DNA of 64,000 nucleotides, taken from positions 614,218-678,217 of the forward strand of contig NZ_KE150242.1 in NCBI RefSeq assembly GCF_000411115.1, in the 5' to 3' direction. The position numbers and the translations under genes were made by a program. The first letter of the stretch is position 1; each line of letters begins with the position of its first letter. The notes beneath the pieces were generated by a model. The model made no database searches and was not told the DNA's origin. It was given only the letters and a program-made list of their open reading frames with translations. This stretch comes from Capnocytophaga granulosa ATCC 51502 (GTDB lineage Bacteria > Bacteroidota > Bacteroidia > Flavobacteriales > Flavobacteriaceae). Shown in pieces: positions 1 through 64,000 of the stretch.

Positions 1-431
1 ACTACAGCAGCTATGAGTTTGCCATCGGCCTTGCCTGCAAGCTCTTTGTTAGCCTCGCCCATGACTTTTCCCATATCCTTCATGCTAGTTGCTCCTACAT
101 GGGCTACAATTTCCCTGATAATAGCCTCTACTTTCTCCTCGGAAAGTTGTTCGGGAAGGAACTTAGCTATAATCTCAGCTTGTTGTAACTCTGGAGTAGC
201 CAAGTCCTCTCTGCCTTGTTTCTGATAGAGATCAGCACTCTCTTTACGCTGTTTTACAAGGCGTTGTAAGAGCTTTATTTCTTCTTCCTCTAAAAGGGTT
301 TCTCCTGCCTTGGCCTCTGTTTTAGCCAATAATATAGCTGACTTTATAGCACGCAAGGATTCCAAAGCAATAGTATCTTTAGCTTTCATGGCCTCTTTGA
401 GGGCTTCCATTATTTTTGCTTCTAAACTCAT
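1..431 (-). CDS. yqeY: GatB/YqeY-domain protein (partial)
   Basis: The reading frame starts at an ATG at 431-429 on the minus strand and runs off the left edge of the window, giving 143 residues beginning MSLEAKIMEALKEAMKAKD. The protein is soluble and helical, and matches the YqeY family, which resembles the tail domain of the amidotransferase subunit GatB. Full-length family members are about 150 residues, so only a few C-terminal residues are missing. The family may act in tRNA-dependent amidation, but the role of stand-alone YqeY is not settled. A -7 box TAACTTTG lies on the same strand at 473-480 and supports this start. The gene is divergent from the ABC exporter. Confidence 0.9.
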   Translation of the reverse strand, partial: MSLEAKIMEALKEAMKAKDTIALESLRAIKSAILLAKTEAKAGETLLEEEEIKLLQRLVKQRKESADLYQKQGREDLATPELQQAEIIAKFLPEQLSEEKVEAIIREIVAHVGATSMKDMGKVMGEANKELAGKADGKLIAAV

Positions 432-472
432 GGTAAAAAATCTTAACCAATAACTTGGTGTTATTGCAGGTG

Positions 473-480
473 CAAAGTTA
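473..480 (-). promoter_or_regulatory. -7 promoter box for yqeY
   Basis: TAACTTTG on the minus strand fits the Bacteroidota consensus TAnnTTTG and lies about 40 bases before the yqeY start codon. Confidence 0.6.
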
Positions 481-569
481 CATCTTTTTTTCTAACTAAG
501 AAAATATTTTTTATTTTTGTTTCCCATAAAAACAAATAGGTAATAGTTTTTCAGTTCTAATATTTTTTG

Positions 570-577
570 TATCTTTG
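570..577 (+). promoter_or_regulatory. -7 promoter box for the ABC exporter
   Basis: TATCTTTG fits TAnnTTTG. Transcription would start near 583, giving a leader of about 50 bases to the ATG at 634. The 432-633 gap otherwise holds only the two divergent promoters. Confidence 0.6.
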
Positions 578-633
578 CCGCGCAACATCAAGCATAAAGT
601 GCTGGAAGGTTGCCTTATTTTGATGTACTTAAA

Positions 634-2391
634 ATGACCCAAAAGAAAACTGAAAATACTGATATTTCTATTCTGCAGAAACTCTTTGCCTATGCCAAAC
701 CCTACAAATGGACTTTCACATTGGTAGCCTTTTTGGCAATATTCATCTCAGGAGCCAGCTCCTTAAGAGCTTATATCTCTAAAGAAATCATCAATAACTA
801 CATAGTACCCAAGGACTATCAGGGCTTATTATATGCTAGTTTGCTACTAGTGGCTATATTACTGCTGGAAATTATCTCTCAAATTTCATTCGCTTATTAT
901 TCTGGTTGGATAGGACAAGCTGTCATTTATGATATTCGTAAGAAGCTATTCTCGCTTATGCTACGCTTCAATATGAAGTACCACAACCAATCATCAGTAG
1001 GAGTGCTCATCACCCGTGCGGTAAATGACCTAGAACGTATTGGGGAAATATTCAGTGCTGGCCTATTTGAAATCATCTCAGATATACTGAAGATGACCAT
1101 TATCATGTCCCTGATGCTCCTGACTGACTGGAAGCTGTCGCTGCTCACCTTTCTTACCCTACCTATTATTATCTATGCAACTCACCTCTTTCAAAGAGCC
1201 AGTAAAGCCGCCTTTACCGATATTCGTAGGGAGGTCGCGAACCTAAACTCCTTCGTCCAAGAGCGTATCAGTGGAATTAAGGTCGTACAGCTATTCAATC
1301 GAGAGAAAGAAGAGTACAAAGCCTTCCAAGAGATTAACGAAAAACACAAGAAAGCATGGCTAAGAAATATCCTGCAAAACTCTATCTACTTTCCTATAGC
1401 AGAGGTGCTTAGTTCCTTGGCTATTGCCTTGGTCATTTGGTATGGAGGTCTGCAAGTTACCCAGCATGAAATGGCCAGTTTAGGGGTCATCTTCATGTTT
1501 GTTCAATTGGTACAAGAACTCTATCGTCCACTTCGCCATATTGCCGACAAATTCACCGTATTACAAATGGGTATGGTCGCCTCTGGCCGTGTCTTTGACA
1601 TCATGGAAGAAGAGAAAGAAAACCAAGAAGACTTCCAACTGGGACGTCACCAAGAAATCCAAGGAGACATTCGCTTTCAAAATGTTACTTTCGGTTACAA
1701 AAAGGACGAAGAAATCCTTCATGGCATCAGTTTTGAAGCTAAAAAAGGACAAACAATAGCCTTTGTTGGCGCCACAGGAGCAGGCAAATCAACTGTAATA
1801 CAACTACTTACACGCTTTTACCACATCACCTCTGGAGAAATACTCATTGATGGAGTCAGCTGTTATGATTATAACTTAGAGAGCTATCGCCAGCAAATAG
1901 GCGTTGTACTTCAAGACGTATTCCTTTTTGCCAACAGTATCTATTACAATATCACCTTGGGAGATGAACGCATTACTCTAGAACAAGTTAAAGAAGCCGC
2001 TAAGGAAATAGGTATCCATGACTTTATAGAGCAACTCCCCAATGGTTATTTCTTTGATGTAAAGGAGCGAGGGGCTGTCCTTTCAGCAGGCCAACGCCAA
2101 CTGATCTCTTTCCTTCGTGCCTATGTACACAAGCCCAAAATTCTCATCCTTGATGAGGCTACCGCTTCAGTAGACTCCCATTCAGAGAAGCTCTTACAGC
2201 AAGCTACCGAAAAAATCACCCAAGGGCGCACCTCCATTGTCATCGCTCATAGGCTCTCCACTATACGCAAGGCAGATAAGATCATCGTAATGAACAAAGG
2301 AAATATAGTAGAAGAAGGCACCCATGATGAGCTCCTAAAGATTGATAAGGGCTATTATAAGAATCTATATGACATGCAGTTTGCCTCTTAG
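634..2391 (+). CDS. MsbA-like ABC exporter, fused TM and ATPase domains
   Basis: A 585-residue half-transporter expected to act as a homodimer in the inner membrane, exporting a lipid, drug or peptide. The N-terminal 330 residues hold six membrane helices (type 1 exporter fold). The ATPase domain follows, with Walker A GATGAGKST near residue 380, signature LSAGQRQ near 486 and Walker B ILILDEATASVD near 503. The substrate cannot be read from sequence; MsbA-type lipid A flippase or multidrug export are both possible. The frame is open from a TTG at 610, but the ATG at 634 (MTQKKTENTD) is the more likely start, since it lies a normal distance from the -7 box and the extra residues are not typical of the family. 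Confidence 0.9.
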   Translation: MTQKKTENTDISILQKLFAYAKPYKWTFTLVAFLAIFISGASSLRAYISKEIINNYIVPKDYQGLLYASLLLVAILLLEIISQISFAYYSGWIGQAVIYDIRKKLFSLMLRFNMKYHNQSSVGVLITRAVNDLERIGEIFSAGLFEIISDILKMTIIMSLMLLTDWKLSLLTFLTLPIIIYATHLFQRASKAAFTDIRREVANLNSFVQERISGIKVVQLFNREKEEYKAFQEINEKHKKAWLRNILQNSIYFPIAEVLSSLAIALVIWYGGLQVTQHEMASLGVIFMFVQLVQELYRPLRHIADKFTVLQMGMVASGRVFDIMEEEKENQEDFQLGRHQEIQGDIRFQNVTFGYKKDEEILHGISFEAKKGQTIAFVGATGAGKSTVIQLLTRFYHITSGEILIDGVSCYDYNLESYRQQIGVVLQDVFLFANSIYYNITLGDERITLEQVKEAAKEIGIHDFIEQLPNGYFFDVKERGAVLSAGQRQLISFLRAYVHKPKILILDEATASVDSHSEKLLQQATEKITQGRTSIVIAHRLSTIRKADKIIVMNKGNIVEEGTHDELLKIDKGYYKNLYDMQFAS

Positions 2392-2470
2392 AGGAAAGAT
2401 CTCAAAATAAAGACTAAAAATAATTTGTAGAAAAAATATTTATTTTCTGGGGTACTATCATTTTTTTACG

Positions 2471-2478
2471 TAAATTTG
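2471..2478 (+). promoter_or_regulatory. -7 promoter box for pfkA
   Basis: TAAATTTG fits TAnnTTTG and lies 33 bases before the ATG at 2512. It excludes the upstream in-frame start at 2476, which would overlap the box. Confidence 0.6.
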
Positions 2479-2511
2479 CCCCCAACTAACAATCACCAAT
2501 TAATAACAATT

Positions 2512-3498
2512 ATGACAAACATTAAGAAAATAGCCGTTCTCACCTCAGGAGGTGATGCTCCAGGAATGAATGCCGCCATACGCTCTGTAGTACGTACTTG
2601 CGCTTACCATGATGTAGCTGTATTAGGTGTATACCGAGGCTACCAAGGCATGATAGAAAATGACTTTGCCCCTTTGGATGCCCGTAGTGTCCGTAACCTT
2701 GTCAATCGTGGAGGTACCTTCCTCAAGTCTGCTCGTTCTAAGGAATTTCGTACGCCTGAAGGACGTAAGAAAGCCTATGATAACCTTGTAGCTGCCGAAG
2801 CAGATGCATTGGTAGTTATCGGAGGAGACGGTTCTTTCACAGGTGCTTTGCTTTTCAACCAAGAATTTGGATTCCCTGTAATGGGTATCCCAGGTACTAT
2901 AGACAATGATATATATGGTACTACCTATACCCTAGGGTATGATACAGCTCTCAATACAGTAGTAGAAGCCATTGACAAAATACGTGATACTGCTAGCTCC
3001 CACAACCGTATGTTTTTTATAGAAGTGATGGGGCGTGATGCTGGTTTTCTCGCTCTCAACTCAGGTATAGGAGGGGGCGCTGAAAAAATCCTTATCCCTG
3101 AACAACATAGTACCTTAGAGGACTTGGTAAATGAGATTGCCATCAATCACAACAAAGGGAAAATGTCCAACATAATAGTGGTAGCCGAAGGATATACGAC
3201 AGGACAAAATGTATATGAACTCAAAAAATACGTAGAGGCACAAAATCCTGACTATGATATTCGTGTAACTGTATTGGGACACATACAGCGAGGCGGTGCG
3301 CCTACCTGCTTTGACCGTGTATTGGCCAGCCGTATGGGTGTGAAAGCTGTAGAGTCCCTTCTCGAAGGCAAGTCCAACTATATGGTAGGAATTAACAACG
3401 ACAAAATAGACCTCACCCCACTGGAGAAAGCCATCAAAGGCGGTGAAAGCAAGCTCGATCCAGACCTTATCCGTATTGCAAAGATTATGAGTGTGTAA
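2512..3498 (+). CDS. pfkA: ATP-dependent 6-phosphofructokinase
   Basis: A 328-residue cytosolic enzyme that phosphorylates fructose 6-phosphate to fructose 1,6-bisphosphate in glycolysis. It begins MTNIKKIAVLTSGGDAPGMN, the nucleotide-binding loop of the family, followed by VVIGGDGSFTGA and the catalytic region GTIDNDIYGTTYTLGYDTA. The fructose-phosphate site EVMGRDAGFLAL and the conserved LGHIQRGGAPTCFDR come later. The Gly in GGDGS (rather than Asp) fits an ATP-dependent rather than PPi-dependent enzyme. Length is that of the usual bacterial PfkA. The start was chosen by family alignment and because of the -7 box at 2471. It is a monocistronic gene with a weak AT-rich hairpin after the stop. 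Confidence 0.96.
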   Translation: MTNIKKIAVLTSGGDAPGMNAAIRSVVRTCAYHDVAVLGVYRGYQGMIENDFAPLDARSVRNLVNRGGTFLKSARSKEFRTPEGRKKAYDNLVAAEADALVVIGGDGSFTGALLFNQEFGFPVMGIPGTIDNDIYGTTYTLGYDTALNTVVEAIDKIRDTASSHNRMFFIEVMGRDAGFLALNSGIGGGAEKILIPEQHSTLEDLVNEIAINHNKGKMSNIIVVAEGYTTGQNVYELKKYVEAQNPDYDIRVTVLGHIQRGGAPTCFDRVLASRMGVKAVESLLEGKSNYMVGINNDKIDLTPLEKAIKGGESKLDPDLIRIAKIMSV

Positions 3499-3502
3499 CC
3501 CT

Positions 3503-3527
3503 AAAAACTTTCTAATAAAAAGTTTTT
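3503..3527 (+). terminator. Weak A/T stem-loop after pfkA
   Basis: AAAAACTTT (3503-3511) pairs with AAAGTTTTT (3519-3527) and continues as a T run, just after the pfkA stop. The stem is only A/T with one C-G pair, so confidence is low. Confidence 0.4.
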
Positions 3528-3545
3528 TTATTAAATTATTTTTCA

Positions 3546-3553
3546 TAACTTTG
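3546..3553 (+). promoter_or_regulatory. -7 promoter box for the polysaccharide operon
   Basis: TAACTTTG fits TAnnTTTG, 33 bases before ugd. I see no other convincing promoter before 14045, so this may drive the whole ten-gene operon. Confidence 0.6.
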
Positions 3554-3585
3554 CGACGCCAAAATAAAAATCATTTTTTTAGACA

Positions 3586-4905
3586 ATGAAAATAGCAGTT
3601 ATTGGAACCGGTTATGTTGGTTTAGTATCAGGTACTTGTTTTGCCGAAATGGGAAATAAGGTTACTTGTGTAGACGTGAATAAAGAAAAAATTGAAAACC
3701 TTAAAAAGGGGATTATTCCTATATATGAGCCTGGTTTAGAGACCATGGTACTTAGTAATGTAGCTAATAAGAATTTGTTCTTTACTACAGAAATAAGTGA
3801 AGCCATCAAAGATGCTGAGATAGCCTTTATTGCAGTAGGTACTCCTATGGGAGATGATGGTTCTGCGGACTTGCAATATGTACTCTCCGTAGCACAATCC
3901 ATTGGAGAAACTATGCAGGGGAAGCTCATCATTGTGGACAAATCCACTGTTCCTGTAGGTACTGCAGATAAGGTACACACTACTGTGCAAAAAGCCTTGG
4001 ATAAGCGAGGTGTTTCCTATGAATTTTATGTAGTATCGAACCCTGAGTTTCTCAAAGAAGGAAAAGCCATTCAAGACTTTATGAAACCTGACCGAGTAGT
4101 AGTGGGAGCTGATAATGACTATGCATTAAGCCAGATGAAGGCACTCTATGCCCCTTTCTTTATGCAGCATGATGGCTTTATTTCTATGGATATTCGTTCT
4201 GCTGAAATGACTAAATATGCTGCTAATTCCATGTTGGCTACTAAGATATCTTTCATGAATGAAATAGCCAATATCTGTGAGCGTGTAGGAGCTGATGTAA
4301 ATAAAGTGCGTATAGGTATTGGCTCTGACAGTCGCATTGGTTATAGTTTCATCTACCCAGGTTGTGGGTATGGAGGTTCCTGCTTTCCTAAAGATGTCTT
4401 AGCTCTAAAGAAATTGGCAGAAGAAGTCAATTACAAAGCAGAACTTATAGAATCTGTAGATAATGTCAATAACCGTCAAAAATATGTCATTGCTCAAAAG
4501 GTAATAAAAAAATATGGAGAAGATCTTACAGGAAAAACCTTTGCTGTATGGGGTCTCTCTTTCAAACCTGAAACAGATGATATGCGAGAGGCTCCAGCCA
4601 TCTATATTATTAAAGAATTAGTTAAACGAGGTGCTAAAATACAAGCCTATGATCCCAAAGCTGTGCATGAGGCTAAAGTATGCTACTTGAAAGGAATTGA
4701 TGTAACCTATGTAGAAAGTAAATATGATGCACTAAAAGGGGCTGATGCTCTCCTGCTGCTTACTGAATGGAAAGAATTCCGTGTACCTGACTTTGAAGAA
4801 ATTAGCAAACAATTAAAAGAAAAAGTAATCTTTGATGGACGTAATCAATACAATGCTTTTGATTTACCCAATAAAGGTTTTGAATACATACAAATAGGAG
4901 TTTAA
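3586..4905 (+). CDS. ugd: UDP-glucose 6-dehydrogenase
   Basis: A 439-residue NAD-dependent enzyme that oxidises UDP-glucose twice to UDP-glucuronate, a precursor for acidic polysaccharides. The Rossmann start is MKIAVIGTGYVGLVSGTCFA. The catalytic cysteine motif GCGYGGSCFPKD lies near residue 265, followed by the C-terminal domain with GLSFKPETDDMREAPA. Length is normal for the family. It is the first gene of the surface polysaccharide operon and lies 11 bases before an SDR sugar-nucleotide gene likely to use its product. Related UDP-ManNAc dehydrogenases share this fold, but the motifs and length fit Ugd best. Confidence 0.93.
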   Translation: MKIAVIGTGYVGLVSGTCFAEMGNKVTCVDVNKEKIENLKKGIIPIYEPGLETMVLSNVANKNLFFTTEISEAIKDAEIAFIAVGTPMGDDGSADLQYVLSVAQSIGETMQGKLIIVDKSTVPVGTADKVHTTVQKALDKRGVSYEFYVVSNPEFLKEGKAIQDFMKPDRVVVGADNDYALSQMKALYAPFFMQHDGFISMDIRSAEMTKYAANSMLATKISFMNEIANICERVGADVNKVRIGIGSDSRIGYSFIYPGCGYGGSCFPKDVLALKKLAEEVNYKAELIESVDNVNNRQKYVIAQKVIKKYGEDLTGKTFAVWGLSFKPETDDMREAPAIYIIKELVKRGAKIQAYDPKAVHEAKVCYLKGIDVTYVESKYDALKGADALLLLTEWKEFRVPDFEEISKQLKEKVIFDGRNQYNAFDLPNKGFEYIQIGV

Positions 4906-4916
4906 GATAGAGAGAA

Positions 4917-5777
4917 ATGAAAATATTAGTAACTGGAGGAGCAGGCTTTGTGGGTTCCAACCTTTGTGAAGCCTTAGCCAAAGACCCTAAAAATCATGTT
5001 TACTCATTAGATAACTATTTCACAGGAAGTCGAGAAAATCATGTAGAAGGAGTTACCTATATAGAGGGAAGTACAGAACATATTTTTGAACTCATTGACT
5101 TTGTCCCTGACCTTGTATATCACTTAGGTGAATACTCACGAGTAGAACAGAGTTTTGAAGATATAGATAAAGTACTTTTATTCAATAAGATAGGTACTCT
5201 AAAAGTGTTAGAGTTTTGCCGTAAACACCGCTGCAAATTGGTATATGCGGGCAGTAGTACTAAGTTTGGTGATGGAGGTATAGGTAAAGATCAAAGTCCT
5301 TATGCTTGGAGTAAATCGTCCAACACAGAATTAGTAAAAAACTATGGTAGTTGGTATGGTTTAGAGTATGCTATTGTTTATTTTTACAATGTTTATGGTA
5401 AGCGTGAGATCCGTACTGGTAAGTATGCTACTCTTATAGCGCTCTTTACTGAGAAAATGAAAAAAAGAGAACCTCTCACTGTAGTAAGCCCTGGCACACA
5501 ACAACGCAACTTTACTCATATTGAGGATATAGTATCTGGATTACTTATCGTAGGAGAAAAAGGTAATGGTGATGGTTTTGGTATAGGAAGCCCCGAAACT
5601 TATACTGTCTTAGAGATAGCTAAATTATTTGGGGGAGAGATCCGAATGCTTCCTGAGCGTAAGGGAAATCGCATGACAGCTGAGGTGGTTACTCAAAAGA
5701 CAGAAGCACTGGGTTGGAAAGCCAAAAGACATATTAAAGAGTTTATAGAAGAATTGAGAAATAATAATAACTGGTAA
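4917..5777 (+). CDS. NAD-dependent sugar-nucleotide epimerase/dehydratase (SDR)
   Basis: A 286-residue extended short-chain dehydrogenase. The NAD-binding loop is MKILVTGGAGFVGSNL and the catalytic YxxxK is YAWSK, near residue 128. The family acts on UDP- or dTDP-sugars. Its place directly after ugd suggests UDP-glucuronate as substrate (4-epimerase or decarboxylase type), but this is inference. It is somewhat shorter than GalE (about 340), so a compact or specialised member. The stop codon overlaps the start of glf (TAATG at 5775-5779), indicating translational coupling. Confidence 0.8.
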   Translation: MKILVTGGAGFVGSNLCEALAKDPKNHVYSLDNYFTGSRENHVEGVTYIEGSTEHIFELIDFVPDLVYHLGEYSRVEQSFEDIDKVLLFNKIGTLKVLEFCRKHRCKLVYAGSSTKFGDGGIGKDQSPYAWSKSSNTELVKNYGSWYGLEYAIVYFYNVYGKREIRTGKYATLIALFTEKMKKREPLTVVSPGTQQRNFTHIEDIVSGLLIVGEKGNGDGFGIGSPETYTVLEIAKLFGGEIRMLPERKGNRMTAEVVTQKTEALGWKAKRHIKEFIEELRNNNNW

Positions 5778-6880
5778 TGAAAGAATATGATTATTTAGTT
5801 GTAGGAGCTGGGCTTTTTGGTTCCATATTTGCTTGTGAAATGACTAAGAAAGGAAAAAAGTGCTTAGTTATAGATAAAAGGGAGCATTTAGGAGGAAATA
5901 TATATTGCAGAGAGATAGAAGGAATACAAGTTCACCAATATGGCCCTCATATTTTCCATACTAATGATAAAGATATTTGGAATTATGTAAATCAGTTTGC
6001 AGAGTTTAATCATTTTATATATAGCCCTGTAGCAAACTATAAAGGTAAATTGTATAACCTACCATTCAATATGAATACCTTTTATCAATTATGGGGGGTT
6101 ACTACGCCCAATGAAGCACAACAAATCATAGAAAAACAGATTAAAGAAAGTGGTATAACCTCCGCTCAAAACTTAGAGGAGCAAGCACTGTCATTGGTGG
6201 GACGTGATGTGTATGAAACACTTATCAAGGGATATACAGAAAAACAATGGGGACGTCCTGCGACAGAGCTACCAGCTTTTATTATCAAACGGCTTCCTGT
6301 CAGATATATTTTTGACAATAATTACTTTAATGATCGTTACCAAGGAATTCCTATAGGAGGTTATAATATTATTATAGAAAATATGCTCAGGGGTATTGAA
6401 ACAAGGACAGGAGTTGATTATCTTGAAAATAAGAGCCATTATGATAGTTTGGCTCATACTGTAGTATATACAGGTAAGATAGATGAGTATTTTGGATATT
6501 GTTTTGGAGAATTAGAATATCGTTCTTTACGATTTGAAACAGAATCTTTAGAAATAGAAAACTTCCAAGGATGTGCGGGAATGAATTATACAGATGCCAA
6601 GATACCTTATACTCGCGTAGTAGAACATAAGCACTTTGAGTTTGGAAAACAGAAACATACTGTTATCACCAAAGAATATTCTCAAACTTGGAACAGAGAG
6701 AAAGAAGCTTATTACCCTATAAATAATACTACTAATCAAGAGTTGTATAATAAGTATAAAGAAAAGGCTTCTACTCTAACCAATGTCATCTTTGGAGGGC
6801 GCTTGGCTGAATATAGATATTATGATATGCACCAAGTAATAGCTTCAGCCTTACAAAAAGTTAAAACTATAAATAGCTGA
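5777..6880 (+). CDS. glf: UDP-galactopyranose mutase
   Basis: A 367-residue FAD enzyme that converts UDP-galactopyranose to UDP-galactofuranose in the cytosol. The FAD loop VVGAGLFGSIFACEM lies at the N-terminus, followed by GGNIYCREIEGIQVHQYGPH and HIFHTNDKDIW, and near the C-terminus by FGGRLAEYRYYDM, all typical of bacterial Glf. Its presence means the polymer made by this operon probably contains galactofuranose. The DUF4422 protein encoded three genes downstream belongs to a family often found with glf. Confidence 0.93.
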   Translation: MKEYDYLVVGAGLFGSIFACEMTKKGKKCLVIDKREHLGGNIYCREIEGIQVHQYGPHIFHTNDKDIWNYVNQFAEFNHFIYSPVANYKGKLYNLPFNMNTFYQLWGVTTPNEAQQIIEKQIKESGITSAQNLEEQALSLVGRDVYETLIKGYTEKQWGRPATELPAFIIKRLPVRYIFDNNYFNDRYQGIPIGGYNIIIENMLRGIETRTGVDYLENKSHYDSLAHTVVYTGKIDEYFGYCFGELEYRSLRFETESLEIENFQGCAGMNYTDAKIPYTRVVEHKHFEFGKQKHTVITKEYSQTWNREKEAYYPINNTTNQELYNKYKEKASTLTNVIFGGRLAEYRYYDMHQVIASALQKVKTINS

Positions 6881-6884
6881 TAAG

Positions 6885-8111
6885 ATGATATTTGACAAAC
6901 TAAAGCAACATAAAAAGATTATTGAAAATTTCTCTTATTTGTCTGTTTTGCAAATACTCTCATTAATTACTCCTTTAATTACTTATCCTTATTTAGTAAG
7001 AACTTTAGGAGAGATAATGTATGGGACAGTTGTATTCGCTCAGGCCGTAGTAGCCTATTTTAATATCCTAGTTGTTTTTGGTTTTAATTTCACAGCAGCA
7101 AGAGATGTTAGCTTGCATAGAGATAACCCTAAGAAATTAACTGAAATTGTTAGTGCGGTAACTATTATCAAGACATTATTTTTAATAATTTCATTATTAT
7201 TAATATCATGTTATATGTTTTATACTCCCAAAATGGATTATATCTTATACTATTTATCCTTTTGGATATGTCTCAATGAGATTCTATTCCCTACTTGGTT
7301 TTTTCAAGGAATAGAAGAGATGAAATATATTACTTTCATTAATTTAGGGATACGTGTTTTGTTTATAGGAATGATTTTTATATTTATAAAATCTCCCAAT
7401 GACTATTTATTTTTCCCTTTACTGAATGGTATAGGGTCTTTTTTGGCAGGAGTTGTTAGTTTTTCTTTATTATATAAAAAATACAAATTACAATTAATAA
7501 GAGTTCCTTTAAAAACACTAATTGAATATATAAAATCATCATATCATTTATTTATATCTAATGTATCTATTCAGATATATGTAAATGCCAATAAGATTAT
7601 TATTGGTCATTTTTTAGGCATGCGAGAGGTTACTTATTACGACTTAGCAGAGAAAATAACTAATATGGGAAAAGTTCCTCAAGGCATGATTAATCAGGTC
7701 TTATACCCTAAGATAGCCTTAGAAAAAAATAAAGCCCTTTTAAAGAAAGTTCTCAAAGGAACAATTCTTATGAATGTTGTTTTGTACTTGATAGTTTTTC
7801 TGTTTTCTCATCAGATAGTAACCTATTTTGGAGGAAACGAAACTGTTTTAAGAATTCTATTTTTAACAGTACCTATTATAGGAATAAGCAATGTATTAAT
7901 GATATTAACTTTACTACCCTTTGGGTATAATAAATCTTTTACAAGAATTGTCTTTTTATCAGCTTTCTTTTATTTATTCATTGTTTTGATACTTTATGGA
8001 CTAAATTCTATATCGTTATATACTCTTACAGCCACCAATGTAGTTGTGGAATCGTTAGTTTCTATAATAGCATATATTTATGTTAGACAAAAAAAAATAA
8101 TAGATTTATGA
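6885..8111 (+). CDS. Wzx-type polysaccharide flippase
   Basis: A 408-residue protein with about a dozen hydrophobic segments and the N-terminal pattern of the polysaccharide flippase family (LSLITPLITYPYLVRTLG, then YGTVVFAQAVVAYF). Such proteins move undecaprenyl-linked repeat units across the inner membrane. A Wzy-like gene at 9856 supports a Wzx/Wzy-dependent pathway. The gene's 3' end overlaps the next start by 4 bases (ATGA). It is AT-rich and diverse, as expected of a serotype-determining gene. Confidence 0.87.
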   Translation: MIFDKLKQHKKIIENFSYLSVLQILSLITPLITYPYLVRTLGEIMYGTVVFAQAVVAYFNILVVFGFNFTAARDVSLHRDNPKKLTEIVSAVTIIKTLFLIISLLLISCYMFYTPKMDYILYYLSFWICLNEILFPTWFFQGIEEMKYITFINLGIRVLFIGMIFIFIKSPNDYLFFPLLNGIGSFLAGVVSFSLLYKKYKLQLIRVPLKTLIEYIKSSYHLFISNVSIQIYVNANKIIIGHFLGMREVTYYDLAEKITNMGKVPQGMINQVLYPKIALEKNKALLKKVLKGTILMNVVLYLIVFLFSHQIVTYFGGNETVLRILFLTVPIIGISNVLMILTLLPFGYNKSFTRIVFLSAFFYLFIVLILYGLNSISLYTLTATNVVVESLVSIIAYIYVRQKKIIDL

Positions 8112-8944
8112 GTGAAGATAAAATTATTAAGATATTAGTTTGTTGCCACAAGAGGGATGTGATGGCTACCCAATCCCCTTATTTACCTATACAAGTAGGT
8201 AAGTCTATATCTACTACAGATTTAGGAATACAAGCTGATAATACTGGAGATAATATAAGTGAAAAAAACCAAAGCTATTGTGAACTTACAGGTATCTATT
8301 GGGCTTGGAAAAATTTGAAAGATATAGATTATATTGGACTTTGTCATTATAGGAGATATTTTGATTTTCATAAGCAGGGAAATATGATAGCACACAGCAC
8401 GATTATTCCTTCTAAAGATTTTGAGAAATTAAATTTGTCAGTACCTAAGAATGTTTTAAAAGAATTGGAGAAAGGCTACATATTTATTCCTAAGAAAATA
8501 ACTTACAAATATCCACTATACATTGATTATAGTATTCATCACTTAAGTGAAGATATTCGTAAATTAGAAGAAATAATTAACACCCATTGTGAAGATAAAT
8601 ATAAAGAAGCTTTTAGTAAAGTTATTCATCATAATAACAAACTAAGCCATTATAATATGTTTTTGATGTCATGGAAAGAGTTTGATAAATATTGTCAATG
8701 GCTTTTTTCTGTTTTAGTGATTGCAGAGAAAGAGATTAACATAACCAATTACAATTCTGTTCAAAAACGTATTTTTGGATATATGGCAGAGAGACTTTTT
8801 AATATTTATATCTATGCTAATCAACTAAAGGTAAAAGAATTACCTATACTTAAAATTAGTGATGAAATAAACAATACAAATCTTATAAAACGAATTGCTA
8901 GGACTCAAGTCAATAATTTAACTGCTTTATTCCATAAAATTTAA
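8108..8944 (+). CDS. DUF4422 glycosyltransferase-like protein
   Basis: A 278-residue protein with the DUF4422 signature: an N-terminal VCCHKRDVM, then YLPIQVGKSI, DNTGDNISEKNQSYCELTG and YWAWKN, then YIGLCHYRRYF. Members of this family are found in capsule and O-antigen loci and are taken to be glycosyltransferases, often next to glf. A galactofuranosyl transfer role is inference. Start ATG overlaps the wzx-like stop by 4 bases. Confidence 0.8.
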   Translation: MSEDKIIKILVCCHKRDVMATQSPYLPIQVGKSISTTDLGIQADNTGDNISEKNQSYCELTGIYWAWKNLKDIDYIGLCHYRRYFDFHKQGNMIAHSTIIPSKDFEKLNLSVPKNVLKELEKGYIFIPKKITYKYPLYIDYSIHHLSEDIRKLEEIINTHCEDKYKEAFSKVIHHNNKLSHYNMFLMSWKEFDKYCQWLFSVLVIAEKEINITNYNSVQKRIFGYMAERLFNIYIYANQLKVKELPILKISDEINNTNLIKRIARTQVNNLTALFHKI

Positions 8945-8947
8945 AAA

Positions 8948-9835
8948 ATGATCTCTATTATTATAGTAAATTACAACACCAAACAGCTCACTTTGGATTG
9001 TATCAGATCTATATATAAATATACAAAAGATATTGATTTTGAGGTGATTGTAGTAGATAATGCCTCTTCAGATAATTCTGTTGAGGCTATTAGAGAATCT
9101 TTCCCTATAGTAAATGTAATAGAGCCTAAAGAAAATTTGGGTTTTGGTAGAGCTAATAATCTTGGAGCTAAATATGCTCAAGGTGAATACTTATTTTTAC
9201 TCAATAGTGATACCTTACTTATAGAAAATAGTATTAAAAAACTATATGACTTTTATACAGAGAATCAAGAAAAACTTCATATTGGGGTCTTGGGATGCAC
9301 TTTAGTAGATAAAGATTTAAATCTCATACATTCTGGAGGTGATTTCCCCACAATCAGTAGATATATCTTTGATCATCCTTTTCGTGTTATAAATAAAATA
9401 TTTAAAACAAATAAGAGTACATTCAAAAAATATTCTTATAATAATCCTATAACTAAAATAGATATGGTAACAGGAGCTGATATTCTTCTATCCAAAGAAA
9501 TATTTAATAAAGTAGGAGGCTTTGATGAGCGTTTTTTCCTTTATTATGAAGAAACAGATATGGAATATAAGCTTACAAAGTTAGGATATACTCACTATAT
9601 CATAAATACCACAAAAATTATTCATTTGGAGGGAGGAAGTATGAGCTATTCCAATTGGAAACGAAAAATAATACAAAATAGTCAGACTCTTTATTTCAAA
9701 TTAAATCACTCTAATCTCTTTTGGATATATGGAATATTTGAACTATTGATGACTCCTCTTAGATTCTTACAATTCAAATATTCTTTTGAAGAGAATTTAG
9801 ATTTTGTGAAAAGTAATTTTAAAAATATCTTTTAA
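8948..9835 (+). CDS. Family 2 glycosyltransferase
   Basis: A 295-residue GT-A fold enzyme. It starts MISIIIVNYNTKQLTLDCI, with VVDNASSDNS for nucleotide-sugar binding, the DxD-like FLLNSDT near residue 95, and GGFDERFFLYYEETDMEYKL later, a pattern common in rhamnosyl- and other deoxysugar transferases of the WcaE/RfbF type. It would add one sugar to the lipid-linked repeat unit at the cytosolic face. The donor cannot be told from sequence. Confidence 0.85.
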   Translation: MISIIIVNYNTKQLTLDCIRSIYKYTKDIDFEVIVVDNASSDNSVEAIRESFPIVNVIEPKENLGFGRANNLGAKYAQGEYLFLLNSDTLLIENSIKKLYDFYTENQEKLHIGVLGCTLVDKDLNLIHSGGDFPTISRYIFDHPFRVINKIFKTNKSTFKKYSYNNPITKIDMVTGADILLSKEIFNKVGGFDERFFLYYEETDMEYKLTKLGYTHYIINTTKIIHLEGGSMSYSNWKRKIIQNSQTLYFKLNHSNLFWIYGIFELLMTPLRFLQFKYSFEENLDFVKSNFKNIF

Positions 9836-9855
9836 AGATATACATAGATAGTAAG

Positions 9856-11049
9856 ATGAAAGAAGAAATAGATGCTTATAAAGGGTGTAAATTAATCCTT
9901 TTCATAAATATTTTTTATATTACTATATCATATTTATATGCCCTAATAAGAAGAGAATATAACGGAGATTTCTTAGATATTCCTGTTAATTTGAATCCCT
10001 TTTTTTTATCTTTTGTATGGATAATCTCTATAATTCCTTTCTTAGGACTATGGTTATTATATAAAAAATATAAAAAAAAACACATTCCTTACAAAAAAGT
10101 TTATATAAGTATAGGATTTGTGAAAATGTTTGTCTTTATATTATTAATATCTCATATTTTTGTCACATTAGTTTTTGGCGTTGGAAAGGCTGGTTTTTCT
10201 GTATACCAAGCCCCTTCTTTTATTAAATTTTTTATACAAATATTACTGCGCTTTGATTCTACTATGTGGGGCGTTTTCTTGATATTTATATGCTCTAAAA
10301 GAGATTATACAACTCTCTTATGGACAATTCTACTATTGAGCATTTTAGGAATAACGAGGGCGTCAATGGGATTTCTCTTTTTTACCTTTTGGATAACTAT
10401 TATAAAATACAATAAAGAACTTTTACATTTTTTGAAAAAATATTTTTTTATAATATGTATAATAATTCCCACATTCCCTTTTTTTGTAGAATTTGCGTAT
10501 AATCAGAGAGATATTCTTAGAAAAGCAGGAGATGGAAATATAAAATATGATAAAAACACTCTTTTGGCTGGAAAGTTAGTCGGAAGATTATCTAGTTTTT
10601 CTAATACTGCTATACTTATAGATAAAGGTATTTATTATTATATAATTGCACAAGATTTTGATACTTTTTTTTATCAAAAAAATATGCTTATAATGATTAA
10701 TGGGAGTGTCTTCAGTAAAAAGGATGTGCCAGAAAAAGTACTTATTGAAAATGGACCTGAGAATGCTTCCTTTATGTTAGGAACCTCTGGGATTTTAATT
10801 TTTTCACTTTATAAATCTACAACTTCTTTCTTTATTAATTTATTTTCTATCATTATTATATGTATTCTAGTATTCAAAATATTAAAGACCATTAATTTTT
10901 CTATGAATAACGAATATGCTTTTTTTATATTATTGGGTCCTATTCTAAGTGGTGTTGGTCTAGAATATTTCGCCTGTTTATTAAACGCTATCATATTGTT
11001 TATAACTTTACTTTTTTTTAGAGCTTTTAAAAAATTACAATTAAACTAA
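9856..11049 (+). CDS. Wzy-like polysaccharide polymerase (predicted)
   Basis: A 397-residue integral membrane protein with about ten hydrophobic segments, including a cluster of very hydrophobic stretches at the C-terminus. One soluble loop of about 100 residues (roughly 205-310) sits between helices, as in O-antigen polymerases. There is no sharp motif; the call rests on topology, size and place in the operon with a Wzx gene. It resembles the oligosaccharide repeat unit polymerase (EpsG/Wzy) group in general character. The extreme AT content and low identity expected of Wzy agree. Confidence 0.65.
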   Translation: MKEEIDAYKGCKLILFINIFYITISYLYALIRREYNGDFLDIPVNLNPFFLSFVWIISIIPFLGLWLLYKKYKKKHIPYKKVYISIGFVKMFVFILLISHIFVTLVFGVGKAGFSVYQAPSFIKFFIQILLRFDSTMWGVFLIFICSKRDYTTLLWTILLLSILGITRASMGFLFFTFWITIIKYNKELLHFLKKYFFIICIIIPTFPFFVEFAYNQRDILRKAGDGNIKYDKNTLLAGKLVGRLSSFSNTAILIDKGIYYYIIAQDFDTFFYQKNMLIMINGSVFSKKDVPEKVLIENGPENASFMLGTSGILIFSLYKSTTSFFINLFSIIIICILVFKILKTINFSMNNEYAFFILLGPILSGVGLEYFACLLNAIILFITLLFFRAFKKLQLN

Positions 11050-11053
11050 TTTT

Positions 11054-12193
11054 ATGAAACAAGTTATATATATAAATTCTTATGCCAATAAAAAACATCA
11101 CGAATTATTTAATACTGCTGTACTAATTGCATTAAATAATTTTAATATCAAATTATACTCTGGTAAAAGATCTAAAAATAATATGATATTTCTATCTAAA
11201 GAAAACGGATTTAAACTGAATTTCAATAATATAAAAAGTACTAACCTATTTATATTAGAAGGAAATTCTAGATGGACTAATTTTTTTAAATATATTTTAG
11301 GCACTTTATATAATATATATATATTGTTATCTTCTAATAAAAATGATATCCTTATATATAATTTCAACAATTCTCTATCCTTGTATTTTTTGAATAAACT
11401 AAATTCTCTCTTAAAGAGAAAAATACTTATCTTCTGCCATGGAGAGATGGAATTATTAATTAACAATGAAGGAGGAGGGCTTGCAAAACTTCTAAAATGG
11501 AATCTTAGAAATTTTTTTCTAAGAAAAAGAAATATTTATATTTCATTCTGTGTCTTAGGTGATTGTGTGATAGAAAATCTAAAAAATATAATAGGAGAAA
11601 ATATTAAATATTTTTACAGTATTGATCATCCCTATTTTTTTAATAAAAATATTGATGAAAACATTAATAATAAAAATAATGTAGTGTCTTTTGCTACAAT
11701 TGGTGAATTAAATATTTTTAAAGGACTATATTCTTATATAAATCTTTTAGAAAAAGTCAATATGAAAGATAAATCTTTTTCTATAATAGGTAACACAAGT
11801 GATCATGTAGAAGAACTCAAAAAGAAAAATATTATTTTAAGGGGAAAGGATAATTATTTAGATCGAAAAGATTTTGAAAACCTAATTTCAAAAATAGATT
11901 ATGCTCTATATTTCTATTCATCCAACAAATATAAACTAACTGCAAGTGGAGCTATTTTTGATGCTATCAACGCTAGAAAACCCATTATAGCATTAGAGAA
12001 TGATTATTTCAGATACCTTTTCAAAAAATATGGGACAATTGGATATCTTTGTAAAAATATAGACGAAATGGCAGAGGTAATCAACAATATAAAAAAAGAA
12101 AAGAAAACTATTTTTAATTTTGATAATTATATCAACCAACTATCTATAGATTCTTTTACAAAAAATTTTTTAAATATTATAGAAAGAATGTGA
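11054..12193 (+). CDS. Divergent glycosyltransferase (GT-B-like), unassigned family
   Basis: A 379-residue soluble protein that I cannot place in a named family. The C-terminal half has features of a GT-B nucleotide-sugar domain: FATIGELNIFKGL near residue 215 and TASGAIFDAINARKPIIALE near residue 300, similar to the region that binds the donor in GT4 enzymes. The N-terminus (MKQVIYINSYANKKHHELFN) lacks the usual glycine-rich loop. It is among the most AT-rich genes in the window. Its position between the polymerase and a GT2 gene makes a sugar transferase in the same pathway the best guess. Confidence 0.6.
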   Translation: MKQVIYINSYANKKHHELFNTAVLIALNNFNIKLYSGKRSKNNMIFLSKENGFKLNFNNIKSTNLFILEGNSRWTNFFKYILGTLYNIYILLSSNKNDILIYNFNNSLSLYFLNKLNSLLKRKILIFCHGEMELLINNEGGGLAKLLKWNLRNFFLRKRNIYISFCVLGDCVIENLKNIIGENIKYFYSIDHPYFFNKNIDENINNKNNVVSFATIGELNIFKGLYSYINLLEKVNMKDKSFSIIGNTSDHVEELKKKNIILRGKDNYLDRKDFENLISKIDYALYFYSSNKYKLTASGAIFDAINARKPIIALENDYFRYLFKKYGTIGYLCKNIDEMAEVINNIKKEKKTIFNFDNYINQLSIDSFTKNFLNIIERM

Positions 12194-12195
12194 TT

Positions 12196-12930
12196 ATGTC
12201 AACTCCAAAGATTTCTGTTTGTATAGCTACCTACAATGGTGAAAAATACATAAAAGAGCAATTAGAATCTATTATACATCAATTAGATGAAGATGATGAA
12301 ATCATTATATCTGATGATGGATCAAATGATAAAACTATCCAAATAATAGAAAACTTTAAAGATACTAGAATTAAAATTTTTAATCATTCTCCCAATAGGA
12401 AAACAAAATATAAATTTGATTTAACTACTCGAAATATAGAAAATGCTCTTTCTAAAGCACAAGGGGATTTTATTTTTTTAGCAGATCAAGATGATATTTG
12501 GATAAAAAACAAGGTTGAAAAAATAATACCTTTCTTTGAAAAATATAGTTTAATACTACATGATTGTACTATAATAAATGATTCCAAAAAGGTATTACAT
12601 GAATCATATTTTAAATTAAATAAATCAAGAACAGGTGTTGTCAATAACCTTATAAAAAATTCCTATTTAGGATGCTGTATGGCTTTTAGGAAAAGTATTT
12701 TAAAAAAATCTATTCCTTTCCCTACATCTCCTATTCCACATGATATTTGGATAGGATTGATTGCTGAACTTAAAGAGAATGTTTTCTTTTGTAATGAAAA
12801 ATTAATCCAATATAGAAGACATGAAAATAATTTGTCTTCATCGTCATCAAAAAGCAACAATTCTATTTATTTTAAATTAAAATATAGATTTTTTATTTTG
12901 AAAAATTTAATCAAAAAACTATTTATATGA
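12196..12930 (+). CDS. Family 2 glycosyltransferase
   Basis: A 244-residue GT-A enzyme starting near MSTPKISVCIATYNGEKYI, with IISDDGSNDKT (nucleotide binding) and FLADQDDIW, the DxD motif near residue 95. A GTG at 12190 in the same frame overlaps the upstream stop by 4 bases and may be the coupled start; the ATG at 12196 is given. It resembles short rhamnosyltransferase-type GT2 proteins. The stop overlaps the next gene's ATG by 4 bases. Confidence 0.82.
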   Translation: MSTPKISVCIATYNGEKYIKEQLESIIHQLDEDDEIIISDDGSNDKTIQIIENFKDTRIKIFNHSPNRKTKYKFDLTTRNIENALSKAQGDFIFLADQDDIWIKNKVEKIIPFFEKYSLILHDCTIINDSKKVLHESYFKLNKSRTGVVNNLIKNSYLGCCMAFRKSILKKSIPFPTSPIPHDIWIGLIAELKENVFFCNEKLIQYRRHENNLSSSSSKSNNSIYFKLKYRFFILKNLIKKLFI

Positions 12931-14045
12931 AAATCTTACATATAGGAAAATTCTATCCTCCTTATTTTGGGGGGATTGAAAAGGTTAATTATGATATTGT
13001 AGAGGGTTTGAATACAAAAGGTATTCAAACGGATGTATTGTGTTCTAATTATACCAAGGGAAACTCTTTTTCAGAAATTCCCTATAAAATATATAGAACT
13101 CACACTTTAAAAGTTATAGCTTCTACCCCATTAAGTTATAGTCTTATAACAACTCTAAAGAAGATTCAAGACAATTATGATATTATCCATGTCCATTTAC
13201 CTAATCCTATGGCTAACTTAGCTATCTTTCTTACACGTCCCAAGAGTAAAATTATTTTGCATTGGCATAGTGATATCATAAAACAAAAAAAATTATTAAA
13301 ACTATATAGTCCTTTACAAACTTGGTTATTAAAGAGAGCTGATAAAATAGTTACTACTACTCCTACTTACTTAGAAGGTTCCAATACTTTAAAAAAATAT
13401 AAAAATAAAATAGTATGTATTCCTATTGGTATTGATAACAACGAATTATTCATAGACCAAAATACTTTAAATAGCCTAAAAAACAAATATAAAGGATATA
13501 AAATAATTTTTAGCTTAGGAAGACTTGTTTATTATAAAGGTTTTGAATATTTAATAGAAACAGTAAAATCTTTACCCAATGATATTATCATTCTAATAGC
13601 AGGTATTGGCGAATTAAAAGAAAAATTACAAGAACACATTTCTAAACATAATTTACAAGATAGAGTAAAACTCTTAGGAAAAATACCTTTTGAAGAGTTA
13701 GGAGCTTATTACCAGCTTTGTGATATATTTTGTCTCCCTTCTACCGAACGATCAGAAGCTTTTGGAGTAGTACAAATCGAAGCTATGGCTTTTGGAAAAC
13801 CTGTTATTTCTACAAGTATCAAAGGTTCAGGGGTTGATTGGGTAAACCTCAATAATGTATCAGGTATTATAGTGCCTCCTAAAGATACTAACAGATTGAC
13901 AGAAGCTATTATGGAATTACTTACTGATGAAAAGAAATATCAACTGTTATCAATAGGTGCTAAAAAAAGATATGAAGAAGTATTTACAAAAGATAAAATG
14001 GTAGATAGTTTTAAAAGTCTCTATTTAGAAATATTAGAATCTTAA
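12927..14045 (+). CDS. Family 4 glycosyltransferase
   Basis: A 372-residue GT-B enzyme. The acceptor domain begins MKILHIGKFYPPYFGGIEKV. The donor domain has FSLGRLVYYKGFEYLIE near residue 190 and the E-x7-E region PSTERSEAFGVVQIEAMAFG near residue 275, all classic GT4 features. It is the last gene of the polysaccharide operon; the next gene has its own promoter box at 14068. Mannosyl- or related transfer is likely but not shown. Confidence 0.88.
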   Translation: MKILHIGKFYPPYFGGIEKVNYDIVEGLNTKGIQTDVLCSNYTKGNSFSEIPYKIYRTHTLKVIASTPLSYSLITTLKKIQDNYDIIHVHLPNPMANLAIFLTRPKSKIILHWHSDIIKQKKLLKLYSPLQTWLLKRADKIVTTTPTYLEGSNTLKKYKNKIVCIPIGIDNNELFIDQNTLNSLKNKYKGYKIIFSLGRLVYYKGFEYLIETVKSLPNDIIILIAGIGELKEKLQEHISKHNLQDRVKLLGKIPFEELGAYYQLCDIFCLPSTERSEAFGVVQIEAMAFGKPVISTSIKGSGVDWVNLNNVSGIIVPPKDTNRLTEAIMELLTDEKKYQLLSIGAKKRYEEVFTKDKMVDSFKSLYLEILES

Positions 14046-14067
14046 TCTATAATTCATATTATTTTCG

Positions 14068-14075
14068 TACCTTTG
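14068..14075 (+). promoter_or_regulatory. -7 promoter box for gene at 14093
   Basis: TACCTTTG fits TAnnTTTG. Transcription would begin near 14081, leaving a leader of about 12 bases. It marks the boundary between the polysaccharide operon and the next unit. Confidence 0.6.
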
Positions 14076-14092
14076 CCTCAAAATCTATACTT

Positions 14093-14647
14093 ATGCAACT
14101 CACACAAAAGCTCAAACAAATCTTTATAAGTGATTTAGAAAAATACTCCCCTTTTATGGAGCGAGACCTGAAGAAATTGCTTATGAATGTCTCTATCCCT
14201 TATCTCAATGGTAAGGAGGTAGCGCATGTGGTGGCCTTTTGTTTTGAGTATGACTATGAGGATCTTACCATTTCTTTTTGGGCATTGGGAGAAAATAATG
14301 AAATTATCTCTGAAATACTCGAACTTCCTACCGAAAGGGACGAAAAACACTTCCCCTCAGATAAGTTTGTTGTAGAAGAAGAGGACTTGGAGGACTTATT
14401 GTATGAAACAGAGCTAGAGGAGAACGAAATTGAGGATTTGCTTATTGAATACCGACAGGAAAAACTAGCTATCTTCACCAACTGGTTTATAGCTCGTTGG
14501 AAAAATGTTACCGAACAGCTTAATGTTACTATTGATGCCTATTTTTCTAAACTCAATGCTTTCTATAAGACAGATCTGAACACCTTAGAGCCTATCAGTT
14601 CAGAGGAAATTCAGGAGAAATATACAAATCCAGAAAATGAAATATAA
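14093..14647 (+). CDS. Hypothetical acidic protein
   Basis: A 184-residue soluble protein I do not recognise. It has no signal peptide or membrane segment, and contains a very acidic stretch around residues 97-125 (VEEEDLEDLLYETELEENEI). The start follows a -7 box by a short leader. The 3' end overlaps the start of the following secreted phosphatase gene by 11 bases, so the two are probably co-transcribed. I assign no function. Confidence 0.75.
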   Translation: MQLTQKLKQIFISDLEKYSPFMERDLKKLLMNVSIPYLNGKEVAHVVAFCFEYDYEDLTISFWALGENNEIISEILELPTERDEKHFPSDKFVVEEEDLEDLLYETELEENEIEDLLIEYRQEKLAIFTNWFIARWKNVTEQLNVTIDAYFSKLNAFYKTDLNTLEPISSEEIQEKYTNPENEI

Positions 14648-15821
14648 CACTTTATTACACATGAGAACATTTGCCCAGGTCTTTTGTTTAAGTTGGCTCT
14701 TTTTTTGCGGTAGCTTAGCTACAAATGCACAGACAAAAGGGCATTTTTCCGATAAAAGGTTGCAAACAGACACTTCAATAGCAGGTTATGATGGGCCTTA
14801 TATCTTTTATAATAAAGAAAAAGCCATCATAAAGCAGATTATTGAGAAAAAAGGGCAACCTACAAGTGTAAGTGAAGAACTGGCATATCCCATTGCTGGT
14901 AAGAAGCTTAAATGTTATGTAAATGACAAAGAGCATTTCTCTTTCAAGGTACAGGAATTACTACAAAACCAGCCTTCTGTGTATACCATGCCTGAAAAGC
15001 TCATTGCTATTTCAGATATAGAGGGACGTTTTGAGGAGTTCAAGAACTTTCTCATTGCCAATAAGGTGATGGATAAGCACTACAAATGGACTTTTGGTAA
15101 AGGGCATCTGGTTACTGTAGGTGATTTCTTTGATCGAGGTTTGTTAGTCACCCAAACACTTTGGCTTATTTATTCCTTGGAAGAACAAGCAGAGAAAGCT
15201 GGAGGCAAGGTTCACTTTATCCTTGGCAACCATGATCTTATGAATATGAACAATGATTTTCGCTATGTTCGTAAGAAATATCTCGAAAATGCCAAACTCA
15301 TGGGACAAGAATATTATGATTTCTACAAACCTAATACAGAATTGGGGCGTTGGTTAGCTACTAAAAATATTCTGGAGAAAATAGGAGACTATATCTTTGT
15401 TCATGCAGGCATTTCCAAAGAGGTAAGTGATCTGAATATGGGGGTTGAGGGGATCAATAAGTATGCACGAGGCTACTATTTCCATAATAGAGAAGCAACA
15501 TTAGGAACTGATCCTATAGGAAAAACCATCTATATGTTTGGTAAAAGTCCGATGTGGTATCGTGGTTATGGAAAACAGACCATTGATAAAGCAGAATTTG
15601 CAGCCATTGCCAAAAATATGGATACTAAGAAATTTGTCATTGGGCATACCCTGCACGAATCAGTAACTTATCTTATGGATAAGCAAGTCATTGACCTTGA
15701 TGTGCTCCATGCCAAAGGAATTACTCAGGGATTACTGATAGAAAATGGACAAGAATATATGGTAGATATTCAGGGACAAAAGTCAGCTCTCAAGGATCAA
15801 GCCAAAGAAGTTGATGATTAA
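14637..15821 (+). CDS. Secreted PPP-type metallophosphoesterase
   Basis: A 394-residue calcineurin-like phosphatase with the metal-binding motifs in order: SDIEGRFEEF near residue 125, VGDFFDRG near 160, LGNHDLM near 197 and VHAGISKEV near 260, then IGHTLHES. The N-terminus carries a signal peptide (FCLSWLFFCGSLATNAQ), so the enzyme acts in the periplasm or beyond. It is of the Shewanella-like PPP phosphatase type seen in Bacteroidota. The start may instead be the ATG at 14661 (MRTFAQVFCLSW), which gives a more standard signal peptide. The natural substrate is unknown. Confidence 0.85.
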   Translation: MKYNTLLHMRTFAQVFCLSWLFFCGSLATNAQTKGHFSDKRLQTDTSIAGYDGPYIFYNKEKAIIKQIIEKKGQPTSVSEELAYPIAGKKLKCYVNDKEHFSFKVQELLQNQPSVYTMPEKLIAISDIEGRFEEFKNFLIANKVMDKHYKWTFGKGHLVTVGDFFDRGLLVTQTLWLIYSLEEQAEKAGGKVHFILGNHDLMNMNNDFRYVRKKYLENAKLMGQEYYDFYKPNTELGRWLATKNILEKIGDYIFVHAGISKEVSDLNMGVEGINKYARGYYFHNREATLGTDPIGKTIYMFGKSPMWYRGYGKQTIDKAEFAAIAKNMDTKKFVIGHTLHESVTYLMDKQVIDLDVLHAKGITQGLLIENGQEYMVDIQGQKSALKDQAKEVDD

Positions 15822-15859
15822 TTATTATATTTAAATTGTTTTTATTTACTCATGAACAT

Positions 15860-15906
15860 GAAAAATCAATTTGGAATACTCTTTGTTTATTCTGAGTTGA
15901 TTTTTC
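15860..15906. repeat. Inverted repeat before uvrB
   Basis: GAAAAATCAA (15860-15869) and TTGATTTTTC (15897-15906) are perfect 10-bp inverted repeats with a 27-base loop. The element could be a terminator for the phosphatase gene or a regulatory site for uvrB. The 15822-15928 gap holds no exact TAnnTTTG box (TACTCTTTG is one base too long), so the uvrB promoter is not clear. Confidence 0.4.
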
Positions 15907-15928
15907 CCCTTTATGAACATTACCTCAA

Positions 15929-17932
15929 ATGAAATTCCAATTAGTATCCGATTTCAAGCCTATGGGCGACCAGCCTGCTGCTATTGCCTCTTTGGTCAAT
16001 GGTATCAATGACCAAGAGAAATACCAAACGCTCTTGGGTGTTACAGGCTCTGGAAAGACCTTTACTATAGCCAATGTAGTGGAACAGGTACAGGTGCCTA
16101 CTTTGGTCTTAGCGCATAATAAGACCCTTGCCGCTCAGCTCTATAGTGAGTTCAAGGCCTTCTTTCCGAATAATGCAGTGGAGTACTTTGTATCTTATTA
16201 TGACTACTACCAGCCTGAGGCTTATATCCCTACAACTGGGGTGTATATAGAGAAGGATTTGTCTATCAATGAGGATATTGAGCGAATGCGCCTCAGTACT
16301 ACCTCTTCTCTACTCTCTGGCCGCCGTGATGTGCTCGTGGTAGCGTCTGTCTCATGCTTATATGGTATCGGAAACCCTTTGGAGTTCCAGAAGAACGTCA
16401 TTTCTATAGAGGAAGAACAAACACTCACACGTACCAAGTTTATGCACCAACTTGTACAGAGTCTCTACGCACGTACCACAGCCGACTTTCTACATGGGAA
16501 TTTCAGGGTAAAGGGCGATGTCATTGATGTCTTTCCTAGCTATAGCGAAACGCCTATTCGAGTACATTTCTTCGGCAATGAAATCGAACTGATAGAAACC
16601 TTTGACCGCGAGACGAATAAGACCATAGAACGGTTGGAAAAGCTCAATATATATCCCGCCAATATGTTTGTTACCTCTCCTGAAATACTACAAGCAGCTA
16701 TCAGGGAAATTCAGGACGATTTGGTCAAGCAAATAGCGTTCTTTCAATCGGTAGGGAAAAACTTGGAAGCAAAACGCTTGGAGGAGCGTACCAATTTTGA
16801 CCTAGAGATGATACGTGAGTTGGGCTATTGCTCTGGAATCGAGAACTATTCCCGCTACTTGGACAGACGCCCTCCAGGGAGTCGCCCCTTCTGCCTGATA
16901 GACTATTTCCCTAAGGACTTCCTTATGGTGATAGACGAGAGCCACGCTACTGTTCCCCAAGTACGCGCTATGTATGGGGGCGATAGGAGCAGGAAAGAGA
17001 ACCTCGTAGAATACGGATTCCGCCTTCCGGCAGCGATGGACAACCGTCCACTTAAGTTTGAAGAGTTCGAAGCGCTACAAAATCAGGTAATCTATGTCAG
17101 TGCTACCCCAGCGGACTACGAATTGCAGAAGTGCGGAGGCGTATATGTAGAACAAGTCATTCGCCCTACTGGTTTGCTCGACCCTAAGATAGAAGTACGC
17201 CCCAGCAAAAATCAGATAGATGATCTCTTGGAAGAGATACAGAAGTGTGTAGAGGAAGACCAACGTGTACTGGTAACCACTCTTACCAAACGTATGGCAG
17301 AGGAGCTGACTAAGTACCTAACAAAGATGGAGGTACGTTGCCGCTATGTACATAGTGATGTGGATACACTGGAGCGTATCGAGATTATGCAAGACCTTAG
17401 AAAAGGACTTTTTGATGTACTTATAGGGGTCAATCTGCTCAGGGAGGGATTGGACTTGCCTGAAGTATCCTTGGTTGCTATCTTGGACGCTGATAAAGAA
17501 GGCTTTTTGCGTTCCGCTCGTTCCATGACCCAAACTGTAGGACGTGCCGCTCGTAATATAGATGGCCGCGCTATTATGTATGCCGACAAAATGACTGATA
17601 GTATGCGCATTACCATTGAGGAAACCGCCTACCGAAGGGAAAAACAGATGAACTACAACCTCACCCACGGCATTATCCCACAACCATTGCATAAGAAAAT
17701 CGAGAATCCTCTTAGCAAAAGCCCTATTACGGAATTTCATTATGAAAATGCTCCGAAAAAGAAAGAACACTCCCCTACCAAGCCGATGAGCAGAGGAGAA
17801 CTTGAGAAAGAGATACAACAAACTCGCAAGCTGATGGAAGCCGCTTCCAAAGAATTGGACTTCATTCAGGCGGCACACTACCGCGACCTACTCAAGGAAC
17901 TTCAGGAAAAGCTTCAAACAAGCTCCTTATAG
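15929..17932 (+). CDS. uvrB: Excinuclease ABC subunit B
   Basis: A 667-residue DNA repair helicase-like protein that verifies lesions and hands them to UvrC in nucleotide excision repair. It shows [11 protein letters not shown] at the start, Walker [17 protein letters not shown] near residue 38, the beta-hairpin [15 protein letters not shown] near 95, DESHAT in the Walker B region near 337, and helicase motif [11 protein letters not shown] near 538. The C-terminal UVR domain (residues 627-662) binds UvrC. Length is normal. The last 19 bases overlap the 3' end of the convergent aroC gene. Confidence 0.97.
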
Positions 17933-18987
17933 GCATTGTGTATCAAAAGATAATCAGCAAGCACTAAGGCAGACATCGCCTCTACGATGGGTACCGCACG
18001 AGGTACTACACAGGGGTCATGTCTGCCTTTTCCTTGGAACTGCACCACCTCCCCTGCCCTATTGATCGTCTCTTGCTCCTGCATAAGCGTTGCCACCGGC
18101 TTGAAGGCTACACGGAAATAGATATCCATTCCATTGGAAATGCCCCCTTGTATGCCTCCTGAGTAGTTGGTATGAGTCGTGCCATCAGGTAGGAATATAT
18201 CGTTGTTCTGGCTTCCTCTTTTTCTAGTAGAAGCGAATCCCCCTCCATACTCAAAACCTTTTACGGCATTGATAGAAAGCATGGCCTTACCTAGTTCAGC
18301 ATGTAAGCGGTCGAAAACGGGTTCACCCAATCCTACAGGCACGCCTTGTATTACACAAGAAACGATCCCTCCTACGGTATCTCCGTCCTTGCGTACCTCC
18401 CTGATATAGGCTTCCATTTGTTCTGCCAGTACGGGATCTGGACAGCGTACGGGATTTTTTTCTATTTGGGAAAAATCAAGCAATTGATAATCCTTTTCAG
18501 GCAATGCCAACTCCCCCACGGCTGATACATAGGCAGTAATTTTTATCCCTTTTAGGAACTGCTTGGCAATAGCTCCCGCCACTACACGAACGGCTGTTTC
18601 TCGAGCAGAACTACGTCCGCCCCCACGATGGTCACGTAAGCCATATTTCTGCTCATAGACATAGTCTGCATGGGAGGGGCGATATAAATCCTTCAAATGG
18701 TCATAGTCCTGAGAATGTTGTTGGGTATTGGCTATGATAAAGCCAATAGGTACCCCTGTGGTCTTTCCCTCAAAGATACCCGAAAGAAACTGCACCTTAT
18801 CAGCTTCCTTACGTTGGGTTACGATAGCCGACTGCCCTGGCCGACGTCTGTCAAGCTCTCTTTGTATTTCTTCGAAGTCCAATGCGATTCCCGCAGGGCA
18901 ACCATCAATCACACCTCCTATAGCTGCCCCATGTGATTCGCCAAAGGTAGTGAGCCTAAACAAATGTCCAAATGTATTTCCTGCCAT
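17914..18987 (-). CDS. aroC: Chorismate synthase
   Basis: A 357-residue enzyme that makes chorismate from EPSP, the last step of the shikimate pathway, using reduced FMN. It starts [20 protein letters not shown], with the FMN signatures [20 protein letters not shown] and [20 protein letters not shown]. Length is normal for the family. It lies 4 bases downstream of yigZ in the same direction, so the two likely form an operon. Its 3' end overlaps uvrB tail to tail. Confidence 0.97.
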
Positions 18988-18991
18988 AGTC

Positions 18992-19600
18992 CTAATCTTC
19001 TAATTTTTCAATAGTAACCTCATAAAGTTGCTCAAAAAGCTGTTCTACATAGCTGGCTTCTGCCTTGCGCACCTCTATAAGAAGGGTGCAGTTCATCTCC
19101 ATAGTCTGCGAAACAATGGTGAGATTCCTGTCCTTAATAATTTTCATCACCTTATTCATATCCTTATAATCAAAGACAATTTTGTAGGTAAGGTCAATGG
19201 TGCGTTCCTCTATCTCGGCTTCTTGTAGGGTGAGCTGAGCGGTAGTTTTATAAGCGGTAATAAGGCCACTCACCCCCAGCTTGATACCACCAAAATAGCG
19301 CACTACGATCAGTAGTACATTGGTCAGCTCAAAGGACTGTATCTGCCTGTAGATAGGTAGCCCTGCTGTGCCACTAGGTTCGCCATCATCATTCGCTCTA
19401 TAAGTAAAGTGCTCTTTGCCCAACTGATAGGCATAGCACCAGTGCCGTGCTGAAAAGTGTTCTTTCTTAATCGCCTCCAAGTGCTTTTTCACCTCCTCCT
19501 CCGTGGTAATAGGATACAAATAACCTATAAACTTACTGCTCTTATCCTTATAGATAATATCGGTAACAGGCTGGCTGATAGTCTTATAGGTATCTGTCAT
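18992..19600 (-). CDS. yigZ: YigZ/IMPACT family protein
   Basis: A 202-residue protein of the YigZ/IMPACT family (UPF0029). The core [16 protein letters not shown], then [20 protein letters not shown] and [16 protein letters not shown], is diagnostic. The C-terminal EF-G-like domain follows. The family is implicated in translation control, but the molecular role in bacteria is not firmly known. The frame is open up to 19657, but the ATG at 19600 ([11 protein letters not shown]) is preferred since the extra stretch is an AT-rich heptamer repeat. A TATCTTTG box at 19641-19648 would serve it, lying just downstream of the tracrRNA terminator. Confidence 0.93.
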
Positions 19601-19640
19601 AGGAGTGAAGAATGAATAGTGAAAGGTAAAAAATAAAGTA

Positions 19641-19648
19641 CAAAGATA
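19641..19648 (-). promoter_or_regulatory. -7 promoter box for yigZ-aroC
   Basis: TATCTTTG on the minus strand, about 40 bases before the yigZ start, directly after the tracrRNA terminator hairpin. Confidence 0.5.
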
Positions 19649-19649
19649 T

Positions 19650-19731
19650 AAAAACAACCCCTATATTACTATAGGGGCTCCTTTAGATGTTTTCACAACG
19701 GAATAATCCTTATTGTGAGTTGCTTTCAAAT
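19650..19731 (-). ncRNA. tracrRNA of the type II-C CRISPR system
   Basis: On the minus strand the RNA starts with an anti-repeat (19731-19713) perfectly complementary over 19 bases to the 5' end of the array repeat, plus a possible G-U pair. A nexus-type hairpin around AAGGATTATTCC follows, then GTTGTGAAAACATC, a sequence typical of Bacteroidota tracrRNAs. A terminator comes last, with stem CCCCTAT/ATAGGGG (plus-strand coordinates 19658-19664 and 19671-19677) followed by a T-rich run in the transcript. It is divergent from cas9. All parts needed for crRNA pairing look intact, although cas9 is broken. Confidence 0.9.
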
Positions 19732-19737
19732 ATGGGA

Positions 19738-19767
19738 CAAAAGTACAACTTTTTTTCTAAATAACAA
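19738..19767 (-). promoter_or_regulatory. tracrRNA promoter (-33 TTG, -7 TACTTTTG)
   Basis: On the minus strand TTG (19767-19765) is followed after 19 bases by TACTTTTG (19745-19738), matching the Bacteroidota consensus TTG-N17-23-TAnnTTTG. The predicted start point, about 7 bases further on, coincides with the first base of the anti-repeat. Confidence 0.75.
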
Positions 19768-19788
19768 ACTTAAATATGATTTTTTTAT

Positions 19789-19796
19789 TAAATTTG
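19789..19796 (+). promoter_or_regulatory. -7 promoter box for cas9
   Basis: TAAATTTG, 25 bases before the cas9 ATG. No clear -33 TTG is seen at the right distance. Confidence 0.5.
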
Positions 19797-19820
19797 TAGC
19801 GAATTAAACTTATTAAATAT

Positions 19821-22800
19821 ATGAAGAAGAGAAAACATATTTTAGGATTAGATTTGGGTACCACCTCTATCGGTTTTTCGCATATTATAGAGGATGAAGA
19901 CCGAGAAAAATCAACTATTGAAGAAATTGGAGTTCGTATTATTCCTCTAAGTGTAGATGAATTATCTAATTTTGAAAGAGGAAAAACTATTAGTACTAAT
20001 GCAGATAGAACTCTTAAACATGGGGCAAGAACAAACCTTGATCGCTATCAATTAAGACGAAAACAACTCATCGAATTATCAATTCAAGCAGGTCTTATTA
20101 CCTCTTCTACAATCTTAGCTGAAGATGGGAAAAACACGACCCACTCTACTTGGCAATTGAGAGCTAAAGCTGCTGTTGAACGGATCGAAAAAGATGAATT
20201 AGTAAGAGTTTTCCTTGCTATTAATAAAAAACGAGGTTATAAAAGTAGTAGAAAAGTTAAAAATAAAGATGATGGACAGATAATAGATGGAATGGCTATT
20301 GCCAAACGTCTATATGATGAGAATTTAACTCCTGGTCAATTAGTATTGCAACTATTAAAAGAAAAGAAAAAGCAACTTCCTGATTTTTATCATTCAGACT
20401 TGCAAAAGGAATTTGACCTTATTTGGAATTTTCAAAAGGAATTTTATCCTGAAATCTTAACAAATGACCTTTACAAGGCTTTGCAAGGAAAAAACAAAAC
20501 TGATTCCTCAAGTATTTTCTATAATTATTATCATTTCAATACTGCTGAAAACAGAGGTACTAAAGAACAAATGCGATTGCAAGCATATCGTTGGAGAGTA
20601 GATGCTCTTTCCAAAAAAACTCTCAAAAGAAGAAGTTGCTTATGTTTTGGTCGAAATAAATAGTAATCTAAACAATAGTAGTAACTATCTAGGAAATATT
20701 TCAGATAGAAGTAAGGAACTCTATTTCAATAAGCAAACGATAGGACAATTTTTATATACAAAACTGAAAGAGGATAGACACTATAGTCTTAAAAATAAAG
20801 TATTTTACCGGCAAGATTATTTAGACGAATTTGAGCGTATTTGGGAGACACAAGCTATTTTTCACAAAGAACTTACAGAAGATTTAAAAAAACAGATCCG
20901 AGATACCATAATTTTCTATCAACGCAGACTTAAATCACAAAAGGGATTAATCTCTCTTTGTGAATTTGAAAATAAAGAGATTACTATTGAAAAAGAAGGA
21001 AAAACTGTCACTAAGCAGATTGGAGTTCGTGTCATTCCCAAATCATCTCCCCTATTTCAAGAATTCAAAATTTGGCAAATCCTCAATAATGTTATTTGTA
21101 AAAAGAAAGGAACTCGAAAAAAGAAAGCTGTTACACCTGCTCCTTTGCTTTTTGAATTATTCGGCACACCCTCTGAAACATTCTTTAGCTTAGATATGGA
21201 GTGTAAGCAACTTCTTTTTGAGGAACTTAACCTAAAAGGTAACCTAAAAGCAGATAAAGTAATCCGTTTATTAGGTTATATTCCTCAAGAATGGGAAATC
21301 AATTACAACCAATTAGAAGGAAATAGAACTCAAAAATCACTTTATGAGGCTTATTTGAAGATTATTGAGATAGAGGGGTATGATATAAAGACCTTTTTGA
21401 GAATAAAATCAGATAAAGAGGATTGGGATTTAGAAGAATCTCCTCTTTCTGCAAAGGAAATAAGAGAAAATATACAACATATTTTTGAAACATTAGGTAT
21501 CAGTACAGCAATACTATATTTTGATGCTACTCTACCTATTAAAGACTTTGAAAAACAGGCTTCTTATCAACTTTGGCATTTACTTTATTCTTATGAAAGT
21601 GATAATTCTCCTTCTGGTAATGAAACACTTTACAAATTATTACAAGATAAATTCGGTTTCAAAAGAGAACATGCTGTGTTTCTTTCAAACATATCATTTC
21701 AAGATGATTATGGTAGTCTCTCGGCGAAAGCCATTCGTAAAATATATCCTTATATAAAGGAGAACCAATATAGTACTGCTTGTGAATTAGCAGGATATAG
21801 GCACTCCAAACTTTCTTTAACAAAAGAAGAACTGAATAATAGGCCACTAAAAGACCTAATTTCTCCACTAAAGAAGAATAGTTTAAGAAATCCTGTTGTA
21901 GAAAAAGGTCTCAACCAAATGATTAATGTCGTAAATGCATTAATAGAAAAAAATAGTGAGAAGGATGCTGAAGGAAACATCATTAAGTACTTCCATTTTG
22001 ATGAAATTCGTATAGAATTAGCCCGTGAACTAAAGAAAAATGCACAAGAACGAGCTGAAATGACCCTAAATATAAAGAATGCTACCATAGAACAAGAAAA
22101 GATTAAGAGTATACTTATCTCAGATTTTGGAATCAAAAATCCTACTAAAAATGATATCACTCGTTATCGATTATATCAAGAGTTAGCTCATAATGACTAT
22201 AAGGATCTATATACAAATACCGATATTCCTAAAGAACTATTGTTTAGTAAGAATATTGATATTGAACATATCGTTCCTAAAGCAAGAGTGTTTGATGATA
22301 GTTTCTCAAATAAGACATTAGCCTACAGAGATTTCAATCTCAAAAAAGGAGAAAATACAGCTTTTGATTTTATAGATTCTTCTTTAGGTGAAGAAGAACT
22401 TAACCAATATATTGCAAGAGTAGAAAATGCCTTTAAAACTAAAAACATTTCAGCTACCAAGTATAGAAATTTACTAAAAAAAGCAACCGAAATTAACGAC
22501 GGTTTTATCAACAGAGACTTGAGAGAAACTCAATATATAGCCAAAAAGGCGAAGGATCTACTTTTCCAAATAACTAGAAGTGTTGTTAGCACATCAGGAA
22601 GTATTACCGATAGGTTACGTGAAGATTGGGGACTAATAGATATCATGAAAGAACTAAACATGCCTAAATACAGGGATTTAGGACTTACTGAAATAATAGA
22701 GCGTAGAGATGGTAGAAAAGTAGAAGTGATAAAAGACTGGACAAAGCGTAATGACCATCGTCATCATGCTATGGATGCGCTTACTGTTGCCTTTACCAAA

Positions 22801-24132
22801 CCCTCTTATATACAATATCTCAATCATCTGAATGCCCGAAAAGATGAAAACAATAAACTATATGCTGATATTTTAGGTATAGAAAGAAAAGAAACTACTA
22901 AAATACACGATGAAAATGGTAATGAAAAAAGGGTTTTTATAGAACCAATACCAGGTTTTAGACAAATAGCTAAAAAATATTTAGAAGAAATACTCATTTC
23001 TCATAAAACAAAAAATAAAGTAGTTACCAAAAGTATAAATAAGATAGCTGGTACAAATAAAAAACAAGAAACACTTACACCACGAGGGCAACTACATAAA
23101 GAAACTATATATGGCAAATATCATTATTATAGTAATAAAGAAGAAAAGATAGGCACAAAATTTGATAAAGAAACTATTTCAAAAGTATCTAATCCTATTT
23201 ATCGATATGCGTTACAAAAAAGATTAGAAGCAAATGAAAATAATCCCAAAAAAGCATTTACAGGAAAGAATGCCCTTTCTAAGAATCCTATCTATTTGGA
23301 TGATGCTAAAACTAAAATTTTACCAGAGAAAGTAAATCTTATTTATTTAGAGGAAGATTTTTCTATAAGAAAAAAAATAGTCTCTGAAAATCCTACCTCC
23401 AAAGAATTTGTTCCTAACTCAATATCTATTGAAAAAATAGTAGATGAAGGTATAAAGCGTATCCTTAAAGAAAGACTTGAAACTTATAACAATGACCCTA
23501 AAAAAGCCTTTGCTGATTTAGATAAGAATCCTATTTGGCTCAACAAAGAGAAAGGAATTTCAATCAAGCGAGTTACTATCAGTGGTGTAAAGAATACTCA
23601 AGCCTTACATAGTAAGAAAGATCACCTAGGAAAACCTATCTTAGACAAAGAAGGGCAAGAGATCCCTGTAGATTTTGTAAGTACAGGTAATAACCACCAT
23701 GTTGCCATTTATCGTGATCAAAAAGGAAATTTGCAAGAACAAATCGTCTCCTTCTTTGAAGCTGTTGTGCGTGCTCAGCAAGGACTTCCTATCATAGATA
23801 AAACTTACAAACAAGAAGAAGGTTGGCAATTCTTATTCACCATGAAACAGAATGAGATGTTTGTATTCCCTAACGAAATAACTGGATTTAACCCTTCTGA
23901 AATAGACCTATTAGATCCAAAAAATAAGAAATTAATAAGTCCAAACTTGTTTAGAGTACAAAAAATATCTATTAAGGATTATTTCTTCAGACATCATTTG
24001 GAAACTAATGTGGAGACTAATAATATTTTGAAAGATATCACTTGGAAGCGAGGAGGATTATCTCTTTTAAAAGGTATTATAAAAGTTCGTATTAATCATT
24101 TAGGAAATATAGTAAGTATTGGAGAATACTAA
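19821..24132 (+). pseudogene. cas9: Cas9, type II-C, interrupted by a one-base frameshift
   Basis: Two overlapping frames together encode one Cas9 of about 1436 residues. The first (19821-20663) has the RuvC-I motif ILGLDLGTTSIG with the catalytic Asp at residue 11, and the arginine-rich bridge helix (about residues 60-86). At 20613-20619 a run of seven A's shifts the frame; with six A's the protein would read ALSKKLSKEEVAYVLVEINS, the normal Cas9 sequence. The second part (in frame from 20620 to 24132) has RuvC-II IRIELARELK (Glu about 732), HNH DIEHIVPKA...FSNKTL (His about 816, Asn about 830) and RuvC-III HRHHAMDAL (His about 981, Asp about 985). About 440 C-terminal residues follow, carrying the PAM-interacting region. 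All catalytic residues survive, so the break is recent, a sequencing error, or a phase-variable tract. As written, no full-length nuclease is made. Confidence 0.93.
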
Positions 24133-24172
24133 ATATTAAACATTAAGCAAAAACAATTGAATCATATAAGCT

Positions 24173-24573
<401 letters not shown>

Positions 24574-24586
24574 ATTTTAGAAAACG

Positions 24587-24641
24587 AAAAACCTTCCTTT
24601 TTATTCCTAAGATAGAATAGAAAAGAAGGTTTTCTCTTTTT
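24587..24641 (+). terminator. Terminator after the cas genes
   Basis: AAAACCTTC (24588-24596) pairs with GAAGGTTTT (24625-24633) and is followed by TCTCTTTTT. It separates the cas transcript from the array. Confidence 0.7.
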
Positions 24642-24689
24642 GAACTTTTGAATAACCTACAGACAATCAATCTCTTTAAAAAGATTGAG

Positions 24690-26231
24690 GTTGTTTGAGG
24701 TCACAAAGTTACAAATTTGAAAGCAACTCACAACTGTTTTGTGCTACATAAATATCTATATCAGTTGTTTGAGGTCACAAAGTTACAAATTTGAAAGCAA
24801 CTCACAACTTTGCTAAGAACGAAGCCAACCAAGCGGGCGTTGTTTGAGGTCACAAAGTTACAAATTTGAAAGCAACTCACAACATTGTCAAGATAGCCAC
24901 CGAAAGTGGGGGGGGTGTTTGAGGTCACAAAGTTACAAATTTGAAAGCAACTCACAACAAAATGTATTGATGTTAGTGCCATAATTGGGTTGTTTGAGGT
25001 CACAAAGTTACAAATTTGAAAGCAACTCACAACCCTACTCAACGACAAAGGGCAGGCTGTGGAGTTGTTTGAGGTCACAAAGTTACAAATTTGAAAGCAA
25101 CTCACAACGGTGATTCTCGAAAGCGAGTTTTTTATACAGTTGTTTGAGGTCACAAAGTTACAAATTTGAAAGCAACTCACAACCCCTCCTCTTTCTCCTT
25201 CAGTTCCTTTTCCGTTGTTTGAGGTCACAAAGTTACAAATTTGAAAGCAACTCACAACGCAGTTTGGGAAGGTTCGGATGAGGAAAAGTTGTTTGAGGTC
25301 ACAAAGTTACGAATTTGAAAGCAACTCACAACGCTGTGTAGGATCAGGCGCTCCCCATCCACTGTTGTTTGAGGTCACAAAGTTACGAATTTGAAAGCAA
25401 CTCACAACGTTGTTCTTGGTCAATGATAAATCAGCATGGTTGTTTGAGGTCACAAAGTTACGAATTTGAAAGCAACTCACAACGGCCGCCACGTTGTGTT
25501 GTTTGCTTCTTGGGTTGTTTGAGGTCACAAAGTTACAAATTTGAAAGCAACTCACAACGCTCAGGTCGTCGATTTACTCAGAAACTTGGTTGTTTGAGGT
25601 CACAAAGTTACGAATTTGAAAGCAACTCACAACTTATCTGCCCGTTCATGTCCTTGACTATCGGTTGTTTGAGGTCACAAAGTTACGAATTTGAAAGCAA
25701 CTCACAACGGCAAAGGCTCTTAGTTCATATTTACGTTGGTTGTTTGAGGTCACAAAGTTACGAATTTGAAAGCAACTCACAACGCGCTCCGCTGTACCCT
25801 CTTTCCGATGAAGTTGTTTGAGGTCACAAAGTTACGAATTTGAAAGCAACTCACAACAGGATTGGTAATGATGGCTGTTTTCATCTCGTTGTTTGAGGTC
25901 ACAAAGTTACGAATTTGAAAGCAACTCACAACATAACTTTTTTATATCCTCCTCCCTATCTGTTGTTTGAGGTCACAAAGTTACGAATTTGAAAGCAACT
26001 CACAACGGCTAAGTACTTATCCTTCATCTCAGATAGGTTGTTTAAGGTCACAAAGTTACGAATTTGAAAGCAACTCACAACATTTCCAAACTCATCTTGA
26101 AAAGTAACCTTGTTGTTTGAGGTCACAAAGTTACGAATTTGAAAGCAACTCACAACATATTCTTGTTTAATTTTGACAGTGCAAAAGTTGTTTGAGGCCA
26201 CAAAGTTGCGAATTTAAAAATAACTCACAAC
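24690..26231 (-). CRISPR. CRISPR array, 21 repeats of 45 bp, 20 spacers of 29-31 bp
   Basis: Repeats begin at 24690, 24764, 24839, 24914, 24989, 25064, 25139, 25214, 25288, 25364, 25439, 25514, 25589, 25664, 25739, 25813, 25888, 25962, 26037, 26112 and 26187. On the minus strand each repeat reads GTTGTGAGTTGCTTTCAAAT, then TTGTAACTTTGTGACCTCAA, then ACAAC. Transcription is inferred to be on the minus strand because the 5' end of the repeat in that sense pairs with the tracrRNA anti-repeat. Each repeat contains TTG-N19-TAACTTTG, a full Bacteroidota promoter. Repeats 1-8 and 12 carry ACAAATTT on the plus strand and the others ACGAATTT. Repeat 4 differs at its second base and repeat 19 has one change. 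The last repeat (26187-26231) is degenerate, with several changes. Spacers are all different, and I saw no target within this window. Confidence 0.97.
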
Positions 26232-26310
26232 AATACTTATACTAATTCATGTTTTACAAGTTGATTTTAATATACAATTAACATATTTAGATGTAACAGC
26301 ATAACGAATA

Positions 26311-26338
26311 AGAGGTTAGTCACTATAGACTGACCTCT
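26311..26338. repeat. Imperfect hairpin after the array
   Basis: AGAGGTTAGTC (26311-26321) and GACTGACCTCT (26328-26338) pair with one mismatch. The hairpin lies in the AT-rich 26232-26505 gap and is partly built of 7-bp units. It could act as a leader-side or terminator element. Apart from this, the promoter at 26412-26443 and the heptamer array at 26455-26505, I see nothing else in this gap. Confidence 0.4.
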
Positions 26339-26411
26339 GACCACTAACTTCTGTTAAGTACTTAACATATTTTTTTATTGTATAAATTCTTACTTCTCAT
26401 AAGCCTTCCCC

Positions 26412-26443
26412 TTGACTTCGACACCTGAATTGTTGTAACTTTG
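26412..26443 (+). promoter_or_regulatory. Promoter for gene at 26506 (TTG-N21-TAACTTTG)
   Basis: TTG at 26412-26414 and TAACTTTG at 26436-26443, 21 bases apart, a full match to the Bacteroidota promoter consensus. It lends support to the otherwise doubtful gene at 26506. Confidence 0.65.
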
Positions 26444-26505
26444 CCTCGTTTTTCAGTAGTCAGTGGTCAGCCATTAACCATTAGTGGCATTAATCATTAA
26501 TCATT

Positions 26506-27141
26506 ATGGAAGAGGCTTTAGATATACTTTGGACATACGCTCGTCGTGAGCCGATAGAGAGCAATGGGAAGACTATAGTGGCCACCATTAGCCAAAGCAT
26601 CGCAGCTATTCGCCTTATTATGCGTTTAGAAGGATGGCTGCAAAGAGATGAAAAACAAAAAGTGAAGAGTGAAAAACAAGCTGCGCCTGCTTACGCAACA
26701 CCAACTCTCACATCATGTGATTTGCCAGCGGCTCAATGTCTAACGTCTGATTTGCCAATGCCTGCCTATAAGGGCAAAGCCCATGACAATGAAGCTGGTG
26801 AGCAATTCGCCCAAACCAATATAGACACTCCAGCCAGCACCTGTTTAGCAGCCTCCTCTCCTAGGGAAGAAAAGTTTAGGACTTCTCAGCAAGAGCCTAA
26901 CCATCCTACTGCCAAAGCCTCCTATCATACGAGCAAACCCCGTAAGGTTTGTCATCAGCGCCCCTATGTCAAGGATGATAAAAGTCCTAAACATACGAGC
27001 AAACCCCGTAAGGTTTGCCTCCAGCGCTTAGTTATTAAGGAAGGCTTGTACAAGGAAATCACCTTGATTGAGTCGCCTATAAGGAGCGCTTCTCTAAATT
27101 GCGTCTCTAACCTAACACTAGCTAAGGCGCTCCCACCTTAA
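26506..27141 (+). CDS. Hypothetical protein built partly from repeat sequence
   Basis: A 211-residue frame I do not recognise. The first 47 residues (MEEALDILWTYARREPIESN onward to RLEGWLQ) look like a normal amphipathic helical protein. After that the sequence turns into low-complexity, Ser/Thr/Pro/Ala-rich text. Residues about 48-57 (DEKQKVKSEK) are encoded by a heptamer repeat array, and HTSKPRKVC appears twice, encoded by a 26-bp direct repeat (26936-26961 and 26992-27017) that also contains a palindrome (GCAAACC...GGTTTGC). The real gene may be a short protein whose tail has been replaced by inserted repeats. A good promoter lies upstream. Its 3' end overlaps the convergent glycosyltransferase gene by 24 bases. 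Confidence 0.4.
   Translation: MEEALDILWTYARREPIESNGKTIVATISQSIAAIRLIMRLEGWLQRDEKQKVKSEKQAAPAYATPTLTSCDLPAAQCLTSDLPMPAYKGKAHDNEAGEQFAQTNIDTPASTCLAASSPREEKFRTSQQEPNHPTAKASYHTSKPRKVCHQRPYVKDDKSPKHTSKPRKVCLQRLVIKEGLYKEITLIESPIRSASLNCVSNLTLAKALPP
26936..27017. repeat. Two direct 26-bp copies with internal palindrome
   Basis: The sequence starting CATACGAGCAAACCCCGTAA and ending GGTTTG occurs at 26936-26961 and 26992-27017. Its core AAACC...GGTTT is palindromic and could fold into a small hairpin, as in REP-type intergenic repeats. Here the copies lie inside a predicted frame. Confidence 0.7.
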
Positions 27142-28416
27142 AATTAGTTCACTAAGCCTTTTAGTAAGGTTTTTTCTATGATAAGCCTCAAGGGAGGTTG
27201 GGTGCATATGAAGCTGCTGAGTCTTATAGAGCGCATAGTAATGAGTGAGGGCTTGCTTAATACCTTGTGTGTCGGTTAGGGAAAGGGTGATGCCTGTTTG
27301 GGTTTGTGCAATAATATCCTTGACATCCCATTGCTTATACCCCAAGGCGAGTATAGGTCGCTGTGAGGCCATATATTCAAAGAGTTTCCCTGGGATAATA
27401 CCCTCTGTCTTGGGTTGGTTAATCTCCAAAAGGAGCAAAAGTTGTGAATGGCGTTGTAGAACTATGGCCTCAGCGTGAGAGATATAGCCCTTTAAGTCTA
27501 AATAGTCGGTAAGCTGCCACTTCTGAAGACTGGCGAGTACCTCATCGCTTACTTTTCCTGCCAAGCATATACGTAGGTCTTGCCTGAAGTCGGCTTGTTC
27601 CCTTATCATCTCGCTCAAGACCTGCCAAAGAGGTTCGGGATTGCGCTCGGAGAGTAAGGAGCCTATATGAGAGAGCAGAAAAAGAGGGGAAACCGAGGGG
27701 GTCTCTGTAGGGAGTTCATCGTCATAGCCGTTGGTAATCACCTCTATTGGGCGAGAGGTCTTGGCTTGAAACTCTCTTTGGGTACTGGGACTGGTTACAA
27801 TCAGGGTATCGGCAGTTTGCAAAACAGCTTGCTCCATGGCCAAATGTTTCTGTGCGGAGTGCTTAGTGAGTCTTAGCTGCGAATGGTAACCTATGGTTGT
27901 CCATGGGTCTCTGAAATCGGCTATCCAGCGCAAGGCGGGAAACTGCTCCTTGAGGCGTAGTCCTATAAGGTGTAGGCTATGTGGAGGAGCTGTAGTAATA
28001 ATGGTATCTATATGATTCTCAGATAGGTATTTTGACAGATATTTTACAGAAGGGCGTACCCATAGCACCCTTGCATCGGGAATAAAGAGGTTGCCCCGTA
28101 TCCAGAGCAGGAGTTTGTCAAGCGGGGAGGGCTTTTTAGTAGGGATAATACCTGCACTTATCTTTTGGGTCTTCTCCTTAGAGAAGAGAGAGGCCAAAGC
28201 GTAGGGCTCAAAAATCTTAGTTTTTAGGACGGTTAGGTCTTCAGGGATATCATCTGCCATATGGGGGTCAAGTATAGGGTAAGTAGGATTCTGGGGGGTA
28301 TAGATCACTGGTTCTATACCAAAATCGCGTAGGTACTTGACAAATTTGACCCAGCGTTGTACCCCTGGTCCCCCTGCTGGCGGCCAATAGTAGGTGATGA
28401 TAAGTACTTTCTTCAT
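27118..28416 (-). CDS. Family 4-like glycosyltransferase
   Basis: A 432-residue GT-B enzyme. It begins MKKVLIITYYWPPAGGPGVQ and has IADFRDPWT near residue 190 and PGKLFEYMASQRPILALGYK near residue 360, typical of a Bacteroidota GT4 group of unknown donor. It is not in the polysaccharide operon. The neighbour upstream in the same direction is lpxD, only 18 bases away, so the two may be co-transcribed and the enzyme could act on lipopolysaccharide core; that is inference. Confidence 0.82.
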   Translation of the reverse strand: MKKVLIITYYWPPAGGPGVQRWVKFVKYLRDFGIEPVIYTPQNPTYPILDPHMADDIPEDLTVLKTKIFEPYALASLFSKEKTQKISAGIIPTKKPSPLDKLLLWIRGNLFIPDARVLWVRPSVKYLSKYLSENHIDTIITTAPPHSLHLIGLRLKEQFPALRWIADFRDPWTTIGYHSQLRLTKHSAQKHLAMEQAVLQTADTLIVTSPSTQREFQAKTSRPIEVITNGYDDELPTETPSVSPLFLLSHIGSLLSERNPEPLWQVLSEMIREQADFRQDLRICLAGKVSDEVLASLQKWQLTDYLDLKGYISHAEAIVLQRHSQLLLLLEINQPKTEGIIPGKLFEYMASQRPILALGYKQWDVKDIIAQTQTGITLSLTDTQGIKQALTHYYALYKTQQLHMHPTSLEAYHRKNLTKRLSELILRWERLS

Positions 28417-28434
28417 TCCTGATGCTGATTAGTA

Positions 28435-29352
28435 CTAACGCTTTTCGGCAAGGATTCTTACAGAGGCCAATTCCTTGTATTTCTTACGGGCTTCCTCGGC
28501 AGGAGAACCAAAATAGGTTTGCCCTCCTTCGAGTGATTTGGTAACGCCGCTTTGAGCGAGAATTACTGCTTTTTCACCTATAGTAACCCCACTGGTGATA
28601 CCTACCTGTCCCCATAGGGTAACCCTATCTTCTATTACCACACAACCTGCAATACCCACTTGGGAGGCGATTAGGCACTCCTGCCCCACTACTGTATCGT
28701 GGCCTATATGTACATGGTTATCTATCTTGGTACCTCGCTTGATAGTGGTATCGCCTGTAACACCTCGGTCTATGGTACAGAGCGCCCCTAAGTCCACATG
28801 ATCCTCTATGACCACGCGCCCCCCTGAGATGAGTTTGTCAAAACCTTCAGGCCGTTTCTTATAATAGAACGCATCGGCACCGAGGATAGTACCTGCATGT
28901 ATAGTTACATGGTCTCCTATCTTGCAACCATCATATATGGTTACATTGGCATGAATCAGGCAGTGATCTCCTATCTCCACATGATTGCCTACAAAAGACC
29001 CAGGCTGTATAATCGTATGCTGGCCTATCTTAGCCGTAGGAGCAACCAGTGTATCGGCCTTTTCAAAAGGTTTGAAAAACTGAGTGAGCTTATTGAAATC
29101 CCTAAAAGGATCATCGGAAATAAGCAGCGCTTTGCCCTCTGGACAAGGTACTTCCTTGTTAATCAACACTATAGTTGCCTTAGACTGCAACGCTTTGTCA
29201 TAGTACTTTGGGTGATCCACAAAGACAATATCGCCCTGCTCTACCACATGTATCTCATTCATACCCAGTACAGGAAAGGCTTTATCTCCCACAAAGGGAC
29301 AATTGATAATAGTGGCTATTTGTTCTAATGTATAAGGTTGTGGAAACTTCAT
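28435..29352 (-). CDS. lpxD: LpxD-family UDP-3-O-acylglucosamine N-acyltransferase
   Basis: A 305-residue left-handed beta-helix acyltransferase. An N-terminal uridine-binding-like domain (to about residue 100) is followed by hexapeptide repeats (for example IGDHCLIHANVTIYDGCKIG and VDLGALCTIDRG), including the IDNHVHIGHD segment with the catalytic-type His. LpxD adds the N-linked acyl chain to lipid A precursors. It is shorter than typical LpxD (about 340), and Bacteroidota often carry a second LpxD-like paralogue, so this copy may be that paralogue rather than the canonical enzyme. A -7 box lies upstream on the same strand. Confidence 0.82.
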   Translation of the reverse strand: MKFPQPYTLEQIATIINCPFVGDKAFPVLGMNEIHVVEQGDIVFVDHPKYYDKALQSKATIVLINKEVPCPEGKALLISDDPFRDFNKLTQFFKPFEKADTLVAPTAKIGQHTIIQPGSFVGNHVEIGDHCLIHANVTIYDGCKIGDHVTIHAGTILGADAFYYKKRPEGFDKLISGGRVVIEDHVDLGALCTIDRGVTGDTTIKRGTKIDNHVHIGHDTVVGQECLIASQVGIAGCVVIEDRVTLWGQVGITSGVTIGEKAVILAQSGVTKSLEGGQTYFGSPAEEARKKYKELASVRILAEKR

Positions 29353-29376
29353 AGGGTCATAAAATAATTATGGTTG

Positions 29377-29384
29377 CAAAGATA
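29377..29384 (-). promoter_or_regulatory. -7 promoter box for lpxD
   Basis: TATCTTTG on the minus strand, 25 bases before the lpxD start. Confidence 0.6.
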
Positions 29385-29490
29385 AAAAAAATATGAATAC
29401 CCTAATAGTGAATTTTTTCTAAAAAAAATCCGCCCCCTATTTGTTAATAAAAAATCCCTTTTCCCATGACTATTTGCGTGCATTTATTAG

Positions 29491-29498
29491 TATCTTTG
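29491..29498 (+). promoter_or_regulatory. -7 promoter box for ftsQ
   Basis: TATCTTTG, 28 bases before the ATG at 29526. It rules out the longer in-frame start at 29466, which lies upstream of the box. Confidence 0.65.
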
Positions 29499-29525
29499 CC
29501 CTATAGATTATATGTTATTTCATTG

Positions 29526-30284
29526 ATGAATAATAAAAAAACGCAATTATTTATTATCCTCAAAATCAGCTGTATTGTTCTCTTACCAATACTATTCCAA
29601 TCTTTTGCTAACCACCGAAATAATATTCGCAAAGTACAGAAAATAATCATCAACCGCCAAGCACCACTTGACAAAGTACAATATATTACTAACGATGCGA
29701 TTGAGAGCCTATTGTTTTCTACTAAGAATGCCGAAGAATACTCCCTTAAGGAGCTGAAAATAAATTTGTTAGAAAAAAAACTGGATGCTGATCCCATGGT
29801 AGAAAGTGCAGATATTTATCTCACTATTGACGGGATACTCAAAGTGGATGTCAAGCAGCGTGAACCGATAGCGAGGATTATCTCCAATAATCAGTTCTAT
29901 TATATGGATATGCAGGGCAAGCAGATGCCGCTTTCCAAAGCCACCTCTGCCCGTGTGCCTATTGTACGTGGGGTAGGTGAAAAACAGTGGGAGGACGCAC
30001 ATCTGATTCTAAAACACATCTATACAGATCATTTTCTAAAAGAAAACATTATAGAACTGACCGCCAACAAGGGTGCTTTCTATGCAAGACTCCGAGGAGC
30101 TGATTTCTCTGTTTGCTTGGGAAAGGCTGATAATATACCTTTGAAATTCAACAACTTAAAAGCCTTTTATAAAAAAGCTGCTAAGGATCATTTCTTAGAT
30201 AAATACACAAGAATAGATCTGCAATATAACAATCAAGTGGTCTGCCACAGAGCTCAGACAGCTATAGAACAAGCAAATGAGTAA
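29526..30284 (+). CDS. ftsQ: Cell division protein FtsQ
   Basis: A 252-residue bitopic membrane protein of the divisome. It begins MNNKKTQLFIIL, with one membrane helix (about residues 8-26). A periplasmic POTRA-like domain follows (IINRQAPLDKV then LEKKLDADPMVESADIYLTI with the conserved V..REPIARI), then the beta domain VPIVRGVGEKQWEDA. It links early and late division proteins at the septum. The start was chosen from the -7 box and family length. It lies directly before ftsA, as in the division clusters of this phylum. Confidence 0.9.
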   Translation: MNNKKTQLFIILKISCIVLLPILFQSFANHRNNIRKVQKIIINRQAPLDKVQYITNDAIESLLFSTKNAEEYSLKELKINLLEKKLDADPMVESADIYLTIDGILKVDVKQREPIARIISNNQFYYMDMQGKQMPLSKATSARVPIVRGVGEKQWEDAHLILKHIYTDHFLKENIIELTANKGAFYARLRGADFSVCLGKADNIPLKFNNLKAFYKKAAKDHFLDKYTRIDLQYNNQVVCHRAQTAIEQANE

Positions 30285-30349
30285 GGATTTAAAAATATTC
30301 ATAAAAGAATTAAAAAACACACAAAATAACAGATTAGATATTATTAGAA

Positions 30350-31771
30350 ATGAAAACAGAAAATAAAATGAATCAGAGAAAATACTTTGCGGGAATTGAC
30401 ATAGGAACTACTAAGATTGTGGCAATCATTGGTTGCGAGAACCAATATGGTAAGTTGGAGATCTTAGGTTATGGAAAAGCTAAGAGCCAAGGTATTTTCC
30501 GTGGAATGGTAGGAAATATAGGAAAAACGATTGATTCTATAGAACAGGCGGTAGCACAGGCACAAGCCAAAGCTGGAGTGATCATCTCGGAGGCTTATGT
30601 GGGTATTGCAGGGCAACATATCAAGAGCAATGAGGCCTCTGACTATATCACACGCGAGAATGCTGAGGAGATTATCACCGTTAAGGACTTGGAAGCGCTT
30701 TGCCAATGTGTGATGAGCAGCAAGAACCGATACCCTGGTGAAGAAGTGATTCATATACTTCCACAAGAATACAAAGTTGATAATCAGGAAGATATACATG
30801 ACCCTATCGGAATGGTAGGATCGCGTTTGGAGGGTACTTTCCATATTGTAACAGGACAAGTAGCCCCTATCAAGAACATACAACGCTGTGTAACCAAAGC
30901 GGGAATTGCCCTAAAAGGACTTACCTTGGAACCTATTGCCTCTTCGGCTTCTGTACTAAGTGAGGAAGAGAAGGAAGCAGGGGTAGCTTTGGTGGATATA
31001 GGGGGGGGTACTACCGACTTGGCTATCTTCAAGGAAGGTTATATCCGCTATACAGCAGTGGTGCCTTTTGGTGGCAATATTATAGATAAGGACATCAGGG
31101 AAGGTTGTAATGTTTTTGACAAACAAGCCGAGCAGCTCAAGATCCGTTTTGGCTCTGCATGGCCTGAATATACCAAAGAAAATGAGGTAATCAATATCCA
31201 AATGTTCAAAGGACGTGAGCCTCAAGAGATTCAAGTTACTAACTTAGCGCGTATCATACGCTGCCGTATGGAAGAGATCATTGAAGCTATCTTCAATGAA
31301 ATCAAAAACTATGGCTATGACCAACCGCGCAAAAAGCTCATCGCAGGGATTGTACTCACTGGAGGGGGTAGTGAACTGAAAGACCTACCTCAGCTGGTGG
31401 AATACCTCACAGGCCTACCTACCCGTATTGGTCACCCCAATGAGCACTTAGCTAGCAATACCCCTACCGAGCTTTCCTCTCCTATCTATGCCACTGCCAT
31501 CGGGCTATTATTGGACGGCATAGAGCGCGAACATAGTGAGGGACAGCGCATCGACTTCTCCCAGCTAAGTGAGACCCCTACACAGGAACCTACAGCTACT
31601 ATAGAACCAGAGGAGGAAGCGCCCGCAGTTGCCGAACCTGTAGTACTTCCTGTAGCGGAACAAGAACCTGAAAAGGAAAAAGAAAAAGAGGAAGAACACA
31701 AGCCTGAAAAGAAGAATATCATAAGAACCCTCTCGGATAAGTTTACTGACTTTTTCAAAACCATGGAATAG
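30350..31771 (+). CDS. ftsA: Cell division protein FtsA
   Basis: A 473-residue actin-like ATPase that anchors FtsZ to the membrane. Motifs are FAGIDIGTTKIVAIIG (phosphate 1), ALVDIGGGTTDLAIF (phosphate 2) and GIVLTGGGSELKDLP (adenosine). After residue about 400 there is a long acidic, proline/glutamate-rich linker, followed by a C-terminal amphipathic helix IRTLSDKFTDFFKTME that should bind the membrane. ATG at 30368 (MNQRKYFAG) is a possible alternative start. The usual next gene, ftsZ, is absent; an MscS channel gene with its own promoter follows. Confidence 0.95.
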   Translation: MKTENKMNQRKYFAGIDIGTTKIVAIIGCENQYGKLEILGYGKAKSQGIFRGMVGNIGKTIDSIEQAVAQAQAKAGVIISEAYVGIAGQHIKSNEASDYITRENAEEIITVKDLEALCQCVMSSKNRYPGEEVIHILPQEYKVDNQEDIHDPIGMVGSRLEGTFHIVTGQVAPIKNIQRCVTKAGIALKGLTLEPIASSASVLSEEEKEAGVALVDIGGGTTDLAIFKEGYIRYTAVVPFGGNIIDKDIREGCNVFDKQAEQLKIRFGSAWPEYTKENEVINIQMFKGREPQEIQVTNLARIIRCRMEEIIEAIFNEIKNYGYDQPRKKLIAGIVLTGGGSELKDLPQLVEYLTGLPTRIGHPNEHLASNTPTELSSPIYATAIGLLLDGIEREHSEGQRIDFSQLSETPTQEPTATIEPEEEAPAVAEPVVLPVAEQEPEKEKEKEEEHKPEKKNIIRTLSDKFTDFFKTME

Positions 31772-31808
31772 CCATACTTGATTTTTATACTACATTAACG
31801 TAAAAAAC

Positions 31809-31843
31809 AAGGATTATATTTGTTAGATACAATTATAATCCTT
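31809..31843 (+). terminator. Terminator after ftsA
   Basis: AAGGATTATA (31809-31818) pairs perfectly with TATAATCCTT (31834-31843), followed by ATTTTTG. It ends the ftsQA unit before any ftsZ. Confidence 0.65.
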
Positions 31844-31850
31844 ATTTTTG
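31843..31850 (+). promoter_or_regulatory. -7 promoter box for mscS
   Basis: TATTTTTG fits TAnnTTTG and abuts the ftsA terminator; the ATG of the channel gene is 25 bases on. Confidence 0.5.
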
Positions 31851-31875
31851 TCTCTTAATTCATTACTTATTCACA

Positions 31876-32712
31876 ATGGAACAAAAAGATGTATATCTAA
31901 ATGATTTTCAGTCCTTTTTGGGGAAATTCATGGACAAAATTATTGGTTTCTTACCTAGCCTAATAGGAGCTATCATTGTCCTATTTGTAGGGGTATGGAT
32001 ATGCCGCCTGATACGAAAGTTCGTAAGACGCCTGATGGTGGCTCGTTCGGTGGATATTACCATACAGAACTTCGTGAATGAACTACTGCGCTGGGTGCTC
32101 TATATCATTCTTTTTCTAACCGTTATCCAAAAGGTAGGAGTACCTGTTTCCTCTTTCTTAGGAGCTTTGGCCGCAGCGGGCGTTGCTATAGGCTTAGCCT
32201 TACAGGGGTCATTATCCAATTTTGCTGGTGGTATCATGCTCCTAATACTCAAGCCTTTCCGTATAGGTGATTCTATCGAGGCAAAAGGACATTTAGGCAC
32301 AGTAGAGCGTATAGGTATGTTCTATACTACTATTATCAAGTTTGGCAACGAACGAGTGATTATCCCCAATGGTCCTCTATTCTCGGATAATATCATCAAT
32401 TATTCTCAGAATCCAACCCGCCGAGACAACATTATTGTAGGCATTGGCTATGGCTCAGACCTCAAGAAAGCAAAAGAAATTCTCTATTCACTTACCCAAA
32501 GTTGTCCTACTGCCCTTCAGGATCCTGCTCCTGTGGTTTATGTGAACGAATTGGCGGATAACTCGGTAAACTTCACCCTACGTGTATGGTCAAAAACCGA
32601 ACACTATTGGGATACTCACTTTTATCTAATAGAGCAAATAAAATTAACCTTTGATAAGGAAGGTATTGAAATTCCTTTCCCTCAAAGAGATGTACATATC
32701 ATTTCACAATAA
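31876..32712 (+). CDS. mscS: MscS-family small-conductance mechanosensitive channel
   Basis: A 278-residue inner-membrane channel that opens under membrane tension to release solutes. Three membrane helices occupy about residues 18-115. The pore helix is glycine/alanine-rich (FLGALAAAGVAIGLALQGSL, then SNFAGGIMLLILKPFRIGD), the signature of MscS TM3. A soluble beta and alpha/beta vestibule domain follows (VERIGMFYTTI, IIPNGPLFSDNIINYS). Length is near that of E. coli MscS (286). It is a separate transcription unit from ftsA. Confidence 0.93.
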   Translation: MEQKDVYLNDFQSFLGKFMDKIIGFLPSLIGAIIVLFVGVWICRLIRKFVRRLMVARSVDITIQNFVNELLRWVLYIILFLTVIQKVGVPVSSFLGALAAAGVAIGLALQGSLSNFAGGIMLLILKPFRIGDSIEAKGHLGTVERIGMFYTTIIKFGNERVIIPNGPLFSDNIINYSQNPTRRDNIIVGIGYGSDLKKAKEILYSLTQSCPTALQDPAPVVYVNELADNSVNFTLRVWSKTEHYWDTHFYLIEQIKLTFDKEGIEIPFPQRDVHIISQ

Positions 32713-32734
32713 AGTAACTAACTAAATTAAGAAT

Positions 32735-33757
32735 ATGGCAACCATTTTAGTAACAGGTGGTTTGGGCTTTATTGGCTCTCATACTGTGGTGGCTCTGCAA
32801 CAAGCTGGTCATGAAGTGATTATCATAGACAATTTGTCCAATGCTTCTATTGAAGTTAAGGATAGAATTGCCAAAATCACTGGAAAAACACCTATTTTTG
32901 AGCAAATAGACCTTAGAGAAAAGGACAAAGTACAGGATTTCTTCCGTCGTTATCCCAAGATTGATGGCGTTATCCACTTTGCAGCTTCCAAGGCGGTAGG
33001 GGAAAGTGTAGAAAAACCCCTTTTGTACTATGAAAATAACATAGCATCTCTTATCTATATCCTCGAGGAGCTTCAGAAAAGGGAAAACACGGCCTTTATC
33101 TTCAGTTCTTCATGTACCGTGTATGGACAGGCCGACAAGCTCCCCGTAACAGAGGACGCTCCTTTCAAGCAGGCCGAATGCCCTTATGGCAATACCAAGC
33201 AGATCAACGAAGAGATTATCCGTGATACCTGTGCCGTAGTACCTGCTATCAAAGCCATTTCCTTACGCTATTTCAACCCTATTGGAGCCCATGAGTCTGC
33301 CCTTATTGGGGAGTTGCCCAATGGTGTACCTCAAAACCTAATTCCTTATATTACCCAAACGGCTATTGGCTTAAGAGAATCTCTCTCTGTATATGGGGAC
33401 GACTACCCTACCCCCGATGGCACTTGTATCCGCGACTATATCCATGTGGTAGATTTGGCCGAAGCACACTTAGCTGCCCTTGAGTATATTCTTCAAGGGA
33501 AGATACAAGGCAACTATGAGGTGTTCAATGTAGGTACTGGTAAGGGAAGTTCCGTGCTGGAGGTTATCAAGGCCTTTGAAAAAGTAAGCGGGCAATCCCT
33601 CCCTTACAAGATTGTAGGTCGTCGCGCAGGAGATGTCATTGCTGCCTATGCCGATACCCATAAGGTCAATGAAGTATTGGGCTGGAAGGCTAAGCAGACC
33701 CTCGAAGATGCCCTGCTCTCGGCTTGGAATTGGGAGCAAAAACTAAGAGCGAAATAA
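32735..33757 (+). CDS. galE: UDP-glucose 4-epimerase
   Basis: A 340-residue SDR enzyme that interconverts UDP-glucose and UDP-galactose. The NAD loop is ILVTGGLGFIGSHTVVALQ, the catalytic Ser region is FSSSCTVYGQ, YxxxK is YGNTK near residue 150, and the substrate region ISLRYFNPIGAHES and YPTPDGTCIRDYIHV is classic GalE. Its product is the substrate for Glf in the 5.8 kb region, so the two loci probably cooperate in supplying galactofuranose. Confidence 0.95.
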   Translation: MATILVTGGLGFIGSHTVVALQQAGHEVIIIDNLSNASIEVKDRIAKITGKTPIFEQIDLREKDKVQDFFRRYPKIDGVIHFAASKAVGESVEKPLLYYENNIASLIYILEELQKRENTAFIFSSSCTVYGQADKLPVTEDAPFKQAECPYGNTKQINEEIIRDTCAVVPAIKAISLRYFNPIGAHESALIGELPNGVPQNLIPYITQTAIGLRESLSVYGDDYPTPDGTCIRDYIHVVDLAEAHLAALEYILQGKIQGNYEVFNVGTGKGSSVLEVIKAFEKVSGQSLPYKIVGRRAGDVIAAYADTHKVNEVLGWKAKQTLEDALLSAWNWEQKLRAK

Positions 33758-33776
33758 TCTTCAATTTTTTTATCTT

Positions 33777-34421
33777 ATGAAAATAAATAAACTCCTCTCG
33801 CTAGTGGCGCTCTCCTTCTCAGGAATCGCCTTAGCGCAAGAGAAATCCTTGGCTACCCTTGTCAATGAGAAGGATGCCTTCTTGGTCGATGTACGTTCTG
33901 AAAAAGAATTTGACGCAGGAAGTGCCGCACATGCAGTGAATATTCCTTTGGAAAATATAGAGAAGGAACTCTCTCAATTCCAAGGAAAAACCAATATCAT
34001 TGTCTTCTGTAGGAGTGGCAAGCGCTCTGAAGCGGCTAGAAAGCTCCTAGCTAAGCACAACATTCAGGCAGTAAATGGAAAAGGAGTTGCTTTTCTCAAG
34101 TCGCTACAGAAAGAGAATCTTATGGATATGCTCACCTATCGTACAGATAAGCATACTGCCTTGGTAATCAAAAGTGGTGAAGGTATCAAACAAGTAGCCG
34201 TTGCTTTGGGCAAAGGTGCTGTTCTTAGAAAGCATACTACCGATGTTCCTGCTTTCCTTGTGATGGTCAAAGGAGAAGTACGCTTTTTGATCAATGGAGA
34301 AGAAGTACTACTAAAGGCCTTAGACACCTATAATATCCCTGCCAATGTAGAGCATGAGCTTATAGGAGTTCAGGATGAAAACCTTTTTATACTGACCAAA
34401 TCAAAGTATTTCCAAGAGTAG
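33777..34421 (+). CDS. Secreted rhodanese-cupin fusion protein
   Basis: A 214-residue protein with a signal peptide (MKINKLLSLVALSFSGIALA, cleaved near AQ). A rhodanese domain (residues about 25-110) carries the active-site loop VFCRSGKRSEAA with a catalytic-type Cys. A small cupin domain (about 125-210) contains VLRKHTTDVPAFLVMVKGEV and YNIPANVEHELIG. The combination suggests a periplasmic sulfur or redox-linked binding protein, but I know no established function. It lies 19 bases after galE and ends at a strong hairpin, so it may be co-transcribed with galE. Confidence 0.8.
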   Translation: MKINKLLSLVALSFSGIALAQEKSLATLVNEKDAFLVDVRSEKEFDAGSAAHAVNIPLENIEKELSQFQGKTNIIVFCRSGKRSEAARKLLAKHNIQAVNGKGVAFLKSLQKENLMDMLTYRTDKHTALVIKSGEGIKQVAVALGKGAVLRKHTTDVPAFLVMVKGEVRFLINGEEVLLKALDTYNIPANVEHELIGVQDENLFILTKSKYFQE

Positions 34422-34434
34422 ATGCTACAAAAAA

Positions 34435-34459
34435 GAGGCTGTCGACGAAGGACAGCCTC
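34435..34459. terminator. Bidirectional terminator
   Basis: GAGGCTGTC (34435-34443) pairs with GACAGCCTC (34451-34459), flanked by an A run and TTCTT, between convergent genes ending at 34421 and 34487. Confidence 0.8.
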
Positions 34460-34486
34460 TTCTTCAGTGTATTGTTCACTTACTTT

Positions 34487-35323
34487 TTATTGAATAAACT
34501 CTTTTAGTTGTTGTATATACCAATCATAATCGTCATACATAACAAAATGGAGTCCCTTATTTGCATATTTAAGTTCCTTTTTGGGTAACTTTGCGTATTG
34601 TTGTTCTATCTTATTTTTGGAAAAGCTAAAAACAGACTCTAATAAGACTAAAGTAGGCACTTGTATTTGTTGTATCTCCTCCCTAAGATCTGTATTAGAT
34701 AATTCACAGACCATTTTTGCAATAGTTTCCCTGTCTGAATCTACACTCCATTGTACTATTTGAGGAATTTTCTCTTTATTTTCAGTATAATAAACCATAG
34801 ATGACCTTTGTGTTTGCTCAAATTTTTCCTTTGACATATCCACAAACTCTTTAATTATAGGAGAACAATCCTTATTGGGATCCACTTTAAAATCACTATT
34901 GGAGAGAGCTGCAAGCGCAGGTAACGCATCTACCACTACTATTTTCTGAAGTAGTTTAGGTTCTTTTGCTGCTATTTTCATAGCAAGCATTCCCCCCAAA
35001 CTGTGCCCAACAATAATAGGCTGCTTGATTTTTTCCTTTTTGATATAAGAAATGATAGCTTCTGCCCAATTCTCCAAACTTGGATTTTTCACTGGAGTAA
35101 CCCCTGCAAATCCTGCCATAGTAAAGAGGTAGCAGATATGATTAGGACTAAACTCCTTAACGGTATCTTGCCACACTTCCGCTGAGCAGGCAAGCCCTGG
35201 AATAAATAAAATAGGATTTCCTTTTTCTCCTGTTTTTTGTACTGAAAATGGCGCTGCTTGTCCTAAAGTACACAAAGGGAATATAAATAGAAATAAGAGG
35301 GTGGTTATCGTAATTTTTTTCAT
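34487..35323 (-). CDS. Secreted alpha/beta hydrolase
   Basis: A 278-residue alpha/beta hydrolase. A signal peptide (MKKITITTLLFLFIFPLCTL) precedes the mature domain. The oxyanion loop region is ILFIPGLACSAEVW, and the nucleophile elbow is GHSLGGML with Ser near residue 108. A late catalytic His is in GLHFVMYDD near residue 259, where the preceding acidic residue completes the triad. It should act in the periplasm or be secreted; the ester or lipid substrate is unknown. It follows the TPR-like gene by 33 bases in the same direction. Confidence 0.85.
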   Translation of the reverse strand: MKKITITTLLFLFIFPLCTLGQAAPFSVQKTGEKGNPILFIPGLACSAEVWQDTVKEFSPNHICYLFTMAGFAGVTPVKNPSLENWAEAIISYIKKEKIKQPIIVGHSLGGMLAMKIAAKEPKLLQKIVVVDALPALAALSNSDFKVDPNKDCSPIIKEFVDMSKEKFEQTQRSSMVYYTENKEKIPQIVQWSVDSDRETIAKMVCELSNTDLREEIQQIQVPTLVLLESVFSFSKNKIEQQYAKLPKKELKYANKGLHFVMYDDYDWYIQQLKEFIQ

Positions 35324-35356
35324 ATATTGGGGAGTTAGGATAGAATTAGAAAAATA

Positions 35357-35872
35357 TTATATCCTTTTGAGTTGTTCTTGCATCATTCGGATTTGATCCT
35401 TGAGCATATTTTGCTTATCTAACTTTTTAGCTTGGGTAAGGTACTCTTGGGCTTCTCGTTTACGCCTTTTTTGCATAGCTATGCCCGCCAAGCTCAACCT
35501 TGCCATAGCCTCATCATAACTCATATTGAGTCCATATTTGAGCGCTGTCTTGAAGTATTTCTCTGCCTGAGTAAGATTGGTCTGAGAAGAGACAATCCCA
35601 TACAGATAGTTATAATAGCCTCTTTGCTTTTTAATCAGAGCTGTTTCAGGATTTTTGATGCGATCAAGCCACTTTTTAGTTCCTACCATATCCTGCTTAC
35701 GCAGTCTTAGGAAAGCTAAAAGCAAAAACTCATTTCTGAAGAAAAACAATATAGGAAAAGCCGAAAGTAGTATAAGGAATATCCCATTACCAATATTTCC
35801 TAAGGTAAATTGATAAATAGCAAATGCGAAGATAAGCACTGCTATAGCAATCTTTATGTATCTGTGAAACAT
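35357..35872 (-). CDS. Membrane-anchored TPR-like protein
   Basis: A 171-residue protein with two N-terminal membrane helices (about residues 6-45), followed by a helical region with TPR-like repeats (ALIKKQRGYYNYLYGIVSSQ, AEKYFKTALKYGL, MARLSLAGIAMQKRRK, REAQEYLTQAKKL). It is probably a small inner-membrane scaffold facing the cytosol; the function is unknown. It begins 28 bases after the 3' end of tRNA-Pro on the same strand with no visible terminator between, so it may be transcribed from the tRNA promoter. Confidence 0.72.
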   Translation of the reverse strand: MFHRYIKIAIAVLIFAFAIYQFTLGNIGNGIFLILLSAFPILFFFRNEFLLLAFLRLRKQDMVGTKKWLDRIKNPETALIKKQRGYYNYLYGIVSSQTNLTQAEKYFKTALKYGLNMSYDEAMARLSLAGIAMQKRRKREAQEYLTQAKKLDKQNMLKDQIRMMQEQLKRI

Positions 35873-35900
35873 TCGTTATAAAAGTAGATTAAAAAAATAG

Positions 35901-35973
35901 TCGGGATGACTGGACTCGAACCAGCGACCTCACGCACCCCATACGTGAACGCTACCAACTGCGCTACATCCCG
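35901..35973 (-). tRNA. tRNA-Pro (anticodon GGG)
   Basis: On the minus strand: acceptor stem CGGGATG/CATCCCG, D-arm GCGCAGTTGGTAGCGT, anticodon arm CACGT-ATGGGGT-GCGTG with GGG at the anticodon positions, and T-arm with TTCGAGT. The CCA end is not encoded. A -7 box TATCTTTG lies upstream at 35996-36003. Confidence 0.95.
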
Positions 35974-35995
35974 AACAAACTTTGATTTGCGGGTG

Positions 35996-36003
35996 CAAAG
36001 ATA
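35996..36003 (-). promoter_or_regulatory. -7 promoter box for tRNA-Pro
   Basis: TATCTTTG on the minus strand, 22 bases before the mature tRNA 5' end. Confidence 0.65.
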
Positions 36004-36035
36004 CACCTTTTTTTTCAAACAACCAAACTTTTTTA

Positions 36036-36120
36036 TAATGACTAATGACAAACAACTAGTGACTAATGACAAGTGACAAGTGACTAATTATGAAGCACTT
36101 GTCATTAGTCAATTGTCATT
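36036..36120. repeat. Heptamer repeat array with inverted repeat at the glyA stop
   Basis: Units such as GACTAAT, GACAAAC, GACAAGT recur with a 7-base period. GACTAATGACAAGTG (36061-36075) and CACTTGTCATTAGTC (36096-36110) are perfect inverted repeats. The array runs to the glyA stop codon (36119-36121). It may serve as a terminator. Confidence 0.75.
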
Positions 36121-37393
36121 AGTAATTAAAGAGTGGTCTCTCTTGCATGAATTTGTTTACCTTATGGGCAACAGCTTCTAAGAGTTTTTCATCTTTGGCA
36201 TTATTGATAACCTCATCTATATAGCCTGCTACCACTTCCATATCGGCTTCTTTAAGGCCTCGTGTGGTAACAGCAGCTGTACCTAAGCGGATACCACTGG
36301 TTACAAAAGGACTCTTATCATCAAAAGGTACCATGTTCTTATTGGCAGTAATATCGGCCTTCACAAGAGCTGTTTCTGCTTCCTTACCACTGATATTCTT
36401 GTTTCTAAGATCAATAAGCATCAGGTGGTTATCGGTACCGCCAGAGACGATGTTGTAGCCTTTTTCCACTAAGAGCTGAGCCAACTTCTTGGCATTCTTC
36501 TGTACCTGAATAGCATAGTGCAAGAACTCATCGGAGAGAGCTTCTGCAAAAGATACAGCTTTGGCCGCAATCACATGTTCCAAAGGCCCTCCTTGGTTTC
36601 CTGGGAATACAGAAAGGTCTATTAGAGAGGACATCATACGGATTTCACCCTTAGGGGTTTTAAGACCAAAAGGATTTTCAAAATCCTTACCCATCATAAT
36701 CATACCCCCTCTTGGCCCACGAAGAGTCTTGTGAGTGGTAGTAGTTACAAAGTGGCAATGAGGAATAGGGTCATTGAGAAGACCTTTGGCGATAAGCCCA
36801 GCTGGGTGAGCTATGTCGGCCATAAGGAAAGCCCCCACACTATCAGCTATTTCTCTAAAGCGCTTGAAGTCAATATTTCTTGAATAAGCAGAATAACCTG
36901 CCACTATCATCTTAGGCTTTTCTTTTTGAGCTATTTCAGCTATTTTGTCATAGTTCAAAAGGCCTGTTTCCTTCTCTACCCCATAGAATAAAGGTTGGTA
37001 TAGCTTTCCAGAGAAGTTAACAGAAGCGCCGTGAGTTAAGTGTCCTCCATGAGAGAGGTCAAAACCTAATATTTTATCCCCTGGGGCAAGAGTTGCAGCA
37101 TATACAGACGCATTGGCTTGCGAACCACTATGGGGTTGTACATTCACATAGGCTGCTCCAAAGAGGGCTTTGGCTCTGTCTATAGCCAATTGTTCTACCT
37201 GATCCACTATTTGGCAACCTCCATAATAGCGTTTGCCAGGGTAGCCTTCTGCATACTTATTAGTAAGTACAGAACCTGCGGCTTCCATCACCTCTGGGCT
37301 TACAAAGTTCTCTGAGGCTATCAGTTCTATACCTCTGAGCTGTCTTTCTTTTTCTTGTTTGATAAGATCAAAAATTTGTTGGTCTCTCTTCAT
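36119..37393 (-). CDS. glyA: Serine hydroxymethyltransferase
   Basis: A 424-residue PLP enzyme that converts serine and tetrahydrofolate to glycine and 5,10-methylene-THF. It shows [30 protein letters not shown], the Asp-His pair [12 protein letters not shown], and the PLP lysine in [17 protein letters not shown] near residue 229. Length is normal. An upstream in-frame ATG at 37420 is unlikely, because the -7 box TATATTTG at 37418-37425 overlaps it; the ATG at 37393 ([10 protein letters not shown]) fits the family. Confidence 0.96.
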
Positions 37394-37417
37394 GGAAAAT
37401 AAAAATTTTAAGTGGTG

Positions 37418-37425
37418 CAAATATA
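37418..37425 (-). promoter_or_regulatory. -7 promoter box for glyA
   Basis: TATATTTG on the minus strand, 25 bases before the ATG at 37393. It decides the start codon of glyA. Confidence 0.6.
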
Positions 37426-37471
37426 GTTATTTTTTTTCAATAATCAGCCTTTTTACTGAAAATTTATTTTC

Positions 37472-38032
37472 TTATCGTCTTATATATACAATTTGTCCAT
37501 CTTGCCACTTGACCAGCTGTGAAGCTAAGGCATTAGGCTGATTTTCTTGGTGATAGGGCACAACAAAATCTACCGCCTGCTGTACTTCGGGGGCTATTTG
37601 AGCAAAAGTGGCTGCACTTGGCTGTCCACTTATATTGGCCGAGGTAGAGACAAGCGGACGCCCAAAGGCTTCTATAAGCTGCTTGCAGAAATCATCTTGT
37701 ACTATTCTGAAAGCCAGCGAATTATCTTCAGCTATAGGAAGATGCTTATCATATACCTCTGTATAGACAACCGAAGTGGGGCGTTCTTGTCGAGCTAAGA
37801 ATGTTACTACTTCCGCAGGTACTCTTACATACCGCTCTAGCATCTCCTTTGAGGAGACTAAGAGTATAAAGCTCTTAGCCAAGGGTCTTTGCTTGATCTG
37901 CTGGATACGCTGAATAGCTTTTAGTGAAAAAGCATCGCAGCCCAAGCCCCATATGGTATCAGTGGGGTAAAGTATTACCTTTTCCTCTTGCAAGAAAGAA
38001 AGGGTTTGGTGTATTATTTCTTTGAGTTCCAT
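37472..38032 (-). CDS. Sua5/YciO/YrdC-family threonylcarbamoyl-AMP synthase
   Basis: A 186-residue protein of the YrdC/TsaC fold. Motifs are ILYPTDTIWGLGCDAFS at the N-terminus, KQRPLAKSFILLVSS with the lysine-rich nucleotide site, and GRPLVSTSANISGQPSA near residue 130. The family makes threonylcarbamoyl-AMP for the t6A modification of tRNAs reading ANN codons. It is short, as in TsaC/YrdC rather than the long Sua5. A TAACTTTG box at 38037-38044 lies so close to the ATG that the transcript would be nearly leaderless. Confidence 0.9.
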   Translation of the reverse strand: MELKEIIHQTLSFLQEEKVILYPTDTIWGLGCDAFSLKAIQRIQQIKQRPLAKSFILLVSSKEMLERYVRVPAEVVTFLARQERPTSVVYTEVYDKHLPIAEDNSLAFRIVQDDFCKQLIEAFGRPLVSTSANISGQPSAATFAQIAPEVQQAVDFVVPYHQENQPNALASQLVKWQDGQIVYIRR

Positions 38033-38126
38033 ATTACAAAGTTACCTTTTTTCCATGACAAAACCCAACCTTCTTTTGAGTTTAGTATTTAATTAAGAAA
38101 TTAGCGTATATCTCAGAAAAAAATAG

Positions 38127-38134
38127 TACTTTTG
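38127..38134 (+). promoter_or_regulatory. -7 promoter box for the subtilase gene
   Basis: TACTTTTG, 23 bases before the ATG at 38158. Confidence 0.6.
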
Positions 38135-38157
38135 CGACGTTTTTAAAAAATATATTT

Positions 38158-39783
38158 ATGAATATAATCAAACCAATTTCCATGGGGGCTTTTGCCAGCC
38201 TTTTAGTGGCTTGTGGGGGGACCTCTAAGATTGCCTCTTTACCCATAGAAACACTAGAAGGAAAAAACATTCCGACCCAAGTAGAAAACCCAAGTAAGGA
38301 CGAACTTAAGACTTGGCCACACAGAGATTTACTCACCACAGGATACCCAGGTATCTCTCTTGCAGAGGCCTATAAAGCCCTTAAAGGAAGAAAAGCACAA
38401 ACAGTGATTGTAGGGGTAGTAGATTCTGGAGTGGATATTAACCACGAAGATCTCAAATCTATCATCTGGACAAATCCGAAAGAAATTCCTAATAATGGTA
38501 TAGACGATGACAAAAACGGCTATGTAGATGATGTACATGGATGGAACTTCTTAGGTGAAATCAACCAAGATAACCTAGAATATGTACGTATTCTCAAAAA
38601 AGGCGATACGAGTGACCCTGACTATAAGCGTGCTGAGGAAAAATACGACAAAGAGTTCAAAGATGCCAACGAGAAAATAGAACTCTATTCTCAAATAAAG
38701 GAAAGAATCGCTCAAAGTGATGCCCTTATCCAAAAGCACTTAGGTAAAAAGGAATATACTGAGGAAGACTTGGATAAGATAGATGCCTCCTCCCTACAGC
38801 TATTAGGTGCTGTACGCGGTATGAAATACCTATTGAGCAATGGTGTAAGTGTAAAAGAGACCCTAGAGGAACTCTCTGAAGGAATCAAGCACTACGAAGA
38901 CCGTCTCAAGTACGGGCTTAACAAGGAGTTCAACCCAAGAAAAGTGCTTAATGACAATCCCGATGACATCACTGACAAGATATATGGTAACAACAATGTG
39001 ATAGGCCCCACTGCCGAAGGCGCTTTACATGGTACCCATGTGGCTGGGATCATCGCTGCTGTACGCCATAATAACATAGGCATAGATGGCGTGGCTGACC
39101 ATGTACGTATCATGCCCGTACGTACCGTACCCGATGGTGATGAGTATGATAAGGACGTAGCCCTTGCTTTGCGCTATGCTATTGACAATGGTGCCAAGGT
39201 GATCAACACTTCTTTCGGTAAGGAGTTCTCTCCACATAAGGAGTGGGTATATGATGCACTAAAATATGCTGCTGAGAAAGATGTACTCATTGTAAATGCC
39301 GCAGGTAATGATACCAAAAACGTGGATGTACAACTCACTTTCCCTGACGATAATATAAATGGAAAAGAATTCACCGACACTATGATTACCATTGGGGCAC
39401 TCAACTATGAGTATAATGAGAATTTGGTAGCTTCTTTCTCCAATTACGGTAAGAACAATGTAGATTTGTTCTCCCCAGGGGTACAAATCTATGCTACTGT
39501 ACCTGAGAACAAGTACAAATTCTTAGACGGCACCTCTATGGCGGCACCCGAAGTGGCTGGAGTAGCTGCCCTTATCCGTGCTTACTTCCCTAAACTAAAA
39601 GCTCGTGAAGTAAAGCAAATCCTTATGGAGTCAGGACTTACTCCTACTGTAAAAGAAGTACTTGTAGGGGGCAGAGGCGAGGAAGGAGAAGCCAAGCGCA
39701 TGCTTTTCTCTGAACTTAGCAAATCCGGTAAGATAGTAAATGCTTACAATGCAATTATTTTAGCTGCCCAACGCAGTAAATAA
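38158..39783 (+). CDS. Subtilisin-like (S8) serine protease lipoprotein
   Basis: A 541-residue protease with a lipoprotein signal (lipobox LVAC, Cys near residue 19). The S8 triad is complete: Asp about 89 in VVDSGVD, His about 291 in HGTHVAGIIAAV and Ser about 460 in DGTSMAAPEVAGVAALI. Between Asp and His there is an inserted charged, helical region of about 110 residues (roughly 145-255), so the catalytic core is split. No lysine/acidic surface-export signal follows the lipid cysteine, so periplasmic-side anchoring is more likely than surface display; this is inference from known Capnocytophaga signals. Single gene ending at a strong hairpin. Confidence 0.92.
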   Translation: MNIIKPISMGAFASLLVACGGTSKIASLPIETLEGKNIPTQVENPSKDELKTWPHRDLLTTGYPGISLAEAYKALKGRKAQTVIVGVVDSGVDINHEDLKSIIWTNPKEIPNNGIDDDKNGYVDDVHGWNFLGEINQDNLEYVRILKKGDTSDPDYKRAEEKYDKEFKDANEKIELYSQIKERIAQSDALIQKHLGKKEYTEEDLDKIDASSLQLLGAVRGMKYLLSNGVSVKETLEELSEGIKHYEDRLKYGLNKEFNPRKVLNDNPDDITDKIYGNNNVIGPTAEGALHGTHVAGIIAAVRHNNIGIDGVADHVRIMPVRTVPDGDEYDKDVALALRYAIDNGAKVINTSFGKEFSPHKEWVYDALKYAAEKDVLIVNAAGNDTKNVDVQLTFPDDNINGKEFTDTMITIGALNYEYNENLVASFSNYGKNNVDLFSPGVQIYATVPENKYKFLDGTSMAAPEVAGVAALIRAYFPKLKAREVKQILMESGLTPTVKEVLVGGRGEEGEAKRMLFSELSKSGKIVNAYNAIILAAQRSK

Positions 39784-39798
39784 GAGACTTTTATAACT

Positions 39799-39834
39799 AA
39801 AAAATAGGGAAAGACGAATCTTTCCCTATTTTTT
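39799..39834. terminator. Bidirectional terminator
   Basis: AAAAAATAGGGAAAGA (39799-39814) and TCTTTCCCTATTTTTT (39819-39834) form a perfect 16-bp stem with a CGAA loop between convergent genes. The second arm overlaps the stop codon of the bPH gene. Confidence 0.9.
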
Positions 39835-40330
39835 ATCTAATCACTCGCTTTATAGAAGCTATCAAATCATCTACATCCTCCACACTGAAGACATATACCC
39901 GTCCTTCTACTGTTCTTATAAGAAAGGATTGCTGCATATCCCCTATAAAAGCATTGTAGCTGCCTATATCAGAATTGCGGAACACTCCTACAAAACCCCA
40001 TAATCCTCCTGAACTAAACATTTTCATATCCGAAAGCGTAGGTCTATAACGTCCTATATAGGAAATAGCCGCATACTCTATCCTTATGCTTCCCACTACT
40101 TTCTTGAGTTCAAAATATTGGGTAGTTAGCCTTACTGAAATAGGCGCATTAATCATAAAAACTCCATAGAGGATAAAAATGGTTACAGATATTAACAGCG
40201 CCTCATAATCATCATTATCAATCATGAACTTGTTCAGACTATAATTAAGCAGTCCTAAGAGAGCCACTGTTACTACAACGGTTGTAATCCTCACCCACCA
40301 ACTCCAGCGCACTTTAAAATACTGTTCCAT
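39833..40330 (-). CDS. Membrane protein with bacterial PH-like domain
   Basis: A 165-residue protein with two N-terminal membrane helices (about residues 13-32 and 43-62). A C-terminal beta-rich domain follows (ISVRLTTQYFELKKVVGSIR, then ISYIGRYRPTLSD and FLIRTVEGRVYVFSVEDVDD), resembling the bPH_5 type of bacterial pleckstrin-like domain. The function is unknown. It starts 13 bases after the end of the rel/spoT gene on the same strand and is probably in the same operon. Confidence 0.75.
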   Translation of the reverse strand: MEQYFKVRWSWWVRITTVVVTVALLGLLNYSLNKFMIDNDDYEALLISVTIFILYGVFMINAPISVRLTTQYFELKKVVGSIRIEYAAISYIGRYRPTLSDMKMFSSGGLWGFVGVFRNSDIGSYNAFIGDMQQSFLIRTVEGRVYVFSVEDVDDLIASIKRVIR

Positions 40331-40343
40331 ATTTTTGATTTAA

Positions 40344-42548
40344 TTATTCTCTAAACACCTTCTCTACCCCATTGAGTTTTTTAAGACTATCCAAGAGGGA
40401 ATTTAAGGCCTCGGTATTGGAGACCAAAAGGGTAATTTCTCCCTCAAAGATACCGCCCTTGCTCATGAGTTGTATGTTGTTCATACCTATTCCCTTATGG
40501 GAAATTAGGTTAGTAATCTCAGCGGCCAAGCCTTTCCTATCCACCCCTATAATCTTGATAGAAGTTTCATACTCTCGCTCAGTGGATTTTATCCACTTGG
40601 CAGGAATAATTCTATAGGCATAGTTGGAGAACATGGAGAGCGCATTGGGACAATCCTTCTTATGTACCTTGATACTTCCGCCATTGACGGCTATATAACC
40701 AAAGATATCGTCTCCTGGAATAGGGGTACAGCACTTGGAAAAGCTATAGTCCAAAACCTGCTCGTCCTTTCCAAAGACAATCATATCATAGTCATGGGCA
40801 TCTTTGGTCTTTTCAGGTGCTATGGCGATAGTAGGTTTCTTCCTAAAGAAGTTAAAGAAAGATGAGGCCGTGCTTCTGCTGGAGACAAAGTTCTTGAGCA
40901 TCTGGTTGTTAATCTCTCCTGTGGCCATTTGATAGAAGACATCTTGGCTTGTTTTAGTTTTGAAATAAGCGACCATATCATTGGTCACCTTCTCGTCCAA
41001 TGTTACCTTGAGCTGCTTTAGCTTGCGTCTTAGTATTTCCTTTCCTTCTTCGGCTATTTTCTTTCGGTTTTCCTTGAGTGCGCCCTTGATTTTGGCTATG
41101 GCTTTAGTGGTAGTGGCATAGTCCAACCAGTTGGCATTGGGCGAGGCATTCTCAGCGGTGATAATCTCCACCTGTTCTCCACTTCTGAGCTTGTAGTTTA
41201 GCGGAACGAGCTTTCCATTGACCTTAGCCCCACGGGTGTGCATCCCCACTTCAGTATGGATACTAAAGGCAAAATCCAGCGGAGTTGCCCCTTTGGGTAA
41301 GGATTTTATTTCTCCATTGGGGGTAAAGACAAATATCTCATCGGCATAGAGGTTCATTTTGAACTCTTGGACAAACTCTACTGCATTGGCCTCGCTATCC
41401 TCCAAAACCTCTTGCAAGCGGTTGAGCCACTGTTCTATACCCCGCTCATTCTGCTGACCATGTTTGTACTTGAAGTGAGCGGCATAGCCTTTCTCAGCAA
41501 TCTCGTGCATACGCTCGCTGCGAATCTGTACCTCCACCCATTTGTTCTTAGGCCCTACTACGGTAATATGCAAGGCCTCATAGCCTGTACTCTTAGGAGA
41601 GGAAAGCCAATCCCTAAGTCGTGTAGGGTTGGGACGAAAATAATCGGTAACTATAGAATAGATCTTCCAAGCCAAAAACTTCTCATTTTCAGGCGTGCTC
41701 TTATAAATAATACGAATGGCAAACTTGTCATACACCTCCTCAAAAGGAATCTTTTTGGCCACCATCTTCTTATAGATAGAGTAAATAGATTTGGGTCGTC
41801 CCTTGATGTAATAATCTACTTTCTCCTTGTCCAAGGCTGTTTTCACCGTTTCGGAGAACTCTTCGATATACTGGAGTTGTTCCTCCTTGGACTCTTCCAT
41901 TTTACCCAAAATCGCGTAATATTGTTCAGGCTCGGTGTATTTAAGTCCCAAGTCCTCCAGCTCGGTCTTGATATTGTACAGCCCAATTCGGTGTGCCAAA
42001 GGCGCATAGATAAAGAGTGTTTCGGAGGCTATTTTCTGTTGCTTGTAGGTAGGCATGGCATCCATGGTCTGCATATTGTGCAAACGGTCGGCTATCTTGA
42101 TAAGGATGACCCTCACATCATCGTTAAGCGTTAGGAGCATCTTGCGGAAGTTCTCCGCTTGTAAGGAAACATCGGTATCGCGGCTAAGGCTGGATATTTT
42201 GGTGAGACCTTTGACAATCTTAGCAATCACATCACCAAAATCTCGCGCAATCTCTTCTATAGTAATAGGAGTATCCTCCACTACATCGTGCAGCAAGGCC
42301 GCAGCAATAGATACCGCATCAAGGCCTATATCGTAAGCTACGATCTTAGCCACGGCTATGGGGTGAAATATATAAGGCTCTCCACTCTTGCGGCGCTGCT
42401 CCTTATGAGCATCCACAGCTACATCGAAAGCCTTACGAATCAGCTTCTTATCCTCTTCGCTGAGGGTCTGATAGCTTTCACGTAAGAGGTCTTTATATCT
42501 TTTGGCAATTTCTTTGCTTTCTTCCGGGGTATAGTATTCTGTTTCCAT
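40344..42548 (-). CDS. RelA/SpoT family (p)ppGpp synthetase/hydrolase
   Basis: A 734-residue bifunctional stringent-response protein. The HD hydrolase domain has AAALLHDVVEDTPITIEEI near residue 87 and IKIADRLHNMQTM near residue 152. The synthetase domain follows, with GRPKSIYSIYKKM and YEALHITVVGP. Then come a TGS domain (FVFTPNGEIKSLPKGATPLD, near residue 400), a zinc-finger-like stretch FSKCCTPIPGDDIFGYI, and a C-terminal ACT domain. The intact HD site suggests it can hydrolyse ppGpp as well as make it. It is a major regulator of growth and nutrient stress; in this phylum both RelA and SpoT copies may exist, so I leave the symbol open. Confidence 0.95.
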   Translation of the reverse strand: METEYYTPEESKEIAKRYKDLLRESYQTLSEEDKKLIRKAFDVAVDAHKEQRRKSGEPYIFHPIAVAKIVAYDIGLDAVSIAAALLHDVVEDTPITIEEIARDFGDVIAKIVKGLTKISSLSRDTDVSLQAENFRKMLLTLNDDVRVILIKIADRLHNMQTMDAMPTYKQQKIASETLFIYAPLAHRIGLYNIKTELEDLGLKYTEPEQYYAILGKMEESKEEQLQYIEEFSETVKTALDKEKVDYYIKGRPKSIYSIYKKMVAKKIPFEEVYDKFAIRIIYKSTPENEKFLAWKIYSIVTDYFRPNPTRLRDWLSSPKSTGYEALHITVVGPKNKWVEVQIRSERMHEIAEKGYAAHFKYKHGQQNERGIEQWLNRLQEVLEDSEANAVEFVQEFKMNLYADEIFVFTPNGEIKSLPKGATPLDFAFSIHTEVGMHTRGAKVNGKLVPLNYKLRSGEQVEIITAENASPNANWLDYATTTKAIAKIKGALKENRKKIAEEGKEILRRKLKQLKVTLDEKVTNDMVAYFKTKTSQDVFYQMATGEINNQMLKNFVSSRSTASSFFNFFRKKPTIAIAPEKTKDAHDYDMIVFGKDEQVLDYSFSKCCTPIPGDDIFGYIAVNGGSIKVHKKDCPNALSMFSNYAYRIIPAKWIKSTEREYETSIKIIGVDRKGLAAEITNLISHKGIGMNNIQLMSKGGIFEGEITLLVSNTEALNSLLDSLKKLNGVEKVFRE

Positions 42549-42908
42549 AAAAATTACATTTCTCTAATCAAGGGCTATATTACGTTTTTTTCTTCGATTA
42601 AAAAAGTTTTTTAACTGAAAAAATCAATGATAATTATCAAAACTTCTCGTTTATTTATAAACAACTCAAATTTCGTAGATTATATTCAAATGATTATAAA
42701 AATTAATAAACCCCAATAATTAATCTAGAATTATTCATACAAATCTAAACGATCCCTTTTAAATATTTACCTAAAATAGAGACTAAAATATATTATTAAA
42801 AATCAACGCATTAGACAACCTTTTTATACTTAAAAAATATTTCTAATTATTATATTTTTTATTTCTATTTTTTTTCTATTTTTGCCAAACAAACAAATCT
42901 ATTTTAAG
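42549..42908. other. AT-rich intergenic region, no gene seen
   Basis: This 360-base stretch between divergent genes is very AT-rich. It holds the -7 box for the rSAM operon at 42877-42884. I found no tRNA, clear hairpin or convincing precursor-peptide frame. It could hold additional regulatory sequence. Confidence 0.6.
42877..42884 (+). promoter_or_regulatory. -7 promoter box for the GT-radical SAM operon
   Basis: TATTTTTG fits TAnnTTTG, 24 bases before the ATG at 42909. The alternative in-frame start at 42882 overlaps the box and is unlikely. Confidence 0.55.
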
Positions 42909-45209
42909 ATGCATATTTTAAAAATTATTCATGGTTATCCCCCCCAATACAATGCTGGTTCTGAAGTTTATAGTCAATCCATCTGTAATGAACTGTCAAA
43001 ACACCATAAAATATCTGTATTTACAAGAGAGGAAAATCCCTATGCACCTTGTTTTTCTATCAGAGAAAAAAAGGTTAATAAAAATTTAACTCTTTATCTA
43101 GTAAATCATCCACAAGGGAAAGATGGTTATAGGCATCAACAAATAGATGATGTTTTCACTTCTTTATTAGAGAAACTTCGACCTGACATTGCTCATATAG
43201 GTCATTTAAACCATCTTTCCACAGGATTAGTTGATGTATTAAATCAATTTGAAATCCCTATTATATATACACTACATGATTTTTGGTTAATGTGTCCAAG
43301 AGGACAGTTCCTAACCAGAAGTATAGGTAAAGTTGAAGGCAATTTTCAGTTATGTACTCATCAAGATAATAAGAAATGTGCAATAGATTGCTATAAAGTA
43401 TATTTTAGTGGAATAAAAGATAATGAAGCAAGTGATACTAAACAATGGGAAACATGGGTTCGCCAACGAATGCAGGAAACTAAAAAAATTGTTGACAAAG
43501 TAGATTTGTTTATAGCACCTTCCCAATATCTAAAATATCGTTTTGAAAAAGATTTTCATATCCCAAAAGAAAAGATTATCTACTTAGATTACGGTTTTCC
43601 TACTGATTATTTAATACCTACAGAAAAAACAAAAAAGAAAGAACCCTATACTTTTGGATATATAGGTACTCATATACCTGCAAAAGGTATTAATCTATTA
43701 ATAGAAGCGTTTAAAAAAACAGAAAAACCTGCTATTCTTAAAATATTTGGAAGAGAAAATGGACAAAGTACCAAAGCCTTACGAGCAATGGCTTCTTCTT
43801 CAAAAAATGAGATAGAGTTCTTAGGTGAATATATAAATCAAAATTTGGTGAATGATGTCTTTTCTAAAGTTGACTGTATAGTGGTTCCTAGTATTTGGGG
43901 AGAAAACTCTCCCTTGGTAATTCACGAAGCTCAAGCCTGCAAAATTCCTGTAATTACAGCAAATTTTGGAGGAATGAAAGAATATGTAGCCCATAATGTA
44001 AATGGTTTATTATTTAAACATAGAGATGTAGACTCTTTAGTAGAACAATTAAATTTTGCTATATCAAATCCTAAAAAAATGGAAGAATTAGGAAATGTTG
44101 GCTATTTATATTCAGCAAACGGAGCAATCCCTAATATAGAAGAGCATTGTATGCAACTAGAAACTATTTACCAAAATCATATTTCTAAAAAATATAAATT
44201 ATGGCGAATAACTCTTGATACTAATCCAGAGGATTGCAATTTGAGTTGCACTATGTGTGAGGAACATAGCCCTTTCTCTAAATTTATCAAAGAAAAACTA
44301 AATGGGAAAAGGCGTAGAATGCCAAAAGAATGGTTAGAAAATATCTTTCAACAGGCTAAAACATTAGGTGTGAAAGAAATTATACCTTCTACTATGGGAG
44401 AACCTTTACTATACAAACATTTCGCTTATATAGTAGAACTTTGCTATAAATATAATATCAAAATGAATCTGACAACTAATGGCACTTTCCCTAAAACTAC
44501 AGAAAAAAGTGTTACTGAATGGGCAAAATTATTAGTTCCTATAACTACAGATGTAAAAATAAGTTGGAATGGAGCTACTGCACAAACGGCTCAAAAAATA
44601 ATGTTAAAGATTAATTTTGATGAAGCTCTTGCTAATGTAAAAGAATTTATTCGTATTCGTAATGAACACTTTAAAACAATAGGACATAAATGTAGAGTCA
44701 CTTTTCAGCTAACTTTTATGCAAAATAACATGCATGAATTAGCAGATATAATAGCTTTGGCAGCTGAATTGGATGTTGATAGAGTGAAAGGCCATCAGCT
44801 TTGGGCTCACTTTAATGAGATAAAAAATTTATCAATGAAACATTCTACTGAAAGTATCTTACAATGGAATAAATATGTAAGACAAGCGCATGAAGCTCAA
44901 GAAAAATATAGAAAACCTAATGGAGAAAAGGTGATTTTAGAAAACATTATCCCAATTGAAATAAACGAATCGCAAGAAATACCTGAGAATTACAATTGTC
45001 CCTTCTTAGGAAAAGAATTATGGATTTCTCCTACAGGCAAAATTTCTCCTTGTTGTGCTCCAGATGAGATGCGACAGACATTGGGAGATTTCGGCAATAT
45101 AGAAAACAATACTATTGAAAGCATCTTAAACAGTAAAAATTATACTGATTTAATTTCTACCTACAAACAAATTCCTTTATGTAAAACTTGTAATATGCGT
45201 AAACCATAA
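42909..45209 (+). CDS. Glycosyltransferase (GT4)-radical SAM/SPASM fusion protein
   Basis: A 766-residue two-part enzyme. Residues 1-420 are a GT-B glycosyltransferase: MHILKIIHGYPPQYNAGSEV, IYTLHDFWLMCPRGQF, FGYIGTHIPAKGINLLIEAF near residue 250, and the donor-binding PSIWGENSPLVIHEAQACK near 330. Residues about 430-766 are a radical SAM enzyme: CNLSCTMC with Cys 443, 447 and 450 binding the 4Fe-4S cluster, TMGEPLLYKH, NLTTNGT, and a SPASM-like tail with ISPTGKISPCCAPDEM and CKTCNMR for a second cluster. Fused glycosyl and radical SAM activities suggest that one substrate is both glycosylated and radically modified. Substrate and product are unknown. It is the first gene of a four-gene overlapping operon. 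Confidence 0.85.
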   Translation: MHILKIIHGYPPQYNAGSEVYSQSICNELSKHHKISVFTREENPYAPCFSIREKKVNKNLTLYLVNHPQGKDGYRHQQIDDVFTSLLEKLRPDIAHIGHLNHLSTGLVDVLNQFEIPIIYTLHDFWLMCPRGQFLTRSIGKVEGNFQLCTHQDNKKCAIDCYKVYFSGIKDNEASDTKQWETWVRQRMQETKKIVDKVDLFIAPSQYLKYRFEKDFHIPKEKIIYLDYGFPTDYLIPTEKTKKKEPYTFGYIGTHIPAKGINLLIEAFKKTEKPAILKIFGRENGQSTKALRAMASSSKNEIEFLGEYINQNLVNDVFSKVDCIVVPSIWGENSPLVIHEAQACKIPVITANFGGMKEYVAHNVNGLLFKHRDVDSLVEQLNFAISNPKKMEELGNVGYLYSANGAIPNIEEHCMQLETIYQNHISKKYKLWRITLDTNPEDCNLSCTMCEEHSPFSKFIKEKLNGKRRRMPKEWLENIFQQAKTLGVKEIIPSTMGEPLLYKHFAYIVELCYKYNIKMNLTTNGTFPKTTEKSVTEWAKLLVPITTDVKISWNGATAQTAQKIMLKINFDEALANVKEFIRIRNEHFKTIGHKCRVTFQLTFMQNNMHELADIIALAAELDVDRVKGHQLWAHFNEIKNLSMKHSTESILQWNKYVRQAHEAQEKYRKPNGEKVILENIIPIEINESQEIPENYNCPFLGKELWISPTGKISPCCAPDEMRQTLGDFGNIENNTIESILNSKNYTDLISTYKQIPLCKTCNMRKP

Positions 45210-46639
45210 TGAAACAAACAGAAACTATACAGAAACTTAAAACTATTTTCTCTAAAATAGAAGGAATAGAATTTGCCATTCTTTATGGCTCTTTTGCTAG
45301 AGGTTCAGCAACAGCTAATTCAGATATTGATATTCAAATATTGGTAACCTCATCTTTTGATATAAATAATTTTATTTCAGTTATTGAAAAATGCTTTCAA
45401 GAAAATATTTTTTCTGTAAGAAAACTAGAAGTAAAACATAAAATTATAGCCTATTTTCTATATAGTCCAAAAATAGAATTTAGCTTTTATACAGAATCCA
45501 AAGATATTAATAGGTTCTATGTAGGGTCAGAAATCATGAATGTTGATAGAACTATTCTATATGCTAATAATTCTTGGAAAAATAAACTTATTACCTATTT
45601 AAGGAAAATTACAGAGAACAAAAATGATATTAATACATCTAAATATATAGATGAATTAGTAGATGAATTTATCTATCAATTTGAAAATGCCTCAACCATG
45701 CATAAGAGAAGTGATGCCTATCAGTTCTATTTCTTTTACAATATAGCCCTACATAAAGCCATACAACTTCATCAACTGTCTATAGGAAATACACAATTCA
45801 ATTTCCTACCCAAACGTTTTGTAAGTAGTCTTCCTAATGATGATAAACGTAAAGAGATATATGAGCTACATGGTGAAATATTACTAACAAAGGCTAATAG
45901 GCAGAAGAGAAAATTATTAGATTTTTTTTACAAAACACTTACTAATCTTGTAACAGAAAAACAAAAAGAAGAGGTGAAAAATTTCTGTGAATATATCTAC
46001 AAAAGAGATTATTTTTGGAATTTTAGAGATATAAGCCTTTATAATCCATTGATAAAAAAAGGAATTATATATAGAACAGCTAATTTTGTCTCTTTTTTAG
46101 AGAGTGATTTCTTTGAAGAACTTATTAGAGATACCAATATAAAAACAATTATTGAGTTACGTGCTAATAGAGAAATTAAAGAACTTCCCTATCCAACATC
46201 TTTTACTCAGAATTTTAAATATGTATTAGCTCCTTTTGATCCTTGGGAACAGCCAGACTGGTTCAAAGAACATTACCACTATGGTACAGACATAGAAATA
46301 GCTTATCGTTTTTTCTTATTATGCTGTAAAGATAGTATTCGTACTGCTATGCTTTCAATCCTGAAAGAAGATAGGGGAGCTATTGCTATTCATTGTTTTG
46401 CGGGGAAAGATAGAACAGGTATCTTAATCTCTCTTCTACACTTATTAGTTGGTGCCAATATGGAGATAGTTTATGAAGATTATTTAGCAAGTGAAGTAGA
46501 TACTGAAATCTCAAAACTTAATGCCGCCCTTGAAGTCATAACCAATGAAGGCGGTATCATTCCTTATTTATTGAGTTGTGGTTTGCAACAAGAAGAAATA
46601 ATATCTCTAAAAGAAAAATTGACTGCTAATGAGAAATAA
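45209..46639 (+). CDS. Nucleotidyltransferase-phosphatase (PtpB-like) fusion protein
   Basis: A 476-residue protein. Residues 1-110 are a minimal nucleotidyltransferase with LYGSFARGSATANSDIDIQ: the GS at 27-28 and Asp 39/41 would bind metal and nucleotide. A helical middle part (about 140-250) is of unknown type. Residues about 265-476 are a phosphatase of the Tyr_phosphatase3/PtpB family: NFRDIS near the start of the domain, IIELRANREI, and the active-site loop HCFAGKDRTGI with Cys 396 and Arg 402. It could attach and remove a nucleotide or phosphate on the operon's substrate, or modify a protein. Start overlaps the previous stop (TAATG). Confidence 0.83.
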   Translation: MKQTETIQKLKTIFSKIEGIEFAILYGSFARGSATANSDIDIQILVTSSFDINNFISVIEKCFQENIFSVRKLEVKHKIIAYFLYSPKIEFSFYTESKDINRFYVGSEIMNVDRTILYANNSWKNKLITYLRKITENKNDINTSKYIDELVDEFIYQFENASTMHKRSDAYQFYFFYNIALHKAIQLHQLSIGNTQFNFLPKRFVSSLPNDDKRKEIYELHGEILLTKANRQKRKLLDFFYKTLTNLVTEKQKEEVKNFCEYIYKRDYFWNFRDISLYNPLIKKGIIYRTANFVSFLESDFFEELIRDTNIKTIIELRANREIKELPYPTSFTQNFKYVLAPFDPWEQPDWFKEHYHYGTDIEIAYRFFLLCCKDSIRTAMLSILKEDRGAIAIHCFAGKDRTGILISLLHLLVGANMEIVYEDYLASEVDTEISKLNAALEVITNEGGIIPYLLSCGLQQEEIISLKEKLTANEK

Positions 46640-47582
46640 ACTTAAATCATTTTTCACTGAGTATTGGGGATATTTAGCTGTAAGTACTGCTTGCGAACTA
46701 AATTTATTTGATGCTTTAAAAGTTCCAAAAACAGCCAAACAATTAGCAAATGAATTATTCTTATATGAAAAAACATTATTTCACCTATTAGAGGCTTTAG
46801 CAAACATAAAATTCTTAACTAAGAAAGAAGATTTATATAGCATCAATAGTTTATCGGAGTTCCTAACGGAAGATCATTCTGAAAGCCTCAAATATGCTTG
46901 CTTGAATTGGAGTAAGGAGCACCTTAGAGCATGGCAAGAACTACCATATTCTATAAAAACAGGCAAAAATGCTTTTGAGAAAATATACGGACTCCCTTTC
47001 TTCGATTATTTGGACGAAAACCCAAAAGAATTAAACAATTATCACAAAGCAATGTATCAATATGCAAAAGATGATTATAAAAATCTCCCTAACATTATTG
47101 ATTTTAGTAAACATAACTCAATAATAGATGTGGGAGGGGGGTATGGTGCTCTTATCAACAACATTCAATCAAAGTATCCTACTTTAAAATGTATTCTATT
47201 TGATTTAGAGAAAGTAATAGAAAAAGTATCTGCTACTAATATACAAAAAATAGGAGGTAGTTTTTTTGATCCAATACCAACAAAAACAGATGCTATTATT
47301 CTTTCAAGGATATTACATGATTGGAATGATAAGAAAGCTCTACAAATACTTAAAAACTGTTTTGATGCCTTAAATGATGATGGCACCTTGTATGTTATTG
47401 AAAATTGCATTGATAAAACAGAAATAGATATTTCTCTTTTATCTTTAAATATGGCTGTTATATGCGAGAGTTATGAACGAACGTCAAAAGAATATTGTTT
47501 ACTTGCTGATAAGAGAAATTTTAAATTTTGTCAAGAAATAAAATTGAATGAATTACAAAATATCTTAATATTTAAAAAATGA
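46629..47582 (+). CDS. SAM-dependent O-methyltransferase (Methyltransf_2 type)
   Basis: A 317-residue protein with an N-terminal winged-helix dimerisation domain (residues about 10-80, TAKQLANELFLYEKTLFHLL). The class I methyltransferase domain has SAM motif SIIDVGGGYGALINNI near residue 160, ILFDLEKVIEKV, and ILSRILHDWNDKKALQILKN near residue 220, where HD is the catalytic pair of O-methyltransferases of the hydroxyindole/polyketide type. It overlaps the upstream gene by 11 bases and the downstream gene by 4, so it is certainly co-translated. Small-molecule rather than nucleic acid methylation is suggested. Confidence 0.85.
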   Translation: MRNKLKSFFTEYWGYLAVSTACELNLFDALKVPKTAKQLANELFLYEKTLFHLLEALANIKFLTKKEDLYSINSLSEFLTEDHSESLKYACLNWSKEHLRAWQELPYSIKTGKNAFEKIYGLPFFDYLDENPKELNNYHKAMYQYAKDDYKNLPNIIDFSKHNSIIDVGGGYGALINNIQSKYPTLKCILFDLEKVIEKVSATNIQKIGGSFFDPIPTKTDAIILSRILHDWNDKKALQILKNCFDALNDDGTLYVIENCIDKTEIDISLLSLNMAVICESYERTSKEYCLLADKRNFKFCQEIKLNELQNILIFKK

Positions 47583-48286
47583 ATTGGAAAGATATAAAAA
47601 TAACACAGAATAATACTTCTTTTCTATATAATGGAAATATTTTGTTCAATAAGAAATTTATAGAAGTACTAAAGTTTCATGATCCAGGACTTGCTCCTGT
47701 ATTAGATGAGAGTGGTGCTTATCATATCACTACTGAAGGAGAACCTCTTTATACTTGTAGATATAAGAGAACTTTTGGGTTCTATGATAAAAGAGCAGCT
47801 GTAATTGATGATAATAATAAATGGTTTCATATTAATGAAAAAGGAGAAAGAGTATACTCAAAAAATTTTCTATGGGTTGGTAATTATCAAGAAAATTACT
47901 GTACCGTAAGAGATGAACAAAATAAATATTATCATATTGATTTATTAGGTAATGAATTGTATATGGAGAGATATGCCTATGCAGGGGACTATAAAGATGG
48001 AATAGCTTGTGTACGTTTATATAATAATTATTTTAAACATATTGATTTACAAGGGAATTATGTTAATGATAAACAATTTATTGATTTGGGAGTGTTTCAC
48101 AAAAATTTTGCTACTGCGAGAGATTCAAAAGGATGGTTTCATATCAATAAAAAAGGAGAGGCCTTATATAATGAAAGATATTTACTTATAGAACCTTTTT
48201 ATAATGGTCATGCTTTGATTACAACATTTGAATATAAAAAGAAGATTATAAATGAAAAAGGAGAAATAGTCTTTCTTATTCCTTAA
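47579..48286 (+). CDS. WG-repeat protein
   Basis: A 235-residue soluble protein made of about seven WG-type beta repeats (for example NNKWFHINEKGERVYSKNF, QNKYYHIDLLGNELYMERY, SKGWFHINKKGEALYNERY). Such repeats form beta-propeller-like or extended binding surfaces and have no known catalysis. No signal peptide is seen, so it is probably cytosolic. As the last gene of the operon it may present or bind the substrate of the enzymes encoded upstream. Confidence 0.85.
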   Translation: MNWKDIKITQNNTSFLYNGNILFNKKFIEVLKFHDPGLAPVLDESGAYHITTEGEPLYTCRYKRTFGFYDKRAAVIDDNNKWFHINEKGERVYSKNFLWVGNYQENYCTVRDEQNKYYHIDLLGNELYMERYAYAGDYKDGIACVRLYNNYFKHIDLQGNYVNDKQFIDLGVFHKNFATARDSKGWFHINKKGEALYNERYLLIEPFYNGHALITTFEYKKKIINEKGEIVFLIP

Positions 48287-48316
48287 ATTATATTTTGTAA
48301 TTTCCTAAAAAATAAT

Positions 48317-48324
48317 TACTTTTG
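48317..48324 (+). promoter_or_regulatory. -7 promoter box for purH
   Basis: TACTTTTG, 33 bases before the ATG at 48358; it separates purH from the WG-repeat operon and overlaps the longer in-frame start at 48322, arguing against it. Confidence 0.6.
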
Positions 48325-48357
48325 TGCTCTCTTTTGTCAAACAAATCTCATAAAGTA

Positions 48358-49890
48358 ATGGAACAAAAAAAACGCATCCATTCGGCTTTGGTTTCTGTCT
48401 TTAACAAAGATGGTCTTGAGCCTATTATCCAGAAAATGAATGATTTAGGTATTGTTATGTATTCCACTGGAGGTACAGAAGCCTTTATCAAATCCCTCAA
48501 TATCCCTGTGGTAGCGGTAGAGGATATTACCCAATACCCCTCTATCCTTGGAGGAAGAGTCAAAACCCTACACCCTAAGATCTTCGGGGGTATCCTAAAC
48601 CGACAAGGTAATGCTTCTGACCAAGAACAGATGCAAACCTACGATATTCCTCAGATAGACTTAGTAATCGTGGATTTGTATCCTTTCGAGCAAACCGTTG
48701 CCAATGGGGCGAATGAACAAGATATTATTGAAAAGATTGACATAGGAGGTATCTCCCTTATCCGCGCTGCCGCTAAGAACTTCAACGATACTCTCTGTGT
48801 GTCTTCCAAAGAAGACTACCCTGCCCTGCTGAAAGTTCTCTCTGAAGGCAAAGGAGAAACTACCCTTGCCGAGAGAAAGCAGTTTGCCCTACATGCTTTT
48901 GCCACTTCTTCAAGATATGATACGGCTATTTTCAACTACTTCAATACTGATCACTCCGCCCAACTGCTCAGAGTAAGCGAAGACAAAGCACAAGTACTCC
49001 GCTATGGAGAGAATCCTCATCAGAAAGGGGTGTTCTATGGCGATTTTGATGCTCTTTTCACCAAACTACACGGCAAAGAACTCTCCTATAACAACCTCTT
49101 AGATGTAGATGCAGCGGTAAACCTTATGAGCGAATTTGCACATGAAGACCCTACCTTTGCTATTCTAAAACATAACAACACTTGTGGTATTGCCACGCGC
49201 CCTACTCTATTGGAGGCTTATAATACTGCCCTTTCCTGCGATCCTGTTTCAGCCTTTGGAGGGATTCTTATCGCCAATCACCCTATAGACAAGGCAACAG
49301 CCGAGGCCATCAACCCTCTATTTTGTGAAGTGGTAATTGCTCCTGACTATGAAAAAGAAGCTTTGGAGCTACTTGAGGGTAAGAAAAACCGTATTCTACT
49401 GGTACAAAAGCAGATCTCTTTGCCACAAACTTCCCTTCGCTCTTGCCTCAATGGCTATCTATGGCAAGATAGAGACCTTAAAACTGATGCTGTCTCCGAT
49501 ATTTCTTATGTTACAGACCAGAAACCATCGACTGAGGACTTGGAAGACCTACTTTTTGCCTCTAAGATATGCAAACACACCAAATCCAACACCATTGTAC
49601 TGGCTAAAAACAAACAACTTCTAGCCTCTGGAACAGGACAAACTAGCCGTGTGGATGCCCTCAAGCAGGCCATCGAAAAGGCTAAAGAGTTCAAGTTCTC
49701 CCTTGAGGGAGCTGTTATGGCCAGCGATGCATTCTTCCCTTTCCCTGACTGTGTGGAAATAGCTCATAACGAGGGGATTCGCAGTGTAATCCAGCCAGGA
49801 GGCTCTATCAAAGACAATCTAAGTATAGAGTACTGTAATACCCATCAAGTAGCTATGGTGATGACAGGTATACGACACTTTAAACACTAA
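48358..49890 (+). CDS. purH: Bifunctional AICAR formyltransferase/IMP cyclohydrolase
   Basis: A 510-residue enzyme for the last two steps of purine synthesis. The N-terminal cyclohydrolase (MGS-like) domain has ALVSVFNKDGLEPII, YSTGGTEAF, GGRVKTLHPKIFGGIL and IDIGGISLIRAAAKN. The C-terminal formyltransferase domain has LRYGENPHQKGVFYG, FAILKHNNTCGIATR, SDAFFPFPD and the final GGSIKD and MTGIRHFKH. Length is normal. The start is the ATG at 48358 by family alignment. Confidence 0.96.
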   Translation: MEQKKRIHSALVSVFNKDGLEPIIQKMNDLGIVMYSTGGTEAFIKSLNIPVVAVEDITQYPSILGGRVKTLHPKIFGGILNRQGNASDQEQMQTYDIPQIDLVIVDLYPFEQTVANGANEQDIIEKIDIGGISLIRAAAKNFNDTLCVSSKEDYPALLKVLSEGKGETTLAERKQFALHAFATSSRYDTAIFNYFNTDHSAQLLRVSEDKAQVLRYGENPHQKGVFYGDFDALFTKLHGKELSYNNLLDVDAAVNLMSEFAHEDPTFAILKHNNTCGIATRPTLLEAYNTALSCDPVSAFGGILIANHPIDKATAEAINPLFCEVVIAPDYEKEALELLEGKKNRILLVQKQISLPQTSLRSCLNGYLWQDRDLKTDAVSDISYVTDQKPSTEDLEDLLFASKICKHTKSNTIVLAKNKQLLASGTGQTSRVDALKQAIEKAKEFKFSLEGAVMASDAFFPFPDCVEIAHNEGIRSVIQPGGSIKDNLSIEYCNTHQVAMVMTGIRHFKH

Positions 49891-49892
49891 TG

Positions 49893-49975
49893 AAGTGAAC
49901 AGTGAAAAACGAAAAGTGAAGAGTGAAAAGTGGATAGCCGCTTTTCACTCTTCACTTTTCGTTATTCACTTAATA
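49893..49975. repeat. Heptamer array with 23-bp perfect inverted repeat
   Basis: Units GTGAACA, GTGAAAA, GTGAAGA recur every 7 bases. The segment at 49908-49930 (starting AACGAAAAGTGAAGAGTG) is the exact reverse complement of 49941-49963, with a 10-base loop. The right arm ends on the pyrD stop codon (49962-49964). It lies between convergent purH and pyrD and may terminate both. Confidence 0.85.
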
Positions 49976-50978
49976 AGGCTTTGTTGATGCGCTTAATTAG
50001 TGCGGGGCCTTCGTAGATAAAGCCTGTGAAGAGTTGTACTAAGCTCGCCCCTGCATGGAGTTTCTCTAGAGCATCTTCTGGGGAGTGTATGCCTCCGACC
50101 CCTATGATAGGGAAACTATGGCCACTCTTCTCGGCTAAGAAACGTATCACCTCAGTAGAGCGCTTGGTTAAGGGTTTGCCACTGAGACCTCCTGTTTCTA
50201 CCCTGTTAGGCGATGCCAATCCGTCTCTGCTTATGGTAGTATTGGTTGCTATGACCCCTGCTATGGAGGTTTGTTTTACTATGTCTATAATATCCAATAG
50301 CTGTTCGTCCGTAAGGTCTGGAGCTATTTTCAGTAATATAGGTTTGGGCTTGGGGAGTTTTCCGTTAGCCTCTTGCAAGAGTGTCAGTAGCTTCTGTAGT
50401 GGTTCTTTTTCTTGTAGAGAACGCAGATTAGGTGTATTGGGAGAGCTGACATTTACCACAAAATAATCCACATAAGGAGCTAATTGTCCAAAGCAATAGA
50501 GATAATCCTCATGAGCCTTCTCATTCTCTGTCCATTTGTTCTTTCCTATATTCCCCCCTATGATCACCTGTTTGTTCTTCTTTAGTCGGGCAATAATTGC
50601 CTCTACTCCGTCGTTATTAAAGCCCATACGGTTGATAATCCCTTTGTCCTCTACCAAGCGGAATAAGCGCTTACGAGGATTTCCAGGTTGGGGCTTAGGT
50701 GTTACGGTACCTATCTCTATAAAGCCAAAACCAAGGGAAGAAAGTTCTGAGAAAAGCTCTGCATTCTTATCCAATCCTGCTGCTAGACCGACAGGATTGG
50801 GAAACTTAATTCCGAACACCTCTCGCTCCAATCGCTTGTCCTTTAGCTGATAACGAGCCCTCAGAAGAGCGGGAACCAGCGGAATACGATTGACAAACTT
50901 GAGCCAACCAAAGGTAAAATGATGTACCTTCTCTGGGTCAAAGAGAAATAATAAGGGGCGAATAATACGCTTATACAT
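49962..50978 (-). CDS. pyrD: Dihydroorotate dehydrogenase (quinone), class 2
   Basis: A 338-residue FMN enzyme that oxidises dihydroorotate to orotate in pyrimidine synthesis, passing electrons to membrane quinone. The N-terminal amphipathic helix ([20 protein letters not shown]) is the membrane-binding part that defines class 2. Further motifs are [33 protein letters not shown] with the catalytic Ser, [24 protein letters not shown] and [16 protein letters not shown]. Length is normal. Confidence 0.96.
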
Positions 50979-50992
50979 GGTGATTTTTATTG

Positions 50993-51000
50993 CAAATATA
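50993..51000 (-). promoter_or_regulatory. -7 promoter box for pyrD
   Basis: TATATTTG on the minus strand, 15 bases before the start codon. Confidence 0.55.
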
Positions 51001-51057
51001 CAATTTTTAGTTGAATTTTTACCTGTTTTTCTGCTTTTTTTCTTGGGAAAAAAGCAG

Positions 51058-51065
51058 TAACTTTG
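51058..51065 (+). promoter_or_regulatory. -7 promoter box for the ZIP transporter
   Basis: TAACTTTG, 37 bases before the ATG at 51103. Confidence 0.6.
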
Positions 51066-51102
51066 CCCCCTTGAAACAAATGCTTATACTAAGCTACAAG
51101 CT

Positions 51103-51840
51103 ATGAAAAATTATCTACTTCCTTTCCTCTCCATTATCATAGGAGTTTGCTTGGTTCTATGGATAAAACCCAATAATAAGAGTCGTATCAAGCTACTTTT
51201 GGCCTTTAGTGGGGCTTTTCTTTTGGGTATGACAGTCTTTACGCTTATTCCAGAGATCTATCATGCAGTATTTGAGAGTGATTCTTCCCTACATACAGCC
51301 GATTTGGATGAGGCACACACCCATGACGTTGGAAAGACAATAGGTATATGGATTATTATAGGGATTCTCTTGCAGATTGTCTTAGAGTTTTTCTCTCATG
51401 GTGCCGAACATGGCCACTTCCACTCCCCTGCCAAGGGACTAAGAACCCAATTCCCTTGGGGGCTTTTCATCAGCCTAAGTATTCACTCTATTCTAGAGGG
51501 CTTTCCCTTACATGCCCACAGCAATATGGTGTATGGCATCTTTATCCATCACCTGCCTATCGCCATGGTACTGACTATTTTCTTTTTGGATTCGGGTATA
51601 GGTACGAAGAAAACACTTATTTTCCTCTTCCTTTTCTCTCTAATGACTCCTTTTGGCGCTTTCTTAGCCAATACAGTACCCCAATTAGTGGCCTATCATA
51701 CGCAAATGAGTGCCATTGTCATAGGTATTTTTCTACATATCTCCTCAGTAATCCTCTTTGAAACCTCCGAGAATCACCATTTCAACTACCTAAAACTAGG
51801 TGTGATTGTACTGGGATTTGCACTGGCATACCCTTTATAA
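51103..51840 (+). CDS. ZIP-family divalent metal transporter
   Basis: A 245-residue membrane protein with about eight helices. A histidine-containing loop (SSLHTADLDEAHTHDVG) and another His-rich segment (FSHGAEHGHFHSPAKG) lie between helices. The core helix pair has SLSIHSILEGFPLHAHSN and IFIHHLPIAMVLTIFF, which carry the metal-binding His and Glu residues of ZIP transporters. It likely moves zinc, or iron or manganese, into the cytosol. Single gene with its own promoter box. Confidence 0.88.
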   Translation: MKNYLLPFLSIIIGVCLVLWIKPNNKSRIKLLLAFSGAFLLGMTVFTLIPEIYHAVFESDSSLHTADLDEAHTHDVGKTIGIWIIIGILLQIVLEFFSHGAEHGHFHSPAKGLRTQFPWGLFISLSIHSILEGFPLHAHSNMVYGIFIHHLPIAMVLTIFFLDSGIGTKKTLIFLFLFSLMTPFGAFLANTVPQLVAYHTQMSAIVIGIFLHISSVILFETSENHHFNYLKLGVIVLGFALAYPL

Positions 51841-51872
51841 AAATAAAAAGTAAAAGGTAAAAAGTAAAGAAT
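51841..51872. repeat. Heptamer array after the ZIP gene
   Basis: AAAAAGT/AAAAGGT/AAAAAGT/AAAGAAT units with a 7-base period begin at the stop codon. Confidence 0.65.
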
Positions 51873-51959
51873 GTACTCTTATAGTCAATCATATTTAGAA
51901 TGCGAATAAAATGCGAATAAATAAGGCAAGGGGTTCATTCCTAATTCGCTCTCTTTCAA

Positions 51960-51979
51960 GGGCTAATTGCCATTAGCCC
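51960..51979. repeat. 8-bp hairpin in the 51841-52218 gap
   Basis: GGGCTAAT (51960-51967) pairs with ATTAGCCC (51972-51979), with a 4-base loop, in the gap between convergent genes. Confidence 0.6.
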
Positions 51980-52072
51980 CTACACCTGCTCATGCTAATT
52001 TTTCGCAAACCATTTCTGTTTGACTATAATTTGAATTAATAGTTAAAAAATATCTGTATAATCTAATTCGTT

Positions 52073-52164
52073 AAGACGCAATAAATTGCGTCTCTACGGA
52101 TGACTACGCTAATCAGGAATTGTCTTAGCCAGCGTTAGGGTAGAGACGCAATTTATTGCGTCTT
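52073..52164. repeat. Nested inverted repeat, 25-bp arms that are themselves palindromes
   Basis: AAGACGCAATAAATTGCGTC... (52073-52097) and its exact reverse complement (52140-52164) flank a 42-base core. Each arm alone contains GACGCAAT-AA-ATTGCGTC, so either can form its own hairpin. The core has a further weak pair, ACGCTAA...TTAGCCAGCGT. It resembles REP/BIME-type or miniature mobile elements. Apart from this, the hairpin at 51960 and heptamer arrays, I see no gene in the 378-base gap. Confidence 0.85.
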
Positions 52165-52218
52165 AGAAAGTCAGTGAATAATATTTTAACTATTGATTCG
52201 CTTTTTTCCTTTTATCTT

Positions 52219-53166
52219 TTACTTTATTCTGACGAGTTCTACGTCAAAGATTAAAGCAGCATTGGGAGGGATCACACCCCCTGCTCCTTGTGAGCCGTAG
52301 GCCAAATCTGAAGGAATCACAAGGCGCGCCTTATCACCCTCACTAAGCAGAAGGATACCTTCGTCCCAACCTTCTATCACCTGGCCTACCCCTACGGTAA
52401 AGTTGAGCGGCTGGCCACGATAGAGAGAGGAGTCAAACACCTTACCATCCAAGAGCATTCCTGTGTAATGTACGGCCACTTGATCACCCTTTTTAGCCTT
52501 CTTGCCATTTCCTTTTTCAGTAATTTTATAGAAAAGACCAGAGGGGGTTTTGTCAAAACCTTCCGTATGTTTGGCCAAAGCCTCCTGTTGTTTGCGTTTT
52601 TCAGCCTCTATACGTTGTTGTTTTTCTGCGTTAAACTTCTGGAAAGCAGCAAGCGCATCCCACTCTTGAGCCTCTTTGCCTACTCGGATAATCTTCACTG
52701 ACTCTATTTTGTCGTTTTGGGCAATGCTATCTACCACATTTTGCCCCTCTACTACATAGCCGAATACTGTATGTTTGTTGTCCAGGTGAGGTGTAGCTCG
52801 GTGAGTAATAAAGAACTGACTTCCGTTGGTACCAGGCCCTGCATTGGCCATGGAGAGAATACCTGCACGGTCATGCTTTAGGTCTGGGTGGAACTCATCG
52901 TCAAAGCGGTAACCAGGGGTACCTGTACCTGTCCCTAAGGGGCAGCCCCCTTGTATCATAAAGTCGGCAATGACACGGTGGAACTTCAGTCCATCGTAGA
53001 AAGGCACGCCCGCTGCCTTGGCGTTGTTCTTCATTTTCCCTTCTGCTAAAGCTACAAAATTAGCCACTGTAGCAGGGGTTTTCTCATAAGTCAGGCGAAG
53101 GAGTATATCTCCCTTAGCCGTATGGATTTGTGCATAAATCCCGTTCTCTAATTTGTTTATATCCAT
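52219..53166 (-). CDS. Cyclophilin-FKBP fusion peptidyl-prolyl isomerase
   Basis: A 315-residue protein with two complete and unrelated prolyl isomerase domains. Residues 1-165 are a cyclophilin ([39 protein letters not shown]). A charged helical linker rich in Glu, Lys and Gln (about 175-200) follows. Residues 205-315 are an FKBP ([58 protein letters not shown]). No signal peptide is seen, so it is probably cytosolic and helps protein folding. It follows the TauE/SafE gene by 12 bases. Confidence 0.93.
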
Positions 53167-53178
53167 AAGACAAATATT

Positions 53179-54114
53179 TTAAAAAATAGCTTTGTAAATA
53201 GTAGTAAGCCCCATGAAGATAATCAGGGCACCTATAATAAAGAAAATCTTCCTTGTGTGGAGCTTGGAGGTAACCAAGGCCGAAACAGGTGCTGTGAGCA
53301 CTCCCCCTATGATAAGCCCCAAGGCAATACGCCAGTTAATCGCTTCTGGCACGGTGATAAAGATAAGAGTACTGACCACTGTAATGGCAAAATTGGTAAA
53401 GGTAGAAACCCCTATCACATAGCGAGGTGTATGCCCATTCTTGATAAAAGCACTGGTAACCAATGGCCCCCAGCCTCCTCCGGTGAAAGCATCCACGAAA
53501 CCTGCAAATAAGCCCAAAGGTATAGTTCTCACTTGCTTATTCTCGACTTTCCCACGAACCCCATTATAAAGAATCTTAACCCCTAAGATAATGGTATAAA
53601 TGGCAATAAATGGCTTGGTGAACTTAGCCCAGCGGCTCCCCTCATCACCGAGATATAGCAGCAATAAGGCACCCAATATAGTCCCCGCGATAGCAGGTAC
53701 TAAGAGCCTTTTGATCAGCTCCTTATCCATATTCTTGAGCTTAAAATGGCTGATGCTCCCAGCCGCTGAGGTAATGGTTTCGGAAGCATGAATACTGCCA
53801 CTGATAGCGCGTGGGTCTACATTCATCATCAGCAAAACAGTTGCACAGATCACCCCATAGCCCATACCCATGGAGCCTGCTACAATCTCCGCTCCACAGC
53901 CTGCCAATATCATCCAATAAAACAAATAGTTATCTTGAGCTAAATAGTTTTTCAAAGGGACAAAGGTCTCGGCTGTATATATAGTATAAAGGGTAATGGT
54001 CAATAAAAGGAAAAAGGTTAAAAACAAAAATAAGCGATTCCGTTTCTGTCGCTTAAGCGAATAGGGCTGTGCCACAACGGTTTCGTTAGTTTCATTTTTA
54101 TTAAATTCTTTCAT
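53179..54114 (-). CDS. TauE/SafE (TSUP) family membrane transporter
   Basis: A 311-residue protein with about eight membrane helices. Paired signatures are GAEIVAGSMGMGYGVICATV and GLFAGFVDAFTGGGWGPLVT, the internal repeat of the TSUP family, which exports sulfite, sulfonates or other small anions. The frame is open to 54204, but the -7 box TACCTTTG at 54150-54157 places the start at the ATG at 54114 (MKEFNKNETNE). The actual substrate is unknown. Confidence 0.87.
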   Translation of the reverse strand: MKEFNKNETNETVVAQPYSLKRQKRNRLFLFLTFFLLLTITLYTIYTAETFVPLKNYLAQDNYLFYWMILAGCGAEIVAGSMGMGYGVICATVLLMMNVDPRAISGSIHASETITSAAGSISHFKLKNMDKELIKRLLVPAIAGTILGALLLLYLGDEGSRWAKFTKPFIAIYTIILGVKILYNGVRGKVENKQVRTIPLGLFAGFVDAFTGGGWGPLVTSAFIKNGHTPRYVIGVSTFTNFAITVVSTLIFITVPEAINWRIALGLIIGGVLTAPVSALVTSKLHTRKIFFIIGALIIFMGLTTIYKAIF

Positions 54115-54149
54115 GTATGATACAATTATAAGGTCGCTGAAACAAAGGG

Positions 54150-54157
54150 CAAAGGTA
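54150..54157 (-). promoter_or_regulatory. -7 promoter box for the TauE/SafE gene
   Basis: TACCTTTG on the minus strand, 36 bases before the ATG at 54114. It excludes the longer start. Confidence 0.6.
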
Positions 54158-54231
54158 TAACTTTTTTTTATAACCATAAAGCAATAACAATTATTTTTCA
54201 GCAAACACTCTCCTATATCAAAAAAAATACG

Positions 54232-54239
54232 TACTTTTG
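54232..54239 (+). promoter_or_regulatory. -7 promoter box for phoH
   Basis: TACTTTTG, 25 bases before the TTG start at 54264. It supports this non-ATG start. Confidence 0.6.
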
Positions 54240-54263
54240 ACCTAAATTATAAGACTTAGACTT

Positions 54264-55223
54264 TTGAACCAAAGAACCCTTGTTTTAGACGTAAATCCGC
54301 AGGCTTTCTTCGGAGAGCAAAATAGTACAATTGAACTGCTAAAGACCTATTTCCCAAAAATAAAGATTGTTGCCCGTGGCAATGAGATACATATTTTTGG
54401 AGAAGAGGCGCTGCTTGACGAGTTTGAAAAACGATTGGGACAGCTCATCCAGCATTTTGAGAAATACAATCACTTAGACAAAAATACTATAGAGCGTATT
54501 CTCTTCTCAGATACGGGTTTGCTCCCCTCTACCCTACTGGATAAGGACTTTATCGTACATGGAGTAAAAGGGAAAATCATTCGTGCCCAAACGCCCAACC
54601 AACAGAAGTTATTGGAGCTTATCAGCAAGAACGATATGGTCTTTGCCATAGGCCCAGCGGGTACAGGTAAGACCTATACGAGTGTAGCGCTAGCTGTCAG
54701 AGCCCTGAAAGATAAGCAGGTAAAGCGTATCATCCTCACCCGTCCTGCAGTGGAGGCAGGGGAAAACCTCGGTTTTCTCCCTGGGGATCTCAAGGACAAG
54801 CTGGATCCTTATATGCAGCCCCTCTATGATGCACTGATGGATATGATCCCCTTTGATAAGCTCAATTCGTTTATTGAAAATGGTACCATACAAATTGCTC
54901 CCTTAGCCTTTATGCGAGGGCGTACCTTGGACAACGCCTTTGTCATCTTGGACGAGGCACAGAACACCACTTATGTACAGATGAAGATGTTTCTCACACG
55001 TATGGGGAAAAATGCTAAGTTCATCATCACAGGAGACCCAGGACAGATAGACCTACCGAGAAAAACCGCCAGTGGGCTTTCGGAGGCCCTACGCATCATC
55101 AAAGGAATCAAGGGCATAGGTACGTTATGGCTTGATGACAAGGATGTGGTACGCCATCCCTTGGTCAAGGAGATTATCAATGCTTATACCCGCGCCGAGA
55201 AAGAGGAGAGGGAAGAAGATTAA
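54264..55223 (+). CDS. phoH: PhoH family ATPase
   Basis: A 319-residue P-loop ATPase of the PhoH/RNA helicase-like type. An N-terminal KH-like part is followed by Walker A FAIGPAGTGKTYTSVALAVR near residue 132, RPAVEAGENLGFLPGDLKDK, FVILDEAQNTT (Walker B) near 232 and ITGDPGQIDLP. PhoH proteins are linked to RNA metabolism, and the family includes phosphate-starvation genes in other bacteria. The start is a TTG (54264) in good position to the promoter box, with conserved residues from the second codon on. The 3' end overlaps tadA by 4 bases, tail to tail. Confidence 0.92.
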   Translation: MNQRTLVLDVNPQAFFGEQNSTIELLKTYFPKIKIVARGNEIHIFGEEALLDEFEKRLGQLIQHFEKYNHLDKNTIERILFSDTGLLPSTLLDKDFIVHGVKGKIIRAQTPNQQKLLELISKNDMVFAIGPAGTGKTYTSVALAVRALKDKQVKRIILTRPAVEAGENLGFLPGDLKDKLDPYMQPLYDALMDMIPFDKLNSFIENGTIQIAPLAFMRGRTLDNAFVILDEAQNTTYVQMKMFLTRMGKNAKFIITGDPGQIDLPRKTASGLSEALRIIKGIKGIGTLWLDDKDVVRHPLVKEIINAYTRAEKEEREED

Positions 55224-55660
55224 AGTCGTTTTTGGTCGAAAAAGGCTTTGACCAATTGACTACATTCGTCCTGCAAGACTCCTTGAACAACCTCGGTGCG
55301 AGGATGCAATAGCTCACCATGGAGGTGATAACCCCGCTTGGCATCGGAAGCCCCATAGACCACACGGCCTATTTGGCTCCAATAGAGTGCCCCTGCACAC
55401 ATCACACAAGGCTCAAGGGTTACATAGAGCGTACAGTCCTTGAGGTACTTCCCCCCAAGGTATTCACTGGCTGAGGTGATGGCTTGTATTTCGGCATGAG
55501 CAGTAACATCGTGGAGTAGCTCAGTGAGGTTGTGCGCCTTGGCGATAATCTTTTCATTTACAGTGATAATAGCCCCTACGGGTATCTCGCCTGCTTCAAA
55601 GGCTTTTTCTGCCTCTTGCAGGGCTTTTTGCATAAAATATTCGTCTTTGTTAATTGTCAT
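55220..55660 (-). CDS. tadA: tRNA-adenosine deaminase (TadA-type)
   Basis: A 146-residue zinc deaminase. The motif HAEIQAITSA (His and Glu of the active site near residue 52) and PCVMCAGALYWSQIGRVVYG (the two zinc Cys near residues 82-85) define it. TadA converts A34 to inosine in tRNA-Arg(ACG); some relatives deaminate guanine or cytosine instead. DAKRGY and the length agree with TadA. It begins MTINKDEYFMQKAL. Confidence 0.88.
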   Translation of the reverse strand: MTINKDEYFMQKALQEAEKAFEAGEIPVGAIITVNEKIIAKAHNLTELLHDVTAHAEIQAITSASEYLGGKYLKDCTLYVTLEPCVMCAGALYWSQIGRVVYGASDAKRGYHLHGELLHPRTEVVQGVLQDECSQLVKAFFDQKRL

Positions 55661-55785
55661 TTGTTAATGGTTAATGATTAATGATTAATGCCAATAATGA
55701 TTAATGGTTAATGCCAATAATGATTAATGATTAATGATTAATGTCAATAATGATTAATGATTAATGTCAATAATGATTAATGATT
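55660..55785. repeat. Long heptamer repeat array
   Basis: About 17 units such as TTAATGG, TTAATGA, TTAATGC and CAATAAT follow each other with a 7-base period, beginning just upstream of the tadA start codon. This is the longest such array in the window. Confidence 0.85.
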
Positions 55786-56040
55786 TAAATTTCGCAAGTT
55801 CTGTAACTTATTGATATTCAAAAACCTCCCCCTACCCCCTCCAAAGGGGGAATGAGATAGTTTTTGATTCTCAAGGAGTTAGAGAGAGGACATTTTCCAG
55901 ATTGATAGACAATTTTTATCTTTTTCAACGAATTTATTCCCCCTCTCGGAGGGGGCAAGGGGGAGGTTTTTTTGCAATATATTGATTATTAATCAATTAT
56001 AAACCTAATTATAATCTAAAAATGACTTGCGAAACTTAAA
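55784..56040. mobile_element. Possible 257-bp MITE-like element with nested inverted repeats
   Basis: Outer arms TTTAAATTTCGCAAGT (55784-55799) and ACTTGCGAAACTTAAA (56025-56040) are inverted with one mismatch. An inner pair (55820-55853 and 55936-55973) of about 33 bp is G/C-rich and also inverted: AAAAACCTCCCCCT... against ...AGGGGGAGGTTTTTTT. No coding frame of note lies inside. Such elements are typically non-autonomous and moved by a transposase elsewhere. I saw no clear target-site duplication. With the flanking heptamers it fills the 442-base gap 55661-56102. Confidence 0.6.
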
Positions 56041-56069
56041 TTAATGACTTATGCTCATACTATTATACT

Positions 56070-56102
56070 TGAATTGACAATTGACAATTAACAATTATAC
56101 TT
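56070..56102. repeat. Short heptamer array before yraN
   Basis: TTGACAA, TTGACAA, TTAACAA, TTATACT units with a 7-base period end at the yraN start codon. Confidence 0.6.
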
Positions 56103-56465
56103 ATGGCTGAACATAATGATTTTGGGAAGCAATCCGAAGAGGAAGCTGTACAATACTTAGTTGGTTTGGGTTATACGATTCTCGAACGCAATTATTATTG
56201 GCAAAGTGCTGAGATTGACATCATTGCACAATATGAGGATATGCTGGTCATCGTAGAGGTAAAATCCAGACGATCCGCCTATTATGGGGAGCCTTATTCC
56301 TTCGTTAGTCCACATAAGATACAACTCTTGGCCAAAGCTACCAACCACTATATCAAGACACATAATTTAGATTTGGAAGTGCGTTTTGACATCATCTCCA
56401 TTGTAAAGAACGATGCCGAATACCACTTGGAACATATAGAAGATGCCTTCTTTCCTTTTTCATAA
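56103..56465 (+). CDS. yraN: YraN/UPF0102 family protein
   Basis: A 120-residue protein of the YraN family, which has an endonuclease-like fold of the Holliday-junction resolvase type. It shows MAEHNDFGKQSEEEAVQYLV, YTILERNYYWQSAEIDIIAQ and VIVEVKSRRSAYYG, where the D and E-V-K residues form the predicted nuclease site. Its biological role is unsettled. Length is normal. It ends at a bidirectional terminator shared with hemD. Confidence 0.9.
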   Translation: MAEHNDFGKQSEEEAVQYLVGLGYTILERNYYWQSAEIDIIAQYEDMLVIVEVKSRRSAYYGEPYSFVSPHKIQLLAKATNHYIKTHNLDLEVRFDIISIVKNDAEYHLEHIEDAFFPFS

Positions 56466-56474
56466 GTGAGCAAA

Positions 56475-56495
56475 AAAGGGTGCATGGCACCCTTT
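56475..56495. terminator. Bidirectional terminator
   Basis: AAAGGGTGC (56475-56483) and GCACCCTTT (56487-56495) form a 9-bp stem with an ATG loop and flanking A/T runs, between yraN and hemD. Confidence 0.8.
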
Positions 56496-56499
56496 CTTA

Positions 56500-57243
56500 T
56501 TATCTTTTATTGGTCTTTTCCAAGTACTTATCTAAGGCCATTGTCATGGACGGAGTCTCTGGCAGTGGTGCTTGGATATCTATTCTAAGTCCCGCTTCCT
56601 CCGCCGATTTCAGCGTAGAAGCACCAAAAACCGCTATACGTGTGGTTCCTTGCTTGAAGTCAGAAAAGTTCTTAAAGAGCGATTCTACTCCTGCAGGGCT
56701 AAAGAAAGCAATAACATCATACTTGACATCTTTCAGATCGGAGATGTCGGCATGGGCGGTCTTGAACAAAATACCACGTTTCCAGTTGAGTTTCAGATCG
56801 TCTAATGATTTCTCTATAGCAGGGCTGAGTACCTCGGAGGTAGGAAAAAAGAATTTCTCTTCCTTGTGTTTTTTCAGAAAAGGAAGTAAGTCTGCAAAAT
56901 CCTTTTTGCCCACATATATTTTCCTTTTTCTGTAAGTGATATATTTTTGCAAATAGAAAGCAACAGCCTCCGAAAGGCAAAAATAACGCATGGTATCAGG
57001 CACTTTAAAGCGCATCTCTTCAGCTACTCTGAAGAAATGATCCACGGCATTTCTGCTGGTGAGGATAATGGCTGTATGATTCTGAAGTTCAATCTTTTGA
57101 GCTCTCAAATCCTTTCCTGTTACCCCTTGTACTTCTGTAAAAGGGCGAAAGTCTATTTTTACCTTATACTTTTCTATAATCTGGTGATAAGGTGAATTCT
57201 CTGATTGCTCGGGTTGGGAAACCAAGATTGTTTTCACTTTCAT
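56500..57243 (-). CDS. hemD: Uroporphyrinogen-III synthase (HemD-like)
   Basis: A 247-residue protein of the HemD two-domain fold, which cyclises hydroxymethylbilane to uroporphyrinogen III in heme synthesis. Recognisable parts are TILVSQPEQSENSPY at the N-terminus, AIILTSRNAVDHFF near residue 58, DVIAFFSPAGVESLFKNF near residue 177 and RIAVFGASTLKSAEEAGLRI near residue 205. The sequence family is weakly conserved, so this rests on the overall pattern. Last gene of a three-gene operon with DUF4296 and DUF4271. A TACCTTTG at 57316-57323 inside the upstream gene might serve as a local promoter. Confidence 0.82.
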   Translation of the reverse strand: MKVKTILVSQPEQSENSPYHQIIEKYKVKIDFRPFTEVQGVTGKDLRAQKIELQNHTAIILTSRNAVDHFFRVAEEMRFKVPDTMRYFCLSEAVAFYLQKYITYRKRKIYVGKKDFADLLPFLKKHKEEKFFFPTSEVLSPAIEKSLDDLKLNWKRGILFKTAHADISDLKDVKYDVIAFFSPAGVESLFKNFSDFKQGTTRIAVFGASTLKSAEEAGLRIDIQAPLPETPSMTMALDKYLEKTNKR

Positions 57244-57254
57244 AGTCTTTTAAT

Positions 57255-57920
57255 TTATCGATATTGATTAGATATTATTGAGTTAATAAAAATATAGGGG
57301 GTTATTTCAAAGGCGCAAAGGTACAAAATAAAATAATACCAATAAGCTCTTAATTCACTTTTGTACAATTTCACAAATGAGATAAGTCCAAGTACTTGTA
57401 TATACAAGAATACCATTAATGAAAAAGCAAACAAATATATATTGTGTGCTGCTGCATAACTATTGACAAAGAGCAGCAATACCAAAATCAAAGCGGCATA
57501 GTTCGAATAACTCAGACGTACAAACAAATAAGAACGTGAGAAGTTATCCATATCCAGCACATAGCTCACCAATCGCTGAAAAGCTATTTTGAGCAAGATG
57601 AAAAGCGCTACACCAAGCATCACTATATACTGCTGAGCAATGGCATAAAAAGAGATTTCTATATGAAAAAAACTCAAGATTCGCCAAATGGCAATACTCA
57701 AAATTGCCCATTGTACTACCAGCAGAGAAGTGGTAAAGAATACACCACTACGCTCCCGCTTATTAAAGATGATGATATACTTATTATTGGTAAGCAAATT
57801 AAGAAACTCCCTAAAGCGGAAGGCATGGTAGGCCTTTATGAAAGCCATAATCCCTAATATTAGGACAAATATTAGGGAAATCCAATCCTTATGAGAAGCT
57901 GTAACCCGTGTCCATTCCAT
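57255..57920 (-). CDS. DUF4271 membrane protein
   Basis: A 221-residue membrane protein with about six helices and a cytosolic loop near the start (NKYIIIFNKRERSG). It matches the DUF4271 family, found in Bacteroidota next to hemD. Function unknown. It is spaced 11 bases from hemD and 9 from DUF4296, so all three are one operon. Confidence 0.8.
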   Translation of the reverse strand: MEWTRVTASHKDWISLIFVLILGIMAFIKAYHAFRFREFLNLLTNNKYIIIFNKRERSGVFFTTSLLVVQWAILSIAIWRILSFFHIEISFYAIAQQYIVMLGVALFILLKIAFQRLVSYVLDMDNFSRSYLFVRLSYSNYAALILVLLLFVNSYAAAHNIYLFAFSLMVFLYIQVLGLISFVKLYKSELRAYWYYFILYLCAFEITPYIFINSIISNQYR

Positions 57921-57929
57921 AAAATACGA

Positions 57930-58304
57930 TTATAAAGAGTCCAAAGGCTGCATACCCTCAGGTGGCAATATAGGCGTTTGTTGCTTTTTGGATAAGCTAT
58001 CTTCCTGCTTTAGGCGTGTCTCTACATGGGAGAGTATCTGTTTACACTTTTCAGGTTGAGCAGCATAATAAGATATATTCTGTGCCAGCAGCAGGCTATC
58101 TAGCCCATACTTCTTATAAATAAGTGAAATATCAGCACCTTGCTTTTCATAGAAAGAAGCATCTATACTCTTGGCAGCATTCAGTACTGCTAGGTCATAG
58201 AAGAGCTGTTCCATTTCTCCCTCCGATAATAATTTCTTAGGAGAAGGAACCATCTGAGAACAAGCCACTAAAGACAAACATAAGAGATAATAAGCAGACT
58301 TCAC
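57930..58304 (-). CDS. DUF4296 lipoprotein
   Basis: A 124-residue lipoprotein (lipobox LVACS, Cys near residue 15). The helical body has EGEMEQLFYDLAVLNAAKSI, and YGLDSLLLAQNISYYA near residues 65-80, as in the DUF4296 family of Bacteroidota. Function unknown. It is the first gene of the DUF4296-DUF4271-hemD operon, and a -7 box lies upstream at 58324-58331. Confidence 0.8.
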   Translation of the reverse strand: MKSAYYLLCLSLVACSQMVPSPKKLLSEGEMEQLFYDLAVLNAAKSIDASFYEKQGADISLIYKKYGLDSLLLAQNISYYAAQPEKCKQILSHVETRLKQEDSLSKKQQTPILPPEGMQPLDSL

Positions 58305-58323
58305 TTTCTATTTATTTGCGGTG

Positions 58324-58331
58324 CAAAGATA
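58324..58331 (-). promoter_or_regulatory. -7 promoter box for DUF4296-DUF4271-hemD
   Basis: TATCTTTG on the minus strand, 20 bases before the start codon. Confidence 0.6.
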
Positions 58332-58379
58332 CTTCTTTTTTTCTAAGCAAAATATTTTTTTAGAAATATTTTTCTTTAA

Positions 58380-58415
58380 AACCAATGACTAACGACTAAG
58401 AACTAATAACTAACC
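58380..58415. repeat. Heptamer array after rny
   Basis: AATGACT, AACGACT, AAGAACT, AATAACT, AACCACT: five units with a 7-base period just past the rny stop codon. Confidence 0.75.
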
Positions 58416-58416
58416 A

Positions 58417-59994
58417 CTATTTAGCTATATTAACAGCTCTTGTTTCACGGATCACCGTTACTTTTACTTGTCCTGGGTAGGTCATATCGGTTTGTATCTT
58501 TTGAGAAAGGTTAAAGGAGAGTTCTGCTGCTTTTTCGTCGGATACTTTTTCACTCTCTACAATCACACGTAGTTCACGACCTGCTTGTATAGCGTAGGCT
58601 TTCTTGACTCCTTGGAAAGAGAAGGCCGTATCTTCCAATTCCTTAAGACGCTGGATATAAGAATCCAATACCTGACGGCGTGCTCCTGGTCTTGCTCCAG
58701 AGATGGCATCACACACCTGTACTATAGGAGAGAGTAGAGAAGTCATTTCTATTTCGTCATGGTGCGCTCCGATAGCGTTGCATACTTCAGGTTTTTCACC
58801 ATACTTTTGTGCCCATTCCATACCCAGTAGTGCGTGTGGTGTCTCGGTATCAGTCTCAGGCACTTTACCTATATCATGCAAAAGTCCTGCACGCTTGGCT
58901 AGTTTCACATTCAGTCCCAGTTCGGCCGCCATCAGTCCACAAAGGCGTGCTACCTCACGAGAGTGTTGCAAGAGGTTTTGCCCATAGGAAGAGCGGTATT
59001 TCATACGACCCACTGCCTTGATCAGCTCTGGGTGAAGGCCATGGATTCCTAAATCAATGATGGTACGCTTACCTATCTCGGCTATTTCGTCTTCTACCTG
59101 TTTGGTCGTTTTTTCCACTACTTCCTCAATACGGGCAGGGTGGATACGGCCATCGGTAACCAACTTATGGAGAGAAAGGCGCGCTATCTCCCTACGTACG
59201 GAGTCAAAGCAAGAGAGGATAATAGCCTCAGGGGTATCATCTACTATAATCTCCACTCCTGTAGCAGCCTCCAAGGCACGGATATTACGCCCTTCGCGGC
59301 CTATGATGCGCCCCTTTACGTCATCGGATTCGAGGTTAAATACCGATACACAGTTATCTATAGCCTCTTCTGTTCCTATACGCTGTATGGTATTGATGAT
59401 AATCTTTCGCGCCTCTTGGCGAGCAGTGAGTTTTGCCTCCTCGATGGTGGTCTGTATATAGGCCATAGCATCGGTCTTGGCTTCGTTCTTAAGGGAATCA
59501 ATCAACTGGGTTTTAGCCTCTTCAGCAGTCAGTCCAGAGATCACTTCTAATTGTTTTACTTGGCTCTTGTGGAGCTTATCCACTTCCTCCTGTTTCTTAT
59601 CCACAAGCAACATGCGGTGGTTGCACTCCTCGGTCTTCTGCAGCAGCTCATCGTTGAGCTTCTTGTTCTGAGCCAGTTCGTTGGAGACTTGGGATTCCTT
59701 GTCCTTGATACGTTTTTCTGTCTCAGAGATTTTCTTTTCTTTAGCCAAGATGAGTTTCTCATGCTCAGCCTTAAGTTCTAAGAATTTTTCTTTTGCTTGG
59801 TAGATTTTTTCTTTCTTAATGTTTTCGGCTTCTACTTTTGCCTGTTTTAGAATATTCTGAGATTCCTCTTGAGCATCTTTGACTACCTTAAAAGCATATT
59901 TCTCTTGCTTTTTTTTCAGAGAATACCAAACTAAGATGCCCCCTACAAATATTCCTACAATGGCACTACCTACTACTAACATTGTTACGTCCAT
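58417..59994 (-). CDS. rny: Ribonuclease Y
   Basis: A 525-residue membrane-anchored endoribonuclease that starts mRNA decay. A single N-terminal membrane helix ([20 protein letters not shown]) is followed by a long charged coiled coil (to about residue 200). A KH RNA-binding domain ([20 protein letters not shown], near residue 225) and an HD domain with LLHDIGK and GAHHDEIEM come next. Length is normal for RNase Y. The ATG at 59994 is chosen because the family begins here; the frame extends upstream to 60108 but only through 6S RNA sequence. Confidence 0.95.
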
Positions 59995-60016
59995 AAAATA
60001 AAATATAATTATACAA

Positions 60017-60180
60017 AAAAGCCTGCAAGAAGGATATATGAATAAACTCCTAAAAAGCATATTTAGAGCTACCAAACCCTTCAAGTATCCGCCAAGTGAA
60101 GGCGGCACGCTTTGGTGGTTTGACTCACCCTTCTGAATTATTTTCTGTTGAGTTTACCAAAAAAACTATTCTTGCAGGCA
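60017..60180 (-). ncRNA. ssrS: 6S RNA
   Basis: About 160 bases between zapA and rny on the minus strand. The ends pair as an 11-base stem, GCCTGCAAGAA with TTCTTGCAGGC (plus strand 60021-60031 and 60169-60179), and the 3' end runs into a T stretch. The inside is largely self-complementary with an open centre, the form that mimics an open promoter and binds RNA polymerase holoenzyme. Placement next to zapA matches ssrS in many bacteria. The sequence was not aligned to a model here. Confidence 0.75.
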
Positions 60181-60191
60181 GTAATCTTTAT

Positions 60192-60485
60192 CTATATATT
60201 ACTGATTTCTACTAAAGTCTGATGTATTTTTTCTAATCTTTCTATATTTTTTTCCTTTTGATTTTCATCAGCAAGGCTCTCTTGAAAGAGCGGTGTAGCC
60301 AAGGAAATGGCACACATAGCCAAGGAATCTTGGCGGTCTTTCACAGGAAAGTTCTGCTCAAAATATGTAATTTGTTTGTTAATCCTTTCGGCCGCTTGGC
60401 GATAGGCCTGCTCCTGCTCTGGAAATATTTTCAGAGGGTATACCCTATCGGCTATTTTCAAGGTAATTCGTAGCTTCTCACTCAT
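60192..60485 (-). CDS. zapA: Cell division protein ZapA
   Basis: A 97-residue cytosolic protein that bundles FtsZ filaments. The N-terminal beta part RITLKIADRVYPLKI with EQEQAYRQAAERINKQITYF and the helical remainder match ZapA. Length is normal. It lies directly downstream of a small coiled-coil gene and upstream of 6S RNA, a conserved arrangement in this phylum. Confidence 0.87.
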   Translation of the reverse strand: MSEKLRITLKIADRVYPLKIFPEQEQAYRQAAERINKQITYFEQNFPVKDRQDSLAMCAISLATPLFQESLADENQKEKNIERLEKIHQTLVEISNI

Positions 60486-60499
60486 TGCTTAGCATATTA

Positions 60500-60787
60500 T
60501 TACTTATCTTGTGAAAGTTGTACAATACATTGCTCTATTTCACGAATGAGCCTACTTATTTTGAGCTTGGCTTCCGTTTTAGTTTCATCACTGCCTAAAA
60601 GAGCTTGGGCTACCTTCAGTGCCTGATACTTCTGTTGTTGCTCTTGGCTCTGCTTAATAAGCTCCTGCAACTGGCCTTGTAGCATCTCTACTTGAAGAAT
60701 CAGTTCCCTGTTTCTCTCTTCCAATGAAAGTACATACTGCTGCACTAGAGGAAGTAACCTCTCTATTTTTTCAATCCATTCTTCCAT
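60500..60787 (-). CDS. Small coiled-coil protein next to zapA
   Basis: A 95-residue almost entirely helical protein with a heptad-like pattern (LEERNRELILQVEMLQGQLQ then ELIKQSQEQQQ), beginning MEEWIEKIERLLPLVQ. Its position 14 bases before zapA suggests a role in Z-ring assembly, like the unrelated ZapB; that is inference. No catalytic motif is seen. Confidence 0.75.
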   Translation of the reverse strand: MEEWIEKIERLLPLVQQYVLSLEERNRELILQVEMLQGQLQELIKQSQEQQQKYQALKVAQALLGSDETKTEAKLKISRLIREIEQCIVQLSQDK

Positions 60788-60822
60788 TTCCTTGAGAGAT
60801 AATAACCCTTACTTTTGGTGTG

Positions 60823-60830
60823 CAAAGATA
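60823..60830 (-). promoter_or_regulatory. -7 promoter box for the zapA operon
   Basis: TATCTTTG on the minus strand, 36 bases before the coiled-coil gene. Confidence 0.6.
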
Positions 60831-60911
60831 ATACTTTTTGAGGTTATAAACAACTATTCGGCAAATTTTATTTTTCACCCAAGAATCGCGGCTTATTTGC
60901 GTTATTTTTAT

Positions 60912-60919
60912 TATCTTTG
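60912..60919 (+). promoter_or_regulatory. -7 promoter box for the isochorismatase-like gene
   Basis: TATCTTTG, 28 bases before the ATG at 60947. Confidence 0.6.
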
Positions 60920-60946
60920 TTCTGCTGAATTTGAAAAAGCCAATAT

Positions 60947-61486
60947 ATGTTATCTATCAATGATACTCAATTAGTTATCCTTGACATCCAAGGAAAATTA
61001 TCACAAATCGTCTATCAATCCGAAGCGGTACTAAAGCATAGCAGCAGCCTTGTGCAGGGCTGCCAGCTACTGGATATACCTATAATATGGGTGGAACAAA
61101 CCCCTGAAAAATTGGGTGCTACCTCTGCGCTTATTGCCCAGCACCTCACAGGCCAATCCCCTATTGCTAAAGCTACCTTCTCGGCTTATGGTACTTCTGC
61201 TTTTGTAGAGGCGGTCAAGGCCAATGCCCGTAAGCAAGTGTTGCTTATTGGGATAGAGACCCACATCTGTATCTACCAAACTGCAATGGATCTGATAGCG
61301 GCAGGCTATGAAGTCTTTGTCGTGGCCGATGCGGTCTCCTCTCGCACAGAAGAAAACAAAAAAATAGGCCTTGAGATGATCCGAGAAGGACAAGGAAAAA
61401 TCACCAGCGTAGAGGCTGCCCTCTTTGCCTTACTGAAGCGCTCTACCCATGAGAAATTCCGAGAAATCGCAAGGCTTATCAAGTAA
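60947..61486 (+). CDS. Isochorismatase-family hydrolase
   Basis: A 179-residue cysteine hydrolase. The catalytic triad is visible: Asp in VILDIQGKL near residue 13, Lys in PIAKATFSAYG near residue 75, and Cys in GIETHICIYQTAMDLIAAGY near residue 109. The family includes nicotinamidases, ureidoacrylate hydrolases and others; this one resembles the YcaC-like group, so the substrate is uncertain. The 3' end abuts the stop codon of the convergent dnaB gene. Confidence 0.88.
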   Translation: MLSINDTQLVILDIQGKLSQIVYQSEAVLKHSSSLVQGCQLLDIPIIWVEQTPEKLGATSALIAQHLTGQSPIAKATFSAYGTSAFVEAVKANARKQVLLIGIETHICIYQTAMDLIAAGYEVFVVADAVSSRTEENKKIGLEMIREGQGKITSVEAALFALLKRSTHEKFREIARLIK

Positions 61487-61487
61487 A

Positions 61488-63056
61488 TTAGAATTGTACC
61501 ACACCCTCAGAGGGGTCATCATTCCGCCCACTGAAAGCACTATTGACATCTCCTTTGGGGACGGGAGCTCCTGAGTTAGTATCCTCCTCTTGGTTGTTAA
61601 ATTTGGACGAGAAGGATTGCACGCCTTGTCCTATGGCTGTACCAGAGAAGAGCGTGTTGAGATTGCTGAAAACCCCATTAATAAACTGCAAACGAATATT
61701 GTCCAATCCCCCATTACGGTGCTTGGCTACGATAAACTCTGCCTGATTGGCCGTGGAAGAAGCATCGGGATCGTCCCATGTATCGAGTTTGTAATACTCA
61801 GGACGATAGAGGAAGGTAACAATATCCGCATCCTGCTCTATGGCTCCCGATTCACGTAAATCGGAGAGTTGAGGACGCTTGTGTCCTAAGCGGCTTTCCA
61901 CATTACGCGAAAGCTGAGAAAGGGCGATAATAGGCAGGTCTAATTCCTTGGCCAAGGCCTTGAGGTTACGAGAGATCGTGGAGATTTCCTGTTCGCGGTT
62001 CCCAACTCCCTTACCCGATGCGTTGGCAGTCATCAGCTGGAGGTAATCTATAAAGATGATTTTGACATCGTGCTGAGAGACCATCTTACGCGCCTTAGCC
62101 CTGAGGTCAAAGATAGAAAGCGAAGGGGTATCATCTATATACAAGGGAGCTTCCAAGAGGCTCTGGGTCTTGTGGGTAAGGCGCTCGAAATCCTCTTCGG
62201 TGAGCTTTCCTGTACGCAGCTTATCGGAGCTAATTCCTGTCTCAGATGAAATAAGCCTTGTGATGAGCTGAATGGAGGACATCTCCAAGGAGAAGAAAGC
62301 CACTGGAATCTTGCTATCAACCGCAATATTGCGCGCCATACTCAGGGTAAAGGCTGTTTTCCCCATCGCCGGACGTGCTGCCACAATGATAAGGTCGGTA
62401 GGTTGCCAACCAGCGGTAAGTTCATCTACCTTGGTAAAGCCCGATGGTACCCCACTGAACTCCTCCTTCCTATTGTGTAGCTCTTCTATCTTCCTAATTG
62501 CCTGCAAAACCAAGTTATGTGCCGACTCCGAAGTACGGGTAATATTCCCTTGAGTGATAGAAAAGAGCTTTTCTTCGGCGCTGTCTAACAGATGAAAGAC
62601 ATCTGTCTCATCGTTATAAGCCTCTTCTATAACCTCATTGGACATCTTGATGAGCCTACGCTGGATATACTTCTGCATAAGAATACGCGCATGATACTCT
62701 ATATTGGCCGAAGAAGATACCTTTTCTGTCAGATAGACCAAATAAGCAGCCCCTCCTATCTCTTTTAGAGTACCGTCCTTGAGTAATTGCTCACGTACCG
62801 TGAGCATATCTATAGGTTTTGAGTCCTTGAAGAGCCTATCTATAGCCGTATAGATCTTCTGGTGTGCAGGCACATAGAAAGCCTCATCGGAAAGAATATC
62901 AATGACCTCATCTACCCCACGCTTATCTATAAGCATACCCCCGAGTACAGCCTCCTCCAGCTCCAAATTTTGGGGAGGAATCTTGCCCTTCTCAAGAGAA
63001 GGAATAGCTCGTGATGCCGATATTGTTTCCATAGTTTGTGGAGAAATATTTTCCAT
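61488..63056 (-). CDS. dnaB: Replicative DNA helicase
   Basis: A 522-residue hexameric helicase that unwinds DNA at the replication fork. The N-terminal domain has PPQNLELEEAVLGGMLID. The RecA-type domain has Walker A IIVAARPAMGKTAFTLSMAR near residue 228, FFSLEMSSIQL, and VKIIFIDYLQLMTA (Walker B), then LSQLSRNVESR and DLRESGAIEQDADIVTFLYR. The C-terminal tail (about 465-522) is low-complexity and acidic with Ser/Asn/Gly. No intein is present. A -7 box lies at 63110-63117. Confidence 0.96.
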   Translation of the reverse strand: MENISPQTMETISASRAIPSLEKGKIPPQNLELEEAVLGGMLIDKRGVDEVIDILSDEAFYVPAHQKIYTAIDRLFKDSKPIDMLTVREQLLKDGTLKEIGGAAYLVYLTEKVSSSANIEYHARILMQKYIQRRLIKMSNEVIEEAYNDETDVFHLLDSAEEKLFSITQGNITRTSESAHNLVLQAIRKIEELHNRKEEFSGVPSGFTKVDELTAGWQPTDLIIVAARPAMGKTAFTLSMARNIAVDSKIPVAFFSLEMSSIQLITRLISSETGISSDKLRTGKLTEEDFERLTHKTQSLLEAPLYIDDTPSLSIFDLRAKARKMVSQHDVKIIFIDYLQLMTANASGKGVGNREQEISTISRNLKALAKELDLPIIALSQLSRNVESRLGHKRPQLSDLRESGAIEQDADIVTFLYRPEYYKLDTWDDPDASSTANQAEFIVAKHRNGGLDNIRLQFINGVFSNLNTLFSGTAIGQGVQSFSSKFNNQEEDTNSGAPVPKGDVNSAFSGRNDDPSEGVVQF

Positions 63057-63109
63057 ATCTTTAATTTTTAAGTACTTAGATTTTTGTAATACCTACCTTA
63101 AATCCTCGG

Positions 63110-63117
63110 CAAAAATA
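63110..63117 (-). promoter_or_regulatory. -7 promoter box for dnaB
   Basis: TATTTTTG on the minus strand, 54 bases before the start codon. The rest of the 63057-63409 gap holds a poly-C tract near 63143, a heptamer array and the next gene's promoter. Confidence 0.55.
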
Positions 63118-63298
63118 CACGCTTTTTTTGATTCAAGAAAGCCCCCCCCTTCCCTTTGTACGTTTTCTTCTACCTCTTCCTATATAATAATGTATAAATA
63201 CACATCAGTAACAGACTGATTTCTCGCACTTTGGTAACACTTTGTGCTACTCTAGAGGATAAAATTTTTATTTTTCAACAAAACAAAGACAATAGTTA

Positions 63299-63355
63299 TA
63301 TGGTTAATGGTCAATGATTCGAGTTTCACTTTTCTTTCTTCATTCTTCATTTAAT
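63299..63355. repeat. Heptamer-type repeat stretch
   Basis: TGGTTAA, TGGTCAA, TGATTCG, then CACTTTT, CTTTCTT, CATTCTT, CATTTAA, each with a 7-base spacing. Confidence 0.6.
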
Positions 63356-63367
63356 AAATATTTTTTG

Positions 63368-63375
63368 TATCTTTG
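63368..63375 (+). promoter_or_regulatory. -7 promoter box for the acyl-CoA synthetase
   Basis: TATCTTTG, 35 bases before the ATG at 63410. Confidence 0.6.
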
Positions 63376-63409
63376 CACAAAGAATAAATACACTAAAAAA
63401 TACAGTTCA

Positions 63410-64000
63410 ATGAAAGATGTAACTCGTTTGTTTGATATTCCTGCTTATCAGCTAGAACAATATCCTATTGAAAATGCGTTAGTTACAAAATATAATCAAA
63501 AATGGATACCCCTCTCTTCCAAGGAATATGTAGAGAAAATCAACCAAGTAAGCCGCGCTCTGCTACGCTTAGGGGTAAAACCTAAGGATAAGATTGCGAT
63601 GGTTTCCTCGAACAATCGTACCGAATGGCATATCTTAGATATGGCCATCATGCAGATTGGCGCCCACAATGTACCTATCTACCCCACTATTCCTAAGGAA
63701 GATTATATATATATCTTCAACCATGCCGAGATAAAATATTGCTTTGTTTCGGACAAAGACTTATGGGAGAAGGTCTCAAGCATAGCCTCAGAAATACCCA
63801 CTATGGAGGAAATCCTCTCTTTTGACCCTATAGAAAATATACGCGGCTGGCAACAGATACTTTCCTTGGGAGAAGATCCAGAGAACCAAGCCCAAGTGGA
63901 AGCCCTCAAGGCACAGATACAGCCTACCGATATGGCCACTATTATCTATACATCGGGCACCACAGGAAAACCCAAAGGGGTGATGCTCTCCCATGATAAT
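63410..64000 (+). CDS. Long-chain acyl-CoA synthetase (partial, N-terminal)
   Basis: The first 197 residues of an AMP-forming ligase, cut by the window edge. It has GVKPKDKIAMVSSNNRTEWH, GAHNVPIYPTIPKEDY and the adenylate-binding P-loop IIYTSGTTGKPKGVMLSHDN just before the end. Similarity to long-chain fatty acid-CoA ligases (FadD15-type) is clear, but the substrate-defining region is outside the window. Family length is about 590-600 residues, so two thirds are missing. Confidence 0.9.
   Translation, partial: MKDVTRLFDIPAYQLEQYPIENALVTKYNQKWIPLSSKEYVEKINQVSRALLRLGVKPKDKIAMVSSNNRTEWHILDMAIMQIGAHNVPIYPTIPKEDYIYIFNHAEIKYCFVSDKDLWEKVSSIASEIPTMEEILSFDPIENIRGWQQILSLGEDPENQAQVEALKAQIQPTDMATIIYTSGTTGKPKGVMLSHDN

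What the first reader, a model, noticed from the sequence alone, without database searches (positions are those of the whole stretch)
42909..48286. Four-gene operon joining GT4-radical SAM, nucleotidyltransferase-phosphatase, O-methyltransferase and WG-repeat proteins
Four genes overlap or abut (by 1, 11 and 4 bases), follow one promoter box and are flanked by housekeeping genes (rel/spoT, purH). They are visibly more AT-rich than their flanks. Seen directly: CxxxCxxC plus SPASM-like cysteines, an NTase GS...DxD motif, HCxAGKDRTG, a DVGGGYG SAM motif and WG repeats. Established: these families act in glycan, RiPP or small-molecule modification. Inference: they modify one common substrate, possibly a glycan-linked or peptide product, in an undescribed pathway. 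No precursor peptide was found nearby.
Basis: partly seen in the sequence, partly recalled or inferred. Interest (0 to 1): 0.85.

Follow-up and report, generated by a model that had tools for sequence, protein, structure and literature searches.

The report
Sugar-transferase/radical-enzyme gene cassette shared with Wolbachia
Four neighbouring genes in an oral-type bacterium form a mobile gene cassette, probably for making a small sugar-containing compound, and its two central proteins also occur side by side in a mysterious gene island carried by a Wolbachia virus, so that island's unknown function could be studied in a free-living bacterium.

Summary
Four genes (42909-48286) overlap by 1, 11 and 4 bases, are AT-rich (27-31% GC) and encode GT4-radical SAM, nucleotidyltransferase-phosphatase, O-methyltransferase and WG-repeat proteins. 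The cassette sits between rel and purH; in the three nearest Capnocytophaga genomes those two genes are adjacent.

The gene set recurs. The GT4-rSAM is next to a WG gene in all 78 evaluable loci of 81, across several phyla. In one sample of 395 Bacteroidota genomes both occur in the same two. Accessory genes vary: phosphatase (two unrelated superfamilies, never together), methyltransferase, carbamoyltransferase. The window's full set occurs in 10 of 81 loci. Of 53 Bacteroidota-type loci 30 carry an RtcR-like or shortened regulator; the window does not.

The core is not new to print: it is WD0613-WD0614 of the Wolbachia phage WO "Undecim Cluster", and an earlier paper lists Capnocytophaga granulosa homologues. 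No product was found in print. Best reading: a horizontally moved pathway for a small methylated glycoside. The rSAM tail is too short for a full SPASM and no dedicated precursor peptide was found, so a RiPP is less likely. New here: the two-gene core, the interchangeable phosphatase, the regulator link and the empty site.

The parts
42650..48306 (.). approximate extent of the inserted cassette between rel and purH
   Evidence: alignment of both flanks to the rel-purH intergenic region of three Capnocytophaga genomes, L087-L089, clearest with L087; edges uncertain by tens of bases
42877..42884 (+). TATTTTTG, possible Bacteroidota -7 promoter box
   Evidence: sequence; consensus TAnnTTTG recalled; not tested
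42909..45209 (+). gene 1: GT4 glycosyltransferase (about aa 1-425) fused to radical SAM (about aa 430-690) and a C-terminal five-cysteine SPASM/twitch-like segment (aa 697-766)
   Evidence: EX7E (E332/E340), CX3CX2C (C443/447/450), GEP 497-499 and C697, C715, C716, C758, C761 invariant in 20 aligned sequences, window included
45209..46639 (+). gene 2: nucleotidyltransferase (Polbeta/NTP_transf_2) + middle part without Pfam match + DSP/PTP-type phosphatase (HCFAGKDRTG)
   Evidence: G27 S28 D39 D41 E90 and H395-G404 invariant in 14 aligned sequences, window included
46629..47582 (+). gene 3: SAM-dependent O-methyltransferase (Methyltransf_2 with dimerisation domain)
47579..48286 (+). gene 4: WG-type repeat protein with one conserved His in most repeats (H49, H84, H119, H154, H188)
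   Evidence: AlphaFold2 mean pLDDT 96.5, pTM 0.86

Best explanation
A horizontally moved metabolic cassette that makes a small methylated glycoside, or hangs one on a small acceptor. Proposed order: the GT4 domain transfers a sugar from a nucleotide-sugar to a (probably phosphorylated) acceptor; the fused radical SAM domain oxidises, epimerises or rearranges that sugar or its aglycone; a phosphatase (here the C-terminal half of gene 2) removes a phosphate; the methyltransferase caps a hydroxyl; the WG protein holds the substrate for the GT4-rSAM and the methyltransferase. The NTase half of gene 2 may nucleotidylate an intermediate (activation or self-protection). Shown: gene content, intact sequence motifs, linkage, fusions, phosphatase swapping, an empty site in relatives. 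Inferred: horizontal movement, substrate class, order of steps, roles of WG and NTase.
For: GT4-rSAM and WG adjacent in 78 of 78 evaluable loci (the other 3 of 81, L037, L044, L080, lie at contig ends) and present in the same 2 of 395 Bacteroidota genomes (one of the two was the centre of the sample). Among phage and plasmid records every record that matches the WG protein also matches the GT4-rSAM. Their distance matrices correlate (r = 0.93, 65 loci). WG is fused to the methyltransferase in other phyla and in phage WO. GT4 and rSAM are separate neighbouring ORFs in L042, L060, L074, L080. Among 53 Bacteroidota-type loci 27 have the PTP-type and 24 a His_Phos_1-type phosphatase, none both, 2 neither; 9 changes between the two on the GT4-rSAM tree (55 labelled rows; 18.05 on average with shuffled labels). 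Accessories in some loci are small-molecule or sugar enzymes: carbamoyltransferase (4 of 81), epimerase-type (13 of 81), PhyH oxygenase (5 of 81), and single cases of UDPGT and MsbA-like ABC transporter looked at. In a Heimdallarchaeota MAG (L060) the order is epimerase, GT4, rSAM, WG, carbamoyltransferase, histidine phosphatase, second rSAM, methyltransferase-NTase fusion. Gene 1 ends 5 residues after CX2C, so the tail lacks the last SPASM cysteines and fits one auxiliary cluster, as in small-molecule twitch enzymes (rule recalled).
Against: No nucleotide-sugar maker or exporter in the window's operon. 18 of 78 loci lack a detected phosphatase, Rickettsiales and cyanobacteria among them. The rSAM's best solved relative by sequence is 5v1q (E 1.3e-06, called only 'Radical SAM'; recalled to be SuiB, a peptide-modifying enzyme), and a full-length SPASM Pfam hit can be read as peptide-type. 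Carbamoyltransferase and the other accessories are each in a minority of loci. Many loci are MAG contigs. No product was found described for any member.
Confidence: 0.5

Rival explanations
1. Surface-glycan cassette: the genes build or decorate lipopolysaccharide or exopolysaccharide, as proposed for part of the Undecim Cluster.
For: PMC9203015 and PMC4701759 suggest EPS/LPS or surface roles for WD0611-WD0613; GT4 enzymes commonly work there (recalled); a polysaccharide-type gene region lies at about 3.6-14 kb of the window (ORFs named by eye); an MsbA-like transporter beside one Rickettsiales locus.
Against: The cassette is not in the glycan region but between rel and purH; no flippase, polymerase or ligase gene was noticed beside it in the window; radical SAM, carbamoyltransferase, NTase and phosphatase are unusual for a chain-building set (recalled).
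Confidence: 0.2
2. RiPP or protein modification: GT4-rSAM glycosylates and crosslinks a small peptide; candidates are the 42-47-aa hydrophilic peptides or the 31-47-aa Pro/Gly-rich peptides encoded upstream of the gene in some loci.
For: 45-aa peptide family near the gene in 12 loci by ORF clustering or 13 of 81 by tblastn; Pro/Gly-rich peptides in 5 loci; in 395 genomes the 46-aa query's best hit lies 62 bases from the one independent GT4-rSAM; SPASM Pfam hit and 5v1q similarity.
Against: Absent from the window and from most loci; weaker relatives sit in two genomes that lack gene 1, in other contexts (L113, L114); shortened SPASM. RiPP proteases and recognition domains were not searched for as such; none appeared among the neighbours annotated.
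Confidence: 0.15
3. RNA-damage or conflict response: the cassette makes a protective or toxic modification (of RNA or a small molecule) on a signal read by the RtcR-like CARF regulator.
For: RtcR-like or shortened sigma-54-activator gene divergently upstream in 30 of 53 Bacteroidota-type loci; the one full-length form tested (L002) matches PADLOC RtcR_PspF1 at 1.9e-80; a TGGCA element 19-56 bases before the first gene in 11 of 16 full-length-regulator loci against 0.28 expected, shuffled maximum 3; NTase resembles MntA weakly (32.6 bits, cut-off 60); one upstream small protein matches DUF4258 below its cut-off (20.8 of 25 bits).
Against: No regulator beside the window operon nor within 2.6 kb upstream in any of the distant-phylum loci; the regulator is below the NCBIfam RtcR cut-off (166.6 of 650); a full -24/-12 site is significant in only 5 of 34 regulator regions against 2 of 46 controls; with the shortened regulator TGGCA is in 3 of 18 (0.33 expected, shuffled maximum 4); no RNA-binding or nuclease domain in the four proteins; PADLOC gives the four window proteins only generic rSAM and NTase matches.
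Confidence: 0.12

Closest known systems
Undecim Cluster of Wolbachia phage WO (WD0611-WD0621), core WD0613-WD0614 (PMC9203015, PMC4701759: passages read)
   Same: WD0613-type GT4-rSAM (47% identity, full length) directly followed by a WG protein (48% over 215 aa); WG fused to a methyltransferase there, separate here
   Different: No PhyH, aldolases, exporter or epimerase in the window operon; adds an NTase-phosphatase; chromosomal in a free-living-type bacterium, not in a phage or endosymbiont
WD0613-WD0614 homologues listed for Capnocytophaga granulosa (WP_016419668, WP_016419671) in PMC4701759
   Same: very likely the same gene pair: accession numbers three apart leave room for genes 2 and 3 (inference from numbering only)
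   Different: that paper speaks of 'potential syntenically arranged homologs'; the passages read do not mention an NTase-phosphatase or a four-gene operon
NCBIfam TIGR04157 glyco_rSAM_CFB (GT of radical SAM cassettes of Bacteroidetes; description recalled)
   Same: GT4 similarity, 53 bits
   Different: far below its cut-off of 400 bits; not a member
GT4 + phosphatase pathways for small glycosides (for example mycothiol, sucrose phosphate; recalled)
   Same: GT4 family (NCBIfam MshA 42 bits and BshA 49 bits, far below cut-off) with a phosphatase beside it
   Different: radical SAM fusion, WG protein and NTase have no counterpart there (recalled)

Membership tests
Undecim Cluster | UC3-type GT-rSAM fusion | tested here: met
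   47% identity over the full length
Undecim Cluster | UC4-type WG-methyltransferase fusion | tested here: not met
   both parts present but as separate genes; WG 48%; methyltransferase similarity by BLASTP seen only to the Arsenophonus copy, 25%
Undecim Cluster | eleven contiguous genes UC1-UC11 | tested here: not met
   only UC3 and UC4 hit the operon; UC2, UC6, UC10 hit other places in the window; UC1, UC5, UC7, UC8, UC9, UC11 no hit at 1e-5
Undecim Cluster | location in phage WO or its islands | tested here: not met
   between rel and purH; no phage-like gene noticed by eye in the ORF list around it
Radical SAM superfamily | CX3CX2C cluster motif | tested here: met
   C443, C447, C450 invariant in 20 sequences
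Full SPASM (two auxiliary clusters; peptide-modifying type) | about seven C-terminal cysteines ending CX5CX3C | tested here: not met
   five cysteines, protein ends 5 residues after CX2C; rule recalled
Retaining GT4 glycosyltransferase | EX7E motif | tested here: met
   E332 and E340 invariant in 20 sequences
RiPP cluster | linked precursor peptide | tested here: not met
   none in the 500 bases upstream in the window; a candidate in a minority of other loci, with relatives in genomes without gene 1
TIGR04157 glyco_rSAM_CFB | score at or above the curated cut-off of 400 | tested here: not met
   53.3 bits
RtcR/sigma-54-controlled operon | adjacent RtcR-like regulator | tested here: not met
   absent beside the window operon; in 30 of 53 Bacteroidota-type loci

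The most novel reading that the evidence does not exclude
A new natural-product-like pathway whose two-protein core (GT4-radical SAM plus WG scaffold) has spread across Bacteroidota, Planctomycetota, Verrucomicrobiota, Myxococcota, Cyanobacteriota, Pseudomonadota, an archaeal MAG and phage WO, with an interchangeable phosphatase, and which in many Bacteroidota is switched on by RNA damage through an RtcR-like CARF regulator; the same unknown molecule class would be what the Undecim Cluster gives to Wolbachia hosts.
Probability: 0.25. Interest if true: 0.82.

Novelty: new variant of a known kind. Interest (0 to 1): 0.57.

Why it matters
The Undecim Cluster is duplicated in an obligate Wolbachia strain while other phage genes are lost (PMC12801941, passages read) and is reported as highly expressed (PMC9203015, passages read; PMC4701759 finds WD0612-WD0613 abundant but WD0614-WD0616 among the least abundant), yet its functions are called unknown and Wolbachia is an obligate intracellular bacterium. 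The core in Flavobacteriaceae with named strains (Bizionia echini L001, Flavobacterium lacus L002, Lacinutrix mariniflava L021, Algibacter pectinivorans L026) makes the question testable by deletion and metabolomics. This WG family gets a firm functional partner, and swapping of unrelated phosphatases predicts a chemical step.

Tried and rejected
Dedicated precursor peptide: none in the window. The 45-aa peptide looked specific at first, but relatives lie in G305 and G325, which have no gene 1 match at 1e-90, in contexts that differ from the cassette (ORFs read by eye), so it is not taken as the substrate. The 99-aa protein c5 had no hit in 326 genomes; the tool warned that an empty answer shows nothing.

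Mobile-element origin: 2 phage records (both Wolbachia phage WO; limit 1e-30) and 3 plasmid records (all Arsenophonus; limit 1e-60) match the GT4-rSAM, one IMG/VR contig holds a relative; no integrase or phage gene was noticed beside the window copy. Rickettsia buchneri aminoglycoside cluster (PMC8770908, passages read): a different gene set in the passages read, no link found. Bacteroidales RiPP survey (PMC10352776) and NTP-dependent conflict systems (PMC7159879): passages read, nothing on this gene set in them. Defence system: PADLOC gives the window proteins only generic rSAM and NTase matches. Canonical sigma-54 -24/-12 sites: P < 0.05 in 5 of 34 regulator regions against 2 of 46 controls, weak; only the -24-like TGGCA stood out, clearly only with the full-length regulator (the 16 include L044, whose regulator is cut by the contig end, and L031/L032, one contig held twice).

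Corrections made on the way: the ORF picker missed WG in GC-rich loci, put right by tblastn and agreeing (WG match in 13 of 13 genomes asked). The first phosphatase count (HisP 29, neither 22 of 78) was replaced by HMM searches (HisP 33, PTP 27, neither 18; checked again, where L072's hit lies in a 771-aa protein upstream of the core). Rows dropped: the three contig-end loci from the linkage and phosphatase counts; L032 (same contig as L031 in a second MAG) only from the tree, so it is counted in the other totals; loci with short or split genes from the tree (74 rows) and the distance test (65 loci). Regular-expression motif counts were partly ill-formed (the NTase pattern gave 0) and are not used. 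L042's methyltransferase was seen by tblastn but not as an ORF of its own. 'Bacteroidota-type' means the 53 evaluable loci outside the distant clade, the window included; it contains one locus titled Melioribacter and one unnamed bin.

Full report
OBSERVATION. The stretch is AT-rich (27-31% GC). Pfam gives GT4 + radical SAM + SPASM; Polbeta NTase + Y_phosphatase3; Methyltransf_2 with its dimerisation domain; WG repeats. The host is by inference a Capnocytophaga: its purH is 94% identical to that of one genome of the genus sampled around C. cynodegmi (L074, G001); all 20 genomes of that genus asked have a purH match.

AN INSERTED CASSETTE. The gene 1 query matches 1 of 20 genomes of that genus, the C. 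cynodegmi genome itself. In the three genomes closest by purH (L087, L088, L089; 94, 86 and 85%) rel and purH lie next to each other with 160-223 bases between the matched ends; the other 17 loci show purH but no rel match within about 1.5 kb on either side, so they do not test the site. The window's left flank aligns to the empty site up to about 42650 and its right flank from about 48307, most clearly with L087, so about 5.7 kb has been inserted here, or lost in the three relatives; insertion is the simpler reading given the sporadic distribution.

RECURRENCE. A scan of one genome per species gave 80 loci, the best of 154 confirmed relatives. Most are Bacteroidota (about 58-76% identity); others are Planctomycetota, Verrucomicrobiota, Myxococcota, Cyanobacteriota (Hormoscilla), Pseudomonadota (Rickettsiales, gammaproteobacterial MAGs), Electryoneota and a Heimdallarchaeota MAG (45-50%). 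Many are MAG contigs, whose labels can be wrong. With the window that makes 81. By tblastn, WG lies beside the GT4-rSAM in 78; the remaining three (L037, L044, L080) lie at contig ends. The methyltransferase was detected in 43 of 81, the PTP-type phosphatase in 27, the NTase in 23, the carbamoyltransferase in 4. The full set GT4-rSAM, NTase, PTP, methyltransferase, WG occurs in 10 of 81, window included: L011, L026, L031, L032, L033, L035, L042, L051, L076 and the window; L031 and L032 are one contig in two MAGs; HMM searches add L027. The exact quartet is therefore one variant; the pair GT4-rSAM + WG is the core.

COUPLING. In a sample of 395 Bacteroidota genomes gene 1 occurs in 2, gene 4 in the same 2 and gene 2 in 1 of them; one of the two is the genome around which the sample was drawn, so the independent find is 1. 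In 50,697 phage records gene 1 matches 2 (both phage WO, one a short record cut inside the gene) and gene 4 one of these; in 72,556 plasmid records both match the same 3 Arsenophonus records. Distances of the GT4-rSAM and WG proteins correlate at r = 0.93 over 65 loci; relatedness alone gives part of that. GT4 and rSAM are separate neighbouring ORFs in L042, L060, L074 and L080. WG is N-terminal in a longer protein in 13 distant loci; the rest is methyltransferase by tblastn and by Pfam for L054 and, weakly, phage WO.

PHOSPHATASE SLOT. Between gene 1 and the methyltransferase/WG genes, or behind WG, there is a PTP-type enzyme (as here), or an unrelated His_Phos_1 protein (Pfam: L001; L060; others by HMM). 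Among 78 evaluable loci 33 have the histidine type, 27 the PTP type, none both, 18 neither; among the 53 Bacteroidota-type loci 24, 27, 0 and 2. An earlier tblastn count gave Fisher p = 3e-11 for exclusion in that group, without correction for relatedness. On a quick tree of 74 GT4-rSAM proteins the two states need 9 changes over 55 labelled rows; shuffled labels need 18.05 on average and at least 12, so the state is inherited in part but has switched repeatedly; weakly supported forks make 9 approximate. Replacement of one phosphatase by another suggests that a dephosphorylation, not a particular protein, is needed. In L060 the NTase domain is fused to a methyltransferase, so an NTase recurs apart from the fusion seen here, though in only this one locus without a PTP.

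REGULATION ELSEWHERE. In 30 of 53 Bacteroidota-type loci a divergent gene upstream encodes an RtcR-like protein or a shortened form. The one full-length form tested (L002) scores 1.9e-80 against PADLOC RtcR_PspF1 (CARF-AAA-HTH) but is below the cut-off of NCBIfam RtcR (166.6 of 650). TGGCA, as in a -24 box, lies 19-56 bases before the first gene in 11 of 16 full-length-regulator loci (shuffled mean 0.28, maximum 3 in 1000) and in 3 of 18 shortened ones (mean 0.33, maximum 4). A full -24/-12 match is not generally present. The window has none of this.

ACTIVE SITES. In 20 aligned sequences (window, 18 loci, phage WO; 45-76% identity to the window) E332/E340, C443/C447/C450, GEP 497-499, C697, C715, C716, C758, C761 and four N-domain cysteines C129, C149, C157, C161 are invariant. 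Gene 1 ends five residues after C761, so the last cysteines of a full SPASM are missing; from recalled rules this means one auxiliary cluster (twitch type), more usual for small-molecule enzymes. In gene 2, G27, S28, D39, D41, E90 and the HCFAGKDRTG loop are invariant in 14 sequences. In gene 4 seven histidines, five of them about one repeat apart, are at least 95% conserved in 69 sequences; AlphaFold2 gives pLDDT 96.5; no solved structure matches by sequence up to E = 1; fold comparison could not be run.

WHAT IS KNOWN. WD0613 of the phage WO Undecim Cluster is an N-terminal glycosyltransferase with a C-terminal radical SAM domain, and EPS/LPS, methylation and antibiotic-export roles of the cluster are predicted only (PMC9203015, passages read). 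PMC4701759 (passages read) describes WD0614 as a KWG-repeat/O-methyltransferase fusion, shows peptides for these proteins, and names Capnocytophaga granulosa, Haliangium, Desulfovibrio and Saprospira as holding potentially syntenic homologues. PMC12801941 (passages read) states that the functions are unknown and reports duplication in an obligate strain. Of the eleven phage WO proteins only UC3 and UC4 match the operon. The literature searches showed me no title or abstract on the phosphatase swapping or on an RtcR-like regulator with this cassette (listings seen; only the papers named here were opened); subscription journals are mostly outside that library.

MECHANISM. I commit to a small-glycoside pathway (0.5). 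For: sugar and small-molecule accessories in some loci, phosphatase need, shortened SPASM, lack of a dedicated precursor. Against: no sugar-nucleotide maker or exporter beside the window copy, similarity of the rSAM part to 5v1q, and 18 loci without a detected phosphatase. Surface glycan (0.2), peptide or protein (0.15) and RNA-damage response (0.12) remain; the last concerns control and could hold together with the first.

VERDICT. Real, conserved and, by its sporadic distribution, horizontally spread; core already known in outline from Wolbachia, product unknown; a new variant of that known kind, worth a wet test.

Noticed in passing
window 19821-24132: cas9-like gene in two overlapping ORFs in different frames (19821-20663 and 20602-24132), so it looks frameshifted (named by eye); described only, not mended. 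No ORF of 100 aa or more between it and the repeat array.
   Followed up: partly
window 24690-26261: CRISPR-like array: 21 copies of a roughly 45-base repeat at 74-76-base spacing.
   Followed up: partly
window 3586-14045: polysaccharide-type gene region, named by eye (UDP-sugar dehydrogenase matching UC10 at 41%, epimerase, UDP-galactopyranose-mutase-like, flippase-like, glycosyltransferases), strongly AT-rich from about 7 to 14 kb.
   Followed up: no
L003-L006, L011, L012, L014, L016, L025, L044, L047, L051 upstream of the GT4-rSAM: family of 42-47-aa hydrophilic peptides with a motif like NQGNRGKQLNPN; relatives elsewhere beside what look by eye like a MoxR-type AAA gene and an integrase (L113) or alone (L114).
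   Followed up: partly
L060 9047-17327: Heimdallarchaeota MAG contig with epimerase, split GT4 and rSAM, WG, carbamoyltransferase, histidine phosphatase, second rSAM/SPASM and a methyltransferase-NTase fusion.
   Followed up: partly
L047 and L048: two divergent copies of the cassette in one MAG (SZAS-3), one with the histidine-type, one with the PTP-type phosphatase.
   Followed up: no
L047 12289-12975, L012 12296-12982, L073 1031-1735, L074 12299-12978: accessory 229-235-aa protein carrying a DWDT motif (no Pfam match for the L047 copy), possibly a GT-A glycosyltransferase; in two ORFs in L074.
   Followed up: no
L083 7852-10187: GT4-rSAM copy on an Arsenophonus plasmid shows stops when read straight and has no annotated gene under it, although its WG-methyltransferase neighbour is open.
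   Followed up: no
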